From a virus, in IMG/VR virus record IMGVR_UViG_3300047378_000870, positions 1 to 55,432 of that record: DNA of 55,432 bases. One strand, written 5' to 3'. This document shows, in pieces, positions 1 through 55,432 of the stretch (its first letter is position 1; every line of letters begins with the position of its first letter). Under the pieces are notes generated by a model, which worked only from the letters and a program-made list of their open reading frames with translations, was not told where the DNA came from and ran no database searches. The translations under genes and the position numbers were made by a program.

Positions 1-897
1 TGTTTGCTTTTCTTCTTTCAATAGCTCGGCATCTAAGTCCGAATATTGGTCTAGCATGTCCTCCAACAGTTCTACATCGAGGAAGTTAATATCTAACTCT
101 GTAAATTCGAGATAATCTCTTTCTAGTTCTTCTTCTGTGAGTAATTGCTCATCAAGAAAGTCTATGTCAAGAGGATTGAGATTCTTACTAGCATTGACAT
201 CAGTGTAAAACTCATCTAATGTCATACGTTCTTTGGGTGGGTTTATGATAAGTATATTATCAAGCATGTCTAGCGTTAGGTCTAGAATAGCTGGATTGCT
301 AGGAGGCATCTCCATGACAGATGTGGTTGTAGATTGAAAGGGCTTGTTCAATATAACCTCACCTGCCATGGTTGAGACAATGATTTCTCCAGATGATATA
401 CCATTAACATCAGGAAGGAGTATGACGAGAGTGCGTCCAAACTCATCAACAGTAACAGTAAAGTCAGTTCCCCGTATGCCGATTGCGGCAGTTGGAGTTC
501 TCAACCTAATGTTTTCCTTCTCGATAGTTCCTAACTTACCTGTGATAAAACGCGCTGTTCCTTGGGCAAAAGTCATCGCGAGGTCAGACTTTTTCGGATC
601 ATCATCGAATACCACATTGTCTATAACGATACGTGTGTGTTCAGTCATGCGCAATTTGCTTTCATCAACAAACCGCACTTGCATACGACCTTCGCCAGTG
701 CGGAGATCGTCTTTGGAAATTACGTCAGAACCTTTAGCGGGTTCTAACTCTTTCTCCTCCCGAACTATTTGTCGCCAGCCGACAGCCCTATCGACTAGCC
801 CAACATCCTTACTGGCAGCCTGTTGCTGTGCCAGAATCAGATTGACTAATACAAATGTCAGAAGATGTAGTCGATGTGCCTGAACCTGTAACTTCAA
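1..897 (-). CDS. FecR-domain secreted protein, 3' end cut by window edge
   Basis: Reading from a TTG at 897 gives an N-terminal signal-like segment (MKLQVQAHRLHLLTFVLVNL, then ILAQQAA), then a FecR-type domain: a GEGRMQVRF strand, DESKLRMTEHT, and the typical RTPTAAIGIRGTDFTV motif. The rest, up to the window edge, is very acidic and rich in Leu, Asp and Glu. No in-frame ATG exists before the domain, and a stop lies just before the TTG; an AGAAGGA lies about 11 bases upstream. The start overlaps the curlin-like gene by 89 bases, so it is tentative. FecR domains bind glycan or signal-transduction partners in the periplasm; no TonB receptor or ECF sigma factor is seen here, so classical FecR signalling is unlikely. 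Its place at the end of the curli-like operon suggests a periplasmic or exported partner of that system. Incomplete gene. Confidence 0.75.
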   Translation of the reverse strand, partial: MKLQVQAHRLHLLTFVLVNLILAQQQAASKDVGLVDRAVGWRQIVREEKELEPAKGSDVISKDDLRTGEGRMQVRFVDESKLRMTEHTRIVIDNVVFDDDPKKSDLAMTFAQGTARFITGKLGTIEKENIRLRTPTAAIGIRGTDFTVTVDEFGRTLVILLPDVNGISSGEIIVSTMAGEVILNKPFQSTTTSVMEMPPSNPAILDLTLDMLDNILIINPPKERMTLDEFYTDVNASKNLNPLDIDFLDEQLLTEEELERDYLEFTELDINFLDVELLEDMLDQYSDLDAELLKEEKQT

Positions 898-1543
898 TGC
901 TCAAAGTATCCTTCTGTAATGTTGATTGTTGGTCGATCGTGAGGTCGTTATAATTACCAGCACCTAAGATCGTATGTTCGTGACCGTCATAGCCATCGAG
1001 GTCGATGGTAAGACTGTTGTTGTCACCAGTCCAATCAATATCACTTGTTGCACTACCAACATCGATTTCAACATCAGCTGAGTTGAAGTCACCGTCGACA
1101 GCCCAATCAAGGTCTAAGTATCCAGCTGCGTCGTTAGTTCCGACATCAAGGTCAGCTGTGTTGTTTCCACCTGTGATACTGATAACATAATCGCCATTAC
1201 TAGCACCAAAAGTGTTAGTTGGATCGACACTAAGATTCAGTGTGTTTGTGTTTCCATCGATGTCAAGGTCAAAGTTAATATCGTCACCGACAATATTACC
1301 CAGAACTTTGTTTGTGTCACCGACTGCATCGATACTAAGATTGATGTTGTCCCCATCAATCAGCATCTTTGTGTCGTCAGTGTCATTTGCACCAATTTTG
1401 TTTCCGTCACCGTCTTGAGTAACGTCGATATCTACACCAGAACCTACTTGGTCAATATAGATCGCATTATCAGCCCATACAGGCGATGTCCCTGCGTTTA
1501 CGAGGAACAGCATTACAAAGATTCGTTTATGTAACGTGTTCAT
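809..1543 (-). CDS. Curlin-like secreted repeat protein
   Basis: A 244-residue protein with a clear signal peptide (cleavage likely after SPVWA). The mature part is acidic and built of irregular repeats around G-D/N-x-N (DGDGNKIG, GDTNKVLG, DGNTNTLNL, GGNNTADL, GDNNSLTI, GAGNYNDLTI), like curlin repeats that stack into a beta-solenoid amyloid. Two cysteines lie near the C-terminus. It begins at TAATG, overlapping the CsgG stop, with a GGAG ribosome site. In bacteria CsgA/CsgB leave the cell through CsgG; this is the natural cargo candidate for the adjacent CsgG/CsgF pair. The repeats are far richer in Asp than Escherichia coli curlin, so amyloid formation is not certain. A non-amyloid surface or adhesion role is possible. 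Confidence 0.7.
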   Translation of the reverse strand: MNTLHKRIFVMLFLVNAGTSPVWADNAIYIDQVGSGVDIDVTQDGDGNKIGANDTDDTKMLIDGDNINLSIDAVGDTNKVLGNIVGDDINFDLDIDGNTNTLNLSVDPTNTFGASNGDYVISITGGNNTADLDVGTNDAAGYLDLDWAVDGDFNSADVEIDVGSATSDIDWTGDNNSLTIDLDGYDGHEHTILGAGNYNDLTIDQQSTLQKDTLSIEVTGSGTSTTSSDICISQSDSGTATGCQ

Positions 1544-2355
1544 TAGTTTACTCCGTTGTATGTCCAGAAGCCTAGAGCATTGCCCCGCTCAATCACTTCT
1601 AAGACGCCAGTTTCAATTGCTCTTTGCGTGGCAATCGATACGCTTTCATTACGAGCAACGCCTGACTCTATTTCGACGAGTTCAGTTCCTTGCTCGATAA
1701 ACTTAAATACATCCCCACCGTATGCCGTGGATAGTATAGTTTTGCTTGCTATCACTTCAAGCAACACTTCGCCAGTCGCTACACTCACAAGACGAATGTT
1801 TATCGTCACTGTGTCTCGACTGAATTCCCTACTAGATCCGATACCGAGATATCTTGCTCCAGCACCACCAGAATCAATGGCATGGTCGTAACCAACTATA
1901 CCACCTGTGATAATCATACCTGCAAAGGTAAGAGCAGGAAGTTTCTTCGCACCCTCACCTTTATAACTCTGTCGCGTCTGTCTAATCAACTGACGCTCTT
2001 TGGTCAGATCGTCCAACACTTGGCGATCGATGACTCTAAAAAACTTTCCTTCAGCTGCACGTGTCAATGCCCTTATCAGATATACATCTGGAGCCTGTGT
2101 AACTGCAGTGCTAAATGACGTTCCGCCACTAGCGTTTTGTTTCTTCTGTCCCGTCTGATCAGTGAATCTATACACTGCTACAGATGGCTGTCTTATTGGG
2201 GGATGTATGTCTTTCAGCTGTTGTTCAAGTAATGTTAGTTGAACCGTTGCTTTCTCGACAACAGGTATCTCCCAGTCCTTCCCACTCCAGGAAGTGCAAC
2301 TAGATACCAAAGTCCCCAATAGGAACAGTAATGACAGTGACTTTACCCGTTTCAT
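1543..2355 (-). CDS. csgG: CsgG-like outer-membrane curli secretion lipoprotein
   Basis: A 270-residue protein, close to the usual CsgG length (about 277). It starts with a lipoprotein signal and lipobox LVSSC (Cys near residue 20), then the CsgG core: SVAVYRFTDQTGQ, TQAPDVYLIRAL, FFRVIDRQVLDDLTKERQLIRQTR, ITGGIVGYD and a strand-rich segment RDTVTINIRLVSVATGEVLL. CsgG forms a nonameric pore in the outer membrane that exports curlin subunits. The order csgF-csgG-curlin and the overlapping ends imply translational coupling. Curli-type clusters are known from pelagimyophages; their role in infection is unsettled. The family call is firm, the function in the phage is inference. Confidence 0.93.
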   Translation of the reverse strand: MKRVKSLSLLFLLGTLVSSCTSWSGKDWEIPVVEKATVQLTLLEQQLKDIHPPIRQPSVAVYRFTDQTGQKKQNASGGTSFSTAVTQAPDVYLIRALTRAAEGKFFRVIDRQVLDDLTKERQLIRQTRQSYKGEGAKKLPALTFAGMIITGGIVGYDHAIDSGGAGARYLGIGSSREFSRDTVTINIRLVSVATGEVLLEVIASKTILSTAYGGDVFKFIEQGTELVEIESGVARNESVSIATQRAIETGVLEVIERGNALGFWTYNGVN

Positions 2356-2821
2356 CGGTGATTGTCAACTCCACTTCTTCGTCATCTTTGACATATACTA
2401 TGCCTGTGCCTTCAATATCAAAAGATCCCTCGTTCTGAGGATTCTCTCCGAACATATTCTCAACTAACTGCCTAGATAAAGTAGAATAGATTCTGCTTTC
2501 AACATTCCGTATAAATTTTGCGAGCGTTGTATTTTTAGCGTCTCTTTCAGCTTGTTTTGCTAGGTCTTCGATTTCTTGTTTCAATGCTTCTTTGCGAGAT
2601 GTTTCTTGATTTTCAATTGTTAGGTAGTGTGAAGATTGGTTCACACCATTAAATGATGGTGAGTTAAATCCAAACTCCTTTGGTGCACTCATAGCATCTG
2701 TTGCCCAGAATACTATAACACCAACTGCTACACCAGCGATAAACGCCTTCCACAAATCTACGCCTGACCAGATATTTGGTCCAACTGATTTACGAAGCAT
2801 GTCTTTACTCTTCTGTTTCAT
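2300..2821 (-). CDS. csgF: CsgF-like curli assembly factor
   Basis: The start is the ATG at 2821, behind an AGAGG site; a longer reading begins with TTG at 2842. A basic N-terminus is followed by a membrane or signal segment (AFIAGVAVGVIVFWATDAMSA). The mature N-terminus FGFNSPSFNG matches the CsgF segment that inserts into the CsgG pore. A helical stretch with SRIYSTLSRQLVENMF and a C-terminal strand region (GIVYVKDDEEVELTITD) follow the CsgF plan. An extra charged helix (about residues 60-90) is inserted compared with E. coli CsgF. It overlaps csgG by 56 bases. In bacteria CsgF caps the CsgG channel and couples secretion to nucleation. Confidence 0.85.
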   Translation of the reverse strand: MKQKSKDMLRKSVGPNIWSGVDLWKAFIAGVAVGVIVFWATDAMSAPKEFGFNSPSFNGVNQSSHYLTIENQETSRKEALKQEIEDLAKQAERDAKNTTLAKFIRNVESRIYSTLSRQLVENMFGENPQNEGSFDIEGTGIVYVKDDEEVELTITDETGKVTVITVPIGDFGI

Positions 2822-3053
2822 CTTCCTGCCTCTTAACTTCAATCGCCGTATCTAATTTTTGTTGTAGTCGGATAATGTCGTTATCCAACATACGAATACG
2901 GTCTATCAATCCTATGAGAGTTGTGTGCGCTGCTCCGAGACTTGTTTCGATCTTCTCTGTGATGGTTTTCCATACAAAGTAAATCATATACAACATGCCT
3001 ACAGCTGCCACGATTGGGAAGCCAAAGTCTTTGATGGCTGTTACTACATCCAT
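2805..3053 (-). CDS. Small one-helix membrane protein (holin-like A)
   Basis: An 82-residue protein starting at ATG 3053 (TGATG overlap with the gene before it, GGAGAG site). An N-terminal DFGFPIVAAVGMLYMIYFVW membrane helix is followed by an amphipathic, charged coiled-coil-like helix (LIGLIDRIRMLDNDIIRLQQ). The helix plus charged-tail plan and the GFPI-AA motif recall BhlA/UviB-type holin-like proteins, but homology is not proven. It resembles its upstream neighbour and is co-transcribed with csgF-csgG. It could be an inner-membrane partner of the curli-like system or a lysis protein. Confidence 0.65.
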   Translation of the reverse strand: MDVVTAIKDFGFPIVAAVGMLYMIYFVWKTITEKIETSLGAAHTTLIGLIDRIRMLDNDIIRLQQKLDTAIEVKRQEDETEE

Positions 3054-3334
3054 CAATCTCTCCTTGCGTCAGTTTTACCGTCGGCTCGGGATATTCTATT
3101 GAGGTCAGGTCGGATCCCTAACACAACACACATGGTCGTATCGAGACGAATCAGGTCGTGATTCATAGTCTTGACACGATTATCCAGTGCACCCACGATT
3201 CCGTGAATACCCTTCACTTGGTCAACCACACCAGCCATGATATATTTGAGGGTAAGGAACATGAAGAAGCCGCCAATGAGTGCGGCTGCGATAGGAAACC
3301 CCAACTCACCGATGAGGTTCATTACTTCAGTCAT
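3053..3334 (-). CDS. Small one-helix membrane protein (holin-like B)
   Basis: First gene of the curli-like operon. I chose the ATG at 3334, preceded by AAAGAGAGAG, over the upstream ATG at 3373, which would leave a leader of only about a dozen bases after the late promoter at 3391-3398. The 93 residues begin with ELGFPIAAALIGGFFMFLTL, a membrane helix, followed by a charged helix (DNRVKTMNHDLIRLDTTM). The plan and motif match the next gene (GFPI-AA, then LD-N-x-DLIRL), so the two look like a tandem duplication. BhlA/UviB-like holin is one possibility; hetero-oligomeric membrane partner of CsgG/F is another. Confidence 0.65.
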   Translation of the reverse strand: MTEVMNLIGELGFPIAAALIGGFFMFLTLKYIMAGVVDQVKGIHGIVGALDNRVKTMNHDLIRLDTTMCVVLGIRPDLNRISRADGKTDARRD

Positions 3335-3390
3335 TTTCTCTCTCTTTGCACCACATTTATCTTGACATTTCAAGCATAATATAGTAGAAC

Positions 3391-3398
3391 TATTTATA
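3391..3398 (-). promoter_or_regulatory. T4-type late promoter for the curli-like operon
   Basis: The minus strand reads TATAAATA, the T4 late-promoter core read by the gp55 sigma with gp33. It faces the operon that begins at 3334, so the curli-like genes would be expressed late, with the virion genes. Confidence 0.6.
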
Positions 3399-3411
3399 AG
3401 GAGGACTAATT

Positions 3412-3756
3412 ATGACACATACTATTCAACGCTCTGTGCCTGTTTACAAGCATAAGCAGAAGAAAAAACCAGGACATGCAAAGGCGAAGGCAGAACATGA
3501 GAAATTTTTGGCGAAAATGGGTTTATCTGATGTTGGTTCTCGCGTTGCTAAACGCGGTTCTGTGGTGGAACTACCTAGCCGCATGGAACGACGAGGAGTT
3601 CAGACCTCCGATACCATACCCGCATCAGCTGGAAAAAAAGATTCTAACGTATATACAGGGGATCTGATTAAGGGTATTGCTACTATGCATAAATCTAATG
3701 CAGTGCCTGTGATAAATAAAGAGCAGGCAACCGATATTAGTAATATGAGAAGATAG
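3412..3756 (+). CDS. Conserved small basic phage protein, unknown function
   Basis: A 114-residue protein with a very strong ribosome site (AAGGAGGA) before its ATG. The N-terminal half is Lys/His rich (KHKQKKKPGHAKAKAEHEKF) and predicted helical; the rest is polar. No known fold is recognised. Similar short basic proteins occur near structural genes in marine T4-like phages, so nucleic-acid binding is possible but unproven. It is divergent from the curli operon and its stop overlaps the next start by one base. Confidence 0.6.
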   Translation: MTHTIQRSVPVYKHKQKKKPGHAKAKAEHEKFLAKMGLSDVGSRVAKRGSVVELPSRMERRGVQTSDTIPASAGKKDSNVYTGDLIKGIATMHKSNAVPVINKEQATDISNMRR

Positions 3757-4373
3757 TGGAAATCAAAGCCGAGACCCTTGCAGACTGGATGAAGTTCATT
3801 CGGTTTCACCCCGACCTTGCTGAAAGATTTATGGACTGTTTCTGGGAGAGTCAACTCACCAGTAAGAGTCACTTGTTATATGCGCTCGAGGATTTTACCG
3901 ATCTGGGTAATGTTTATATTTTCGGTGGATGGTATGGTATCCTCGGAAAGTTATTAGAAGATTCATACAACTTACAAACACAAGTTATCGTCTCTATCGA
4001 TAAAGATCCAGTATGTGATTGGGTGATACGCAATCTATACAGCCAGCCGAGTAAGGTTGTTGGGTTCACGCATGACATGCAACACTTCCAGTATTCAGAA
4101 GAACACCCTCCACATACTGTGATTAACACCAGCACTGAGCATGTAACTCAAGAGGTATATGAGACTTGGTGGAAAAATATACCAGCAGGAACTTTGTATG
4201 CATTGCAAGGTAATAATTTCTGGGATGACCCAGAACATATTAGGTGTGCGCATGATATTGAAGAATTTAAAAAGATTAATTTGTGTGAGAATGTCCAGAC
4301 CGAGTTTTCATTCCCATGCGGTGGTCCAAATAATTCCGAGTTCCAGAGGTTTATGGTTGTTGGTGTAAAATGA
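3756..4373 (+). CDS. Class I methyltransferase-like protein
   Basis: A 205-residue protein with a GTG start inside the previous stop (TAGTG). VYIFGGWYGILGKLL and the strand ending VIVSIDKDP resemble motifs I and II of Rossmann-fold SAM-dependent methyltransferases; the C-terminus ends FMVVGVK. It shares its plan and C-terminal strand with the protein at 46431-47099 (YMVIGSK), which also lies in a glycan island. Substrate unknown; a sugar or small-molecule acceptor would fit the neighbours. A catalytic motif beyond the SAM-binding part is not obvious. Confidence 0.6.
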   Translation: MEIKAETLADWMKFIRFHPDLAERFMDCFWESQLTSKSHLLYALEDFTDLGNVYIFGGWYGILGKLLEDSYNLQTQVIVSIDKDPVCDWVIRNLYSQPSKVVGFTHDMQHFQYSEEHPPHTVINTSTEHVTQEVYETWWKNIPAGTLYALQGNNFWDDPEHIRCAHDIEEFKKINLCENVQTEFSFPCGGPNNSEFQRFMVVGVK

Positions 4374-5089
4374 TTACATTGATCACAACTTATTTTGAAG
4401 ACCCTCATCGTTTAGAACATTATCTTGAAAATGCATTCAATGAAGATGTATTCGATGAGTTTATTATCGTTGATGATGGTTCTCCGAATACACCAGCATA
4501 TGACATTGTAAAAAAATACATTAATAAAAACGTATCACTTTTTAGGGTAAAAGATGATATTGGATTCAACTCACACGGTGCTAGAAACTTAGCAATGAAG
4601 CATGTTAATACTGAGTGGGCATATATGGTAGATATAGATAGAGGGGATATCTTTGATTACTCTAAAATATTGCAAAGATACTGCCTGACAGCAAAAGATG
4701 ATGAATATTTCATTTCTCATTTAGAACATAAAGGTGAAGTGACACATAACGATTATTGCGTCAGAACAAAAAGTTGGTGGACTAGCGGTGGGTATGATGA
4801 AGAGTTCACTAATTACCATTTTGGCGATAGGATGTTTATAGATCGTTTAAATTTATTTTTGAAACCCACAATTATCCCTTATTGTATTAAATCAACCAGA
4901 GAAGCCAGAAAATTTGAGTATTATGATGGCTCTAAAACTGTATATCCCGATGATGATACTGTCATTCATCCTCATGTAGATAAGAAAAAATTGAAAGAGA
5001 TAATTGACAAGGTTGGCATGCGTAATGATAATCCTAATCTATGGCGAAGAGATAATATAATTCAGTTTGAATGGGAACAGTTATTATGA
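4370..5089 (+). CDS. Family 2-like glycosyltransferase
   Basis: A 239-residue protein with a GT-A fold signature: N-terminal ITLITTYFEDPHRLEHYL, then FIIVDDGSPN (nucleotide-sugar binding) and a YMVDIDRGD acidic motif around residues 85-93 acting as DxD. It starts in an ATGA overlap with the methyltransferase stop. It probably transfers a sugar from a nucleotide-sugar donor; the acceptor (host surface glycan or virion protein) is unknown. It is shorter than bacterial GT2 enzymes and has no membrane segment, as usual for phage versions. Confidence 0.75.
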   Translation: MITLITTYFEDPHRLEHYLENAFNEDVFDEFIIVDDGSPNTPAYDIVKKYINKNVSLFRVKDDIGFNSHGARNLAMKHVNTEWAYMVDIDRGDIFDYSKILQRYCLTAKDDEYFISHLEHKGEVTHNDYCVRTKSWWTSGGYDEEFTNYHFGDRMFIDRLNLFLKPTIIPYCIKSTREARKFEYYDGSKTVYPDDDTVIHPHVDKKKLKEIIDKVGMRNDNPNLWRRDNIIQFEWEQLL

Positions 5090-6483
5090 GTGATCTAGAT
5101 AGGGCATTAATGCTTCGTGATGCGATGAATGATGTTTTTAGTGAAACTTTTTGTTTTGCTAAGTGGTATCACACAACTATCTACTTGCACACAGGTATGA
5201 CACATTCTTGTTATCATCCTGCACCACACAAGATACCTCTAGAGGGTCTTGATAAAAACCCCAGCCAGCTTCATAATACACCGCATAAAAAACAAGAACG
5301 AAAACAGATGTTGACTGGTGAGCGTTGTGTCGGTTGCCAGTATTGTTGGAATGTTGAAGATATGGGAGAGGATTATATTTCCGACCGTGTTATAAGGTCA
5401 GCATCTCTTTGGAAAGAAGGACGCAAAAAAGAAATACAGGATAATCCTTGGGACTTCGATGTAAACCCTGATTATATTGAATTGGCATTTAGTAATGAAT
5501 GCAATTTTAAATGTGGGTATTGTCACCCCATATCAAGTTCTTCATACACGCAAGAGATTAAGAAGTTTGGTCCATATGATATGGTTGAGAACCACAGACT
5601 TGATATTGATTGGTTCAAGCCATTTGACGAGGGTGATAATCCATATATTAAAGCATGGTGGGAGTGGTGGCCAGAGGTTTCAAAAACTTTGAGAATTCTA
5701 CGGCTGACAGGCGGCGAACCGTTGATGCATAAATCTACTTGGCGTTTGTTTGAGGAGTTACATAGAAATCCATTACCACACCTTGAGTTAAATGTAAACA
5801 GCAATATGGGTGTGAAAACTGCATTTGTTGAAAACCTAGCTGCAAATGTAAATCTAATCAGAGAGAAAAATGCTGTCAAACAGTTTGCTCTTTATACAAG
5901 TATTGATTGTTGGAATGAACGAGCAGAATATATTAGAACAGGTCTGGACTTAGAGTTGTGGGAAAAGAATATCGATATCTTCGCAACACAAGCTAAGACT
6001 CCAATCAATCTTATGATTACCTTCAATGCTCTTACTGTATCTACTTTTAAGTCTCTTCTTGAAAAGATTTTAGAATGGCGTAAGAAGTATGATGGTGTTA
6101 TCATTCCCACAAGCGACTCACAAAGAACTATTCGCTTCGATACACCATATCTAAAAGAACCCTTGCATTATGATATGAATATCTTGCCGAAAGACGAGTT
6201 CATGCCATATATGACCGAGTGTCTCGAATATATAGAGTCTAATGTCGATGACAATGACCCAACTATGTTTCAAACAGTTGAGTATGAGAAGTTTCGTCGT
6301 GTCCATGATTATATGAAGACAAGCGACTATGGTGAAGAAAAAATTAACGAAGGTCGTAAAGACTTTTACAATTGGTTTAATGAGTATGATAAGAGAAGAA
6401 ATACAAACTTCTTAGAGACGTTTCCCGAATATGAAGATTTTTATAACAGGTGTCGCAGGATTTCTGGGCAGTCATCTAGCTGA
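5086..6483 (+). CDS. Radical SAM protein with N-terminal twitch/SPASM-like cysteines
   Basis: Starts at the ATG overlapping the previous stop (ATGA); an in-frame ATG at 5071 is less likely. The CNFKCGYC core (Cys 139, 143, 146) is the CX3CX2C [4Fe-4S] site of radical SAM enzymes. Before it comes a separate cysteine set (FCFAKW, SCYHP and CVGCQYC at 81-87), the arrangement of the twitch-domain radical SAM proteins common in marine phages. LRLTGGEPLMH is the GGE motif that contacts SAM. The reaction is unknown; in a cluster with sugar enzymes a modified sugar or peptide is plausible. Its 3' end overlaps the next gene by 53 bases. Confidence 0.85.
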   Translation: MSDLDRALMLRDAMNDVFSETFCFAKWYHTTIYLHTGMTHSCYHPAPHKIPLEGLDKNPSQLHNTPHKKQERKQMLTGERCVGCQYCWNVEDMGEDYISDRVIRSASLWKEGRKKEIQDNPWDFDVNPDYIELAFSNECNFKCGYCHPISSSSYTQEIKKFGPYDMVENHRLDIDWFKPFDEGDNPYIKAWWEWWPEVSKTLRILRLTGGEPLMHKSTWRLFEELHRNPLPHLELNVNSNMGVKTAFVENLAANVNLIREKNAVKQFALYTSIDCWNERAEYIRTGLDLELWEKNIDIFATQAKTPINLMITFNALTVSTFKSLLEKILEWRKKYDGVIIPTSDSQRTIRFDTPYLKEPLHYDMNILPKDEFMPYMTECLEYIESNVDDNDPTMFQTVEYEKFRRVHDYMKTSDYGEEKINEGRKDFYNWFNEYDKRRNTNFLETFPEYEDFYNRCRRISGQSSS

Positions 6484-7456
6484 TAGATTTTTAGCGGATG
6501 GACATACAGTAGTTGGTGTTGATAACCTCATTGGTGGTTTTGTCCGCAATGTCCACGATGATGTGAAATTTACTAAAGCAGATTGTCGCGATCAGAATCT
6601 TATGAAGTTTCTGATTGATGACTCAGATGTAGTTGTCCATGCAGCTGCTACAGCACACGAAGGGCTGTCAGTATTCAGCCCATCTTTCATCACCAAGAAT
6701 ATCTATGAAGCGAGTGTCTCGATGATAAGCGCATCGATCGCTGCTGGTGTTAGGAGGTTCGTGTTTTGCTCAAGTATGGCACGTTATGGTAATCAAGGGT
6801 TGCCTCGCGATAGTGGTGTTCATATTGAGTTTAGAGAACACATGAAACCACAACCCGAAGATCCATATGGCATTGCTAAAGTTGCAGTCGAACAAACTCT
6901 CAAGATGCTGGCGGATTTGCATGGCATGGAATGGAATATTGCTGTTCCTCATAATATTGTCGGTGAGCGTCAACGCTACGATGACCCATATAGAAATGTT
7001 TTGAGTATTATGGCTAACCGCAACCTACAAGATAAACCATCTATCATTTATGGTGATGGTGAGCAGATGCGTTGTTTCTCATATGTAGGTGATTGCGTTG
7101 ATTGTTTAGAAAAGATGGTAACTGATCATACGATAAGAAGTGAAATCATTAATATTGGACCAGATGAAAACCCTATCACTATAAACGAAGCAGCTAAATT
7201 GGTAGCGAAAGCAGCTGGTGCTAACTCTCCGCCGATATATTATCCTGATAGACCACAAGAGGTAAAGATCGCTACATGTAGCAGTGATAAAGCAAGAAAA
7301 CTATTGGGGTATGAGACAAAGACCACCACAGAGGAAGCCATACAAAAGACTGTAGATTACATCAAACAGAATGGACCAAGACCCTTCGATTATAACTACA
7401 ATTTAGAAATAGTAAATGATTTGACACCTGTCACTTGGAAAGATAGGTTGATGTAA
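6431..7456 (+). CDS. NAD-dependent sugar epimerase/dehydratase (extended SDR)
   Basis: A 341-residue protein with the Rossmann motif ITGVAGFLGSH at the N-terminus, DNLIGG as the NAD-ribose acidic site, catalytic FCSSMARYG and YGIAK (YxxxK), and a substrate loop with GDGEQMRCFSYVGD. It resembles UDP-sugar 4-epimerases of the GalE/WbpP group. It probably makes a nucleotide sugar for the neighbouring transferases. The start overlaps the radical SAM gene by 53 bases in another frame, an unusually long overlap. The ATG is directly followed by the GxxGxxG strand, so no later start is possible. Confidence 0.9.
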   Translation: MKIFITGVAGFLGSHLADRFLADGHTVVGVDNLIGGFVRNVHDDVKFTKADCRDQNLMKFLIDDSDVVVHAAATAHEGLSVFSPSFITKNIYEASVSMISASIAAGVRRFVFCSSMARYGNQGLPRDSGVHIEFREHMKPQPEDPYGIAKVAVEQTLKMLADLHGMEWNIAVPHNIVGERQRYDDPYRNVLSIMANRNLQDKPSIIYGDGEQMRCFSYVGDCVDCLEKMVTDHTIRSEIINIGPDENPITINEAAKLVAKAAGANSPPIYYPDRPQEVKIATCSSDKARKLLGYETKTTTEEAIQKTVDYIKQNGPRPFDYNYNLEIVNDLTPVTWKDRLM

Positions 7457-8637
7457 TGAATTTTATGTTTGAAGATTTTTCCACTATGGAAAATTTTATT
7501 GGAAGCGACACGTATGTTAATTCTTGCCAGAGTAGATTTCAAATATGCCCAATGATTAATACAATGTTGAGACAACAACAAGTATCAGATATAATTACAC
7601 ATACAAATAGCAATTATCTGATTCCTGTTGGGGTGAATGGATCTATACAACAGTGGGCGAAAGGTGATTGCACGCATCGGGCAGGGTCGCGCTTCCCGAA
7701 ACGCAGTGGGGCAGACTCTCTGTTTAATTACCTGAGTGATAAGTATCTCGTAGATATGAGAGAGGGTCGCGCAATACTCTTAATTGATTTCTCTCTTGAA
7801 GGTTATCATGAAGACTGGTTGTTTGAATGGTTTCACGATCAATTTAAACTTTTTAATATACCTGCTGCTTCAGTTGTTTATACAGTTGGTAATACGTTGA
7901 TTGCTGAACAATATGAAGAATACTCTAAATCCCTGCCAGAAAAAATGAAATGTATTCCATATACAGGATTTGAAGAATTTATATACACAGTTTCGGCAAA
8001 GCAAGAGCAAATAACAGTAGATAAACATATAGAGTATAAAGAGAATAATGAAACTTGGGCGTTTAACTGCCCTCAAAAAAGAGCAAGACCGCACAGAAAA
8101 CAATTTTTTAAATTACTCAAACAATATAATCTAGTTAACAGAAACTTATGTAGTTTTCCCGATGAAGGAAATTTTATCTTAGGTGAAGAGCACGAAAAAG
8201 AAACAGGGTTTTACATTAATAGAATACATCCTGATTACTGCCTAAAGACCTTTGTAACGGTTGTGAGCGAACCTCAATTTTATGAGGCAGAATTATCTGT
8301 CTTTAACAGTGAAAAGGTGTTTAAGCCAATCGCTTGTTCTCACCCATTCATAGTATTGGGTGGCAAGGGATCTTTACAAAAAATGAGAGATAGAGGTTAT
8401 AAAACCTTTTCAGATTACTTTGACGAATCTTATGACGAACTACCAGATACTATGAGAATGGAAGCGATTATTGATGTTTTATATGAAATTGAATCTATAA
8501 AAGATAAGGTTGAATGGTTTGAATCAATGAGACCCATTTTAGAACATAATAAAAAGCAACTAAAGATAAATTCTACAAAGCCTGATGTTGCCGTTGTAGA
8601 ATTGGAAAAATATTATAAGGAGTATTTTGGTGAGTAA
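7456..8637 (+). CDS. Glycosyltransferase-like protein
   Basis: A 393-residue protein. The N-terminal two thirds are not recognisable. The C-terminal part, FVTVVSEPQFY then FNSEKVFKPIACSHPFIVLG followed by GSLQKMRDRGYKTF, resembles the donor-binding segment of exostosin and fucosyltransferase-like GT-B enzymes (SEK-K-P-HPF-G). The start overlaps the epimerase stop by one base (TAATG). It probably acts on the glycan made by this island. The call rests on the C-terminal motif only. Confidence 0.55.
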   Translation: MNFMFEDFSTMENFIGSDTYVNSCQSRFQICPMINTMLRQQQVSDIITHTNSNYLIPVGVNGSIQQWAKGDCTHRAGSRFPKRSGADSLFNYLSDKYLVDMREGRAILLIDFSLEGYHEDWLFEWFHDQFKLFNIPAASVVYTVGNTLIAEQYEEYSKSLPEKMKCIPYTGFEEFIYTVSAKQEQITVDKHIEYKENNETWAFNCPQKRARPHRKQFFKLLKQYNLVNRNLCSFPDEGNFILGEEHEKETGFYINRIHPDYCLKTFVTVVSEPQFYEAELSVFNSEKVFKPIACSHPFIVLGGKGSLQKMRDRGYKTFSDYFDESYDELPDTMRMEAIIDVLYEIESIKDKVEWFESMRPILEHNKKQLKINSTKPDVAVVELEKYYKEYFGE

Positions 8638-9469
8638 ATTATTCATCGGAATTGGTGATAGCTTCACACAGGGTCAAGGATCTGTCTCTGATCAGACATA
8701 TGAAGAGTATGGTCGCGAAGTATATAATTCTACACATAGATTACCCATCGATAAGTTTGAAAGAGAAAACAGTTGGGTGAGTGTAATCTGTCGAGATTAC
8801 TTGGATGATTTCACTCCTTTAAACTTGGGTGAAAAGGGAAGAGGTAATAGGGCTTCTGTGAAGGAATTGTATCTCAATGACATAGATCCAGACATAGAGA
8901 AGATCGTGGTTTTTGCTCTCAGTGGTATGGAAAGATTTGATTTCCCACAGAGAGATAAAAACTTTCAACAACATCATTTTTATGCGATGTTCCCTAATCC
9001 ATGGGACAAAAATGCAACACATGCGTCACTTTGGAAGGCATATGCTGATCACGTCTATAGTGAGCAATTTTGTGTTATTGAGACAATGCTGAATATCTTA
9101 GAAGCGCAGACTTGGTGTAAAGCAAATAATGCTAAGTTGGTAATCGTATCTGCATTTGATATGCGTATCACAAAAGAATATTTCATCGATAATCTTCCTG
9201 GATTAAAAAAAGAGCTTGTTAATCAAATACATTGGGATAAGTTTTTCTATCCACAAGGTTATAGAACTCTGATGCACATGCTTATTGACAAACAAGAAAA
9301 TGATTCTAAATATGCCTTTGACCTAGCACATGGCGGGTATTTTGATCGATATAGTAAACTGGAAAGGTCTGATGGATATATCACCCCGTGTGCACATCCA
9401 AGCGAGATCGGACATAAATTAATTGCTGAAGTTCTGTATCAACATTTAGAAGAGAAATCCTATGCATGA
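8630..9469 (+). CDS. SGNH/GDSL-type hydrolase-like protein
   Basis: GTG at 8630 is chosen as start because AAGGAGT lies 8 bases upstream; a TTG at 8627 is also in frame. The N-terminal FIGIGDSFTQGQG carries the catalytic Ser of the SGNH superfamily (GDS), followed by LNLGEKGRGNRAS (blocks II/III) and a C-terminal CAHPSEIGHKLIAE with the D/H-like block (H in AHPS). This family removes or moves acyl groups on sugars or lipids. In this setting it may O-acetylate or deacetylate a surface glycan. About 280 residues, no signal peptide, so it acts in the cytoplasm. Confidence 0.75.
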   Translation: MSKLFIGIGDSFTQGQGSVSDQTYEEYGREVYNSTHRLPIDKFERENSWVSVICRDYLDDFTPLNLGEKGRGNRASVKELYLNDIDPDIEKIVVFALSGMERFDFPQRDKNFQQHHFYAMFPNPWDKNATHASLWKAYADHVYSEQFCVIETMLNILEAQTWCKANNAKLVIVSAFDMRITKEYFIDNLPGLKKELVNQIHWDKFFYPQGYRTLMHMLIDKQENDSKYAFDLAHGGYFDRYSKLERSDGYITPCAHPSEIGHKLIAEVLYQHLEEKSYA

Positions 9470-10280
9470 AGTTATTAGACCTAAAGACTTAAATTTTTTA
9501 GATGAAAATGATTTACTGCCAGGAACATTTCCTACATATAACAATCCTGATGACCCTGAAAAAATTGATGTTAGATTCGCTGGAACTGACAATCCAACCA
9601 GTTATGAAAAGAATATGAGGGATCCTGCATTTCGTAAAAAGTGGGAATCCCAACCAATTACATATCGTGTTAATAGTAATGGATATCGTTGTGAAGAGTT
9701 TAGTAAGATTGACTGGGAAAATTCAGTTGCGATAATTGGCGACTCTTGTGTTTATGGCATGGGTGTTCCCAGAACTCATGTTGTAAGTTATCTTTTAGAA
9801 CGAATGATTGGCAGAACAGTAATTAATCTAGGTGTTGGTGGCTGCAGTAATATGTTTATAATGTATAATAATATGAAACTATTGCAAAAATATAGACCAT
9901 GGGCTGTGATTAATATTTGGACTGCACCTGAAAGAATGACATTATTTCAAAAACCTAAAGCTGGTTTCACAGGTGTCAGACATATAGGTTCTTGGGATGA
10001 ACATAATGTAAGTTATCAGAAATTCTGGCTACATAGTGAAGGCAATTATTTAGGACACACCAAGATGTGTCAGGATGTTTGCGCACAACTAAATAGAGAT
10101 AATAGGTATTTAAGTTATACACCGAGGCAGTTCAGTTTAAATAAAGATAGTGAATTTCCATTTTTTGGTGGAGCAGCGAGGGATAAATTACATCCCGATA
10201 AGTTTACTTATAAAATGCAAGCGCGTTACATAAAAGAGGATTTTATCAGAAATGGTTGGTTTGTTGAAGAAGATAATTAA
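9462..10280 (+). CDS. Second SGNH-hydrolase-like protein
   Basis: A 272-residue protein with AIIGDSCVYGMGV around residue 90 (GDS block I), TVINLGVGGCSN (block II/III Gly and Asn) and near the C-terminus DKLHPDKF, giving the His block. The N-terminal 85 residues, including an RVNSNGYR segment, precede the domain, as in many phage SGNH proteins. It overlaps the previous gene by 8 bases. The two SGNH genes are not close copies. A role in acyl modification of glycans is inferred from the family and neighbours. Confidence 0.7.
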   Translation: MHEVIRPKDLNFLDENDLLPGTFPTYNNPDDPEKIDVRFAGTDNPTSYEKNMRDPAFRKKWESQPITYRVNSNGYRCEEFSKIDWENSVAIIGDSCVYGMGVPRTHVVSYLLERMIGRTVINLGVGGCSNMFIMYNNMKLLQKYRPWAVINIWTAPERMTLFQKPKAGFTGVRHIGSWDEHNVSYQKFWLHSEGNYLGHTKMCQDVCAQLNRDNRYLSYTPRQFSLNKDSEFPFFGGAARDKLHPDKFTYKMQARYIKEDFIRNGWFVEEDN

Positions 10281-10356
10281 TAAGTGGAAAACTAAAAGAG
10301 AATTGAAAAAACGTATTAAAGAACTAAGAAAAAGAGATCCGTTCATTTATGATTAG
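10264..10356 (+). CDS. 30-residue basic micro-protein (KRDPFIYD)
   Basis: A TTG at 10264 opens a 30-codon frame that overlaps the SGNH gene by 17 bases and the carbamoyltransferase ATG by 8 bases, exactly filling the gap. The product is extremely basic (KKIINKWKTKRELKKRIKEL) and ends RKRDPFIYD. I recall similar very short proteins ending in a DPFIY motif in marine T4-like phages, which together with the snug fit makes it a credible gene. Function unknown. An ATG start is lacking, so expression needs proof. Confidence 0.5.
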   Translation: MKKIINKWKTKRELKKRIKELRKRDPFIYD

Positions 10357-11791
10357 TTGGGGTGTTGCAGCAGGAACTCATGATGGTTCATTAGCTGTTA
10401 TTGATGATGATAAAATTCTTTTTGCAAGTCACACGGAAAGATATAGTCGTGTGAAAAATGACGCACACCTAAACAAAGAAATACTCGATGCAGCTCTTAA
10501 ATACGGAGAACCATCTGAAATTTTCTGGTATGAAAAACCAGTGTTGAAAGCCTTGCGCAAATTATATGCAGGTCAATCTAACTTGTGGATGAATCCACGA
10601 GAATATCTCAAATCTTATGGGATAAATCAAAGGAATATAAAATATGTCAAACATCATGACTCTCATGCAGCGGCTGGGTTCGCAACTTCTAAATTTAACT
10701 CTGCTGCCGTTCTTGTTATTGATGCTATTGGTGAGTTCACCACTACTTCTATATCATTATATAAAAGTGAAACAGGCAGTCGCCACAGCAGTCAATGCCT
10801 TTTTAAACGATCCTACCCATGGTCGTTAGGTCTATTCTACTCAGCTATTACTGATAGAGCAGGGCTAAAACCCAACGAAGAAGAATATATCCTTATGGGT
10901 ATGTCAGCATATGGTCGCACTAATTGGGTCAACGAAATGCGTCATATGATAAGAACAGGATTTAACTTTCATAAAGGTTGTAGAAGTTTTTTCCCAGATG
11001 CAGATTCATTCGATCTTGCGAAGTCTGCTCAAATAGTATATGAAGAAGAATTTATAAAGTTAGTTAAGAAAGCTAAAGAACTAACTGGTGAAGATAACCT
11101 TGTTGTTATGGGAGGCTGTGCACTTAATTGTCTTGCTAATACATTGGCATTCGAACATTTTGATAATGTTTGGATAATGCCTAATCCTGGGGATGCTGGT
11201 AGCTCTATCGGAGCTTATGCGGCAGGAACAGGTAGGATGCTAGACTGGAAGACACCATATCTTGGAGAGGACATCGGGAATGGTAAATACCCAGTAAAGC
11301 AAGCTCTGGGAGAGCTATTGCAAAATAAAATTGTGGGAGTGGCGAGCGGACGAGCCGAGTTTGGTCCAAGAGCATTGGGCAATCGTAGTCTGCTCGCCGA
11401 TCCAACAGGTCAAGAAATGAAAGACGTTGTCAATAAAATTAAGAAGCGTCAAGAGTTTCGTCCCTTTGCTCCTGTTATCTTACAATCAGACGTTCATAAA
11501 TATTTTAATGTTAAGCGTGGATTTTCTAGTCCATACATGCAATATATTGTCACAGCAAAAGATCCTGATCAGTATCCAGCAATTGTGCATGCAGATGGGA
11601 CGAGCCGAGTTCAGACTGTGACAAAAGAACAACATCCAGGATTATGGCGACTGTTGCAACAGTATAAGAAGCATACAGGAACACCGATGTTACTGAATAC
11701 ATCCCTTAATATTAAGGGAGAACCAATGGTAAACACGAGGTTAGATGCTAATAATTTTGAAAAAACTTACTCGGTAAAAGTTGTTTCTTAA
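10349..11791 (+). CDS. NodU/CmcH-type carbamoyltransferase
   Basis: A 480-residue protein with the family plan: N-terminal GVAAGTHDGSLAVID (ATP-binding, ASKHA fold), YVKHHDSHAAAGF (catalytic/metal His-Asp-His), VVMGGCALNCLAN, GDAGSSIGAYA, and the C-terminal YrdC-like part with GRAEFGPRALGNRS, EFRPFAPV and NTSLNIKGEPMVNT. It moves a carbamoyl group from carbamoyl phosphate, through carbamoyl-AMP, to a hydroxyl. With the neighbours it probably carbamoylates a sugar. It is shorter than bacterial NodU (about 560-600) and ends soon after the GEPMVNT motif. The start ATG overlaps the micro-protein stop. Confidence 0.92.
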   Translation: MISWGVAAGTHDGSLAVIDDDKILFASHTERYSRVKNDAHLNKEILDAALKYGEPSEIFWYEKPVLKALRKLYAGQSNLWMNPREYLKSYGINQRNIKYVKHHDSHAAAGFATSKFNSAAVLVIDAIGEFTTTSISLYKSETGSRHSSQCLFKRSYPWSLGLFYSAITDRAGLKPNEEEYILMGMSAYGRTNWVNEMRHMIRTGFNFHKGCRSFFPDADSFDLAKSAQIVYEEEFIKLVKKAKELTGEDNLVVMGGCALNCLANTLAFEHFDNVWIMPNPGDAGSSIGAYAAGTGRMLDWKTPYLGEDIGNGKYPVKQALGELLQNKIVGVASGRAEFGPRALGNRSLLADPTGQEMKDVVNKIKKRQEFRPFAPVILQSDVHKYFNVKRGFSSPYMQYIVTAKDPDQYPAIVHADGTSRVQTVTKEQHPGLWRLLQQYKKHTGTPMLLNTSLNIKGEPMVNTRLDANNFEKTYSVKVVS

Positions 11792-11802
11792 TAAATAAAA
11801 AT

Positions 11803-12102
11803 ATGACGGCGAAGGTTATTAACTTTCCGAAGCGGTTTCAGAAGACTACACAACTGGGATTAGCAATTCGGCTTTATACTGAGGAAGAAGTGCATCTAGT
11901 ATTACACTGCCTCAATTCCTTCGGCGCACACTCACAAAAATACATACAGTCAGACTTGAGGTCGATAGACCCTGAGTATGCAATACAATGCATCAAGACA
12001 GCATTAGATAGTTATTTGCTTTCGTCAGACGCGAAGGCACTTATCAGCTACATTATGGGAAATGTCGTGAAGGTGATGCCTGCAAAAGGAGGCTCTGCAT
12101 AA
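11803..12102 (+). CDS. Small phage protein of unknown function
   Basis: A 99-residue, mostly helical protein (AKVINFPKRFQ start, then EEEVHLVLHCLNSFG and SYLLSSDAKALISYIM). No recognised domain. It stands 11 bases after the carbamoyltransferase and 34 bases before phoH. A VINFPxRF start is frequent in small phage proteins, including those near phoH in marine phages. Real gene likely from length and spacing; role unknown. Confidence 0.55.
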   Translation: MTAKVINFPKRFQKTTQLGLAIRLYTEEEVHLVLHCLNSFGAHSQKYIQSDLRSIDPEYAIQCIKTALDSYLLSSDAKALISYIMGNVVKVMPAKGGSA

Positions 12103-12136
12103 TATATCTTTAACCCCTAAATTATAAGGTCTATAA

Positions 12137-12889
12137 ATGTCCAGAAGAAAAACAAATCTTCAATTAATACAGGATGATACAACCTCTAGCAAAAAAGGAA
12201 ACAATAGACTAATACCTCGGCTCAATGACCTCGATGTTTTTGACCCCCTAACACCTACCCAAAAATCGTTCTTTGATACTTATGAGAACGCCCAAGCGAT
12301 GCTTTTACATGGTTCAGCAGGAACTGGTAAAACTTTCATCGCTCTCTATAAAGCACTTGAACAAGTGCTAGAAAAATCAAACACCTTCGATAAAGTTGTA
12401 ATCTGTCGTTCTGCAGTGGCATCAAGAGATATTGGTCACCTGCCTGGAAATGAAGTAGAGAAAACTGAAGTGTTTATGCGCCCATACATTGATATGTGCC
12501 AAGAATTTTTCCCCGACAAACAGCAAGCATTTGAACGCCTACAGGAAGCAAAGAAGGTTGATTGGATGATCACTTCATTTGTTCGAGGCATTACACTTGA
12601 CGACGCTATCATTATCGTTGACGAATGTCAGAATATGAACGACATGGAACTCAACTCAATTATGACACGCATCGGTCAAAGAAGTAAAATCATATTTGCT
12701 GGCGACTTCAAACAGTCCGATCTCTATGCTAAGAGAAACGATATGTCGGGGCTACAAAAATTTATGGTTATCGCTGAGTTGATGCCATCATTTAAAATAT
12801 TTGAGTTCACACCTGATGATATTGTAAGAAGCGATCTCGTTAAAGAATATATAGTAGCGAGAGAAAAATACGAACAAGAATACGCTTGA
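12137..12889 (+). CDS. phoH: PhoH-like P-loop ATPase
   Basis: A 250-residue protein. Walker A GSAGTGKT (59-66), Walker B IIIVDECQN (158-166) and the PhoH-type segments LTPTQKSFFD before the P-loop and IIFAGDFKQSDL after Walker B place it firmly in the PhoH family. PhoH is a very common marine-phage gene; bacterial relatives are linked to RNA handling or phosphate stress, and its phage role is unresolved. The ATG is preceded by AAGG at about 7 bases. The next gene has its own promoter overlapping the 3' end. Confidence 0.93.
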   Translation: MSRRKTNLQLIQDDTTSSKKGNNRLIPRLNDLDVFDPLTPTQKSFFDTYENAQAMLLHGSAGTGKTFIALYKALEQVLEKSNTFDKVVICRSAVASRDIGHLPGNEVEKTEVFMRPYIDMCQEFFPDKQQAFERLQEAKKVDWMITSFVRGITLDDAIIIVDECQNMNDMELNSIMTRIGQRSKIIFAGDFKQSDLYAKRNDMSGLQKFMVIAELMPSFKIFEFTPDDIVRSDLVKEYIVAREKYEQEYA

Positions 12890-12914
12890 CTTTTTTAATT
12901 ATCTAGGTTATATT
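12886..12914 (+). promoter_or_regulatory. Sigma-70-type promoter for the nuclease gene, placed for a leaderless mRNA
   Basis: TTGACT at 12886-12891, a 17-base spacer and TATATT at 12909-12914. Only five bases separate the -10 box from the ATG at 12920, so transcription would begin at or next to the start codon. Confidence 0.6.
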
Positions 12915-12919
12915 ATATT

Positions 12920-13579
12920 ATGTTTACCCATGTGAAAGAACTGAGTGATTTTGCTCAAGATAAAACTGCCCCAGATGGAAGTCGTAAATACTTCACCGAA
13001 TCTGGGGCAGCATATCCTTCTGTTACCACTGTCCTTAGTGTCTTATCCCGTGATTCAATTCGTGCGTGGAGAAAGCGTGTTGGTGCAGAGGAAGCAAATA
13101 AAATCAGTCGCCAAGCATCGACACGCGGAACAAAAATTCATACTCTTTGCGAAGATATCCTCAACAATAAAGAAGTTGATACGAGTAAGATGTCTTTGCT
13201 TGATACAGAAATGTTCAATAAATTCAGACCTTTGTTAGACCGCATTGATAACATACATGGTCAAGAGATTGCTCTCTTTTCTGATCACCTCAGACTCGCA
13301 GGTCGTGTTGACTGTGTCGCCGAGTTTGATGGTAAACTTAGCATCATCGATTTCAAAACCTCAAAAAAGCCAAAAAGAAAAGAATGGATTGAAAACTACT
13401 TTGCACAGGCTGCAGGTTATGCAATCATGTATGAAGAGCGCACTGGCATTCCCATTAATAGAAGCGCGATCCTTATTGCAGTTGAAGGTGACGATCCACA
13501 AGTTTTCGTCGAGAATCGTGATAACTATGTTGATATTCTACTGAATGCAAGAGATATTTGGGAATCAGAGAATGTATGA
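12920..13579 (+). CDS. RecB/Cas4-like PD-(D/E)XK exonuclease
   Basis: A 219-residue protein. YPSVTTVLSVL at the N-terminus, TRGTKIHTLCE (upstream His), LRLAGRVDCVAEF and SIIDFKTSKKPK form the D-x(n)-D-x-K nuclease motifs, and YFAQAAGYAIMYEE supplies the QxxxY motif of RecB-type nucleases. Similar single-domain exonucleases are found in cyanophages and other marine T4-like phages, probably in DNA processing or recombination. A sigma-70-type promoter ends five bases before the ATG, and no ribosome site is present, so the message may be leaderless. Confidence 0.85.
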   Translation: MFTHVKELSDFAQDKTAPDGSRKYFTESGAAYPSVTTVLSVLSRDSIRAWRKRVGAEEANKISRQASTRGTKIHTLCEDILNNKEVDTSKMSLLDTEMFNKFRPLLDRIDNIHGQEIALFSDHLRLAGRVDCVAEFDGKLSIIDFKTSKKPKRKEWIENYFAQAAGYAIMYEERTGIPINRSAILIAVEGDDPQVFVENRDNYVDILLNARDIWESENV

Positions 13580-14375
13580 ATTAAGACCCTTACCTGATGC
13601 AACTTGGGAAGATTGGTCTAAATTTAAACGCCCAGAAGAAAATTATGGTCTTGCAGATTTTAATTTAAACGATTTGTATTTTGAATTCGACCCCATACAA
13701 ATACACAAAGAAGTTATGTATTGGGTTACATCTAAATATCCGTCATGTGATTTAAACTGGCATTCAAATAAATTAGTTGGTTGCAGCACATCTAATTTTC
13801 CAATGTATTATGAGACTTTCTTAAAACTTAGTTGGTTAACGAAGGTATATCTTAAAGAGAGTTTTAAATACCCAATGGGATTAATTTGGTTCCCACATTC
13901 AAAGGGTATCGATGAGGGTAATTGGTGGATACATCCTGGAGGTGGTCGACAAAAAGTTGTTGCTATGTTTGGCGACCGCGACCAAACGATGGAATTCCTA
14001 ACCTTTAATACATATGGGAAACCCGTAAAATTTAAGAGAGTTTTTGAACGAGAAGAAGAGTTCAAAGATTATTTCAATGCACCTTATGGTATTGCGTATG
14101 TAGCAGATAAAGGCACATTAATACCACATTGTCTGTTCAATTCGGTTCAAAACAATACTAGTTTAAGAGATCCACTGGAAGCGTATCTAGATTTGATACA
14201 TAAATATAAGATAGATATTAATGGTAAACCTATTACATCATTTGGCGATAAAAAATTAAACGTTGTTTCAGCAGAAGATCCTGAGAGTGAATTGAGAGCC
14301 TTAGTCTTACTGCCATTTTATGAACTTTACAATGAATCAGATTACAGAAAATATAACATCCAAATCATTACCTGA
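13572..14375 (+). CDS. Conserved phage protein of unknown function
   Basis: About 267 residues from the ATG at 13572, which overlaps the nuclease stop (a longer reading starts at 13545). It has many aromatic residues and no membrane segment. The stretch NWWIHPGGGRQKVVAMF around residues 115-130 is the most distinctive motif; HPG-x-R motifs recur in phage proteins placed by radical SAM and glycan genes, but I know no function. The 3' end overlaps the radical SAM gene by about 44 bases, suggesting a joint role. Confidence 0.6.
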   Translation: MYELRPLPDATWEDWSKFKRPEENYGLADFNLNDLYFEFDPIQIHKEVMYWVTSKYPSCDLNWHSNKLVGCSTSNFPMYYETFLKLSWLTKVYLKESFKYPMGLIWFPHSKGIDEGNWWIHPGGGRQKVVAMFGDRDQTMEFLTFNTYGKPVKFKRVFEREEEFKDYFNAPYGIAYVADKGTLIPHCLFNSVQNNTSLRDPLEAYLDLIHKYKIDINGKPITSFGDKKLNVVSAEDPESELRALVLLPFYELYNESDYRKYNIQIIT

Positions 14376-15312
14376 ATTAGGAAGAGCGGTCATCGAGGTA
14401 TTCGGTGGTTGTAATTATACTTGTCAGATGTGCCCACAGACTTGGGGTCGTGGAGCAGATTGGACTCGTAAGATGCCATTGGATCTGTTCGAGGATATTC
14501 TCAAACAATTAAAGGGTAAGCCAATCATTAACTTGGAGGGTTCTGGTGAGCCATCTATGGCAAAGAACCTGCATGAGTATGTCCAGCTTTGCACAGATTA
14601 TGGGTTTGATAGTTTCATCTATACAAATGGATCGTTTCTGACTGGCGAGCGTATGGAGAAAGCGATTGATGCTGGGTTGAAGTTTATCCGTTATAGTTGC
14701 ATTGGTTATGATAAAGAAACATACAAACAGTGGATGGACACTGATGGGTTCGAGCGTCTAAGATCTCATATCCAACAAGCACAAACATATATCCAAGAAA
14801 CAGGTGCTGATTGTCAGCTTTCAACATATCATTTGATTCTTGATAATGATAAAATTGGAGAAGAAGTCAAACTCTATCGCAAAAATATAGTTGACAAACT
14901 CGGCATTACAGGTTATATCTGGAAGATGCATAACTGGAGTGGTAACTACGATCCTGAATATGGACGCGAGGCTGAAAACGTTAGAACCTGTGGTCGTCCA
15001 TTCAGTGATGAGATTACGATCCGCTCTGGTGGTAACGATGGACATAGGGGTGCTGTTACACCTTGTTGTCAGACGATGGGTCAGCCCAACGAAGCTAAGT
15101 CAGTTCTCGGACATGCAGATGATACAAGTCTCGCCGATATCTGGTGGGGTGAGGAATACGAAAAACTTCGTGAAGACCATAGAACTGGTGATTATCCCGA
15201 TTACTGTAAATCTTGTGACTTCCTATATGATAACCCTGAAGTATTGGTCTGGAGTAATGACTCAACTGCAAGAGTTGACCACATGCTAGGCGTTGAGTTT
15301 GACCTCAGATAG
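14332..15312 (+). CDS. Radical SAM protein with SPASM-like C-terminus
   Basis: From the ATG at 14332 (14320 is also in frame). CNYTCQMC (Cys 27, 31, 34) is the CX3CX2C cluster site, LEGSGEPSM replaces the usual GGEP motif, and SCIGYDKETY lies in the barrel. The C-terminal part holds several cysteines (RTCGRPF, VTPCCQT, YCKSCDF) fitting a SPASM-type auxiliary cluster domain; the final TPCC then WW-x-KLR...YPDYCKSCD is typical. Substrate unknown; SPASM enzymes commonly modify peptides. It ends just upstream of the tmRNA promoter. Confidence 0.87.
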   Translation: MNQITENITSKSLPELGRAVIEVFGGCNYTCQMCPQTWGRGADWTRKMPLDLFEDILKQLKGKPIINLEGSGEPSMAKNLHEYVQLCTDYGFDSFIYTNGSFLTGERMEKAIDAGLKFIRYSCIGYDKETYKQWMDTDGFERLRSHIQQAQTYIQETGADCQLSTYHLILDNDKIGEEVKLYRKNIVDKLGITGYIWKMHNWSGNYDPEYGREAENVRTCGRPFSDEITIRSGGNDGHRGAVTPCCQTMGQPNEAKSVLGHADDTSLADIWWGEEYEKLREDHRTGDYPDYCKSCDFLYDNPEVLVWSNDSTARVDHMLGVEFDLR

Positions 15313-15315
15313 TTG

Positions 15316-15346
15316 TTGACTAAAATACAATAATATGCTATAAATA
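15316..15346 (+). promoter_or_regulatory. tmRNA promoter: sigma-70 and late-type elements overlapping
   Basis: TTGACT at 15316-15321, exactly 17 bases, then TATAAATA at 15339-15346. The same box works as a -10 (TATAAA) and as a T4-type late core. Start of transcription would be near 15351. Confidence 0.65.
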
Positions 15347-15350
15347 GAGA

Positions 15351-15632
15351 GTTCGATGAAACGAGCTAAACGGTATGCAGGACGCGGCTTCGAAGCCGCC
15401 ACCTCCACCATCCCATATGTTATTCTTATGGGGGTGAAATGGGATCGACTGGTATTTAATAGGTAAGTGGAGAACAGGTGCGGAAGCCACCTATGAGACG
15501 GACGGGCGATCCCATCCGCAAGAGCGCAACAAACTCGTAAATGCAAACGATAACAATGCATATGAAGGCTACGCTCTAGCAGCTTAGTTTTTCGGGGTCA
15601 GGGGACGCCTAGCAACAGAAGTCCCCAACTAC
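15351..15632 (+). ncRNA. ssrA: Circularly permuted two-piece tmRNA
   Basis: The 3' half comes first: a T arm (15384-15399), the acceptor strand CACCTCC and an encoded ACCA ending at 15410. After a 19-base linker the 5' half begins at 15430 with GGGGGTG, which pairs with CACCTCC over all seven positions (one G-U), followed by AAATGGGATCGACTGG, the D-like region of tmRNA. The tag frame begins at the resume codon GCA (15543) after GTAAAT and reads ANDNNAYEGYALAA, stop at 15587. The GGGGAC...GTCCCC hairpin at the 3' side belongs to a downstream structure. This order is that of alphaproteobacterial, cyanobacterial and some betaproteobacterial tmRNAs; the tag is alphaproteobacterial in style. It would rescue stalled ribosomes with host SmpB and Ala-tRNA synthetase. 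The T loop appears to have six rather than seven bases. Ends are approximate. Confidence 0.93.
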
Positions 15633-15653
15633 TTTATTATGAAAGGTTATATT

Positions 15654-15947
15654 ATGCAAAAATATATTTATGATAGTTGGAACTATATCTTCAGTCACGA
15701 TATGAGTCCTCTTAAAAATATCCCCGATGTTAATACGAGACATATGATTCTACAAGTTCTTGCTTGGATGTGGGTCGTTGCTTTCAGTATTATGATTGGT
15801 AGTTGGACTGGGTTTTTAGCATCAGCTTTAGGTCATATCGCAATCTTGGCAGCACTTGCTGTCACAGTCGGAACTTATGCAGAGGCTCAAAGAACACCTA
15901 ATGTATTTTCCAACCTGCGTGGTCGTGTTGATGGTGAACACGAATGA
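15654..15947 (+). CDS. Two-helix membrane protein, candidate holin
   Basis: The ATG at 15654 follows AAAGG; an in-frame ATG at 15639 is possible. About 97 residues with two membrane helices: MILQVLAWMWVVAFSIMIGS and a second, LGHIAILAALAVTVGTYAEA. The charged C-terminus is short. Its stop overlaps the cell-wall hydrolase start (ATGA), and a small two-helix protein directly before an endolysin is the classic holin place. Still, similar proteins of other roles are known, so the call is tentative. Confidence 0.6.
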   Translation: MQKYIYDSWNYIFSHDMSPLKNIPDVNTRHMILQVLAWMWVVAFSIMIGSWTGFLASALGHIAILAALAVTVGTYAEAQRTPNVFSNLRGRVDGEHE

Positions 15948-16456
15948 AGTTTCTTGATTCTTTAGCAGCCGTATTAGTTTCCATATCAACCAATCCTACG
16001 ATGCCTAATGAGATGGGAATCAAAACAATTATTGATCCACAAGTTGCATGTTTGGCGCAAAACATCTATCACGAAGCGAGAAACGAGTCAACTGCAGGGT
16101 GGATCGCTGTAGCTGATGTGACTATGAATAGAGTGAAGTCGGATGCTTTCCCTAATACAATATGTGAAGTTGTTTACGAAAGTCCACACTACGAAAGTTC
16201 GGTGAGTGGTAAACTCTTCCCATATAAGAACCGTTGCCAATTTAGTTGGTATTGTGATGGTAGGAGTGATGAAGTGAAAAACATGCGCAAATATAATCAG
16301 ATTTATGAAGTTGCCAAATTGACACTGAAGACTGAACTTGATATTACGGATGGTGCACTATTTTACCATGCTGATTATGTGAAACCTCATTGGGCAGATA
16401 AGATGGATGTGACTGCTCGCATCGATGCTCATATATTTTATAAGCCGAAAAACTAA
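15944..16456 (+). CDS. SleB-type cell-wall hydrolase (endolysin candidate)
   Basis: A 170-residue protein of the Hydrolase_2/SleB family. CLAQNIYHEARNES near residue 40 holds the catalytic Glu, followed by WIAVADVTMNRV, FPNTICEVVYES, CQFSWYCDG and a C-terminal GALFYHADYVKPHW. These enzymes cut peptidoglycan glycan strands. The N-terminal 30 residues are weakly hydrophobic, and no firm signal peptide is visible, so release probably depends on a holin. Because gp5 here has no lysozyme domain, this is the only clear peptidoglycan hydrolase in the window. Confidence 0.88.
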   Translation: MKFLDSLAAVLVSISTNPTMPNEMGIKTIIDPQVACLAQNIYHEARNESTAGWIAVADVTMNRVKSDAFPNTICEVVYESPHYESSVSGKLFPYKNRCQFSWYCDGRSDEVKNMRKYNQIYEVAKLTLKTELDITDGALFYHADYVKPHWADKMDVTARIDAHIFYKPKN

Positions 16457-17304
16457 TGCATATTGTTGTTACAGGTGGATGTGGCTTTATTGGAGGTCAC
16501 TTAGTTGAAGGTCTTGCTGAACGTGGCTATCAGGTAACTGTTGTTGACGATCAGCGCAACGGTAAGTTTGTTACACACCAATCTAATGTAGATTATGTGT
16601 TTGAAGATGTTTGTAACTTTACACCACCTCCATGTGATGCGATTATTCATCTAGCAAATACACCTCGAGTTAGACTATCTTTCGAGCAACCAGTTGATGC
16701 AATATTAAATAATATCAATCCCACTATTCATGTATGTGAATGGGCTGCTACATATAATGTTCCCTTATATTTCGCTCAATCGTCGAGTGCCATATATAGT
16801 GAACCATATTCAAATCCCTATACATTTGGTAAAGCTATGTGTGAAGAAAGTTTGCACTTTTATCAAAAGCATTGGGGGATTCAATTCCACTTGATGTATT
16901 TCTATAATGTGTATGGACCAAGAGAAGCTGATTATGGCGAACACAGCACAATCATTCGCTCTTTTAAAAATCAAATCGATAAAGGTGAAAGCCTCAAAGT
17001 ATTTGGCACAGGACTAAAGTCCAGAGATTTTACACACGTTGAAGATGTAGTTTCTGGTATTCTAAAATTCATAACAGCCCCTAAAAATAAAAAACCGAAA
17101 CAAGCACACTTCGGTTCATCTCGACCATATACAATAAATGAGGTCGCTGAAGCGTTCGATCACCCAATTGTTCATGAGTTTGACAAGCCAGGAGAAGCTG
17201 CTCATACAGTTTGTAAAAACCCTTATATAAAAAGGACACACGATGTTATTCAGTATATTAAAGAATGGAAACGGAGAAATCATAATGCCAAAAGTAGTAG
17301 TTGA
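16456..17304 (+). CDS. NAD-dependent sugar epimerase/dehydratase (second)
   Basis: A 282-residue extended SDR: VVTGGCGFIGGHL at the N-terminus, VVDDQRNGK for NAD ribose, FAQSSSAIYSE, and YTFGK as the YxxxK catalytic pair, then FYNVYGPRE and RDFTHVEDV typical of UDP- and GDP-sugar epimerases. Shorter than the enzyme at 6431-7456 and clearly a different subgroup. The start overlaps the hydrolase stop (TAATG). It sits between lysis and replication genes, outside the first glycan island. Confidence 0.87.
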   Translation: MHIVVTGGCGFIGGHLVEGLAERGYQVTVVDDQRNGKFVTHQSNVDYVFEDVCNFTPPPCDAIIHLANTPRVRLSFEQPVDAILNNINPTIHVCEWAATYNVPLYFAQSSSAIYSEPYSNPYTFGKAMCEESLHFYQKHWGIQFHLMYFYNVYGPREADYGEHSTIIRSFKNQIDKGESLKVFGTGLKSRDFTHVEDVVSGILKFITAPKNKKPKQAHFGSSRPYTINEVAEAFDHPIVHEFDKPGEAAHTVCKNPYIKRTHDVIQYIKEWKRRNHNAKSSS

Positions 17305-17581
17305 TAATGATATGTCAACAGATGCAACTAAAATAACAGATGAATATCTAATTACAAAGCAATTCAAATCATCATCAGACTTTTCACAACATATTGAGAA
17401 AGAAGCATCTCGCACTCGCGCTGGTTTTATTGATACAATCGTTTCATTTTGTAATAAAAATAATATTGAGGTCGAGTCTGTCAAGAAACTCCTCACAACA
17501 TCTCTCAAAGATAAAATAAAAGTAGAAGCTACAGAACTAAATCTCATCAAAGGTGAGAAGTCTGGTAAGTTGCCGTTCTAA
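17285..17581 (+). CDS. gp33: gp33-like late-transcription coactivator
   Basis: ATG at 17285 with a GGAG site; it overlaps the epimerase by 20 bases. Of 98 residues, the conserved part is FSQHIEKEASRTRAGFIDTI followed by SFCNKNNIEVESVKKLL and LKDKIKVEATELNLI, matching gp33 of marine T4-like phages. In T4, gp33 bridges RNA polymerase and the gp45 clamp so that gp55 can start transcription at late promoters; the TATAAATA sites in this window are its expected targets. Synteny with gp59-gp32 supports the call. Confidence 0.8.
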   Translation: MPKVVVDNDMSTDATKITDEYLITKQFKSSSDFSQHIEKEASRTRAGFIDTIVSFCNKNNIEVESVKKLLTTSLKDKIKVEATELNLIKGEKSGKLPF

Positions 17582-18156
17582 TGGAACCATTTGAAGTTTA
17601 CAAGTTATATCTTGCATTAAAACTTCACTTTACAACAGAAAAATATGACATCACGAAAACACGTGGTGCAGTGAAAGCAAGCGAGAAAGCATTCCTTAAA
17701 CGCAAGGATATTATCGCTATGCGTAAACTCGCAAGAGATTACACGAAAAAAGAAGTCATTGATTTACTTGTAGCCAACTTTGTCTCAGGCGATAAATGGG
17801 GTGGAATGTTTGATACCCAGTCATCAGAGATCTATAAAGATTGGAAGACTCGTAAATCAAGGAGAGAATATCAGTTCAACCAAGATGTAGAACTGATAAA
17901 ATTAGAGATGGAAAAACAATCTATCTCTAATCCGTTTGTAGCTGATCAGGGGCATCATGCTCTGGTATATCGACTCTATTTGGGCAAAAAAATTACGATA
18001 GAATCGTTAGTTTTGCTTGACAAATTGTTCGATTTAAGCTATAAAGAAGAAGATGATATATTCCTGAAGGACATCTCCTTGCTCATCAGGAAGTATCGTC
18101 CGTTTGTTAAACTAACAGACAAGATGAGGTATGTAGGTGAAAACATTTATAAATAA
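17581..18156 (+). CDS. gp59: gp59-like loader of replicative helicase
   Basis: A 191-residue protein, close to T4 gp59 (217). The N-terminal PFEVYKLYLALKLHFTTEKY is the family hallmark, followed by KASEKAFLKRKDI, KEVIDLLVANFVSGDKWGG and the C-terminal helical part. gp59 brings the gp41 helicase onto gp32-coated DNA. Its start overlaps the gp33 stop by one base (TAATGG) and gp32 follows directly, the usual order. Confidence 0.9.
   Translation: MEPFEVYKLYLALKLHFTTEKYDITKTRGAVKASEKAFLKRKDIIAMRKLARDYTKKEVIDLLVANFVSGDKWGGMFDTQSSEIYKDWKTRKSRREYQFNQDVELIKLEMEKQSISNPFVADQGHHALVYRLYLGKKITIESLVLLDKLFDLSYKEEDDIFLKDISLLIRKYRPFVKLTDKMRYVGENIYK
18148..18155 (+). promoter_or_regulatory. T4-type late promoter before gp32
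   Basis: TATAAATA within the last codons of gp59, 60 bases before the gp32 ATG. It gives gp32 a leader of about 55 bases that contains a small GTCC/GGAC hairpin (18160-18176). Confidence 0.55.
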
Positions 18157-18215
18157 CTCGTCCGCTGATACAGGACAAACACACATCGAAGACAACGCTT
18201 ATACGGAGAAAAAAT

Positions 18216-19124
18216 ATGTCGTTTAATTCACTATCTGACTTGCGCAAAGCAAGAGGCTCTTTCGATAATCTAATGAAAGAAGTCGAAAAAATTGACTCCC
18301 CCCAAAATAACTACAAGAAAGATGACGGTAACGAGTGGAAGCTCTCAGTAGATTCCGCTGGTAACGGTTACGCTGTCTTGCGTTTCTTGCCTGCACCGAA
18401 AGGCGAGGAACTCCCATGGGTTCGCATGTTCAATCATGGGTTCCAAGGTCCAACAGGAAAGTGGTATATCGAAAACTCACTTACCACGTTGAACCAACAG
18501 GATCCTGTTTCCGAGTTGAACAGCGAACTTTGGAACAGTGGCACTGATGCAAACAAAGATCTTGCTCGTAAGCAAAAACGCCGTTTGTCATATTATGCCA
18601 ATGTTCTTGTTGTTAAAGACTCAGCCAATCCTCAGAACGAGGGTCAGGTGATGCTTTACAAGTTCGGTAAGAAAATCTTTGACAAAATCAAAGATGTAAT
18701 GCAGCCTCAGTTCGAGGATGAGAATCCAGTGAATCCTTTTGATTTCTGGGAAGGTGTAAACTTTAAACTGAAGGCACGTCAGGTCGATGGATATCGTAAC
18801 TATGACAAGTCTGAGTTTGAATCAACCCCTACTCCTGTTGCAGATTCTGACGAAGCAATTGAAGCAGTATGGGCAAAGCAACACTCACTTGCTGAAATCG
18901 TCAGCCCTGACAACTTTAAGTCTTATGACGAACTGAAACAGAAATTAGATATGGTTCTTGCAGGCGGTGCGAAAGTTACCACTGCTGAGAAAGTCGCTGA
19001 GCAAACTGGTGATGTTGAAGACCAAATCTATGTGCAGGAAGCAACTTCTAGCACTGTCGTTTCTAACGCTGATGATGAAGATGATACATTGTCATACTTC
19101 GCGAAGTTGGCTGAAGAAGACTAA
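18216..19124 (+). CDS. gp32: gp32-like single-stranded DNA-binding protein
   Basis: A 302-residue protein, T4 gp32 length. N-terminal SFNSLSDLRKARGSFDNLM (cooperativity B-domain with the LAST-like basic patch), the OB-fold core with DGNEWKLSVDSAGNGYAVLR, GPTGKWYIENSLTT and RLSYYANVLVVKD, and an acidic C-terminus DDEDDTLSYF-x-EED for partner contacts. No cysteine is present, so the zinc site of T4 gp32 (three Cys, one His) is missing. Ribosome site CGGAG before ATG. Followed by a strong terminator. Confidence 0.95.
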   Translation: MSFNSLSDLRKARGSFDNLMKEVEKIDSPQNNYKKDDGNEWKLSVDSAGNGYAVLRFLPAPKGEELPWVRMFNHGFQGPTGKWYIENSLTTLNQQDPVSELNSELWNSGTDANKDLARKQKRRLSYYANVLVVKDSANPQNEGQVMLYKFGKKIFDKIKDVMQPQFEDENPVNPFDFWEGVNFKLKARQVDGYRNYDKSEFESTPTPVADSDEAIEAVWAKQHSLAEIVSPDNFKSYDELKQKLDMVLAGGAKVTTAEKVAEQTGDVEDQIYVQEATSSTVVSNADDEDDTLSYFAKLAEED

Positions 19125-19150
19125 GAATCATTCTCCTATGGATGATGGAA

Positions 19151-19176
19151 GGGGGGACTTCGGTCTCCCCTTTTTT
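19151..19176 (+). terminator. Rho-independent terminator after gp32
   Basis: Eight-pair stem 19151-19158 / 19163-19170 closed by a C-TTCG-G loop, followed by six T. It separates gp32 from the oppositely oriented tail gene, whose stop codon lies in the T run. Confidence 0.9.
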
Positions 19177-20683
19177 AGAACCCCATTGGCATTCTGACTA
19201 GATTAATTTTCTTTAATTCTTCTGCCAGACTATCTTTCGCTTTACGATCTACAGTGATTGTAGTTGCAATACTATCCTGATTTTGCGCTGGTGGCGCGGA
19301 TGTAGGTGCAGGTGGAGCAATTATTGGTGCTGTCTTATTTGCAGCCATTGTTACGTCTGTGTAACTATCAATCTCTGACTCAACAGTCTCTGCAACTGAT
19401 GTAGGTGTTGGAACTGCAGTTGCAGCAGTTGTCGTATTACTCGACAATGCATCTAGATTAGCTGTTTGTTCGCCGCTCTTCGCTTCTTCGCGCATAGTTT
19501 TTAAGATCGTATCGAACATTTCTTTATTGCCCTCTGAGGCATGTTTTTTCAAAGCAGCAATATAGCCATCTTTACGATCGGGATCTAGTTTTCTGGTGAT
19601 TGGATTACTTTCACGTTCGAAGCCAGAAACTCTTCTTTCAAGTTGCTGGGTAGTTCTCTCGTTTCTACTTTCTTCGTCCATACCGAAAAGATTCTTTGTT
19701 CCTTCTACAGCACCACCAATCAACTTTGCACCTGCTTCTTCAATATCATCTCTGTAACCCAACTTGTCAATACCCATATATGCACCTTCAGCAACTAAGG
19801 ATGCTGCTCCTAATACAGGAACTGCTCTCAAAGCAAGTTTACCAACACCCATTGCTGCTCTGGTTGCTACTGATCGAGTTGCAGCTTTCTTAGCCGCCGC
19901 TTGTGCTGCTCTTTTTTGACCAGCTGCTGACTTAGGATCAGCTACAGCCTTACCTGTTTTTGCATCTCTCAGAGTTCCTTTTTTGTCCCTTACAGTTCCT
20001 CTCGGGTCTCTATTTGTCAACCCAACTTTATCTGTAGCCATCTTAGCTGCAGGTAGTGCCAATGCTGCAGTTGCCAAGCCTGCAGCTGGTCTTACAGCTT
20101 CAAATGCTTCACTTACTTTATCTGTTTCTGGATCGCCTTCCTCTTTTTTCTTGGGGACTTCAGCCAGAAGTTTTGCAATAGCGACACCAAACCCTACAGT
20201 GCTTGCACTAATACCAGTAATAGCTTTATTAAAGTCTTTCATCTGTTTACTGTTGAAGAAAGATTCTTTAATAGCATCCTCATCTTTTGGTGGTAATGCT
20301 TGTCCACCAGCTGACGGTGGGTTTACGAGGTCAGTATTTTTTGCTGTCTTATCAGTATTCTGTGCGATGATTTCGAGGAGTTCTTCTTCTTTTTTGTTAC
20401 TTAGATCAGGTAGTGGAACAGTTACAGGACTAACACCAACATTGCCACCAATTCCTGCCTTAATAGCACCTGATGCTGTGCCTGAACGGACTGCACCGAT
20501 ACCTCCTTGGATAGCACCAGACGCGCCACCGAGCATTGAACCCGCGCCGAAAAGTGCGCCACCTTTCGCTACTTTACCAGCAACACGACCTGTCGCCTTA
20601 CCAGTATTCACAGCTGTTCTGCCAGTGGATTTAGCCACTCTACCTAATGCAGCTCCACCTAATCTTAGAAGTGCCCCAATCAT
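19175..20683 (-). CDS. Large Ala/Gly-rich virion protein, candidate tape measure
   Basis: A 502-residue protein. The first 100 residues are Gly/Ala rich and hydrophobic (GSMLGGASGAIQGGIGAV), then helical stretches with AALALPAAKMA and a second hydrophobic region (LRAVPVLGAASLVAEGAYMG), and a Pro/Thr-rich, disordered-looking C-terminus. This mix is common in tape-measure and hub-core proteins. It lies downstream of gp26 where T4 relatives carry hub/tape genes (gp29 is about 590 residues). Sequence alone does not prove gp29 homology. Confidence 0.55.
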   Translation of the reverse strand: MIGALLRLGGAALGRVAKSTGRTAVNTGKATGRVAGKVAKGGALFGAGSMLGGASGAIQGGIGAVRSGTASGAIKAGIGGNVGVSPVTVPLPDLSNKKEEELLEIIAQNTDKTAKNTDLVNPPSAGGQALPPKDEDAIKESFFNSKQMKDFNKAITGISASTVGFGVAIAKLLAEVPKKKEEGDPETDKVSEAFEAVRPAAGLATAALALPAAKMATDKVGLTNRDPRGTVRDKKGTLRDAKTGKAVADPKSAAGQKRAAQAAAKKAATRSVATRAAMGVGKLALRAVPVLGAASLVAEGAYMGIDKLGYRDDIEEAGAKLIGGAVEGTKNLFGMDEESRNERTTQQLERRVSGFERESNPITRKLDPDRKDGYIAALKKHASEGNKEMFDTILKTMREEAKSGEQTANLDALSSNTTTAATAVPTPTSVAETVESEIDSYTDVTMAANKTAPIIAPPAPTSAPPAQNQDSIATTITVDRKAKDSLAEELKKINLVRMPMGF

Positions 20684-20839
20684 CTACATACCCTTTTTTA
20701 TTTGTTCTTGTTTTTTCTTCAGGTGCTGGACTAACATACTAACATAAACTTCTCTCTCCCATGGTATCATATTCTCTAATTCTGTTAGCGAATAATTATG
20801 TTCCTGCATCAATAAGAAATTTGTTTTATACAGGTTCAT
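20684..20839 (-). CDS. 51-residue protein after gp26, unknown (hub assembly candidate)
   Basis: An ATG at 20839 opens 51 codons ending one base before the next gene's ATG. The product has a motif LTELENMIPWEREVYVSMLV followed by a Lys/Gln-rich helix. A short protein with an I-PWERE-Y motif behind the gene for a zinc-containing baseplate or tail-chaperone protein is usual in phage tail modules (for example the second part of tail assembly chaperones). It may help hub assembly together with gp26. Too short for most gene finders; the tight spacing supports it. Confidence 0.6.
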   Translation of the reverse strand: MNLYKTNFLLMQEHNYSLTELENMIPWEREVYVSMLVQHLKKKQEQIKKGM

Positions 20840-20859
20840 AAGAGATTCTTGGGAGAGAG

Positions 20860-21561
20860 TTATACGAAAAAATTTTCGTAACCATCAATTACTAATACAT
20901 TGTCCTCTTTACATTGTTTACATTTAAATTCTAAATTGTGATACAACTGTGGCATCGTTTCAAAAAATACTTTAATCTTATCGAACTGATCTGAGTTCAA
21001 ATTATCAATCCAATCCATTCTTTCATCAGGTGGATTACCCTGAAAATCAATTACATCCTCGCCAAAATAAAGAGTTTCGATATTGTTAGCGACAATATGA
21101 TAGATGTCTGAGTCTTCATTAGCACTTACCAAATCACTCACTTCATCAACCGTTGGATATTTCATTTCAATAACAATATCAGATGCTAACTCAACTTTAT
21201 TAGTATGCTCATCTGCTCTTATAATTTCGACTTCATCGATATCAAGAAAAACTTCATTCTCTGCTTCACATTTAGCACACAAAGCATTTAGTTCTATTAC
21301 ATTACCAATTGACTGAGATCTTAAACTCAGAAAAGTCTTTTGCACTTCAAACAGTGGTAATTTCTCACCATTCACTTTACCAAATGAACAATTCGATATG
21401 ATTTGTTGTGCAGCATATAGCATATCTTTATTGTCATCTGACTCAGTCGCCATGACCAAGATTTTTTGTTCTCTGACCAAAAATGGTCTAAATTTAAATT
21501 CTTTCCCAAGAGAATCAACTCTCATTTTAAACGTAGGTGTTTCAATTTGTGGGAGTGCCAT
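20860..21561 (-). CDS. gp26: gp26-like baseplate hub protein
   Basis: A 233-residue protein of the T4 baseplate family (PF12322 type): N-terminal MALPQIETPTFKMRVDS, then KFRPFLVREQKILVMATES, and two CxxC pairs, LCAKCEAEN in the middle and CKQCKEDN near the C-terminus, which would hold a zinc ion. gp26 takes part in building the T4 baseplate hub. Length and neighbours agree. First in order before the 51-residue gene and the candidate tape measure. Confidence 0.8.
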   Translation of the reverse strand: MALPQIETPTFKMRVDSLGKEFKFRPFLVREQKILVMATESDDNKDMLYAAQQIISNCSFGKVNGEKLPLFEVQKTFLSLRSQSIGNVIELNALCAKCEAENEVFLDIDEVEIIRADEHTNKVELASDIVIEMKYPTVDEVSDLVSANEDSDIYHIVANNIETLYFGEDVIDFQGNPPDERMDWIDNLNSDQFDKIKVFFETMPQLYHNLEFKCKQCKEDNVLVIDGYENFFV

Positions 21562-21575
21562 AATTATAATCCTTG

Positions 21576-22190
21576 TTATACTCTATTCAGAAGGAAGTCA
21601 ACTGGGTTATCTTTCAAAATATTCATAAACCTTCTAACATTTTGTAGTGGTCCAGTCGTTTCTTTGAGAGCTTTAGACTCCCATAAACGATATGTGAATG
21701 TTACTGTTACACGAACAGGAGCATCACTTGCTTGTGACATCGGTGTCAAGTTAAGTAATCTTGGCCATGCTTCAATGAGTTCCCAACTACCTGTGCGATT
21801 ATCACCGCGATCTAGTGAATAGATCTCTACATTCCCAATGATGTCATCATAGAATGCAACTTCCTTAGATGTGATATCAACGCAATTACCCATCCACTGT
21901 TCAAAAAATTCACGAACATTCCAATCGCTATTTACTATAAAAGTGAATGTTGCGTTGTCGCCAAAAAACTCAATACCGTGTGCACGATACTCAGTCCAAT
22001 TACCAATTTTGGTTGGTGAGAAAGTTGCGATTAGTCCAGGAATCGCAGCTTCTTCACAAAGAAGCGATACTTCTCTTTCTTGTTCTTTTGCGATTGTAGG
22101 AGCTGTTACAACAATCTCAAACCTACTGGAACGCGCTAGGTCTTTTTTCCTTACATTAGAGAGGAAATCGTTTAGTTTAAAAATAGCCAT
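21576..22190 (-). CDS. Tail-tube-fold protein (gp54/gp19-like)
   Basis: A 204-residue protein starting FKLNDFLSNVRKKDLARSSR followed by FEIVVTAP, then LLCEEAAIPGL, typical of tail-tube proteins (gp19) and the tube initiator gp54. TFTFIVNSDWNVREFFEQWM and VTVTFTYRLWES are the matching later strands. As it lies in a baseplate block, the tube-initiator gp54 is the better guess, but gp19 cannot be excluded by reading alone. It starts with the ATG overlapping the preceding stop. Confidence 0.72.
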   Translation of the reverse strand: MAIFKLNDFLSNVRKKDLARSSRFEIVVTAPTIAKEQEREVSLLCEEAAIPGLIATFSPTKIGNWTEYRAHGIEFFGDNATFTFIVNSDWNVREFFEQWMGNCVDITSKEVAFYDDIIGNVEIYSLDRGDNRTGSWELIEAWPRLLNLTPMSQASDAPVRVTVTFTYRLWESKALKETTGPLQNVRRFMNILKDNPVDFLLNRV

Positions 22191-22756
22191 TATAGCATAC
22201 CCCTTGAATCAGCGAAGACTTTGTTCTTAGTAGCACCCTTAAAGTTCTCGATTGGTAGAAAAATTGCTGCTTTCCAGTCTTCAGGATTGACTTTATATAA
22301 TCTCGTTACGATACGATTCGAGAGATATCTCTTCACGCAAGGGTTGACTTCATTGCCGACACTTTTCAATAATGACCAATTGTATCTCATCTTAGTTTCT
22401 GAGTTTAATGTTTTACTGCTCGCCGTGTCGATCAACTCACCCAACAACTTGGCACGAAGCATATAAGGCAGATAGTGAAGATTCAATCCATAGAATCCAC
22501 CAGCTGCTTGTTCATATGGCAATACAAGCGGAAATGTATCATAATATGGGAGTTTATCTTTTGTTTTTGGGTCGTATCTATAGAGATACATACTCCCCAC
22601 CTCAATTTTGCTTGCTGTCTCAAATATGTCAGAACGCATTGCTGCAGCTGGCGTGTTAATGTTATTCGCCAGATTGCGCACTTGCGTCATATACCAGTTA
22701 AAACTTTTTTGCTGGTCGTTAGAGTTAACTCTGATTTGTTCAAACGGGTTTGCCAT
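22190..22756 (-). CDS. T4-like virion protein, gp2 (DNA end protector)-like
   Basis: A 188-residue protein. NPFEQIRVNSNDQQKSFNWY at the N-terminus and the central motif MYLYRYDPKTKDKLPYYDTF followed by PLVLPYEQAAGGFYGLNLHY mark a family found in T4-like phages close to gp4; I relate it to the gp2 DNA-end protector/head completion group, from memory only. A TATAAATA late promoter ends five bases before the ATG, so the message may have no leader, although it may also be read through from gp4. Confidence 0.5.
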   Translation of the reverse strand: MANPFEQIRVNSNDQQKSFNWYMTQVRNLANNINTPAAAMRSDIFETASKIEVGSMYLYRYDPKTKDKLPYYDTFPLVLPYEQAAGGFYGLNLHYLPYMLRAKLLGELIDTASSKTLNSETKMRYNWSLLKSVGNEVNPCVKRYLSNRIVTRLYKVNPEDWKAAIFLPIENFKGATKNKVFADSRGML

Positions 22757-22760
22757 AACC

Positions 22761-23204
22761 CTATTTATAAGAGATTCCCAATTCTTTCTCAGTTAAGATT
22801 TTAAATTCCCAACCCTGATCAATACAAAACTCTGTGGCACTTTCCCATTTAGCGATATTTGTGCCATATTGCTTCACTTCTTCAATAAATCTCTTCGTTT
22901 TTCTTTTTGGCATTTTGGGTTCTTTTGTAAATCGCTCGGGTTTAATTTCAACCAGATACTTCTTACCGTTTAACTTCATATAGAAATCAGGAAAATATCT
23001 ATGCATTCTGCCATCGATGGGAGAGCGATATGGAATCGCTAATTCTTCCGACCCCCACTCAACGATATTATCATTAATATCACACCAGTTCATAAATTTC
23101 AACTCATATGATGAGCGATAGGTGATGTTGTTAACATTCCCCCGATACTTTTTAGGATTTCTAGGTTTAAAACGACCTTGATGTAATTTCTTTGAATATG
23201 GCAT
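22761..23204 (-). CDS. gp4: gp4-like head completion protein (PD-(D/E)XK fold)
   Basis: A 147-residue protein, T4 gp4 size. N-terminal basic KKLHQGRFKPRNPKKYRGNV, then ITYRSSYELKFMNWCD, EWGSEELAIPY, RMHRYFPDFYMKLNGKKYLV and EIKPERFTKEP: E-x(n)-PD-x(n)-EIK is the nuclease-fold core of the gp4/TnsA-like group. gp4 finishes filled T4 heads before tail joining. A late promoter lies 27-34 bases upstream on this strand, with no clear ribosome site. Confidence 0.85.
   Translation of the reverse strand: MPYSKKLHQGRFKPRNPKKYRGNVNNITYRSSYELKFMNWCDINDNIVEWGSEELAIPYRSPIDGRMHRYFPDFYMKLNGKKYLVEIKPERFTKEPKMPKRKTKRFIEEVKQYGTNIAKWESATEFCIDQGWEFKILTEKELGISYK
22762..22769 (-). promoter_or_regulatory. T4-type late promoter abutting its gene
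   Basis: Minus-strand TATAAATA whose expected start site (six bases after the last A) is the A of the ATG at 22756. It lies inside the 3' end of gp4. Confidence 0.55.
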
Positions 23205-23212
23205 TATAAATA
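23205..23212 (+). promoter_or_regulatory. T4-type late promoter for gp48 operon
   Basis: TATAAATA, plus strand, expected start near 23218, leader of about 30 bases before the ATG at 23248. Confidence 0.6.
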
Positions 23213-23230
23213 AGATTAAATAAGAAAAAC

Positions 23231-23238
23231 TATTTATA
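23231..23238 (-). promoter_or_regulatory. T4-type late promoter for gp4 operon
   Basis: Minus-strand TATAAATA, expected start near 23225. It lies downstream of the oppositely facing promoter at 23205-23212, so the two initial transcripts overlap by a few bases. Confidence 0.6.
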
Positions 23239-23247
23239 GAGCGACCA

Positions 23248-24447
23248 ATGACTCAAACAGGTAATACAACTACTACTGCCACAAGCGTAGAAACTACACA
23301 AACTAGTCACAGAGAAAAGGTTCAAAATTCTCGCCAAAAGGAAGAAGCCCGAGGTCGTAATGTGTTAAAGAAGGCGAAAGGATCGCCTCGTATTATAAAA
23401 TATCCAGGAAATTTAGGAACCTCTGAGCAACCTCACAGCATTAATTTTTACATCAGTCAATTCGTTCCTGGAGCAGATGGTGAAAAAGTAAGACAGGCGA
23501 ATGCCAAATCAAATAGTTTCGGTATTCCATCTGCTCGTATTGGTAATGAGATCACATTCGAAAATGCAGATAGCATTGAAAAAGCAAATTCAACGATTAC
23601 TAATGTCGCAGGAACTATAGTGGGTGCTACTGCGGGTGGTTCGCTCGGCGGCGGCGGACTGACAGGTCTTGTGGCGAAAATTGCAGGCGCATTGGCTGGT
23701 GGGAACATCACTGATCACCTTTCTCAAGATGCAACAAGCATTAAAACCACACCAGCTATCCGAATGAGAGAAGTAATATCACTTCACATACCACAATCAC
23801 CACAAGCAAAATATGGTGCTGTTTTTGAGAATGAATCTATCGGAACAGTGCTTGGTGTCCTAGCCACAGGTGGTGGTGATGTTCAGGCATTGATGGATGC
23901 TGCCGCTGGTGGGACAGGGCAAGAGATAATTTCCCGTGCATTGATGGATGCAGCTTCACTACCAAAAGCTGCGGGTCTTGGTTTTAATCCTGGAGGATTG
24001 GCTCGCGCTGCAAGTAAAAAAGTTAGAAACCCATTTCAAGAGCAAATTTTTAAAACAATGAATTTTAGGTCTTTTGCCTTTCAATATAAATTTGCACCTA
24101 GAAATCTAAAAGAATTTCAGAATGTGCAAGAGATTATAAAACTCTTTAAATATCATATGCACCCAGAAAAAAGTCCTGATGGTGCATTCTTTACATTCCC
24201 ATCAGTATTCGATATCGAATATAGATACAAAAATGACCGAAATCAATTTGTAAATAAAATCGCCACATCTGTCTTAACTGACCTGTCTGTTGATTATGGG
24301 TCAGAGGGTGTGTTTACTACATTCAGAGATACTGACGGTGCGCCATCAGAGATCACAATGGCAATGCAATTTAGAGAAATCGTTCTGTTGTCTAAAGATC
24401 CTAATAGTGATGATCTTACTGATGGTGCAGGAGTAAGAGGTTACTAA
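23248..24447 (+). CDS. gp48: gp48-like baseplate tail-tube cap
   Basis: A 399-residue protein (T4 gp48, 364). A polar, Thr-rich N-terminus precedes INFYISQFVPG; the middle is Gly/Ala rich (GGSLGGGGLTGLVAKIAGAL), with ISLHIPQSPQAKYGAVFE and the diagnostic C-terminal part FRSFAFQYKFAPRNLKEFQN followed by IIKLFKYHMHPE. gp48 caps the hub and starts tube growth. gp53 follows with overlapping codons. The ribosome site is weak. Confidence 0.82.
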   Translation: MTQTGNTTTTATSVETTQTSHREKVQNSRQKEEARGRNVLKKAKGSPRIIKYPGNLGTSEQPHSINFYISQFVPGADGEKVRQANAKSNSFGIPSARIGNEITFENADSIEKANSTITNVAGTIVGATAGGSLGGGGLTGLVAKIAGALAGGNITDHLSQDATSIKTTPAIRMREVISLHIPQSPQAKYGAVFENESIGTVLGVLATGGGDVQALMDAAAGGTGQEIISRALMDAASLPKAAGLGFNPGGLARAASKKVRNPFQEQIFKTMNFRSFAFQYKFAPRNLKEFQNVQEIIKLFKYHMHPEKSPDGAFFTFPSVFDIEYRYKNDRNQFVNKIATSVLTDLSVDYGSEGVFTTFRDTDGAPSEITMAMQFREIVLLSKDPNSDDLTDGAGVRGY

Positions 24448-24950
24448 TGTTTGAAAAAATGCCAAATTTAGGTTACATCATCGATAAACGAGTTGTAACT
24501 GTAAAAGATATCTTTCGTCGTGTAGCAGTATTAGGTGAAGCTATAAATGACTATCAATTGGAACATTACACAATTCAAGATGGTGAATGGCCAGAGGACG
24601 TAGCATATAAATTATATGGAGATCCTAAACTATACTGGACTATTTTGCTCGTGAACAATATTATCGACCCATATAATGATTGGTTTGTCCCATCAGAAGT
24701 TCTTGAAGAGTTCACGGCAGAAAAATATGGTGCTGAACAGGTAGATTCTGCACACCATTGGGTTCTTCCTGATAGACCAGAAGTTTGTGTTGAATATGAT
24801 GCAGCCAAATTAGCAAATGGTGAAATCATACAAATTTCCAATAAAGAACACGAAGAACTTTTGAATGATACTCGACAATTCATAAGAGTTGTTAGGTCTG
24901 ATAATATTAAAGATTTCGTTAAAGATTTTGAGCAGAAGATTAACGTATAA
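24447..24950 (+). CDS. gp53: gp53-like baseplate wedge protein
   Basis: A 167-residue protein. IIDKRVVTVKDIFRRVAVL at the N-terminus, then LEHYTIQDGEWPEDVAYKLY with YWTILLVNNIIDPYNDWFV, the LysM-like fold segment of gp53. T4 gp53 (196 residues) joins wedges to each other around the hub. TAATG overlap with gp48 and with the following gene. Confidence 0.88.
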   Translation: MFEKMPNLGYIIDKRVVTVKDIFRRVAVLGEAINDYQLEHYTIQDGEWPEDVAYKLYGDPKLYWTILLVNNIIDPYNDWFVPSEVLEEFTAEKYGAEQVDSAHHWVLPDRPEVCVEYDAAKLANGEIIQISNKEHEELLNDTRQFIRVVRSDNIKDFVKDFEQKINV

Positions 24951-26332
24951 TGACTGATGTTAACGTCAATGCTGGCGATGTAGTAATTGAAGATATTTAC
25001 ATCTCATCGCCTGAAGCTGGAACGACGGATATTATAAATTTCGTCATGCAGTTCGAGATATTCATGAGCGTCGAGTCAAACTCGATGACTATGAATGTGC
25101 ATATGGCAGACTCAGCTGGTCTTATAACCGCTTTGCCTATTATGGGACAAGAAAAACTCACTGTTAGGTTTAAAACACCAAATGTAGACCAGTCGTTCTT
25201 CAGAACATTTATTGTTCACACGATTAGTAATCGTTCTCTCAACAGAGATAGAGAACAAAGATATACATTGGAATGTATATCAGAGGAAGCATATGTAAAT
25301 TCAACATCTCGGTTGACCTCTAAATTCAAAGGGGCTACTGATGAAATAGCAGCTACGATTTTCGAAGACATCACAAGACCGAGAATAACCTTTGCTGATG
25401 GAAAACAAACACCTAATAGTGAATTGACTATTATCGATAATCCATTTTCATCAAACAACTTTGAGTTTACTTGTAATTATTGGTCACCGTTCAAAGCAAT
25501 GAATTTTCTAGCTTCAAGAAGCCGAGGAAATGAAAGCAAAAAAACTAATGTAATGTTTTATGAAGGTAGAGGTTCATTTAATTTTTTACCATTAGAGTAT
25601 CTGGTGAAGACTCAAAAAGATAGAAAATCTATTTACGACGAATATACAACTGTTGGTAGCCAAGAAGCTCCTGTATATGATGATAAACGGGATAAGACAT
25701 ACAAGTATCAAACCAAATATTTAAATAGTCAATATCATACGATACAATCAATGGATTATCCTTTCTTTAAAAGTCTCATAAAGAATAATGTTACAGGATT
25801 TCATGCAACGTCAGTATTTTCTTATGACTTTGTTACTAAAAGATTTGTATCAATGAAATATGATAACCGACCAGAAGCACCTTCTTTGGCTGAAGAAGAT
25901 AAGAAATATATTAAAGAGTCATTTTCTGATTTTACCCCAATAGGAAAATATAATAGCATCAACGATTCTACATTAGCAGATCCTCTTGCTCATAGAACAT
26001 TTACTCCTATGGCAACTTCTCCTTTTGGATCTTCTTATACTAGAGGTGTTGAGCAGGTCAGAAATCAACTTGTAAGAAATTTCGCAATGACGGAGTTGGA
26101 AAACCAAGCAATTGAGATTACAGTTCCAGGAAAATCAGATATTGATGTGGGGCTTCTCACAAGATTGGTATTTCCTAAAACAGAAGATAAGACATCTATG
26201 CCGAAACTTAATGAATTAGAAGATCCGTTTGTTTCAGGTTTATACCTAATAACAGCGGTAAAACATACAATACAACCACAAAACCATACAATGACTCTGC
26301 GTCTGATCAGAGATAGTTTGGGAGGTTTATAA
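24950..26332 (+). CDS. Baseplate hub protein (gp27/gpD-like)
   Basis: A 460-residue protein. N-terminal VVIEDIYISSPEAGTTDII and a hub-barrel strand pattern (MQFEIFMSVESNSMTMNVHM, LTVRFKTP, RYTLECISEEAYVN), then WSPFKAMNFLASRSR and a C-terminal part ending in ITVPGKSDIDVGLLTRLVFP and YLITAVKHTIQPQNHTM. These are the features of gp27/gpD hub proteins that link spike and tube. Gene order before gp5 supports it. Stop overlaps gp5 start. Confidence 0.75.
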   Translation: MTDVNVNAGDVVIEDIYISSPEAGTTDIINFVMQFEIFMSVESNSMTMNVHMADSAGLITALPIMGQEKLTVRFKTPNVDQSFFRTFIVHTISNRSLNRDREQRYTLECISEEAYVNSTSRLTSKFKGATDEIAATIFEDITRPRITFADGKQTPNSELTIIDNPFSSNNFEFTCNYWSPFKAMNFLASRSRGNESKKTNVMFYEGRGSFNFLPLEYLVKTQKDRKSIYDEYTTVGSQEAPVYDDKRDKTYKYQTKYLNSQYHTIQSMDYPFFKSLIKNNVTGFHATSVFSYDFVTKRFVSMKYDNRPEAPSLAEEDKKYIKESFSDFTPIGKYNSINDSTLADPLAHRTFTPMATSPFGSSYTRGVEQVRNQLVRNFAMTELENQAIEITVPGKSDIDVGLLTRLVFPKTEDKTSMPKLNELEDPFVSGLYLITAVKHTIQPQNHTMTLRLIRDSLGGL

Positions 26333-27789
26333 TGCTTTACGGTGATATGCAATGGTGGATTGGTGTAGTTGAAGATCGTAATGATCCGATGAAACTTGGT
26401 CGTTACAGAGTTCGAATACTGGGATATCACACAGAGGATAAAGCTGTGTTGCCGACAGAAGATTTACCTTGGGCAACTACAATGCAGCCTGTTGGTTCTG
26501 CTGCGATATCTGGTATTGGTAATAATGGAACGGGGCTTGTTCAAGGTTCTTCAGTGGTTGGATTCTTTACAGATTCTGGGACTGAGCAATTACCGATTAT
26601 TATGGGATCTTTGGGGGGAATGGACACATCTAAAGGTAATACTGAAAGAGGTTTTACAGATCCAGATGGTGTTTTCCCTTTGACTGAAGAAGGTGTTGGT
26701 CGTAATGCATTAGATGAATCATCACTCTCTAGATTGGCTCGGGGCGGTGATGACGCTGAGCAACATAAATCTTTGGGATTAAGAAGAAGTAACAGAATCA
26801 CTGGAATACCATTTGCCCAACCAAGTTCGTTTGAGGGTGTATTCGATGGTCTTCCATCTGTCAATAATAAAAGTGAGACTGATGATGGCATTCCACGTTG
26901 GGATGAACCGCATCCACAAGGTGTAGAAAAATCAGTATCAGAGTATCCATATAATAAAGTGCGTGAAACTGAATGTGGTCATATCGAGGAGTTTGATGAT
27001 ACTCCTGGAGCAGAGCGTATGCACACATATCATACTTCAGGCAGTTTCAATGAGATTCACCCAGATGGCAGTCGTGTTCAAAAGATAGTCGGTGATGATT
27101 TTGAACTCGTGTATAAAGATAAAACTCTTTATGTTGACGGTAATTTAAACATCAGCGTAAAAGGTGATGTGAATATGAAAGTCGATGGCAACAAGGTTGA
27201 GGACATCAACGGAGATGTTTACACAACCATTCGTGGCGGTCGATTTACTAAAATCAGTGGCAATGATGTAACAGACATTTTATCTGATCAGAAGTTGACA
27301 GTAGAGGGAAGCAGATACACTCTTATCAATTGTGCTTCAGCTGATCCACAAGTCACCCTGCCAATTATCGGAACTATCGCAGCAGGACAAGACTCTCTCG
27401 TCGTCAAGGGTTCTAGTATCAATCAGATAGCAGGGCGTAAAAATGAACAAATTGGTAACATATACCAAATGTCAGCCATGGCTGGTATAAAATATTTCAG
27501 TAACTTGGGATCTATGGAAGTTATGACTCTTAAAGATATTAATATGGCTACTGGTAGTTCAGGAAATATCAGTTTGTCCACAGGTAATGTGTATATGGGC
27601 GTTACAACTGATATACAATTTGACGCTACAACATTCTTACTAGAAACATCTTCAACTTCTACAATTGATGCTGAAGGTTTGTTGTCATTAGATGGTGCTG
27701 GTGTCGAAATGGATGGTGGTTCGGATGAAATCGATATCACAACATCTGGCACTGTCGATATTAATGGCGGAACGATCTCGCTTAACTAA
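26332..27789 (+). CDS. gp5: gp5-like baseplate spike/hub without lysozyme domain
   Basis: A 485-residue protein. The OB-fold N-terminus reads WWIGVVEDRNDPMKLGRYRV then DLPWATTMQPVG and GTGLVQGSSVVGFF, as in gp5. HTYHTSGSFNEIHPDGSRV begins the needle; regular DGNLNISVKGDVNMKVDGN-type repeats form the trimeric beta-helix. The stretch between OB fold and needle (about residues 110-220) is too short and lacks T4-lysozyme motifs, so the spike does not cut peptidoglycan itself. The PAAR protein downstream probably tips it. Confidence 0.88.
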   Translation: MLYGDMQWWIGVVEDRNDPMKLGRYRVRILGYHTEDKAVLPTEDLPWATTMQPVGSAAISGIGNNGTGLVQGSSVVGFFTDSGTEQLPIIMGSLGGMDTSKGNTERGFTDPDGVFPLTEEGVGRNALDESSLSRLARGGDDAEQHKSLGLRRSNRITGIPFAQPSSFEGVFDGLPSVNNKSETDDGIPRWDEPHPQGVEKSVSEYPYNKVRETECGHIEEFDDTPGAERMHTYHTSGSFNEIHPDGSRVQKIVGDDFELVYKDKTLYVDGNLNISVKGDVNMKVDGNKVEDINGDVYTTIRGGRFTKISGNDVTDILSDQKLTVEGSRYTLINCASADPQVTLPIIGTIAAGQDSLVVKGSSINQIAGRKNEQIGNIYQMSAMAGIKYFSNLGSMEVMTLKDINMATGSSGNISLSTGNVYMGVTTDIQFDATTFLLETSSTSTIDAEGLLSLDGAGVEMDGGSDEIDITTSGTVDINGGTISLN

Positions 27790-27800
27790 GAGGATAAGAA

Positions 27801-28418
27801 ATGAGTTGTGGACCAGATTTAAAACAGAAAAAGGCGATTGATGCAATCAACAATGCAGTCGCTATCACTGAACAGGCGATCGCTGCCCTTCCGAAAGGCA
27901 TCGCATCTATTCCTGGATATGCTACACTTCAATTAGCTAATCAGATCAATGAGGACTTAAAAAATCTTAAAGATTTAGTTGATGACCCTTTGGCACTAGC
28001 AGAGGGGCTGATACCATCTCTACCGCAAGAGTTCACACAATACATAGCCCTTGGTAATTCGCTTGCAGGGGATTCTGTAGAGTTTTTATCATTTGTTCAA
28101 GATTTGGAAGATAAGTATAGCGGGTTTGATTATGGTAATCCTGAAGATATCTTAGAGGCTATCAATAGTATTGGTGGTGATATCAATAGATTATGTGAGA
28201 CAGTTCCTAATGTTCAAAAACGTAAAGGTGAATTTATTAAAAAGGGTGCACCGATATCAGGATCTGTCAATCAAATTTCTAATCCTATCACACATCAAAA
28301 ATTCCCATCCATACAACTTGCTAAAGACTATGTCGATGGATTTAATAAGGACGATCAGGAAAATAAAACTGAGGTTGATGCACAAAAAGATGAAACAAAT
28401 AGGTTCATCCTTTCATAG
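27801..28418 (+). CDS. Helical virion-associated protein, unknown
   Basis: A 205-residue protein preceded by a GAGG-rich ribosome site. Helical N-terminal half (KKAIDAINNAVAITEQAIAA, IPGYATLQLANQINEDLKNL), acidic middle, and a C-terminus PITHQKFPSIQLAKDYVDGF that recurs in proteins between gp5 and gp25 of marine T4-like phages. Position suggests a baseplate part or chaperone; no known domain. Confidence 0.6.
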   Translation: MSCGPDLKQKKAIDAINNAVAITEQAIAALPKGIASIPGYATLQLANQINEDLKNLKDLVDDPLALAEGLIPSLPQEFTQYIALGNSLAGDSVEFLSFVQDLEDKYSGFDYGNPEDILEAINSIGGDINRLCETVPNVQKRKGEFIKKGAPISGSVNQISNPITHQKFPSIQLAKDYVDGFNKDDQENKTEVDAQKDETNRFILS

Positions 28419-28421
28419 AGG

Positions 28422-28429
28422 TATAAATA
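28422..28429 (+). promoter_or_regulatory. T4-type late promoter abutting gp25
   Basis: TATAAATA four bases before the gp25 ATG; the expected start lies within one base of the start codon, so an mRNA from here would be practically leaderless. Confidence 0.55.
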
Positions 28430-28433
28430 TCGT

Positions 28434-28838
28434 ATGAGCACAAAAGAAAAAAGACCAGTAAGAGCTTATCACGACATTGACTTAGCATTCAAGGTCAATC
28501 CAATCACACAAGATATTGGTCGTAAAGTAGATGTTGAATCTGTAAAACAATCTCTTCGCAATTTGTTTATGTATAATAGGGGTGAAAAACCATTCAACCC
28601 AAACTTTGGTGGCGGTGTGAGAGAAATGTTATTTGAACCTATTGATTATGTGACTGCAGGTGCTATAGAAAAAGAAATAGAATTTATGATAAGAAACTAT
28701 GAGCCTCGCGTTGAGTTAGACGCTGTTCAAGTTGAAGCAGATCCAGATAATCATTCGTATCAATTGCGTATTGATTTTCATGTGGTTGCAACACGAGAAC
28801 CTCAAGTTTATACAAGTGTGTTAGAAAGGTTGAGATAA
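28434..28838 (+). CDS. gp25: gp25-like baseplate wedge (sheath initiator)
   Basis: A 134-residue GPW/gp25-family protein: FKVNPITQDIGRKVDVESVK, then NLFMYNRGEKPFNPNFGGGV, REMLFEP and the C-terminal strands RVELDAVQVEADPDNHSYQL. The RGEKPFNPNFG motif includes the conserved EPR-like core of sheath-handshake proteins. It seeds the contractile sheath. Length equals T4 gp25 (132). Confidence 0.93.
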   Translation: MSTKEKRPVRAYHDIDLAFKVNPITQDIGRKVDVESVKQSLRNLFMYNRGEKPFNPNFGGGVREMLFEPIDYVTAGAIEKEIEFMIRNYEPRVELDAVQVEADPDNHSYQLRIDFHVVATREPQVYTSVLERLR

Positions 28839-29173
28839 TGCCAGCTGCTGCCCACTTAGGGGATCTTACAACAAACACACACCTTTGTAATCAATCAGTT
28901 GCGATCGATAATTCGACTCATTTAGCACACAACACAAACCTTGCTGGAGGCGTCACTATTCAGGGAATACCTGCTGCAGTTGTTGGTAGTAAACTTGCAG
29001 ACCATACAATTGATTCTGGGGGTAGTTGTATTCCGCACCCAGGACAAACAGTTACTCAAGGAAGTTCAAGTGTTACTGTTAATGGAAAGGCATTGGCATA
29101 TCAAGGCGCAACAGTATCTTGTGCTGGCGGAGAAATAACAGGAGCGGCTGGAACGGTCACTGTTGTAGCGTAA
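28838..29173 (+). CDS. PAAR-domain spike-tip protein
   Basis: A 111-residue protein of the PAAR type: PAAAHLGDLTT start, IQGIPAAVVGSKLADH, CIPHPGQTVTQGSSSVTVNG and ALAYQGATVSCAGG. The His and Cys residues would bind the metal at the cone tip. It sharpens the gp5 spike (as gp5.4 in T4). TAATG overlap with gp25. Confidence 0.9.
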   Translation: MPAAAHLGDLTTNTHLCNQSVAIDNSTHLAHNTNLAGGVTIQGIPAAVVGSKLADHTIDSGGSCIPHPGQTVTQGSSSVTVNGKALAYQGATVSCAGGEITGAAGTVTVVA

Positions 29174-29198
29174 TAAATAAAAACAAAAAGAGTCAAAA

Positions 29199-31115
29199 AT
29201 GGCACAGAGAAGATTAACTGAATTAGATTTTGATGGGATTAAAAATAATCTCAAGACTTTCTTAGAAGATCAGTCAACATATAGTGATTATGATTTCGAG
29301 GCTTCGGGTCTATCTGTCCTGATTGACCTTCTGGCATACAACACGCAATACAATGCCTTCTTGGCACACATGACTGCTAATGAAGCATTCTTAGATTCTG
29401 CTGTGTCAAGGTCTTCTATCGCCTCAATCGCTAAGACTATGGGTTACACAGCTCGCTCAGCACGTGCATCTAGAGCTACAATTAACCTTAATGTGATTCC
29501 AGCATCATCATACAATTCTGGTTCGTTCACCCTATCAAAAAGAAAAGTCTTTACTACAACTATCGATGGCAAAACATTTAAATTTCAGCCAATCAAAGAT
29601 TACACTGTAAATAAGACGACTGAAAATGGTGTAGATGGATTTTATTTCGATGGTGTTGTGATTGCGGAAGGTTCATTTGTTGATAATTCAGAAATCATTA
29701 GTGCTGGATCTGAGTCTGGACCAGTTATTATGGCTAATCCAGACGTTGATACAACAACAGTTGCAGTAAAGGTTCAGGATAGTATTACTGACACCAATAC
29801 AAACACTTTCATATTCTCTGATAATATTCTTGATGTAACATCAACATCTAGGGTATTCTATATTGAAGAGTCTGTCGGCGGTAACTATGAAATTCGTTTT
29901 GGTGACGGTGTTCTTGGTAAAAAACTGTCTCAAGGTAACATCGTTCGCTTAGAATATCTAGCGTGTCAGGGTGCAGCTGCTAATGGCGCGAAAACTTTCA
30001 CAGCACCTTCAAATCTGACAGGGACAGGTGAGGCTGTAACACTAACTGTGACATCACCTTCTGCTGGTGGCGCGACACAAGAATCAGTCGATAGTATTCG
30101 ATTCAATGCACCTCGATTTAATGCAACAAAAAACCGCGCGATTACAACTAATGACTATCAAGCACTTATCTTATCTGCCAACCCGAATGTTAAATCAGTT
30201 GCTGTTTGGGGTGGTGAAGATAACGACCCACCAATCTATGGAAAGGTTTTCATATCACTACAACCAAAAGATGGTATTATCATTTCTCAAGATGATAAAG
30301 ATAACCTTAATAGAGAGACTATACAACCTCGCCAACCAGTGTCAATTCAAGCAGAGTTTGTTGACCCTGAGTTCACACATTTGGGTTTGGCAGCAACAGT
30401 TTCTTACGACCCTAAGAAAACTACTGCCACTGAAGGAACACTAAAAGGTCTTGTCGATGCAGAGATTGAAAATTACTTAGATACTGAATTGAATGCTCTT
30501 GACAAAAACTTTTATTATTCTATATTAACATCCCGTATTGTAGCATTGTCCAATTCATTCATTGCGGTAAACTTAGAATTAAAATTGACTAAAAGAAAAC
30601 AAATCACTGCTGGAAAATCTCTGAAGTATGAGATGCAATTTAATAATAAGCTGCAACCGAGATCTTTAACAAGTAACTTTTTTACTGTCACGATCAATAA
30701 TGCGGATTACAAAGTTTATATACAAGATATCCCAAATGATGATGTTATTGCGCCAAGTTATAGAGGTAAGGGTAAATTAATCCTTAAAACTGCAGATAAA
30801 AATGTTACTGTTGATGCAAATGCAGGCAGCATCGATTATGATACTGGGTTTGTTGATATTACATTGAATGTCAAATCTATCTCAGGGACAAGTGTGACAG
30901 ATTTGAGAATAACGGCACAACCACATGAGAGCGCAAAGGACATCAAGACTGAAGTTTTGACACGCCAATCAGACCGCCTAAATACAGAGAGCGGTGCTGT
31001 TGTGGCTCTACCTTCTAAAAATATCATCATTATTAAAGACACCACTGCTAATGACATACCAAATAACATAAGAGCTGGTCTCACAGTAAACTTAACAGCT
31101 AAGACATCTGACTAA
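29199..31115 (+). CDS. gp6: gp6-like baseplate wedge protein
   Basis: A 638-residue protein (T4 gp6, 660). LTELDFDGIKNNLKTFLEDQ, then SGLSVLIDLLAYNTQYNAFL and NEAFLDSAVSRSSIASIAKT with MGYTARSARASRA are the N-terminal gp6/gpJ signature. Later NYEIRFGDGVLGKKL, RFNAPRFNATKNRAITTNDY and PIYGKVFISLQPKDG. gp6 dimers form the ring that joins wedges. A purine-rich site precedes the ATG. Confidence 0.93.
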   Translation: MAQRRLTELDFDGIKNNLKTFLEDQSTYSDYDFEASGLSVLIDLLAYNTQYNAFLAHMTANEAFLDSAVSRSSIASIAKTMGYTARSARASRATINLNVIPASSYNSGSFTLSKRKVFTTTIDGKTFKFQPIKDYTVNKTTENGVDGFYFDGVVIAEGSFVDNSEIISAGSESGPVIMANPDVDTTTVAVKVQDSITDTNTNTFIFSDNILDVTSTSRVFYIEESVGGNYEIRFGDGVLGKKLSQGNIVRLEYLACQGAAANGAKTFTAPSNLTGTGEAVTLTVTSPSAGGATQESVDSIRFNAPRFNATKNRAITTNDYQALILSANPNVKSVAVWGGEDNDPPIYGKVFISLQPKDGIIISQDDKDNLNRETIQPRQPVSIQAEFVDPEFTHLGLAATVSYDPKKTTATEGTLKGLVDAEIENYLDTELNALDKNFYYSILTSRIVALSNSFIAVNLELKLTKRKQITAGKSLKYEMQFNNKLQPRSLTSNFFTVTINNADYKVYIQDIPNDDVIAPSYRGKGKLILKTADKNVTVDANAGSIDYDTGFVDITLNVKSISGTSVTDLRITAQPHESAKDIKTEVLTRQSDRLNTESGAVVALPSKNIIIIKDTTANDIPNNIRAGLTVNLTAKTSD

Positions 31116-34100
31116 TGGCAAGAAGTTTCCCCAATTTTAAAAAGTTTGTTGAATCGATAACCATCGATAATGCAGGTCAGAACTATTCATCTATTCCAGG
31201 GGATACTGCCCTGTTCATTGGTGCACCTACTGGTCAAAGCCAAATACAAGCAGCAGCCACTGTAGAAATTAATGGTGGCCAAGTTGTAAATATTACAATT
31301 ACAGAACCTGGAGATGGTTATACATCAGCACCAGAAGTTTATATTCGCTCGGGTCTATTTGTTGCTACAAACGACGGTCTAACGAATACAACGGTTGCTA
31401 ATACTAATAGAAATGCAGCCACATATACAAATGTTGCATTTAGATCTGCTAAAGTAGGTTCTGGTGCGGTTGGTAATGTAACAATTGATGCAACAGGTCA
31501 AGTTTCATCGTATGAGATCACAACATCTGGCACATTATACATGGAAGGTGAGTCTGTATCGGTTCTTGATACTGATATCGGTGGCGATGGTTCTATTCCA
31601 GATTTGACATTCACAGTTCTAAAACTCAAAGGTGGCGGACAAAATGCTGACTTCACAGCTATAACAAATATTATTGCTGAGACGGTTGGTTATCATCATG
31701 AAGGTATGAATTATATTACAGAGTATCAGATCCCTGACTTTGTGAATGATGAATATCCTAATTTTGCTACATTCATAAAAGATTATTACAAATTTATGGA
31801 TGCTAGTTCAGAGACTTATGAAGACCTTGGTCTGATAGAAGATGCTGATACTTCTGAGAATAATAAGTATAGCCCTAACTATCTACTACAAGAGCTCAAT
31901 GATAAGTTAAACATCGATCACAATGATGATGACCTGCTACAAGCATTTTTAGAATCATACGCTCTAGATTTTCCGAAATTCTCAGAGGTTGACAGTAGAT
32001 TACTTGTAAAAAGAATTAGAGATTTTTTTGAAGCGAAGGGTTCGCGCAAAGGTGTTGAAACATTCTTCCAAATGGTGTATAATGAAGCCGCTGAAGTTGT
32101 TTTACCTTCTGAGTTTGTCCTAATACCTTCGAATAATGTTTGGTCTAAAGAAGTAACAATTAAAGTAAATGCGAATGATGAGATTAGTCCAGCTGGTAAT
32201 CCATTCGATCTTCGAAGTAAAAGGGTTGATATTGCATATTACGAATCAGTAGGTTCGATTACAGTTCGTAAAATATTTAATGTGGGTGTAACTCGTGTAA
32301 AACAGATTGCCTATACTAACCCTTCTTCATTTGAGTTAACAGTTGACTTACCTGTAGATACTAACGTTCCTGGACCAGGAGTTGAGGCTGAAGCTACTGC
32401 TGTTATCGGTGGTAAAATTGCAACAGTTGGAACGATCGGTGCTGCAGATGCATTGAGAGCTTCAGGATCTTATGATATTAACACTGGCTTTACAACAAGT
32501 GGAAACGGAACAGGTGCACAATTTACAGTCGTCGTAAATGGCTCGGGTGCAGCAACAATAACAGTTGATGTAGTGGGTGACAATTACGCGCCAGACGAAA
32601 CAATCACCATTCCAGATTCTCTTTTAGGTGGCGGCGGCGCAGCTGCACTCACATTCAAAGTTGCTACTATTACAGATGGTAAAATTTTCTCAGTAACGAT
32701 TGTTGATGGCGGCGCAGGTTATTCTGCCAACCCTGCTATTATCGTCACACCTGATTCAGCAGATACTATTTCAACAACAGCGGTTTTGACTTCACGGATC
32801 ACTAATAATTCAGTAAGCAATATTTTGTTTGTTAATAATGTTCAGGGAGTTGGTTATAATAATGTCCCAACAATCACATTCAACACTGATTCAGTTAGAT
32901 CTTATGTTGCATTAGAGGGTCTTACAGACTCACTTGCGAACAAAAACTCTTTCCTCGTCCGTGTTCTTAATCAAGTAGCATTTAAAACAAACTCAGGAAC
33001 ATCAGACGGCGGCTTTCGAGTTGGGGAAACATTTAGTGTTTCCGAAACTGGCGATATCTTGGGTGTTTATGCTATCGACTACTTTGGTGAAGATTACACA
33101 ATTACAGGTATCAATAATAATGCGCTGATCAGGATCAAAACATTAGATACAAATAATTATCCAGCAGTAATTGATATCGTTGCTACAGGAACTGGGTTCC
33201 AACGCGAAAACTTTGATTTTATTCTGCGATCCGTAACTGATGAAACTGCTACTCTAACGTTCACAACTGGATTCTCGCACACATATCCAGGATCATTTAA
33301 AGATTCTAGAGGTTTCTTATCTGACGCTAACAAATTACAAGACAATGCTGTCTATCAAAGTTTTTCTTATCAAATTAAAACCTCTCGTCCTAAGACTGAA
33401 TGGGGTGACTTATTAGATAGAATAGCACATCCAGCTGGTATGATTGCATGGACAGATATTCAAATTCATAATACTTTAGATATGGGTGATTCATTCTCTG
33501 CAACACCAGATGCGATTGTTTACCGTTTGTTTGGTGAGATTGAGAATCCTGCTGCCACTGACGCGGCTGTCTTCTTCGTAACAAAAGTTCTTACCGATTC
33601 AGTAGATTGGGCAGATCCGCATTCGCTTCAACCTAATCTGATTAAGACAGAATTATATTCTGCTATAGATGCGGTGAATAAATTTGATGTGACTTTGGCT
33701 AAAACTGAGTCTCCAGATGTCAATGATGCACCATCTCTAACACCACATAAACCAGCTATAACAGACAGTGTTAGTTGGTCTGAAACAGTCGATACTCTGA
33801 AACTCTTTACTCGTGACCCATCTGAATCGGTAGATTGGGCAGAAACTGTTATCCTTGGTCCAAACTTGGGCAAAAATGACAGTATAGATATGAGCGAAAC
33901 AGTTACTAGAGAATCTGAAAATGTTTATACTGATAGTGTAGATTTTGCAGAAGGGGTTGGACCATTCAATGTCGAAACTATTAGAACTGAAGACACAACT
34001 GTCAATGAGAGTGATGTATTGTTGTTCGGTAATACATCAACAGAGACTGCTACTTGGGGTGAATCTGGTCAGATTATCGCTCAAAACTACGCTGGAGATT

Positions 34101-34144
34101 ATTTTGCCGAAGACTATGTCGGTGAGGCAAGAAACATCTCATAA
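31115..34144 (+). CDS. gp7-like baseplate wedge protein with C-terminal repeats
   Basis: A 1009-residue protein directly after gp6, the place of gp7 (T4, 1032). The core YPNFATFIKDYYKFMDASSE and RLLVKRIRDFFEAKGSRKGV, then ETFFQMVYNEAAEVV, is a set found in marine T4-like wedge proteins. Several G-x-GY-x-x-x-P segments (EPGDGYTSAPEVYI, GGAGYSANPAIIV) are shared with the next wedge proteins. The last 190 residues carry spaced SVDWAE-like repeats. gp7 identity is inferred from order and length, not from a clear sequence match. Confidence 0.65.
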   Translation: MARSFPNFKKFVESITIDNAGQNYSSIPGDTALFIGAPTGQSQIQAAATVEINGGQVVNITITEPGDGYTSAPEVYIRSGLFVATNDGLTNTTVANTNRNAATYTNVAFRSAKVGSGAVGNVTIDATGQVSSYEITTSGTLYMEGESVSVLDTDIGGDGSIPDLTFTVLKLKGGGQNADFTAITNIIAETVGYHHEGMNYITEYQIPDFVNDEYPNFATFIKDYYKFMDASSETYEDLGLIEDADTSENNKYSPNYLLQELNDKLNIDHNDDDLLQAFLESYALDFPKFSEVDSRLLVKRIRDFFEAKGSRKGVETFFQMVYNEAAEVVLPSEFVLIPSNNVWSKEVTIKVNANDEISPAGNPFDLRSKRVDIAYYESVGSITVRKIFNVGVTRVKQIAYTNPSSFELTVDLPVDTNVPGPGVEAEATAVIGGKIATVGTIGAADALRASGSYDINTGFTTSGNGTGAQFTVVVNGSGAATITVDVVGDNYAPDETITIPDSLLGGGGAAALTFKVATITDGKIFSVTIVDGGAGYSANPAIIVTPDSADTISTTAVLTSRITNNSVSNILFVNNVQGVGYNNVPTITFNTDSVRSYVALEGLTDSLANKNSFLVRVLNQVAFKTNSGTSDGGFRVGETFSVSETGDILGVYAIDYFGEDYTITGINNNALIRIKTLDTNNYPAVIDIVATGTGFQRENFDFILRSVTDETATLTFTTGFSHTYPGSFKDSRGFLSDANKLQDNAVYQSFSYQIKTSRPKTEWGDLLDRIAHPAGMIAWTDIQIHNTLDMGDSFSATPDAIVYRLFGEIENPAATDAAVFFVTKVLTDSVDWADPHSLQPNLIKTELYSAIDAVNKFDVTLAKTESPDVNDAPSLTPHKPAITDSVSWSETVDTLKLFTRDPSESVDWAETVILGPNLGKNDSIDMSETVTRESENVYTDSVDFAEGVGPFNVETIRTEDTTVNESDVLLFGNTSTETATWGESGQIIAQNYAGDYFAEDYVGEARNIS
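33592..33965 (+). repeat. Spaced SVDWAE-type protein repeats
   Basis: In the C-terminus of the gp7-like protein the motif recurs as DSVDWADP, DSVSWSET, ESVDWAET, DSIDMSET and DSVDFAEG at uneven spacing of about 20-55 residues. A repeat like this may be a flexible linker or a binding stripe for fibre proteins. Confidence 0.7.
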
Positions 34145-34146
34145 CT

Positions 34147-34154
34147 TATAAATA
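34147..34154 (+). promoter_or_regulatory. T4-type late promoter (first of a pair)
   Basis: TATAAATA in the gap between the gp7-like gene and the gene at 34198. Confidence 0.55.
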
Positions 34155-34158
34155 TGAT

Positions 34159-34166
34159 TATAAATA
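34159..34166 (+). promoter_or_regulatory. T4-type late promoter (second of a pair)
   Basis: A second TATAAATA, 12 bases after the first, one DNA turn apart, before the gene at 34198. A doubled core suggests strong expression. Confidence 0.6.
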
Positions 34167-34197
34167 TTATACACATTAGCTACTAGGAGATCAAATA

Positions 34198-34656
34198 ATG
34201 CTTAATGTAGATAAAATGAACGCACTTGGTCGCGTTCACATTCAGGTCTTCGATGCAGATAAGAATCTGATCGAAGAGCAAACAGTGAAGAACTTGGTTG
34301 TGACCACTGGTCTTAACCACATCGCCAATCGCCTCGGCGCATCTTCACCTGCAACTCGTATGTCACACATGGAAGTTGGCACTGGCTCTACTGCTGCAGC
34401 CGCTAATGACACTGCTCTGGGGGCAGCAATCTCTTCTTCCCGTGTTGCGCTGACATCACAAACTGTTTCGACAAATACTGTTGAATATGTAGGTGACTTC
34501 CCAGCTGGCACAGGCACAGGTGCTGTTACTGAAGCTGGCGTATTTAACGCTTCTTCAGGTGGAACGATGCTCTGTCGCACAGTGTTCTCTGTTGTGAACA
34601 AGGCTTCTGCTGACACGCTGAAAATTACTTGGACTTTGACTGTTTCTGATTCCTAA
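34198..34656 (+). CDS. Abundant-type tail/virion protein, unknown role
   Basis: A 152-residue protein with a GGAGA site and two late promoters. GRVHIQVFDADKNLIEEQTV, KNLVVTTGLNHIANR, MSHMEVGTGSTAAAANDTAL and the closing EAGVFN-x-MLCRTVF form a family widespread in marine and lambdoid phages as small tail-associated proteins. The promoter doublet implies high copy number. Exact place in the virion is unknown. Confidence 0.7.
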   Translation: MLNVDKMNALGRVHIQVFDADKNLIEEQTVKNLVVTTGLNHIANRLGASSPATRMSHMEVGTGSTAAAANDTALGAAISSSRVALTSQTVSTNTVEYVGDFPAGTGTGAVTEAGVFNASSGGTMLCRTVFSVVNKASADTLKITWTLTVSDS

Positions 34657-34678
34657 TATCTAACTTAGGAGTCGGATA

Positions 34679-36268
34679 ATGTCATTGCTACTTAGACAAG
34701 CTGCAAGGGTAGAAAACTCTCGTTCTTTCTTTCGTGATATTCACAATGAGAACGATTTCTTCTTCATGTTTGCATCGAGAGCGGTTCCATGGACTGATGA
34801 TACAAGTCCTGATTTACCGCGAGATTCACAGTTTTATCAGACGACATATCGTCATGATATGCTTTTCATCAAGCGTATAAACGCATCTGATGCTGTTCAG
34901 CTTTCCAAAAGATACGATTGGGTAACTGGAACTGTGTATGATGAATATGATGATGAATATGCGGATAATCATCCAGCAGCGAGTGGCGCGACTAACCTCG
35001 CCGACTCTAATTTCTATGTAATGACTGACGAGTTCAACGTCTATAAATGCCTTAATAATGGCGGCAATACTAACCCAAGCACCATTAAGCCGACATCAAC
35101 AGGGACTGATACCTTTACTCTGGATGACGGATATACTTGGAAGTTTCTGTTTCAAATAGGCTCGGCTGATAGAACTAAGTTCTTATCAACAGACTTTATA
35201 CCAGTTCGTAAAACTTCTGGTCAAGGTAATCCTGCCTTTGATGTAAATGGAGAGCTTGACAGTGTTACAGTTACTGCTGGTGGTTCTGGTTATACTACAG
35301 CACCAACAGTAGTTATTGAAGGCGATGGCGTAGGTGCTGTTGCCACAGCTACACTTTCAGGAAATGCTGTCCAATCTATTACAATTTCAAACGCAGGTCG
35401 CGGCTACTCATTCGCCTTTGTTAAGTTAACAGGCGGTGGTGGCACAGGCGCGACTGCAACTGCTGAACTCGGCTCTACAGAAACTCCTAGTCTGCAGTCT
35501 GCCGTAGAAGCAGCAGCAATCAGCGGAACACTCGACCGCATTGAAATTACAAATGGTGGCGTTGACTATGTAGAAGGCGATATAACTATACGAATTTCAG
35601 GTGATGGAACTGGAGCTTCTGCCTCTGCTACTGTTAACTCTGCAGGAACGATTACATCTGTAAATGTAACTAATCCAGGATCTGGGTATACTTTTATTGA
35701 ACTCGATATAACTCAAAGTGTGGGTTCAGGATCTGGCGGTGTTCTACGCGCTGTGGTTTCACCATTTTCTGGTCATGGTGGCAATCCACCACGTGAATTA
35801 TTTGCTAAGAATGTTGGTATTACAGTTTCATTTACAAGCGATGATAATGATATTATTACAGGTAATGAATTCCGACAAGTCGGTATAATAAAGAACATTC
35901 ATAACTACGCAGAAACTGCTTCATACACAGCGAATATTGGCACACCTTGTCATGTTGTAACTGCAACTTCATCTAACTTTGATAAGTTTAACTTAGACGA
36001 TGTTGTTACAACTGATGATGATGGTAAATTTACAGTTATCCAAAAACTTGGCACTGACACAATTTATCTTCAAGAAAAATTACCTGGAATCAGTTCAAGT
36101 TCAGTAATAACAAATACAACTACTGGCGATACAGGTATAAATATAACAGCGGTTACAGATCCAGAAATATCAAATCACTCTGGTGAAATTCTTTATATTG
36201 ATAACCGTAGACCTATTACACGTGATGAAAACCAAGTAGAAACCCTCAAAGTGGTTGTAAAATTTTAA
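34679..36268 (+). CDS. gp8: gp8-like baseplate wedge protein with inserted repeat domain
   Basis: A 529-residue protein. VENSRSFFRDIHNENDFFFM, YDWVTGTVYDEYDD and SNFYVMTDEFNVYKCLNNGG followed by DGYTWKFLFQI are gp8 signatures, and the C-terminus resumes with IDNRRPITRDENQVETLKVV. T4 gp8 has 334 residues; the surplus is explained by an insert (about 195-365) made of G-x-GY-x-x-x-P-rich repeats (TAGGSGYTTAPTVVIEGDG). gp8 helps hold gp10 and gp7 in the wedge. Confidence 0.87.
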   Translation: MSLLLRQAARVENSRSFFRDIHNENDFFFMFASRAVPWTDDTSPDLPRDSQFYQTTYRHDMLFIKRINASDAVQLSKRYDWVTGTVYDEYDDEYADNHPAASGATNLADSNFYVMTDEFNVYKCLNNGGNTNPSTIKPTSTGTDTFTLDDGYTWKFLFQIGSADRTKFLSTDFIPVRKTSGQGNPAFDVNGELDSVTVTAGGSGYTTAPTVVIEGDGVGAVATATLSGNAVQSITISNAGRGYSFAFVKLTGGGGTGATATAELGSTETPSLQSAVEAAAISGTLDRIEITNGGVDYVEGDITIRISGDGTGASASATVNSAGTITSVNVTNPGSGYTFIELDITQSVGSGSGGVLRAVVSPFSGHGGNPPRELFAKNVGITVSFTSDDNDIITGNEFRQVGIIKNIHNYAETASYTANIGTPCHVVTATSSNFDKFNLDDVVTTDDDGKFTVIQKLGTDTIYLQEKLPGISSSSVITNTTTGDTGINITAVTDPEISNHSGEILYIDNRRPITRDENQVETLKVVVKF

Positions 36269-36277
36269 GGTAAGAAG

Positions 36278-39200
36278 ATGGCTCTGAATCTAAATACAAG
36301 TCCCTATTTTGATGACTTTGATGACGCTAAAAAGTTTGCTAGAATCCTGTTCAAACCAGGAGTCGCGGTTCAAGCTAGAGAGCTTACACAGCTTCAAACT
36401 ATTTTACAAGATACGATCGGTAACTTTGCTGACCATATCTTTAAAGATGGTGGCAAAGTAAAGGGTGCTGCTGGCATCATTCAGGCTTATGATTACATCA
36501 AGATTAATGATGTTGATGCATCATCTGCCACTGTTTCAAATGATACTTTAGAAGATTATATCGGTGATGTTGTAACAGGTGGAACATCTGGTCTGAAAGC
36601 TGAAATTGTAAAAGCTGCTACTGGTCTTGACACGGATGCTGTCGATAAGAAAACCTTTTATCTTAAATACACACAGGGTAGTAACACAGGGTCTTACTTG
36701 CACTTTGAGGCTGGCGAAACACTTACTGTAACCTCTACAGTTTCAGATCGCAACGGCGATACATTTGTAGTTGATAACGGCACAGACTCAAATGATGCTA
36801 CACGCAACTACTACGGTAAGGGTTTGTATTTTACCATTGAAGATGGTATTATCTATGTAAATGGATTATTTGTATATCATACAAAACAAGATATAATCCT
36901 TGAAAAATATAAAGTTTCAGCCAATACATATGTTGGCGTCAAGTTTACTGATTCCAATGTAACATCTGATGATGATTCAACACTAAACGATCCTGCAACA
37001 GGAACATTTAACTTTAATGCTCCAGGAGCTGATCGTTATAAAGTTTCAACGACTATCGCCAAACTCGGTCTGACAGAAACTAATGATGACGATTTTGTTA
37101 GCCTCTATCGTATTGAAGATGGAAGAATTTCCCGTGGCGATGATGTCGGTGATTTGGATTTTTATGCAAGACTCGGTGAAGTTCTCGCTACTAGAACGAA
37201 AGAAGAAAGTGGTGATTATGTTATTAGGAACTTCAGTATTACAGCCCGTGAACATCTCGTAGCAACTGGCAATAGAGGTCTCCTGTCATCTAGCGATGGT
37301 GGTTCTGCAGACCATGTCGCTATTGGCGTCGGTCGTGGTGTTGCATATGTAAATGGACATCGTTCTGAATTGCACTCACCTACATATATCAAAACCAATA
37401 AAGCCAACTCTACACTAACTGAAGAAGGGTTTACAGTATCTACGGCTTATGGTAACTATGTTATTGTCGATGAAGTTGCAGGTAACTGGAATGTTAAGGA
37501 CGGAGACCTTGTTAGATTCGGTGATACAGCTGCTAATGCTGTTACCGACAATACTCACTCTGGTCATGGTGCACCTAGCACGATTATTGGTCAAGCTCGC
37601 ATCCGCCAAATCCGCTATGAAAGCGGCACAGTTAACTCATCTTCTTGTAAGTATCGCCTTTATCTCTATGATATCCGCATGACAGCTGGCACGTTTGCTG
37701 ACGTAAGAACAATCTACTATGATGACCCTTCAGCAGATGGTCACGCTGACCCAGTTCTGGAAAGCTCAAAGGCTGTATTGAAAGAATCTGGTTTCAATAC
37801 GATGCTTTTCCGCGCACCATTTAAAAACACAAAAACTCTAGCAACTGATACTGGTAACACATACGATAATAATTACACGTATCAAAAAGAATTTAATGTG
37901 CAGTTTGCCACAGATGGCACAGCTACGATTACTGTGACAGGCACTGAGTCTTTCCCATATTCTACAACACCTACACAATCTCAGCTTAATACAGAGTTTT
38001 ATATGGCATTTCAAGCTGGTGTCACAATTTCGGGTGGCACTCAGGCTGGCACATATATTGCAGGCGAGGTGTTTAAACTTGAATCTGCAATGATTACATC
38101 TATCTCTAACACAGCTATAAACTTTGATATTGGCACATCTCTAAATTCTGCAACTGATGTGACAATGCAAGTTAAGGTCAAACAAACAGACGTAACACCT
38201 GTTGAGAAACAAGCCCGTGAATCTCGTTATGTTAAAATTGACACAGCTACGAATGTTGGTGGTTCTACTGGTCCATACATTCTTGGATTTCCAGATGTTT
38301 ACAAAATTGAAGCAATTTATGTTGATGGCACTACCTATCAGTCATCAGGGACTGATTACAAAGATCAATTTGTTCTAGAATATGGTCAAAGTGATAACTA
38401 TTATGGTCATTCAAGATTGATTGTAAAACCAGGAGCTACTGTTGATCTTTCTTCTAAGAAAATCACTGTAAAACTGTCATACTTTCATCCTAACTATGGT
38501 GGCACAGTTGGAACATACTTTGCTGTAGATTCTTATCCTGTAGATGATACAGGTTCTTCGGGTATCTACACATACCAAATCCCTCGCTATGTTTCTCCGA
38601 ATTATGGCATTTTCGATCTTAGAAACTGCATAGACTTCCGTCCATATGTTGTTTCTACCTCTACTGACTCAACTACGTTGAGTGGTGCTAGTGAAAACCC
38701 ATTAGAATCTTTTGAACCAAGCACAGTATCGGGTGGATTTGAATTCCCAATTCCAATTGAATCGTTCACAACCGATGCAGAATATTACATACCGCGTATT
38801 GATAAGGTTGCTATCAATGAAAGAGGTAAAGTAATTGTCATTGAGGGTGCGCCAGACTTAGACCCTACTCCTCCGCAAATTCCTGAAAATACTATGGAAT
38901 TGGCAGAATTGTTTATGCCAGCTTACCCAACCATTTCACCTTTCCTCGGGGCTGAAAATGATCGTAAAGATATGGCGATTCGAATTGGTATTCGTCAAAA
39001 TAAACGATACACGATGGCTGATGTTGGCAATATTGATAAGCGTATTAATAGGCTCGAATATTACACAGCATTAACATTACTTGAACAGGAAACCGAGAAT
39101 CTGACGATTGTAGATAGTTCTGGTAATAATAGATTTAAAAATGGTATCTTTATCAATCCATTCTCTGATCACAAGTTGAGCAATATTTTAGATCCTGATT

Positions 39201-42200
39201 TTGCTGCATCAATTCATTCTAAGAAAAAATTCTGCACTACAAATTTTGTCAGAGAGAATATTGATGTTGTTTATGACAGTGTTAACTCAACTGGCATTAC
39301 AAGAACTGGTAACTTATTGACACTACCATATTCAGCAGTTGATTATAAGGCTAATCTAAACGCTTCTAAATTTAGAAACTTGGCAGGTGAATTGACATTC
39401 TTCTTCCAAGGTGACATGGAATTGTATCCACCATCAGATAACTTCACATATATTGAAGACGGTGGTGAAACACAAGTTCCAGGCACTGCATTCGAAGAAA
39501 TACAAAATAATGTTTCTACGGCATTGAATAATGCAAATCTTATCAATGATATCGATCTTACATTAGGTAATCCAGTCGAAGGTCCATTTGAAGCTGTTGA
39601 CACTGGTGACAATGGGTTCGGTTGGTGGAATTCAACCACTTCTCAATCTATTACAACACAAGAACTTAGTCAACAAACCTCAAATGTTACGTTCGATGGT
39701 TCATTAAATCAACCTGTAGAACAAAGTTTCGGAGACCAAATTATTGATGTTGGGTTTGCACCATTTATGCGTTCACAAATTGTGACGGTTTATGTTGCTC
39801 GATTAAAACCAAACACTCGTTATTACGCATTCTTTGATGGTGAAGATGTAAATGCTGACTGCCGTCCTATAGTGTTGTCTGACTTTAAATCAGTAGTTAC
39901 AGCCAATCCAGATAACTTCTGGTCAGATTTTTCTGACACGACTAATGATTTTAATGATAGTCTCGTATCATCATCAACTGGTGAGATAGCATTACAATTC
40001 CGTATCCCTGCTGGTAGATTCACAATCGGTGAAAAAACCTTTAGGCTCTCTGATGATCTTAAGAACAGAAATGATTTAACGACTTCAGCAGCTGAGTCAA
40101 GATTTACAAGTTTTGGGTTGAATGCAGTTTCGACTGAAACTATCGTATCCACACAATTTGCTTCGTTTCAACCTAAAACTATCAGTGATGATCCAGAAAC
40201 TGTAGGATCTTTTTCTACAACAAACCGCGTCACGACACCAGCATTTACTTTCAATTTTAACATATTAGGCTTCGGCAATCTCGGGAATTTCACTTTCGGC
40301 TCAGAGCCATTAGCCCAAACATTTATGATTACTGGTGATGATGGTCATGGTGTGTTTATACCAAAAGTTGATTTGTATTTCCGCGAGAAACACGCTACGT
40401 TAGGTGTTACAGTTGAAATTAGAGATGTTGTGAATGGATACCCAGGAGATCACTTAGTTCCATACTCTCAGAAATATTTAGAACCTAGTGATGTTAATAT
40501 CTCAACAACAGCAGAAGATGGAACTGTCACCTTCAATGAAACTGCAGTCACCTTTGACTCACCAGTTTATTTGACAAGCGGCAAAGAATATTGTATTGTT
40601 TTAAAACCACAAGGCAACAACACAGGTTATACACACTGGGTTTCAGAACTTGGTAAAAATGAAGTTGGCACAACCAACCGCATTACTGCTTCAGACTTGA
40701 CGAATGAAGGTGTATTATTTACATCTGTTAACAACAGGACATGGTCTGCCTTCCAAGCTGAAGATTTGAAATTCAAGCTGTATCGTTGTGATTTTACAAC
40801 TGACACTGATGGCGTCGCCAAATTCACCAACTTTGATGGCGACTACTTAAAAATTAAAGACTTAGATACTGGTGTATTTGCAGCTGGCGATAAAGTTCAT
40901 GGTCTTGATATTACTGTAGCAGGTGGTGGTTCAGGTCATGCCGTTAGTGATATTGTGACATTAGCTGGCTTTGGTAATGGCACAGGTGCTAAGATCAAAG
41001 TTCTTTCCGTATCATCTGGTGCTATCACCACTTTTGAAATAAATGATATGGGGTCAGGCTTCACAGCAGATGGATCTGCAGTTGCGCAGTCAGCCACGAC
41101 TGGCTCGGGAACAGGTGCTACATTTAATATTACAACTAAGACTGGCACAGTTGAAAGATTCTCTTCAGAGTTTCAAGTCGCTCGTGTTAAAGTTACAAAA
41201 TCTACTTTTGGTGCAAATGATGACATTTCTAATGGCACGACTGACGGTAAGATCGACCAAATTGAAAATAAAACCTTTAATACTATAAAACTTAATTTTG
41301 GTCAGATTGAATTTCCTGATACCAGTATTGCACACGAGTATGATGGAACTAAATCTAGTGGTGTTTCAAGTAAAGGCACAATAAGTCGCAAGTTAGGTCA
41401 GGCTGAGACTCAAGTAACACTTGAGGAGTATGCTGTATATTCTGAATCTAATGAGACAGCTAACTTGAGCGGTAATAAGTCATTTAATTCTGATGCGACT
41501 TTCTCAACATCGAGTAATCTTGTAAGCCCAGTTGTTGACTTATCTCGGGCGAGTTATATTGTAACGAAAAATACAGTTAACAATGACTCTACAAATGAAG
41601 ATTCTAACAATGGTGGTAACTCGCTTTCTCGGTATATTTCTAAGAAAGTCCAGCTTGCTGATGGTCAAGAAGCACAAGATATCCGTGTCGTTCTTGATCA
41701 GTTGACACCAGTTGGTTCGTCTGTTAAAGTGTATGGTAAGTTCCGTGCACCAGAGGATGAAGTTTCTGATTTCCGCGAAGAACTTAATTGGATTGAACTT
41801 TCGCTCGTAGAAACTCCTAAGAATGACGGTGAAAGTAACAAACGCTTCATTGAGTATGAATACAAACTTTCTGATGCCAACCTTGACGGTAATGATATTT
41901 TCGAATATGATGTCAAGCGTGTTAATGCGACAACGATTACTGCTGGCGGTTCTGGTTATACTTCACCTCCAACGGTAACTTTCTCTGGTGGCACATCAAC
42001 TAGACAGGCGAAGGGGTTTGCTGTATTGTCAGGTGGTGCAGTATCTGAAATTGTGATTACTGATCCAGGTCGCTATACTGGTTCGACAGCTCCGACGATT
42101 ACAATCTCTGGTGGCGGTGGTTCAAGTGCTACAGCTACTTCGACGATTGGAACTGCAACCTTTAAAGAATTCAAAGAGTTTGCTATCAAAGTTGTATTCC

Positions 42201-42265
42201 TGTCTAGCAATACATCTAATGTCCCGAAAATTAGAAATTTGCGAGCTATCGCACTGCAGGCATAA
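36278..42265 (+). CDS. Giant gp10-like wedge/fibre-connector protein (DUF4815 type)
   Basis: A 1995-residue protein. The start LNTSPYFDDFDDAKKFARIL followed by FKPGVAVQARELTQLQTILQ is the DUF4815-type N-terminus found in baseplate/fibre proteins of marine T4-like phages, where it takes the gp10 place after gp8. A long middle region with beta-rich segments and YPVDDTGSSGIYTYQIPRYV then FDLRNCIDFRPYV leads to a C-terminal part holding G-x-GY-type repeats (TAGGSGYTSPPTVTFSGG) like those of gp8. Three times longer than T4 gp10 (602), so it probably combines gp10 with further wedge/fibre functions. Confidence 0.75.
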   Translation: MALNLNTSPYFDDFDDAKKFARILFKPGVAVQARELTQLQTILQDTIGNFADHIFKDGGKVKGAAGIIQAYDYIKINDVDASSATVSNDTLEDYIGDVVTGGTSGLKAEIVKAATGLDTDAVDKKTFYLKYTQGSNTGSYLHFEAGETLTVTSTVSDRNGDTFVVDNGTDSNDATRNYYGKGLYFTIEDGIIYVNGLFVYHTKQDIILEKYKVSANTYVGVKFTDSNVTSDDDSTLNDPATGTFNFNAPGADRYKVSTTIAKLGLTETNDDDFVSLYRIEDGRISRGDDVGDLDFYARLGEVLATRTKEESGDYVIRNFSITAREHLVATGNRGLLSSSDGGSADHVAIGVGRGVAYVNGHRSELHSPTYIKTNKANSTLTEEGFTVSTAYGNYVIVDEVAGNWNVKDGDLVRFGDTAANAVTDNTHSGHGAPSTIIGQARIRQIRYESGTVNSSSCKYRLYLYDIRMTAGTFADVRTIYYDDPSADGHADPVLESSKAVLKESGFNTMLFRAPFKNTKTLATDTGNTYDNNYTYQKEFNVQFATDGTATITVTGTESFPYSTTPTQSQLNTEFYMAFQAGVTISGGTQAGTYIAGEVFKLESAMITSISNTAINFDIGTSLNSATDVTMQVKVKQTDVTPVEKQARESRYVKIDTATNVGGSTGPYILGFPDVYKIEAIYVDGTTYQSSGTDYKDQFVLEYGQSDNYYGHSRLIVKPGATVDLSSKKITVKLSYFHPNYGGTVGTYFAVDSYPVDDTGSSGIYTYQIPRYVSPNYGIFDLRNCIDFRPYVVSTSTDSTTLSGASENPLESFEPSTVSGGFEFPIPIESFTTDAEYYIPRIDKVAINERGKVIVIEGAPDLDPTPPQIPENTMELAELFMPAYPTISPFLGAENDRKDMAIRIGIRQNKRYTMADVGNIDKRINRLEYYTALTLLEQETENLTIVDSSGNNRFKNGIFINPFSDHKLSNILDPDFAASIHSKKKFCTTNFVRENIDVVYDSVNSTGITRTGNLLTLPYSAVDYKANLNASKFRNLAGELTFFFQGDMELYPPSDNFTYIEDGGETQVPGTAFEEIQNNVSTALNNANLINDIDLTLGNPVEGPFEAVDTGDNGFGWWNSTTSQSITTQELSQQTSNVTFDGSLNQPVEQSFGDQIIDVGFAPFMRSQIVTVYVARLKPNTRYYAFFDGEDVNADCRPIVLSDFKSVVTANPDNFWSDFSDTTNDFNDSLVSSSTGEIALQFRIPAGRFTIGEKTFRLSDDLKNRNDLTTSAAESRFTSFGLNAVSTETIVSTQFASFQPKTISDDPETVGSFSTTNRVTTPAFTFNFNILGFGNLGNFTFGSEPLAQTFMITGDDGHGVFIPKVDLYFREKHATLGVTVEIRDVVNGYPGDHLVPYSQKYLEPSDVNISTTAEDGTVTFNETAVTFDSPVYLTSGKEYCIVLKPQGNNTGYTHWVSELGKNEVGTTNRITASDLTNEGVLFTSVNNRTWSAFQAEDLKFKLYRCDFTTDTDGVAKFTNFDGDYLKIKDLDTGVFAAGDKVHGLDITVAGGGSGHAVSDIVTLAGFGNGTGAKIKVLSVSSGAITTFEINDMGSGFTADGSAVAQSATTGSGTGATFNITTKTGTVERFSSEFQVARVKVTKSTFGANDDISNGTTDGKIDQIENKTFNTIKLNFGQIEFPDTSIAHEYDGTKSSGVSSKGTISRKLGQAETQVTLEEYAVYSESNETANLSGNKSFNSDATFSTSSNLVSPVVDLSRASYIVTKNTVNNDSTNEDSNNGGNSLSRYISKKVQLADGQEAQDIRVVLDQLTPVGSSVKVYGKFRAPEDEVSDFREELNWIELSLVETPKNDGESNKRFIEYEYKLSDANLDGNDIFEYDVKRVNATTITAGGSGYTSPPTVTFSGGTSTRQAKGFAVLSGGAVSEIVITDPGRYTGSTAPTITISGGGGSSATATSTIGTATFKEFKEFAIKVVFLSSNTSNVPKIRNLRAIALQA

Positions 42266-42268
42266 TAA

Positions 42269-42469
42269 ATGAATGATTTGAAGACAGATAAATATTTGAG
42301 AGACGAATCTACTGGAGCTTTATTGAGTAGAGATCATGCAGGTCTTGCGGCATATAAAGCTAAGAAGAAACAGTCGAACCTTATTGATGAAGTTTGTAAT
42401 GATATAAATAGTGTAAAACAGGACTTGGCTGATATAAAAGAAGCCTTAAAAGAAATTTTGGATAGGTAA
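42269..42469 (+). CDS. Small coiled-coil phage protein
   Basis: A 66-residue protein: DLKTDKYLRDESTGALLSRD (a start shared by many small phage proteins next to fibre genes), a Lys-rich hinge and a coiled-coil C-terminus (DEVCNDINSVKQDLADIKEA). Probably a fibre-assembly helper or minor tail part, judged from position only. Confidence 0.6.
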   Translation: MNDLKTDKYLRDESTGALLSRDHAGLAAYKAKKKQSNLIDEVCNDINSVKQDLADIKEALKEILDR

Positions 42470-42474
42470 CACAA

Positions 42475-43515
42475 ATGTCAACACTTACAACTCGTTCAGG
42501 TAAAGGTTCTCCTCTGACAAATACAGAGGTGGATACAAACTTTACCAATCTGAATACCGACAAATATCAAAGCGGCGATGATATTAGCGTTGGTGATATT
42601 ACTGTCACGGGCAAATTTATCGTTGGAGTTGATGCTTCTGTTACTGCCGCTGGCACGACTCAAGGAGCTGCCACAGATCTTTCAAAGACATATAATATCG
42701 TAAACACTGCATCAGCAAACCAAGGCGTTCAGCTCCCAGATGCTGTAACTGGCACAAGGGTAACAGTTTTTAACTCGACAACTGCTACGATTAAAGTTTG
42801 GCCATACACCAACGAATCTATCAATGACTTGTCAGCTAATACTGCATTAGATCTTGGTCCAGAAAAAGGTCGTGACTTTGTTGCCGTGTCGGCTACTCAA
42901 TGGCAATCAACTGATGAGGGTGATGCTGTAGTTGCTACAACTATAGATGCGACTGGTCTTGCGTCCTTAGATGGCGGTATTGATGTTGATGGCGCGTTTA
43001 CTGTTGCTGATGGAACAGGTAATATTGACACATCTGGCACATTGACTGTTGATGGTCTTTCATCTCTCGATGGTGGTATTGATGTAAACGGTTCGAACTT
43101 TACTGTTTCTACAGCAGGTGCTATCGTCGGTTCAAGTATCAGTATTTCTGGCGCAACGACACTTTCAGGCGACCTTAAATATGGTGTGACAGCTTCTATT
43201 ACTGCGGCTGGTTCATCGCAAGGCGATGCCGTTGCCCTTACTGAAACTGTTAATGTAGTGACGACTGCCTCCGCGAACCAAGGTGTTAAGCTGAAATCTG
43301 CTGTCGCTGGTCTCAAAACTGAAATCTATAATACAACCAATGCTGATATTAAAGTTTATCCAAATACTTCTGATACGATCGACGGTGGTTCAGCCAATGC
43401 CGCGAAAATGCTTGCAAGTGGAGCTTCAATGGTTCTAGTATGTAAGGATTCTACTAACTGGGAAGTTCAACGCCCAATAGTAGTTAAAAATTTGAATAAC
43501 GTAGTAATTAATTAG
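42475..43515 (+). CDS. Tail-fibre-type protein with duplicated domain
   Basis: A 346-residue protein. N-terminal TLTTRSGKGSPLTNTEVDTN is typical of phage fibre proteins. A domain of about 90 residues occurs twice, once near 55-140 (VTAAGTTQGAATDLSKTYNI) and again near 240-330 (ITAAGSSQGDAVALTETVNV), both followed by TASANQGV and a strand set ending in a Trp. Between them are SLDGGIDV repeats. Probably a fibre or baseplate decoration protein. Confidence 0.72.
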   Translation: MSTLTTRSGKGSPLTNTEVDTNFTNLNTDKYQSGDDISVGDITVTGKFIVGVDASVTAAGTTQGAATDLSKTYNIVNTASANQGVQLPDAVTGTRVTVFNSTTATIKVWPYTNESINDLSANTALDLGPEKGRDFVAVSATQWQSTDEGDAVVATTIDATGLASLDGGIDVDGAFTVADGTGNIDTSGTLTVDGLSSLDGGIDVNGSNFTVSTAGAIVGSSISISGATTLSGDLKYGVTASITAAGSSQGDAVALTETVNVVTTASANQGVKLKSAVAGLKTEIYNTTNADIKVYPNTSDTIDGGSANAAKMLASGASMVLVCKDSTNWEVQRPIVVKNLNNVVIN

Positions 43516-43523
43516 GTGATTAA

Positions 43524-44678
43524 ATGGTAGATGAAGCTGCAAAGATTGAAGCTGAAGAGACTTCGGGTGTTCCAACTGATCTACAAAGCATCAGAACATT
43601 CAGCTTTTTTGGCAACCCCGATATAGAAATGCGGCGTTATACTGGTCGTTGGATTTCGGTGCGGTTTGCAGGAAACCATCTTAATACAGCGAGTCTACAA
43701 ATATCAACTATGAGTCCAGGAACAGGGTATACAGAAGTCGGGCGATTTGATAACACAGTGCGCGATGACGCTGTTGGCACACACCCTACCGATGGTGCAA
43801 CGACTTTAGTGCAGAGATATCGTATTAACCAATATACAACTGGGATTGATGAATCTCAGGGATCTGGTCTAATAGCCCATCGCCCACTAAAAATTGATGA
43901 TAATGGTGAATTGGTAGAGATGACTGATACTGAGATTCGAGAGATTATCTTAGATCCTATCATTAAAGAAATAGTTGACCAAGGTCAATTTACATGTGGT
44001 CAATACCGCCTCGAAGCTGCAGCTCCTAGCACAACAATTCCCGCTGGCGCGAGCGTAACTCGTCAGAATGCTGATGTTGGAACATGGACAGACAGAGGAA
44101 CTATTTCTGACACTCAAGTTGACGGAACTACTGTGACAAAAACTCTTTGGCAAAAGACTTCTCCTAGAGGTTATTTAGCTCCAGGAGGAAACAGAACGCT
44201 GTTATATCTCACAGATGATGGTGAAATTACAGAGTTTACACACACTGAGTTATATACTTTTGATGCTATGCTCCGTAATCGTATTCTTGCTAACAATATT
44301 GGTAGATATGTTTTTGACACTGCTGCCCCAACTACTGGCGGAACTTGGCAGCAGATGGGCGAAACAATGACTGATCAGCGCAAACAAACAGCAACATATG
44401 CCTACGCTGGAACCTATACGGGTTCTTATTCTGGAACTTATACAGGCTATTACACTGGAACCTACACTGGTTATTACACTGGTTCATATGCTGCTGATTA
44501 TGGTGGTTTCGCAGGAACATCATATTCTGGTGATTATGCTGGCGATTACACTGGCACATATGCTGGCGATTACACTGGTTCATATTCAGGAGACTACACT
44601 GGCACATATGATGGCGTAACAATTATCTCATCATCTGAAACGGTATCATCTAAAAAACTGTTCGTTCGTATCGCCTAA
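43524..44678 (+). CDS. Tail-fibre-type protein with Tyr-x-Gly repeats
   Basis: A 384-residue protein. The N-terminal half has FSFFGNPDIEMRRYTGRWIS and VQRYRINQYTTGIDESQGSG, no known fold; the middle carries NRTLLYLTDDGEITEFTHTE. Residues about 291-365 are a striking run of Y-x-G units (YAGTYTGSYSGTYTGYY and so on), followed by ISSSETVSSKKLFVRIA. Such Tyr/Gly runs occur in marine phage fibre proteins, probably as a fibrous or adhesive shaft. The place among fibre genes supports this. Confidence 0.7.
   Translation: MVDEAAKIEAEETSGVPTDLQSIRTFSFFGNPDIEMRRYTGRWISVRFAGNHLNTASLQISTMSPGTGYTEVGRFDNTVRDDAVGTHPTDGATTLVQRYRINQYTTGIDESQGSGLIAHRPLKIDDNGELVEMTDTEIREIILDPIIKEIVDQGQFTCGQYRLEAAAPSTTIPAGASVTRQNADVGTWTDRGTISDTQVDGTTVTKTLWQKTSPRGYLAPGGNRTLLYLTDDGEITEFTHTELYTFDAMLRNRILANNIGRYVFDTAAPTTGGTWQQMGETMTDQRKQTATYAYAGTYTGSYSGTYTGYYTGTYTGYYTGSYAADYGGFAGTSYSGDYAGDYTGTYAGDYTGSYSGDYTGTYDGVTIISSSETVSSKKLFVRIA
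44396..44616 (+). repeat. In-frame Tyr-x-Gly tandem repeat
   Basis: About 18 units of 12 bases coding Tyr-x-Gly-x, such as TATGCTGGCGAT and TACACTGGCACA, with synonymous changes. The unit size is a multiple of three, so gain or loss of units keeps the frame. Confidence 0.85.
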
Positions 44679-44714
44679 ATATTATACATTATTTTATATT
44701 ATGGAGTCTATATA

Positions 44715-45149
44715 ATGTCTGAAGAAACCTTTCCGAAATACAAAGATCCCATTTGGCACGATAAATCCAACCGAGCCATCACATGCCGCATTCATCAAGG
44801 TGACGGGGAATATGCTACAGCACAAATTGTAGCAGCTGATGGGGAAAACGCTGATTATGATGCTGTGTTAGAAATGTATGGCGAAGAAGAAATTGATCGT
44901 CTCACAGAAAAACACGAAGAACAAAAAATCAAAAATCAACAGATCGAAGCCGAAAGAGCTGCAGCTCATATGGCCAGAAAAAGGCAAGAAGTTTTATTTA
45001 ATATGAAACTTGAGGCATTCGAAGTAGAAGAAATCAAAAACTCTACTAATAGAGATCTTAAGAAGCGTCTTCGCAAAGCTAAATCTGTCATCGAAGTTCA
45101 AGCATTTGCTACATTATTGATTCAAGACGCCCTCAATAATGCAGAGTAA
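44715..45149 (+). CDS. Coiled-coil phage protein, unknown
   Basis: A 144-residue protein with a GGAG site. N-terminal polar domain (ETFPKYKDPIWHDKSNRAIT), then a long charged helix (DRLTEKHEEQKIKNQQIEAE) and a helical end. No family recognised. It opens the second glycan island, overlapping the glycosyltransferase start by 11 bases. May be a fibre chaperone or structural part. Confidence 0.55.
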   Translation: MSEETFPKYKDPIWHDKSNRAITCRIHQGDGEYATAQIVAADGENADYDAVLEMYGEEEIDRLTEKHEEQKIKNQQIEAERAAAHMARKRQEVLFNMKLEAFEVEEIKNSTNRDLKKRLRKAKSVIEVQAFATLLIQDALNNAE

Positions 45150-45852
45150 TGGCTATCTATTAGTCGCCTCTGTAAATAAAGCATACTACGACGCAGCACT
45201 TAGGTGTGCTGAATCCCTCTTAGACTTTTATCCAGAAGCGAAAATCACCTTATTCACCCACGAAGAATGGGTTTGTGATTATGCGCGCGAATTATTTGAG
45301 AACATAATAACTGATGATGTTCCGAATCATATCAGAGCTAAACTCTGGGCATTATCAAAGTCGCCCTATGACGTGACTTTATATCTCGATTGCGACACAG
45401 TGATACAACACGAAGACATTTCAGAAGTTTTTGATTTCTTAGGTGAGAACGATATTCTATTTACCAGAAACCGTCCTTATAATGCTAAGATTACAAAACT
45501 CTCTGAAACTGAAGAAATGATTTATCATTGTGGTTTGTTTCTCTACAACACTACTACAACCAAACAACTCATGGATAGTTGGTATGAGTGGTATCTAGAG
45601 CAGCGAACACCTTCTTGGGATCCGACTCCATACCCTGAGAAGGTTCGCCCATGGGATACATTTACTATGTGGAATCTCTTGACTAATGGTAACTTTGACG
45701 TTAAAGTAGGAGAGTTCCCAGCACCTGATGCAAGGTGGAACTTTGTGAACGGATATAAAGAAGATGAATTGCAGGGAACTGACGCAGTAGTTTATCACTA
45801 TACATTTCCTAAAGGCGAGAGAGAAAACGGTGAGATTTATAGATCTAAATGA
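45139..45852 (+). CDS. Glycosyltransferase (GT-A, family 8-like)
   Basis: A 237-residue protein. LLVASVNKAYYDAALRCAES at the N-terminus, then KITLFTHEEWV, and VTLYLDCDTVIQHED near residue 85 with the metal-binding DxD; C-terminal AVVYHYTFPKG gives the distal His. Likely transfers a sugar from a nucleotide donor. Same fold group as the four minus-strand proteins further on, but it lacks their WGDKY start. Confidence 0.72.
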   Translation: MQSNGYLLVASVNKAYYDAALRCAESLLDFYPEAKITLFTHEEWVCDYARELFENIITDDVPNHIRAKLWALSKSPYDVTLYLDCDTVIQHEDISEVFDFLGENDILFTRNRPYNAKITKLSETEEMIYHCGLFLYNTTTTKQLMDSWYEWYLEQRTPSWDPTPYPEKVRPWDTFTMWNLLTNGNFDVKVGEFPAPDARWNFVNGYKEDELQGTDAVVYHYTFPKGERENGEIYRSK

Positions 45853-46438
45853 TGAGATACTTGAGATATTGAATCGACACAGCGATTGGTTCTTTGGCCA
45901 AGATTTATCGGAACTTCATATTGATCAGAAAGGTCAATCTGATATAGAACATGCCCAGTCATACGAATACCTAAAAGAAATGATAGCGAAACCTATGGGC
46001 AAAAAAGAAGGTGAGCATGCTGGTCCACCAGAAGTAATCCGTAACTCTCACTTTGGTCCAGGAAGCAGAAATCCGCAAAAATATAAAAATGAATCGATAC
46101 GCTTCAATGATGAGTTAGTGAAGTTCTTGGGAGCGAGGCAAAGTGCCGTGCATGTATATTACCCAAAAGATGGATACATGGGCTGGCATAACAATTGGGA
46201 TGTTCCAGGATATAATATTCTTTTCAATTACAACACAGGCGACGGCTGGTTCCAGCACTGGGACGGCGAAATTATACACACATTGCCAGACTGGAAGGGG
46301 TGGTCAGCGAAGGTGGGATATTACGGTGGGCAGGATGAACCCTTCTGGCATTGCGCTGGCGGTGGTCCAAGAATCACTTTAGGGTTTGTGATCCCTGATG
46401 AGGGAATGTGGGAAATGATGGTAGAGGATATTACTTAG
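45830..46438 (+). CDS. 2-oxoglutarate/Fe(II) oxygenase-like protein
   Basis: A 202-residue protein, GTG start, overlapping the transferase by 23 bases. HVYYPKDGYMGWHNNWDVPG then YNILFNYNTGDGWFQHWDG resembles the first metal-ligand strand of phage 2OG-Fe(II) oxygenases (GWH-N), and HCAGGGPRITLGFVIPD resembles the distal His and the 2OG-binding Arg. The usual HxD pair reads H-N-N-W-D here, so activity is uncertain. Possible hydroxylase for a glycan or protein. Confidence 0.5.
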   Translation: MRFIDLNDEILEILNRHSDWFFGQDLSELHIDQKGQSDIEHAQSYEYLKEMIAKPMGKKEGEHAGPPEVIRNSHFGPGSRNPQKYKNESIRFNDELVKFLGARQSAVHVYYPKDGYMGWHNNWDVPGYNILFNYNTGDGWFQHWDGEIIHTLPDWKGWSAKVGYYGGQDEPFWHCAGGGPRITLGFVIPDEGMWEMMVEDIT

Positions 46439-47099
46439 AACCGATTACCATATATCGATCATACTTCTTTTGACCATCCCACGAGTAATAAGTTTGCTCA
46501 ACTTTACCTTCATAAAATGTTTCATCTAAACCGATCTGCTCTTTCAGATCTTCAACTGAATTTACACAGTTGATGCCATACATCTCTTCAATCACATTAC
46601 TATTTTGACAAGCAAACAATGCCATCGGATTGTTAGTTTCTAACCCAGCAAGCGGATACATTTGCTCAGTGTTGATAGCGATTACAACGTCAGCATCTAT
46701 TTTATTTAATTCCTCAAATGCAAATGGGATGTCAAGACAATGATGCTTCATCTTGATAAACTTTTCTTGTGAATAGTATTTGTGAAAAAGTTTAGAGAGA
46801 TCTAGTGACTCTTTATCAAGATCGACTAAATGTAATTCTCCAATATCTAAGTTCTCAGATAATAGAGGAACGAGTGGAATGCCGAGCCATGAATTCAATA
46901 TCAAGACTTTTAGTTTTTCTTGACGAGCGCAATTGTCTACGTGATTGATAAGTTCTTCTACTAGCCAAGTGGCAGCTTCTACATGATTTTTATCAAAACA
47001 CTGCCGCAGATCGGCGAGTTTGTGGGTTGCTTTACTCTCAATAAAATGTAGAGCCTCGCCCCAGAATTTGTAATTATTTAAAAAATTAGATTTTAACAT
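46431..47099 (-). CDS. Class I methyltransferase-like protein
   Basis: ATG at 47099 chosen (14-base overlap with the gene before). About 222 residues: helical N-terminus, then KVLILNSWLGIPLVPLL and GELHLVDLDKESLDLSKLF, the motif I/II region of SAM methyltransferases, although the Gly-rich loop is weak. ADVVIAINTEQMYP follows as motif IV and the end is YMVIGSK. Related in plan to the protein at 3756-4373. Its stop overlaps the stop of the oppositely read oxygenase-like gene by eight bases. Confidence 0.6.
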   Translation of the reverse strand: MLKSNFLNNYKFWGEALHFIESKATHKLADLRQCFDKNHVEAATWLVEELINHVDNCARQEKLKVLILNSWLGIPLVPLLSENLDIGELHLVDLDKESLDLSKLFHKYYSQEKFIKMKHHCLDIPFAFEELNKIDADVVIAINTEQMYPLAGLETNNPMALFACQNSNVIEEMYGINCVNSVEDLKEQIGLDETFYEGKVEQTYYSWDGQKKYDRYMVIGSK

Positions 47100-47760
47100 C
47101 TTCACTTTTACCCATAGAGTCAAATAAACATACATACGGAAGCTGGCGATATACGTGCTTCTCAGTGTCTTGTGGATAGATATAGCCTTGATTGAAACTA
47201 TAAACCCACCCCAGAGGAAATATCTTCATCGGGATCACGTGCTTATCACATAAGAAGTTATCAATACCTCGATAGTGCCACATAATCTGCTTCTTATATT
47301 TAGTAAAGTATTCCCAGAGCTCTGCTCCGTCAAAGTTATCATTCCAACGTAAGACACTAGAATTGATATCGCTAAACTTATGTGGAACGTGTTTTGTTTC
47401 CTCGCGCATGCGCTCTAGGTCATGCCACCAAGTTTTCACAATACCCAAACATATTCCTGGATCGAAATCCTCGAATGCAGTAATATCGTGTTGAATCAAG
47501 ATATCAAGGTCAAAGAAAAGTTTTTCTCCTGTCTGTTCAACAAGAGGCGAGAACAAATACATTTTGTTCCACCATTTTTCTAAATCGTTGTTTTCAGGTA
47601 TGAGTATGGGCTCAACGAAGTCAACTAATCCATCGGGGTCGTCAGTGATGCAATACATCTTACGATCTGCTTCTGGAAAGTCAGCTGCAATGTCATATGC
47701 AATCTTATTGACATAATCAGAGCTATACTTATCGCCCCATTTTACTGTGTAAATATTCAT
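47086..47760 (-). CDS. Glycosyltransferase-like protein, WGDKY family (copy 1)
   Basis: ATG at 47760, in an ATGA overlap with the FkbM gene. 224 residues: MNIYTVKWGDKYSSDYVNKI, MYCITDDPDGL, then LFFDLDILIQHDI with the DxD, and SSVLRW, IFPLGWVYSFNQG. GT-A-type fold, same family as the three further genes up to 51160. Probably adds sugars; acceptor unknown. Confidence 0.65.
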   Translation of the reverse strand: MNIYTVKWGDKYSSDYVNKIAYDIAADFPEADRKMYCITDDPDGLVDFVEPILIPENNDLEKWWNKMYLFSPLVEQTGEKLFFDLDILIQHDITAFEDFDPGICLGIVKTWWHDLERMREETKHVPHKFSDINSSVLRWNDNFDGAELWEYFTKYKKQIMWHYRGIDNFLCDKHVIPMKIFPLGWVYSFNQGYIYPQDTEKHVYRQLPYVCLFDSMGKSEDVKI

Positions 47761-48338
47761 AGATACAACCAATCTAATCCAAACTGTTTTACTTTAATGT
47801 AACCCAAATCAAACAGTATTTCTTCTCCATTACCTCGTTCTAGGGCAACGGCGGGGTGATGTTTCTTGAGAGTATGTAACATGCCATTCAATGCATGTGG
47901 TTCATGACCTTCTATATCTAGGTGAATCAGGTCTGGTTCTAACCCATAGTCATCTAGTCGAACCTGTTTAATGTCACCGTCATTAATTACACGAGTTGCT
48001 CCCGAGTTGATAGGATCTATCTTCAAACCTATCGTTCTTTCTCTCTCACCTAAAGCAGCCTCAAACATAGATACATTATCTTCTGTGATGTTGGTTTGTA
48101 GGCATAAGTAATTGTTCGGCTCTGGTTCGAAGGTGATTACATGTTGTGCATATTTTGCATATTGTGCTGTGTATAATCCACAGTTACCACCTGCTTGAAC
48201 AACTGTAAACACTCTACCAATCTCATTAAGTATATCTTCGGGTATAGTTGGGTGATCAATCGTTAAGTGTTTCCAGCAATGATAATCAGCTGTTGGCCAG
48301 AGCCATTCTCTGCCCCCAAATACTCTTATCTCATTCAT
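47757..48338 (-). CDS. FkbM-family methyltransferase
   Basis: ATG at 48338 overlapping the previous stop (ATGA). 193 residues: VFTVVQAGGNCGLYTAQYAK (SAM-binding; a Gln in place of the usual Asp of VDVGAN), VITFEPEPNNYLCLQTNI, FEAALGER, then VRLDDYGLEPDLIHLDIEGH with EPHALNGM, all typical for FkbM enzymes. They O-methylate sugars and similar groups. Lies between glycosyltransferase copies 1 and 2, so it probably caps the same glycan. Confidence 0.88.
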   Translation of the reverse strand: MNEIRVFGGREWLWPTADYHCWKHLTIDHPTIPEDILNEIGRVFTVVQAGGNCGLYTAQYAKYAQHVITFEPEPNNYLCLQTNITEDNVSMFEAALGERERTIGLKIDPINSGATRVINDGDIKQVRLDDYGLEPDLIHLDIEGHEPHALNGMLHTLKKHHPAVALERGNGEEILFDLGYIKVKQFGLDWLYL

Positions 48339-49135
48339 CGCCAATGCTCTAATAATTTTGGGTCAGCAAGTTCATCTTGTTTAGTTTTTCCGCGAGAGCC
48401 ATCCTCGAACGGTAGGAGGTCAACATTGAACACACAAAGGATACAGTTCTCACGATATATACCCACGTTCAAATCATCTTCTTCCCATGAGCGACCACGA
48501 TTGTAGGAATACGCCATCCAGCTTGGGAAGTAATCCCACAACTCACGCCACCTCCAACTATGATAATTGTCAGTGCCATCTGTATATGTAAACCAAATCT
48601 TATCCTGATACTTTAATACATCTTCCCAGATAGGTTCGCACTGGTCATCGCTCCACACTTGACAACTGCCGTTTGTAAATGCTCCATGCGAAACTTTAAA
48701 ACGCCTTGTGTTCATAGGGCGAGGATCTTGCCACCAAGAGCGCATCTTGGTAGGTTGTTCCATATTATATGTTATGATGGGAGTTAGATCGTTCTGAATT
48801 ATAACATCAAGATCTAGGAATACGAACCGACCAGTAGGTTTATCGTCGGCAAAATTATGGGTGTTAAAAACGAAAGTTTTTGGGCGATCCCAACAACGAG
48901 CCATTCCGTATTTAAAATCATCCAACCCAAACCAATACTTAGGATGGATGTTCGGAATATCTGGAAAAGGGATAACCTTAATATCAGATTGAATACCATC
49001 ACTATCGTCAGTGTAACAATAGAAGTGGAAATCAAAATGGTCAGGGCAGTTTCGCCTAGCCATATTGCATAATCGATTGACAAAGTGTGGTCCATACTTT
49101 GTGCCCCATTTAGCACATACGAAATTTACACGCAT
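48335..49135 (-). CDS. Glycosyltransferase-like protein, WGDKY family (copy 2)
   Basis: ATG at 49135 (10-base overlap with the gene before). About 266 residues: NFVCAKWGTKYGPHFVNRLC, FHFYCYTDDSDGI, PDIPNIHPKYWFGLDDFKY, then RFVFLDLDVIIQNDL with the DxD, NGSCQVWSDDQCE and TDGTDNYHSWRW. Close in plan to copy 3 (same HPKYWFG and DNYH-WR motifs), pointing to duplication. GT-A type. Confidence 0.65.
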   Translation of the reverse strand: MRVNFVCAKWGTKYGPHFVNRLCNMARRNCPDHFDFHFYCYTDDSDGIQSDIKVIPFPDIPNIHPKYWFGLDDFKYGMARCWDRPKTFVFNTHNFADDKPTGRFVFLDLDVIIQNDLTPIITYNMEQPTKMRSWWQDPRPMNTRRFKVSHGAFTNGSCQVWSDDQCEPIWEDVLKYQDKIWFTYTDGTDNYHSWRWRELWDYFPSWMAYSYNRGRSWEEDDLNVGIYRENCILCVFNVDLLPFEDGSRGKTKQDELADPKLLEHWR

Positions 49136-50514
49136 CTTCCACACTTCTCTTTACAAATTTTCATATGGTCTTTTTTGAGACGTTCATTATATGTTTCGAA
49201 GTCATCATTATACACTATGTCTTTCAATAAGAAAGACTTGGCGTTATTGTATTTAGGATTATATGAATAGTCTATCGGATGAAATGGATATAATCTATTT
49301 TCCAATACATCCCTAGCAATATATGAACAGGGAAAAACTTGACCCTTTGCATTTACATATATGCTATTATCGTTCCTTGCCTCACAGTCGATTATCCATT
49401 TTTCTTCTTTTTCAGTGTTACGATATTCGTAAGACTGTTCAAACTCTTTTACATTTTCTCTCGTCACATCTTTGCGTATGAAGTCAGGGATATGCAGGAT
49501 ATCTGTTGGCACAGTTAGGTTTTCCAAAAATGGCATAATAACTTCTGCACCCTGTTCAGCGAACCACTCTACAATCTTGTAATAATCTTTAGCTGTTTTT
49601 GGTTCACTCAATGTTCTGAGTAGGGTGACATATTCGAGTCTGTAATCCTTGAATATACGTTTGACATCTTCTAGAGTCAACTCATCCTCTTCAACAAAAA
49701 TATCATTGAAGGGATTGCCTGTGTCGTTGGATTTATTGGTTAATTCTAATACGACACGAGTCGGTAACTCTTTATACATGTCATACTTACCATACCAATG
49801 ATTGAGAAGGATGCTATCGTCCAATTCCTCGATTGATATGGTATCTTCACCGCCCTGCATATTTTGATTGAATAGGGCGAGTTTAGCATCATAGTTAGTT
49901 TCTTGATAGTTATAACTATAATAGTAACTATTTGGTAGGAAGTTCCAGAAGTCGCCACCAGCTGGACGCCTCCACTGGTGATAATTATCAGAACCCTTAT
50001 AAAATACTTTGAAGATATCAGGATTACTCACTACATCATCATATATTTTCTTCGGTTGGTCTGCCCACCAAAGCATACAACTTGAATTGAAATATGTTCC
50101 GCGAATATCTCGGAAACGTCTTTGTTTAAGTTGATCTTCTGGTTGCCAATGTGAGTATAATATGTGAGGATTGAATGCTAGATCGTAGAAGTCATCAATA
50201 CTATTCTGTATGATAATATCTAAATCAAAGTAACAAAATGGACCAGTGGTCGACAGCCACTCTTGTGCATTGAATAATAGAAACTTACTACGATCCCAGC
50301 AATAGTTTTCCTTGCCGAACCAATACTTCGGGTGAAGTGGCTCGACATCAGGTATTGGGTGAATCTCTACTTCTTCTCGTATGTTGTCTGGTTCGTCTGT
50401 GAAACAAACCATTCGGAATTGATTGACATAATTAGCATCAATCATTCCATACAAATTATTTACATAATCAGCAGAGTATTTGTCACCCCACTTTATTGTT
50501 AGAAAAGTGAGTAT
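49126..50514 (-). CDS. Glycosyltransferase-like (copy 3) fused to a degenerate radical SAM/SPASM-like domain
   Basis: The N-terminal WGDKY family domain needs residues upstream of the first in-frame ATG (50454): the frame continues to an ATA at 50514 that aligns with the ATG of copy 4 (LTFLTIKWGDKYSADYVN against LTVHTLLYGDKYTYDDVN). DLD lies near residue 97, then HPKYWFG and DNYHQWRR. From about residue 250 a second domain begins, VVLELTNKSNDTGNPF, like the start of a radical SAM core with its cysteines gone; the end keeps IDCEAR, GQVFPCSYIA and CKEKCGRC, like a SPASM domain. No iron-sulfur CX3CX2C site is present. Confidence 0.65.
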   Translation of the reverse strand: MLTFLTIKWGDKYSADYVNNLYGMIDANYVNQFRMVCFTDEPDNIREEVEIHPIPDVEPLHPKYWFGKENYCWDRSKFLLFNAQEWLSTTGPFCYFDLDIIIQNSIDDFYDLAFNPHILYSHWQPEDQLKQRRFRDIRGTYFNSSCMLWWADQPKKIYDDVVSNPDIFKVFYKGSDNYHQWRRPAGGDFWNFLPNSYYYSYNYQETNYDAKLALFNQNMQGGEDTISIEELDDSILLNHWYGKYDMYKELPTRVVLELTNKSNDTGNPFNDIFVEEDELTLEDVKRIFKDYRLEYVTLLRTLSEPKTAKDYYKIVEWFAEQGAEVIMPFLENLTVPTDILHIPDFIRKDVTRENVKEFEQSYEYRNTEKEEKWIIDCEARNDNSIYVNAKGQVFPCSYIARDVLENRLYPFHPIDYSYNPKYNNAKSFLLKDIVYNDDFETYNERLKKDHMKICKEKCGRCV

Positions 50515-51160
50515 AGTAATCGTCCCTTAGATTAAAGCTATGTCGGTCTTGACCGTTTAGTAAGCAGATATGTGGTTCTTCTCTATATTTTCTGCCGCGT
50601 GGACTTACGTCTGTTTTGTGATTGATGCCATAAATATATGAGTAAATTTTTCCTAATGGATAGACCTCAAATTTATTCTTATGTTCGTGGAAGAGATACT
50701 TGTCATCACACCCTGCATATTTTTTGATCCATTTGTATGGGTTTTTATTGAAGTGTTTAGCGATTTCAACACCGTGAAAACCTTTCCATGCCATCACGCT
50801 AGAGTTAAAGTCGCCGCCGCCATGTTCAGCTTCAAACCCTTCAGGTTTCCAGTGTGTTTTACATATAGTTCTGAATTCACTAAATAAATCATAAATATCG
50901 GGTTTCTGTATCACAACATCCAAGTCTAGATACAGTGACTGCCCCCAGTCTTGACCCAAGATATTTACTTTTTCAAATGTTCCGAGTTCAGGGTCTGCCC
51001 AACGCAAATTAATTTCGGGATACAACCCTTCATCACGAAGTTTTTGACCCTGATCAGTATGACAAACATACTGATACTGCATATCAGTAGCAGCAGCGAT
51101 GCGGTTTACATCGTCATATGTGTATTTGTCACCATAAAGTAGAGTGTGCACAGTCAACAT
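50483..51160 (-). CDS. Glycosyltransferase-like protein, WGDKY family (copy 4)
   Basis: A 225-residue protein, first in the minus-strand glycan operon: MLTVHTLLYGDKYTYDDVNR, YQYVCHTDQGQ, LGQDWGQSLYLDLDVVIQKP with the DxD, NSSVMAWKGF and VYPLGKIYSYIYG. Same plan as copies 1-3. A sigma-70-type promoter ends six bases before its ATG, with no room for a ribosome site. Next gene (copy 3) overlaps its 3' end by 32 bases if the ATA start is used. Confidence 0.65.
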   Translation of the reverse strand: MLTVHTLLYGDKYTYDDVNRIAAATDMQYQYVCHTDQGQKLRDEGLYPEINLRWADPELGTFEKVNILGQDWGQSLYLDLDVVIQKPDIYDLFSEFRTICKTHWKPEGFEAEHGGGDFNSSVMAWKGFHGVEIAKHFNKNPYKWIKKYAGCDDKYLFHEHKNKFEVYPLGKIYSYIYGINHKTDVSPRGRKYREEPHICLLNGQDRHSFNLRDDYYTHFSNNKVG

Positions 51161-51166
51161 ACTTTA

Positions 51167-51195
51167 TATATACCCTATTTTATGTGACATGTCAA
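51167..51195 (-). promoter_or_regulatory. Sigma-70-type promoter of the minus-strand glycan operon
   Basis: Minus strand TTGACA (51195-51190), 17 bases, TATATA (51172-51167), then six bases to the ATG at 51160. The expected start is at or beside the start codon. Confidence 0.7.
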
Positions 51196-51218
51196 GAGTT
51201 TTTTAGTTTTTATAAATA
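51185..51218 (+). promoter_or_regulatory. Plus-strand promoter region for fibre genes, with late core
   Basis: GTGACA at 51185-51190, 17 bases, TTTATA at 51208-51213, overlapped by a late-type TATAAATA at 51211-51218. The -35 boxes of the two strands share the palindrome TGACATGTCA (51186-51195). Confidence 0.5.
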
Positions 51219-51239
51219 GTTGATAAATGGAGATATCGC

Positions 51240-51569
51240 ATGGCAACGCAAACAAATATAGTTATCGATCAGGGGACAACCTTTACACTGGATATTACGA
51301 TGACTAACTCTGACGGTTCTGCTAAAGATCTCGCAGATTACACTGTTACTGCTCAGATGCGTAAAAGTTATTATAGTTCCACAGCTACAGATTTTACAGT
51401 AGCTACTGATGATTCTGATGGGGAAATTACTTTATCGCTGACAGCGACGCAAACAGGTAATTTGAAGGCTGGACGCTATGTTTATGATTGTGAAGCAACA
51501 AGCTCAAGTGAAACCCTTAGAGTCATAGAGGGTATCGTAACTGTAACACCACAAGTGACTAAGGGTTAA
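51240..51569 (+). CDS. Small beta-rich tail/fibre protein
   Basis: A 109-residue protein: NIVIDQGTTFTLDITMTNSD, GSAKDLADYTVTAQMRKSYY and a C-terminal AGRYVYDCEATSSSETLRVI. This Ig-like or upper-baseplate (BppU N-terminal-like) pattern is common in small proteins beside phage fibre genes. Probably part of the fibre base. Read from the late promoter at 51211 with a GGAGA site. Confidence 0.65.
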   Translation: MATQTNIVIDQGTTFTLDITMTNSDGSAKDLADYTVTAQMRKSYYSSTATDFTVATDDSDGEITLSLTATQTGNLKAGRYVYDCEATSSSETLRVIEGIVTVTPQVTKG

Positions 51570-51571
51570 AA

Positions 51572-51880
51572 ATGGCGATTAAGGTAAAATCAGGTGGAAG
51601 CAAAGGTAAAGCAATTGCTTCAGCAAGAACTCAAGCTATTACAACAGTATCGACTGCATCAGCTATTAAGATCGGCAATCTGGAAGATAATGTTGGTAAC
51701 ATCGATACAGGTTCAGGATTACAAACAGGACAAACGATTGTATATAACACCACTACTGGTAAATGGGTCGCCACATCATTCGATGCAGAGGTTGACGAGA
51801 GAGTCGACGAAGTTATCGATACCAAAGTGTCTGAGGCGATCGCTGGCAGTGACCTCGACTTCGATGGCGGAACGTATTAA
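51572..51880 (+). CDS. Small fibre-associated protein ending in DGGTY
   Basis: A 102-residue protein: basic Lys/Gly/Ser N-terminus, IKIGNLEDNVGNIDTGSGLQ, QTIVYNTTTGKWVAT and an acidic end EVIDTKVSEAIAGSDLDFDG. The C-terminus DGGTY is shared with the next fibre protein. YN-x-x-TGKW is a usual fibre motif (label on regular phage fibre strands). Likely a fibre joint. Confidence 0.65.
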   Translation: MAIKVKSGGSKGKAIASARTQAITTVSTASAIKIGNLEDNVGNIDTGSGLQTGQTIVYNTTTGKWVATSFDAEVDERVDEVIDTKVSEAIAGSDLDFDGGTY

Positions 51881-51909
51881 AAGAATAAGAACAAACTAGG
51901 AGAGAAAGA

Positions 51910-53325
51910 ATGTCAACCATTCAAATCAAAAGAGGATCTACTGCTGCCGCTCCGACAACTTCGGACTTGCTAGTGGGCGAACTCGCATATGCTATGGACA
52001 CATCGAATGACGGTGCTGGTTCAAAGCTCTATATCGAATCAACGAATAGCGGCGGAGCTGGTATTCACGCGATCGGTGGTAAATATTACACAGACCTTGT
52101 AGATGCTGCTACTAATGCTAATACAGCATCAGCTATCGTAAAACGTGATGGCTCGGGTAACTTTTCGGCAGGAACAATTACTGCTAACTTGACAGGCAAC
52201 GTAAGTGGTTCTTCGGGATCCACTACAGGTAATGCTGCTACTGCTACTGCACTTGAAACAGCTCGCACCATTCATGGTGTTTCGTTCGACGGTTCGGCTA
52301 ATATCGACTTGTCTGAGGTTATTCAAGACACAGTCGGTGCAATGTTTAGTGGTAACACCGAAACCAACGTAACAGTAACTTATCAAGATTCTGACGGCAC
52401 TATCGACCTCGCAGTAGATGGTGGTGGTGACATTACATCAGTTGTCGCTGGGACTGGTCTCACAGGTGGTGCAACAAGTGGCGACGCAACTGTAAATGTT
52501 GTTGGCGGCACAGGTATTACTGCGAATGCTAATGACATTGCTATCACAAACACAGCTGTTACAGCTGGTGATTATGGTTCTGCTACTGCTGTTCCAACTT
52601 TCACAGTAAATGCTCAAGGTCAATTGACAGCAGCTGGAACTGCCTCGATTTCTACATCATTCGACATTGCTGCTGACAGTGGCACTACGAATGCTGTTGC
52701 TGGTGGTGAAACGCTGACAATTAGCGGAACATCAAACGAAGTAACTACAGCTGTTTCAGGTAATACTGTAACTGTTGGACTGCCTGATGATGTAACAATC
52801 GCTGGTAACTTGACAGTCAACGGCACAACAACTACTGTTGATACAACAAACTTGGAAGTTAGTGACCCATTGTTTGCGCTTGCAACAGGTAACGATTCAG
52901 CTGACTCAGTTGATATTGGTTTCTATGGCTTGTATGATACTACTGGTTCGCAAGACCTTTATTCAGGTTTCTTCCGCGATGCTTCAGATAGTGGTAAATG
53001 GAAACTGTTTAAAGATTCGCAAGCAGTTCCAACGACTACTGTTAACACAGGTGCTACTGGTTATGCCGTCGGCACGTTGGTTGCAAATATCGAAGGTAAC
53101 GTAACTGGTAACGTAAGTGGTTCTTCAGGATCTACTACAGGTAATGCTGCTACTGCTACAGCACTCGCTACGGCAAGAACTATCAGCGGTGTATCGTTTG
53201 ATGGCACAGCAAATATTACTCTTGATACAGACGATATCGGCGAAGGTTCTTCTAACCTCTACTTCACGAACTCTCGTTTTGATACACGCCTTGCTTCCTC
53301 TACAATTGACGGTGGAACATACTAA
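51910..53325 (+). CDS. Tail fibre protein
   Basis: A 471-residue protein with a GGAGAG site. N-terminal IQIKRGSTAAAPTTSDLLVG-ELAY is the classic phage fibre start. Low-complexity Gly/Thr/Asn-rich strands follow; a segment GNVSGSSGSTTGNAATATAL occurs twice (about residues 96-121 and 400-425), each followed by R-TI-GVSFDG-ANI. The end ASSTIDGGTY repeats the C-terminus of the gene before. It probably forms part of a long fibre; the receptor-binding tip is not identified. Confidence 0.82.
   Translation: MSTIQIKRGSTAAAPTTSDLLVGELAYAMDTSNDGAGSKLYIESTNSGGAGIHAIGGKYYTDLVDAATNANTASAIVKRDGSGNFSAGTITANLTGNVSGSSGSTTGNAATATALETARTIHGVSFDGSANIDLSEVIQDTVGAMFSGNTETNVTVTYQDSDGTIDLAVDGGGDITSVVAGTGLTGGATSGDATVNVVGGTGITANANDIAITNTAVTAGDYGSATAVPTFTVNAQGQLTAAGTASISTSFDIAADSGTTNAVAGGETLTISGTSNEVTTAVSGNTVTVGLPDDVTIAGNLTVNGTTTTVDTTNLEVSDPLFALATGNDSADSVDIGFYGLYDTTGSQDLYSGFFRDASDSGKWKLFKDSQAVPTTTVNTGATGYAVGTLVANIEGNVTGNVSGSSGSTTGNAATATALATARTISGVSFDGTANITLDTDDIGEGSSNLYFTNSRFDTRLASSTIDGGTY
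52201..52272 (+). repeat. Intragenic fibre repeat, copy 1
   Basis: About 72 bases highly similar to 53113-53184, coding VSGSSGSTTGNAATATAL then an ARTI-like end. Confidence 0.8.
53113..53184 (+). repeat. Intragenic fibre repeat, copy 2
   Basis: Second copy of the 52201-52272 segment in the same gene; differences are mostly at third codon positions in the first 55 bases. Confidence 0.8.
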
Positions 53326-53332
53326 TAAATAA

Positions 53333-53353
53333 GGGAGAGGTTATGCCTCTTTC
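53333..53353 (+). other. Hairpin between fibre genes
   Basis: GGGAGAGG and CCTCTTTC (two G-U pairs) can form eight pairs around TTATG. No T run follows, so it is not a typical terminator; it could protect the 3' end of the fibre message or be chance. Confidence 0.35.
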
Positions 53354-53373
53354 AATATAATATGGAGAAAATT

Positions 53374-53559
53374 ATGAATGACGATATGATTAATGTTTAT
53401 ATCAATTTGATGAGCCAACAGCTAAATCAATTGAATAATGAAAACTTGATGTTGAAAGCTAAATTGTCTGTTACAGAACAAACGCTAAGTCAACTTCAAG
53501 CTGCCAAAGAGGAAGAACCAGTAGATAATGGCGAACGTAATAAAGCCAAAAAGAAGTAG
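53374..53559 (+). CDS. Small coiled-coil fibre-associated protein
   Basis: ATG at 53374 (GGAGA site); an ATG at 53362 is less likely. 61 residues, a single coiled coil (INLMSQQLNQLNNENLMLKA, then QTLSQLQAAKEEE) with a Lys-rich tail. Similar short helices precede large fibre genes in marine T4-like phages. May aid trimerisation or assembly of the next fibre, with which it overlaps by 32 bases. Confidence 0.65.
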   Translation: MNDDMINVYINLMSQQLNQLNNENLMLKAKLSVTEQTLSQLQAAKEEEPVDNGERNKAKKK

Positions 53560-55432
53560 CACTTCTTCATCAGCCCCTACTACCAGCGATCTCGCCGATG
53601 GTGAGATCGCCGTAAACACTGCTGACCAGAAAATTTATATGCGTGCAGGCAGTAATATTGTTACTGTCGCTGATGTTTCATCTTCATCAGGTCTTTCTAA
53701 TGTTGTAGAAGATACATCGCCGCAACTAGGTGGTAATCTTGATGTCAATTCAAAGAATATCAACTTTGGTGACAGTGCAAGTTCATCAGATGATAGATTG
53801 AACTTTGGTGCTGATGCAGATTTAGAAATTTATCACGATGGGACTAGTAGTTACATACATCACACAAAAGAAGTAACTTATGGTTTCCCACCTCCAACAC
53901 CTACTAAACTTATTCTAAAAAGTCAGTTAACGGAGATTCATGATGCAAACGGAGATGTTGCTCTTTCTGCTACCGAGAGCTCTATCGGTGGTTTAAAACT
54001 TTATCATGCGGGGTCGGTAAGGCTTGAGACAAAGAATCAGTTAGGCTCTCGCGATATTGACCTTGATATTTCTGGCAATACAAATCTTGATGGTATATTA
54101 TATGCCAATGGGGTCAGGTTAGATGACAGTCAATACCTTTATCTTGGCACTAATAATGACTTGCGGCTTTATCATGATGGGTCAAATAGTTATATCACTG
54201 ATGCTGGAACTGGTAGTCTAAAAATTGGCGGCAGTGTTGAACTGGTTGACGGAGTTGATGTCACTGGCGATATAACTGTTTCTGGCACTGTTGATGGTCG
54301 TGATGTTGCTACTGATGGCACTAAACTTGATACTATAGCAACAAATGCTGACGTAACTCCTTCATGGGTTCCTTCAAGCGATCCAAGTTACATCACTGGA
54401 CTTACTTTCAATAATCTTACTGGCAAAAATGCTGGCACAGGAGATTATTCTACTAATGGAGATTTAGTATCAGGCAGAGGTTCAGGTGGTGTTGCCCTTA
54501 CTATCAATGATGGCTACGGCAACGCGAACGTAACCTTTAACCACCAAAATGGCACACCAGAGCAAAACGGTCAGTCTGCTCGTATCGAAGTAAATACAGA
54601 TGCTACGTCAAACGAAGCAACAATGTATTTTGAGTTCTCAGCTTCAGATGTTACTGCTAACACCGCTGTTGGTTTGACAACTGGTATGACACTTGCACAT
54701 GACTATGTAGAAATACCGAATAGAATACGGCATGCTGGCGACAACGATACTTATGTTCACTTCGATACTGATAGAATAAGACTATTTGCTGGTGGCACTG
54801 CAAAAATTGATACTGATATTGATTACTTGCGTAGTGATGAGTCCGACACAATGACCGGCGGGTTAACTATCGACAGCGGCACAGCGACAGGGTTAACTAT
54901 CGACCACGACGACTTTGGCGCAGCTCTTAAAATCATACGAAACCACGCCTCTAACGCACCGTCTATTACGTGGGAAAATACAAGTGGTCGCATTGGTATT
55001 CTATACGCAAATGATAGCGACAATGAGCTTAAATGGCGTCCAGGGACTGGCTCAACAGACTACGGAATTTGGCACTCTGGCAACGACGGTTCAGGCTCTG
55101 GTCTTGATGCTGACTTACTCGATGGTGCTCAAGGAAGTTTGTATGCTAGGCTCGCCAGTCCGACATTCACTGGCACACCTGCTGCACCAACGGCATCAGC
55201 AGGAACAAATACTACTCAACTTGCAACAACAGCTTTTGTTACTACAGCTGTTAGCGGAGCCGCTGGCGGTATTTCTAATGTTGTAGAAGATACTACACCT
55301 CAACTGGGTGGCGATCTTGATATGAATAATAGTGGTATTACTGGAACAGGTGAAATCAATATTACAGGACAGGTGAAGTCTACTGGTAATCACGTAGCGA
55401 CCTCTGGTTTGGCAAATTTCACTGCGGGAAGT
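53528..55432 (+). CDS. Large tail fibre protein, 3' end beyond window
   Basis: ATG at 53528 opens a frame that runs to the right edge (635 codons). MANVIKPKRSSTSSSAPTTS then DLADGEIAVNTADQKIYMR is a fibre N-terminus. LEIYHDGTSSYI and LRLYHDGSNSYI are the usual marine-phage fibre repeats. SNVVEDT-PQLGG-LD occurs near residue 58 and again near 585. Near the right edge LDGAQGSLYARLASPTFTGT and AAPTASAGTNTTQLATTAFV are typical fibre repeats. Receptor-binding end not in view. Confidence 0.87.
   Translation, partial: MANVIKPKRSSTSSSAPTTSDLADGEIAVNTADQKIYMRAGSNIVTVADVSSSSGLSNVVEDTSPQLGGNLDVNSKNINFGDSASSSDDRLNFGADADLEIYHDGTSSYIHHTKEVTYGFPPPTPTKLILKSQLTEIHDANGDVALSATESSIGGLKLYHAGSVRLETKNQLGSRDIDLDISGNTNLDGILYANGVRLDDSQYLYLGTNNDLRLYHDGSNSYITDAGTGSLKIGGSVELVDGVDVTGDITVSGTVDGRDVATDGTKLDTIATNADVTPSWVPSSDPSYITGLTFNNLTGKNAGTGDYSTNGDLVSGRGSGGVALTINDGYGNANVTFNHQNGTPEQNGQSARIEVNTDATSNEATMYFEFSASDVTANTAVGLTTGMTLAHDYVEIPNRIRHAGDNDTYVHFDTDRIRLFAGGTAKIDTDIDYLRSDESDTMTGGLTIDSGTATGLTIDHDDFGAALKIIRNHASNAPSITWENTSGRIGILYANDSDNELKWRPGTGSTDYGIWHSGNDGSGSGLDADLLDGAQGSLYARLASPTFTGTPAAPTASAGTNTTQLATTAFVTTAVSGAAGGISNVVEDTTPQLGGDLDMNNSGITGTGEINITGQVKSTGNHVATSGLANFTAGS

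What the first reader, a model, noticed from the sequence alone, without database searches (positions are those of the whole stretch)
15351..15632. Phage-encoded, circularly permuted two-piece tmRNA
The acceptor half precedes the tag half; GGGGGTG pairs with CACCTCC-ACCA across a 19-base linker, and the tag ANDNNAYEGYALAA with stop follows a GTAAAT resume site. A permuted tmRNA carried by a T4-like phage points to capture from an alphaproteobacterial host and could replace or outcompete host tmRNA, recycle ribosomes on degraded host mRNAs, or direct proteolysis. The ALAA end should be seen by ClpXP, so it appears functional. The host range implied by the tag is a bonus for host prediction.
Basis: partly seen in the sequence, partly recalled or inferred. 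Interest (0 to 1): 0.88.

Follow-up and report, generated by a model that had tools for sequence, protein, structure and literature searches.

The report
Phage two-piece tmRNA, intact and mosaic
A marine T4-like phage carries its own intact gene for tmRNA, the RNA that frees stuck ribosomes and tags their unfinished proteins for destruction; such genes are already known in related ocean phages, but here relatives swap the part that spells the tag, and the gene sits behind a promoter that fits both early and late infection.

Summary
Window 15351-15632 (+) holds a complete permuted (two-piece) tmRNA gene: Rfam RF04321 103.5 bits and alpha_tmRNA RF01849 95.2 bits, both far over threshold. The acceptor stem, G3-U70 pair, 19-nt linker, tag ANDNNAYEGYALAA-stop and T4-like setting all check out. 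ARAGORN misses it. The kind is not new: Melnitz and Mosig tmRNAs are published (PMC9004378), and HTVC008M has one too, unannotated in its GenBank record. The tmRNA lies in a similar neighbourhood in all: PDDEXK nuclease upstream, gp33/gp59 region downstream.

(1) The gene is mosaic. A relative (L002) has a 100% identical body and 99.5% identical surroundings but a different tag cassette (16 changes in 85 nt, with a compensatory hairpin change). T-arm, pseudoknot insert and tag occur in mixed combinations (PHI p = 0.0005). (2) The promoter is composite: a T4 late box TATAAATA that also reads as the -10 of a sigma-70 promoter (TTGAC-N17). This recurs across viral tmRNAs (35/52, against 5/145 other TATAAATA sites).

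Capture from a particular host and host prediction from the tag are not supported. Function is inferred.

The parts
15316..15321 (+). -35-like hexamer TTGACT, 17 nt before TATAAATA
   Evidence: sequence; the same spacing in 32 of 35 other viral tmRNA promoters that have a -35
15339..15346 (+). TATAAATA: T4-type late promoter box that also serves as a sigma-70-like -10; predicted start at about 15351, the 5' end of the acceptor piece
   Evidence: late box consensus in PMC2984593
15351..15410 (+). acceptor piece of the two-piece tmRNA (part of the inter-piece helix, T-arm, 3' acceptor strand, encoded ACCA)
   Evidence: alignment
15384..15399 (+). T-arm GCGGC-TTCGAA-GCCGC: 5-bp stem with a 6-nt loop instead of 7
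   Evidence: stem pairs covary across 113 viral loci
15411..15429 (+). 19-nt linker between the pieces, expected to be removed by tRNA processing enzymes
   Evidence: processing inferred from permuted tmRNAs (PMC11915505)
15430..15632 (+). coding piece (5' acceptor strand, D-like region, pseudoknot region, tag, 3' hairpin); 3' end approximate
15476..15530 (+). candidate PK1: stem 1 AGGUG/CACCU (15476-15480 with 15488-15492); a possible second strand at 15524-15530 shows covarying columns in relatives
   Evidence: read from the alignment; not scored formally
15499..15518 (+). hairpin CGGACGGGCGATCCCATCCG, part of a 28-nt insert in the pseudoknot region that some relatives lack
15543..15587 (+). 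tag reading frame ANDNNAYEGYALAA and stop TAG
15541..15625 (+). exchanged tag cassette: 16 differences from L002 here, against 5 in the surrounding 1070 nt
15601..15626 (+). 3' hairpin GGGGAC-(loop with CCTAGCAACAGAA)-GTCCCC; L002 and L006 have GAGGAC/GTCCTC
12137..12889 (+). PhoH-like gene (conserved neighbour)
   Evidence: synteny
12920..13579 (+). PDDEXK nuclease gene (conserved neighbour)
   Evidence: synteny
17243..17581 (+). gp33 late-transcription coactivator (PF16805)
   Evidence: synteny
17581..18156 (+). gp59 helicase loader (PF08993)
18216..19124 (+). gp32 ssDNA-binding protein (PF08804)

Best explanation
This is a working two-piece tmRNA gene of a marine T4-like phage. RNA polymerase starts at about 15351 from a composite promoter that both the host sigma-70 enzyme and the phage late-transcription machinery (gp55/gp33/gp45) should recognise. 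tRNA-processing enzymes cut out the 19-nt linker; the two pieces stay paired; host AlaRS charges the acceptor piece at the G3-U70 identity pair. Host SmpB and EF-Tu bring it to ribosomes stalled on broken or host-degraded mRNAs; translation resumes on ANDNNAYEGYALAA-stop, the ribosome is freed, and the -LAA end sends the product to host ClpXP. The phage would need its own supply because host DNA and transcripts are destroyed during infection, so tmRNA can only be renewed from the phage genome. Within this phage group the gene recombines in pieces, so the tag changes while the tRNA-like body stays. Shown here: gene anatomy, family match, covariation, neighbourhood, promoter pattern, mosaicism. 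Inferred: transcription, processing, charging, ribosome rescue, proteolysis.
For: Both tmRNA covariance models match full length. Acceptor pair 6 covaries without exception over 113 viral loci (80 G-C, 33 A-T), and T-stem pairs 1-2 use all four Watson-Crick types with no mismatch. The tag frame is open and ends in -LAA in nearly all viral relatives. Similar neighbourhood in HTVC008M, Melnitz and Mosig. TATAAATA upstream of 57 of 113 viral permuted tmRNAs (1.9 expected), mostly 61-67 nt before the CRCCTCCACCA end; 35 of 52 also carry a TTGACA-like -35 against 5 of 145 other TATAAATA sites, Fisher p = 1e-20. Melnitz has TTGACA-N17-TATAAATA. Covarying 3' hairpin: 75% Watson-Crick against 31% when arms are shuffled.
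Against: No transcript or protein data. No SmpB in the 55-kb fragment, so it depends on the host, which is unknown. The 6-nt T-loop is unusual, though also found in tmRNAs of Rhizobiales genomes. Close relatives of one neighbouring ORF (L004, L008, L009) lack the gene at that position.
Confidence: 0.8

Rival explanations
1. Decoy: the phage RNA mainly titrates SmpB, EF-Tu or AlaRS, or displaces host tmRNA, and so inhibits host trans-translation, as was shown for tmRNA-like-domain-only molecules similar to that of phage DS6A.
For: A molecule like that of DS6A strongly inhibits tmRNA (PMC4131195). Tags vary widely between relatives, as if the tag itself mattered little.
Against: Unlike DS6A, the window gene keeps the resume region, tag, stop and -LAA end, and its relatives do too. 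A pure decoy needs no tag. The exchanged cassettes always keep ANDN at the start and LAA at the end.
Confidence: 0.1
2. Passenger or decaying gene recently picked up from a host.
For: Phages can carry host tmRNA fragments as integration sites; the gene is absent from this position in some relatives.
Against: Complete, covarying, with an intact tag and promoter; similar neighbourhood in divergent phages. No close bacterial relative among 385 alpha genomes. No integrase was seen beside it in the families searched.
Confidence: 0.04
3. The tag difference between L002 and the window is an assembly chimera, not recombination.
For: L002 is a single 5.5-kb metagenome contig, and an L204-like tag donor exists.
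Against: L002 carries a compensated hairpin change (GAGGAC/GTCCTC) absent from both the window and L204, so it is not a simple join of the two. A second pair from different samples, L057/L071, shows the same pattern. Module combinations in 11 relatives and the PHI test agree.
Confidence: 0.1
4. TATAAATA upstream of the tmRNA is only a sigma-70 -10 box and has no role in late transcription.
For: 67% of these sites also have a -35 at 17 nt, and 28 of 52 an extended -10.
Against: Among tmRNA promoters with a -35, the exact late octamer is by far the commonest -10 (36 of 63; next TATAATAT 7), whereas an ordinary sigma-70 box would be expected to drift towards TATAAT.
Confidence: 0.25

Closest known systems
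Melnitz (OM43 methylophage EXVC044M) and Mosig (pelagimyophage EXVC030M) permuted tmRNA (PMC9004378)
   Same: Permuted two-piece alpha-type tmRNA in a T4-like marine phage, in the same gene neighbourhood (PDDEXK nuclease upstream, gp33 and gp59 downstream); Melnitz has the same TTGACA-N17-TATAAATA promoter
   Different: Different tag and linker; gp6 only 36-39% identical. The authors called the promoter early and also found a glutamine riboswitch; no riboswitch was detected in this window.
Pelagibacter phage HTVC008M permuted tmRNA (not annotated in KC465899)
   Same: Same neighbourhood (PhoH, exonuclease, tmRNA, late transcription factor)
   Different: Shorter tag (10 residues, ANFNEYALAA) and no TATAAATA seen just upstream.
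Alphaproteobacterial two-piece tmRNA (Rfam RF01849; Caulobacter type)
   Same: Permutation, tRNA-like domain, ANDN... tag, conserved GGCAACAGAA-like 3' hairpin loop
   Different: 6-nt T-loop (rare in bacteria), shortened 3' region, pseudoknot insert, phage promoter.
Mycobacteriophage DS6A tmRNA-like domain (PMC4131195)
   Same: Phage-encoded tmRNA relative
   Different: DS6A is not permuted and lacks the tag; the window gene keeps the tag.

Membership tests
Permuted (two-piece) tmRNA, RF04321 | Covariance-model match above the curated cut-off | tested here: met
   103.5 bits against 47, full length 1-213
Permuted (two-piece) tmRNA, RF04321 | Acceptor piece before coding piece, joined by a linker | tested here: met
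   15351-15410, 15411-15429, 15430 onward
Permuted (two-piece) tmRNA, RF04321 | tRNA(Ala)-like acceptor stem with G3-U70 and CCA | tested here: met
   GGGGGUG with CACCUCC-ACCA; pair 6 covaries 80 G-C / 33 A-T
Permuted (two-piece) tmRNA, RF04321 | Tag frame with hydrophobic end and stop | tested here: met
   ANDNNAYEGYALAA-TAG, 15543-15587
Permuted (two-piece) tmRNA, RF04321 | 7-nt T-loop | tested here: not met
   6-nt TTCGAA loop; also seen in Rhizobiales tmRNAs, so a tolerated variant, not a defining feature
Alphaproteobacterial tmRNA, RF01849 | Match to the alpha model above cut-off, best of the clan | tested here: met
   95.2 bits against 50; kept as the best clan match there
Alphaproteobacterial tmRNA, RF01849 | Pseudoknot PK1 before the tag | tested here: inconclusive
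   stem 1 present; second strand supported only by a few covarying columns read by eye
tmRNA (function) | Transcribed, cut into two pieces, alanylated, works with SmpB | not testable with these tools
   no RNA or biochemical data; no SmpB gene in the window
Marine T4-like phage (Kyanoviridae-like) | T4 core genes | tested here: met
   gp5, gp6, gp33, gp59, gp32 homologues; nearest isolate HTVC008M at 38.8% in gp6

The most novel reading that the evidence does not exclude
Phage tmRNA in this group is a modular, recombining gene in which the middle of the tag is exchanged as a unit while ANDN- and -LAA ends are kept. The exchanged part is where adaptors such as SspB would bind, so the phages would be retuning how host proteolysis handles tagged proteins, with supply held through infection by a promoter read by both early and late machinery.
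Probability: 0.2. Interest if true: 0.75.

Novelty: new member of a known kind. Interest (0 to 1): 0.45.

Why it matters
Phage tmRNA has a published explanation (early tagging of host proteins) that rests on an early-promoter call. The late octamer inside the same promoter makes late or continuous expression at least as likely, and this can be tested in Melnitz or Mosig cultures. Tag exchange between near-identical genes is a natural experiment on which tag residues matter. ARAGORN found 73 of 114 distinct viral permuted tmRNAs tested, so ARAGORN-based counts of phage tmRNAs are probably too low. The tag is a poor host marker, which matters for host prediction.

Tried and rejected
Blastn of the gene against 50,697 phage records found only short matches to the tag region in Streptomyces phages. 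I first took the 6-nt T-loop as a possible new variant; the genome scan found the same loop in Rhizobiales tmRNAs, so I dropped that, and it is also not the reason ARAGORN fails (11 of 18 such genes are found). Free folding of the two pieces together gave a long-range structure unlike a tmRNA apart from the acceptor and T stems; thermodynamic folding alone is uninformative here. A flexible search for the 3' hairpin did not beat shuffled controls; the fixed-register test did. Literature searches found no paper on tag exchange in phage tmRNAs; the library lacks most subscription journals.

Full report
Observation. The window from 15351 to 15632 on the + strand is a complete permuted tmRNA gene. 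cmscan finds RF04321 (103.5 bits, cut-off 47) and RF01849 alpha_tmRNA (95.2 bits, cut-off 50), both over the full model. The acceptor piece ends CACCTCC-ACCA at 15410, the linker is 15411-15429 (19 nt), the coding piece starts GGGGGTG at 15430, and the tag ANDNNAYEGYALAA-TAG is 15543-15587. ARAGORN reports no gene in the window.

Comparative support. I collected viral contigs with alpha-type permuted tmRNAs by DNA patterns. Over 113 distinct loci, acceptor pair 6 is G-C in 80 and A-T in 33 with no mismatch, and the first two T-stem pairs take all four Watson-Crick forms without a mismatch. The other acceptor positions were fixed by the search pattern and prove nothing. The 3' hairpin pairs at 75% Watson-Crick against 31% for shuffled arms. 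The 6-nt T-loop TTCGAA of the window recurs in other viral tmRNAs and in tmRNAs of Rhizobiales genomes; it is a tolerated variant.

Phage and neighbourhood. The window encodes homologues of gp5, gp6, gp33, gp59 and gp32, and CsgG. gp6 is nearest to Pelagibacter phage HTVC008M at 38.8% identity, then Mosig and Melnitz. All three isolates have a permuted tmRNA. In each it lies downstream of the PDDEXK nuclease and near the gp33/gp59 genes, as in the window; PhoH is further upstream in HTVC008M, Melnitz and the window. The HTVC008M copy (145161-145370) is not annotated in KC465899. So the gene is an old feature of this phage group, although it also occurs at other positions in relatives and is absent beside the same neighbour gene in L004, L008 and L009.

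Origin. DNA similarity to 385 alphaproteobacterial genomes is limited to short conserved stretches, and a degenerate pattern for the tags of the window and L002 (first 11 residues) hits none of them. The alpha type is clear; a particular donor is not. Published work already shows an alpha-type tmRNA in a phage of OM43 (PMC9004378), so tmRNA type is not a safe host marker.

Mosaicism. Contig L002 matches the window at about 88% over 5.4 kb, but from 14974 to 16128 it is nearly identical, with 5 changes in 1070 nt outside the tag cassette and 16 in the 85 nt of 15541-15625 (Fisher p = 3e-15). Five of the seven changed codons are synonymous, and the 3' hairpin changes on both sides (GGGGAC/GTCCCC to GAGGAC/GTCCTC), so this is an imported cassette rather than point mutation. 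L204, at the same locus, has nearly the same tag as L002 (2 differences in the 45-nt frame) in a different body. L057 and L071 are a second pair: identical body and 3' part, different tag middle. Among 11 aligned relatives the 6- or 7-nt T-loop, the pseudoknot insert and the tag types occur in mixed combinations, and a PHI test is significant (p = 0.0005 at window 5, 0.013 at window 12). Compensatory changes and block changes could inflate this test somewhat.

Promoter. TATAAATA occurs at 15339, so transcription should begin at about 15351, the first base of the acceptor piece. TTGACT lies 17 nt upstream. In 113 viral loci, 57 have TATAAATA in the 160 nt upstream, against 1.9 expected from its density in the same contigs, and 49 of the 57 positions lie 61-67 nt before the CRCCTCCACCA end. 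Of 52 distinct such promoters, 35 have at least 5 of 6 matches to TTGACA, 32 at 17 nt, against 5 of 145 other TATAAATA sites in the same contigs (p = 1e-20). Overlapping early and late promoters are described as a middle mode in RB49 and cyanomyoviruses (PMC2984593). Melnitz has the same composite site, which its authors, using sigma-70 prediction, called early (PMC9004378).

Mechanism. The best reading is a working tmRNA that uses host SmpB, AlaRS and EF-Tu to rescue ribosomes during infection, from a promoter available early and late. Expression, processing and activity are inferred. No SmpB is encoded in this fragment. A decoy role is less likely because the tag is kept.

Verdict. The gene is a new member of a known kind. 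The mosaic tag and the composite promoter are the parts worth following.

Noticed in passing
L161 (G001 Ferirhizobium litorale, C3:5143-5359 and 5536-5766): A second permuted tmRNA copy lies just downstream of the first, with its acceptor piece truncated at the 5' side; looks like a duplication or island remnant.
   Followed up: partly
KC465899 (HTVC008M) 145161-145370: Permuted tmRNA not annotated in the GenBank record.
   Followed up: yes
window 14320-15312: Radical SAM/SPASM protein gene directly upstream of the tmRNA; another radical SAM-like ORF at 5071-6483.
   Followed up: no
window 1543-2355 (-): CsgG curli pore homologue, as in other pelagimyophage-like genomes.
   Followed up: no
window 4370-11791: Cluster with glycosyltransferase, epimerase and carbamoyltransferase genes, probably surface or sugar modification.
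   Followed up: no
L034, L037, L054, L061, L116, L118: Viral tmRNAs with a very long tag, ANDNALSNVTFVDFSAPVTAVNEDFALAA (29 residues).
   Followed up: no
114 viral permuted tmRNA loci: ARAGORN finds only 73 of 114 distinct loci.
   Followed up: yes
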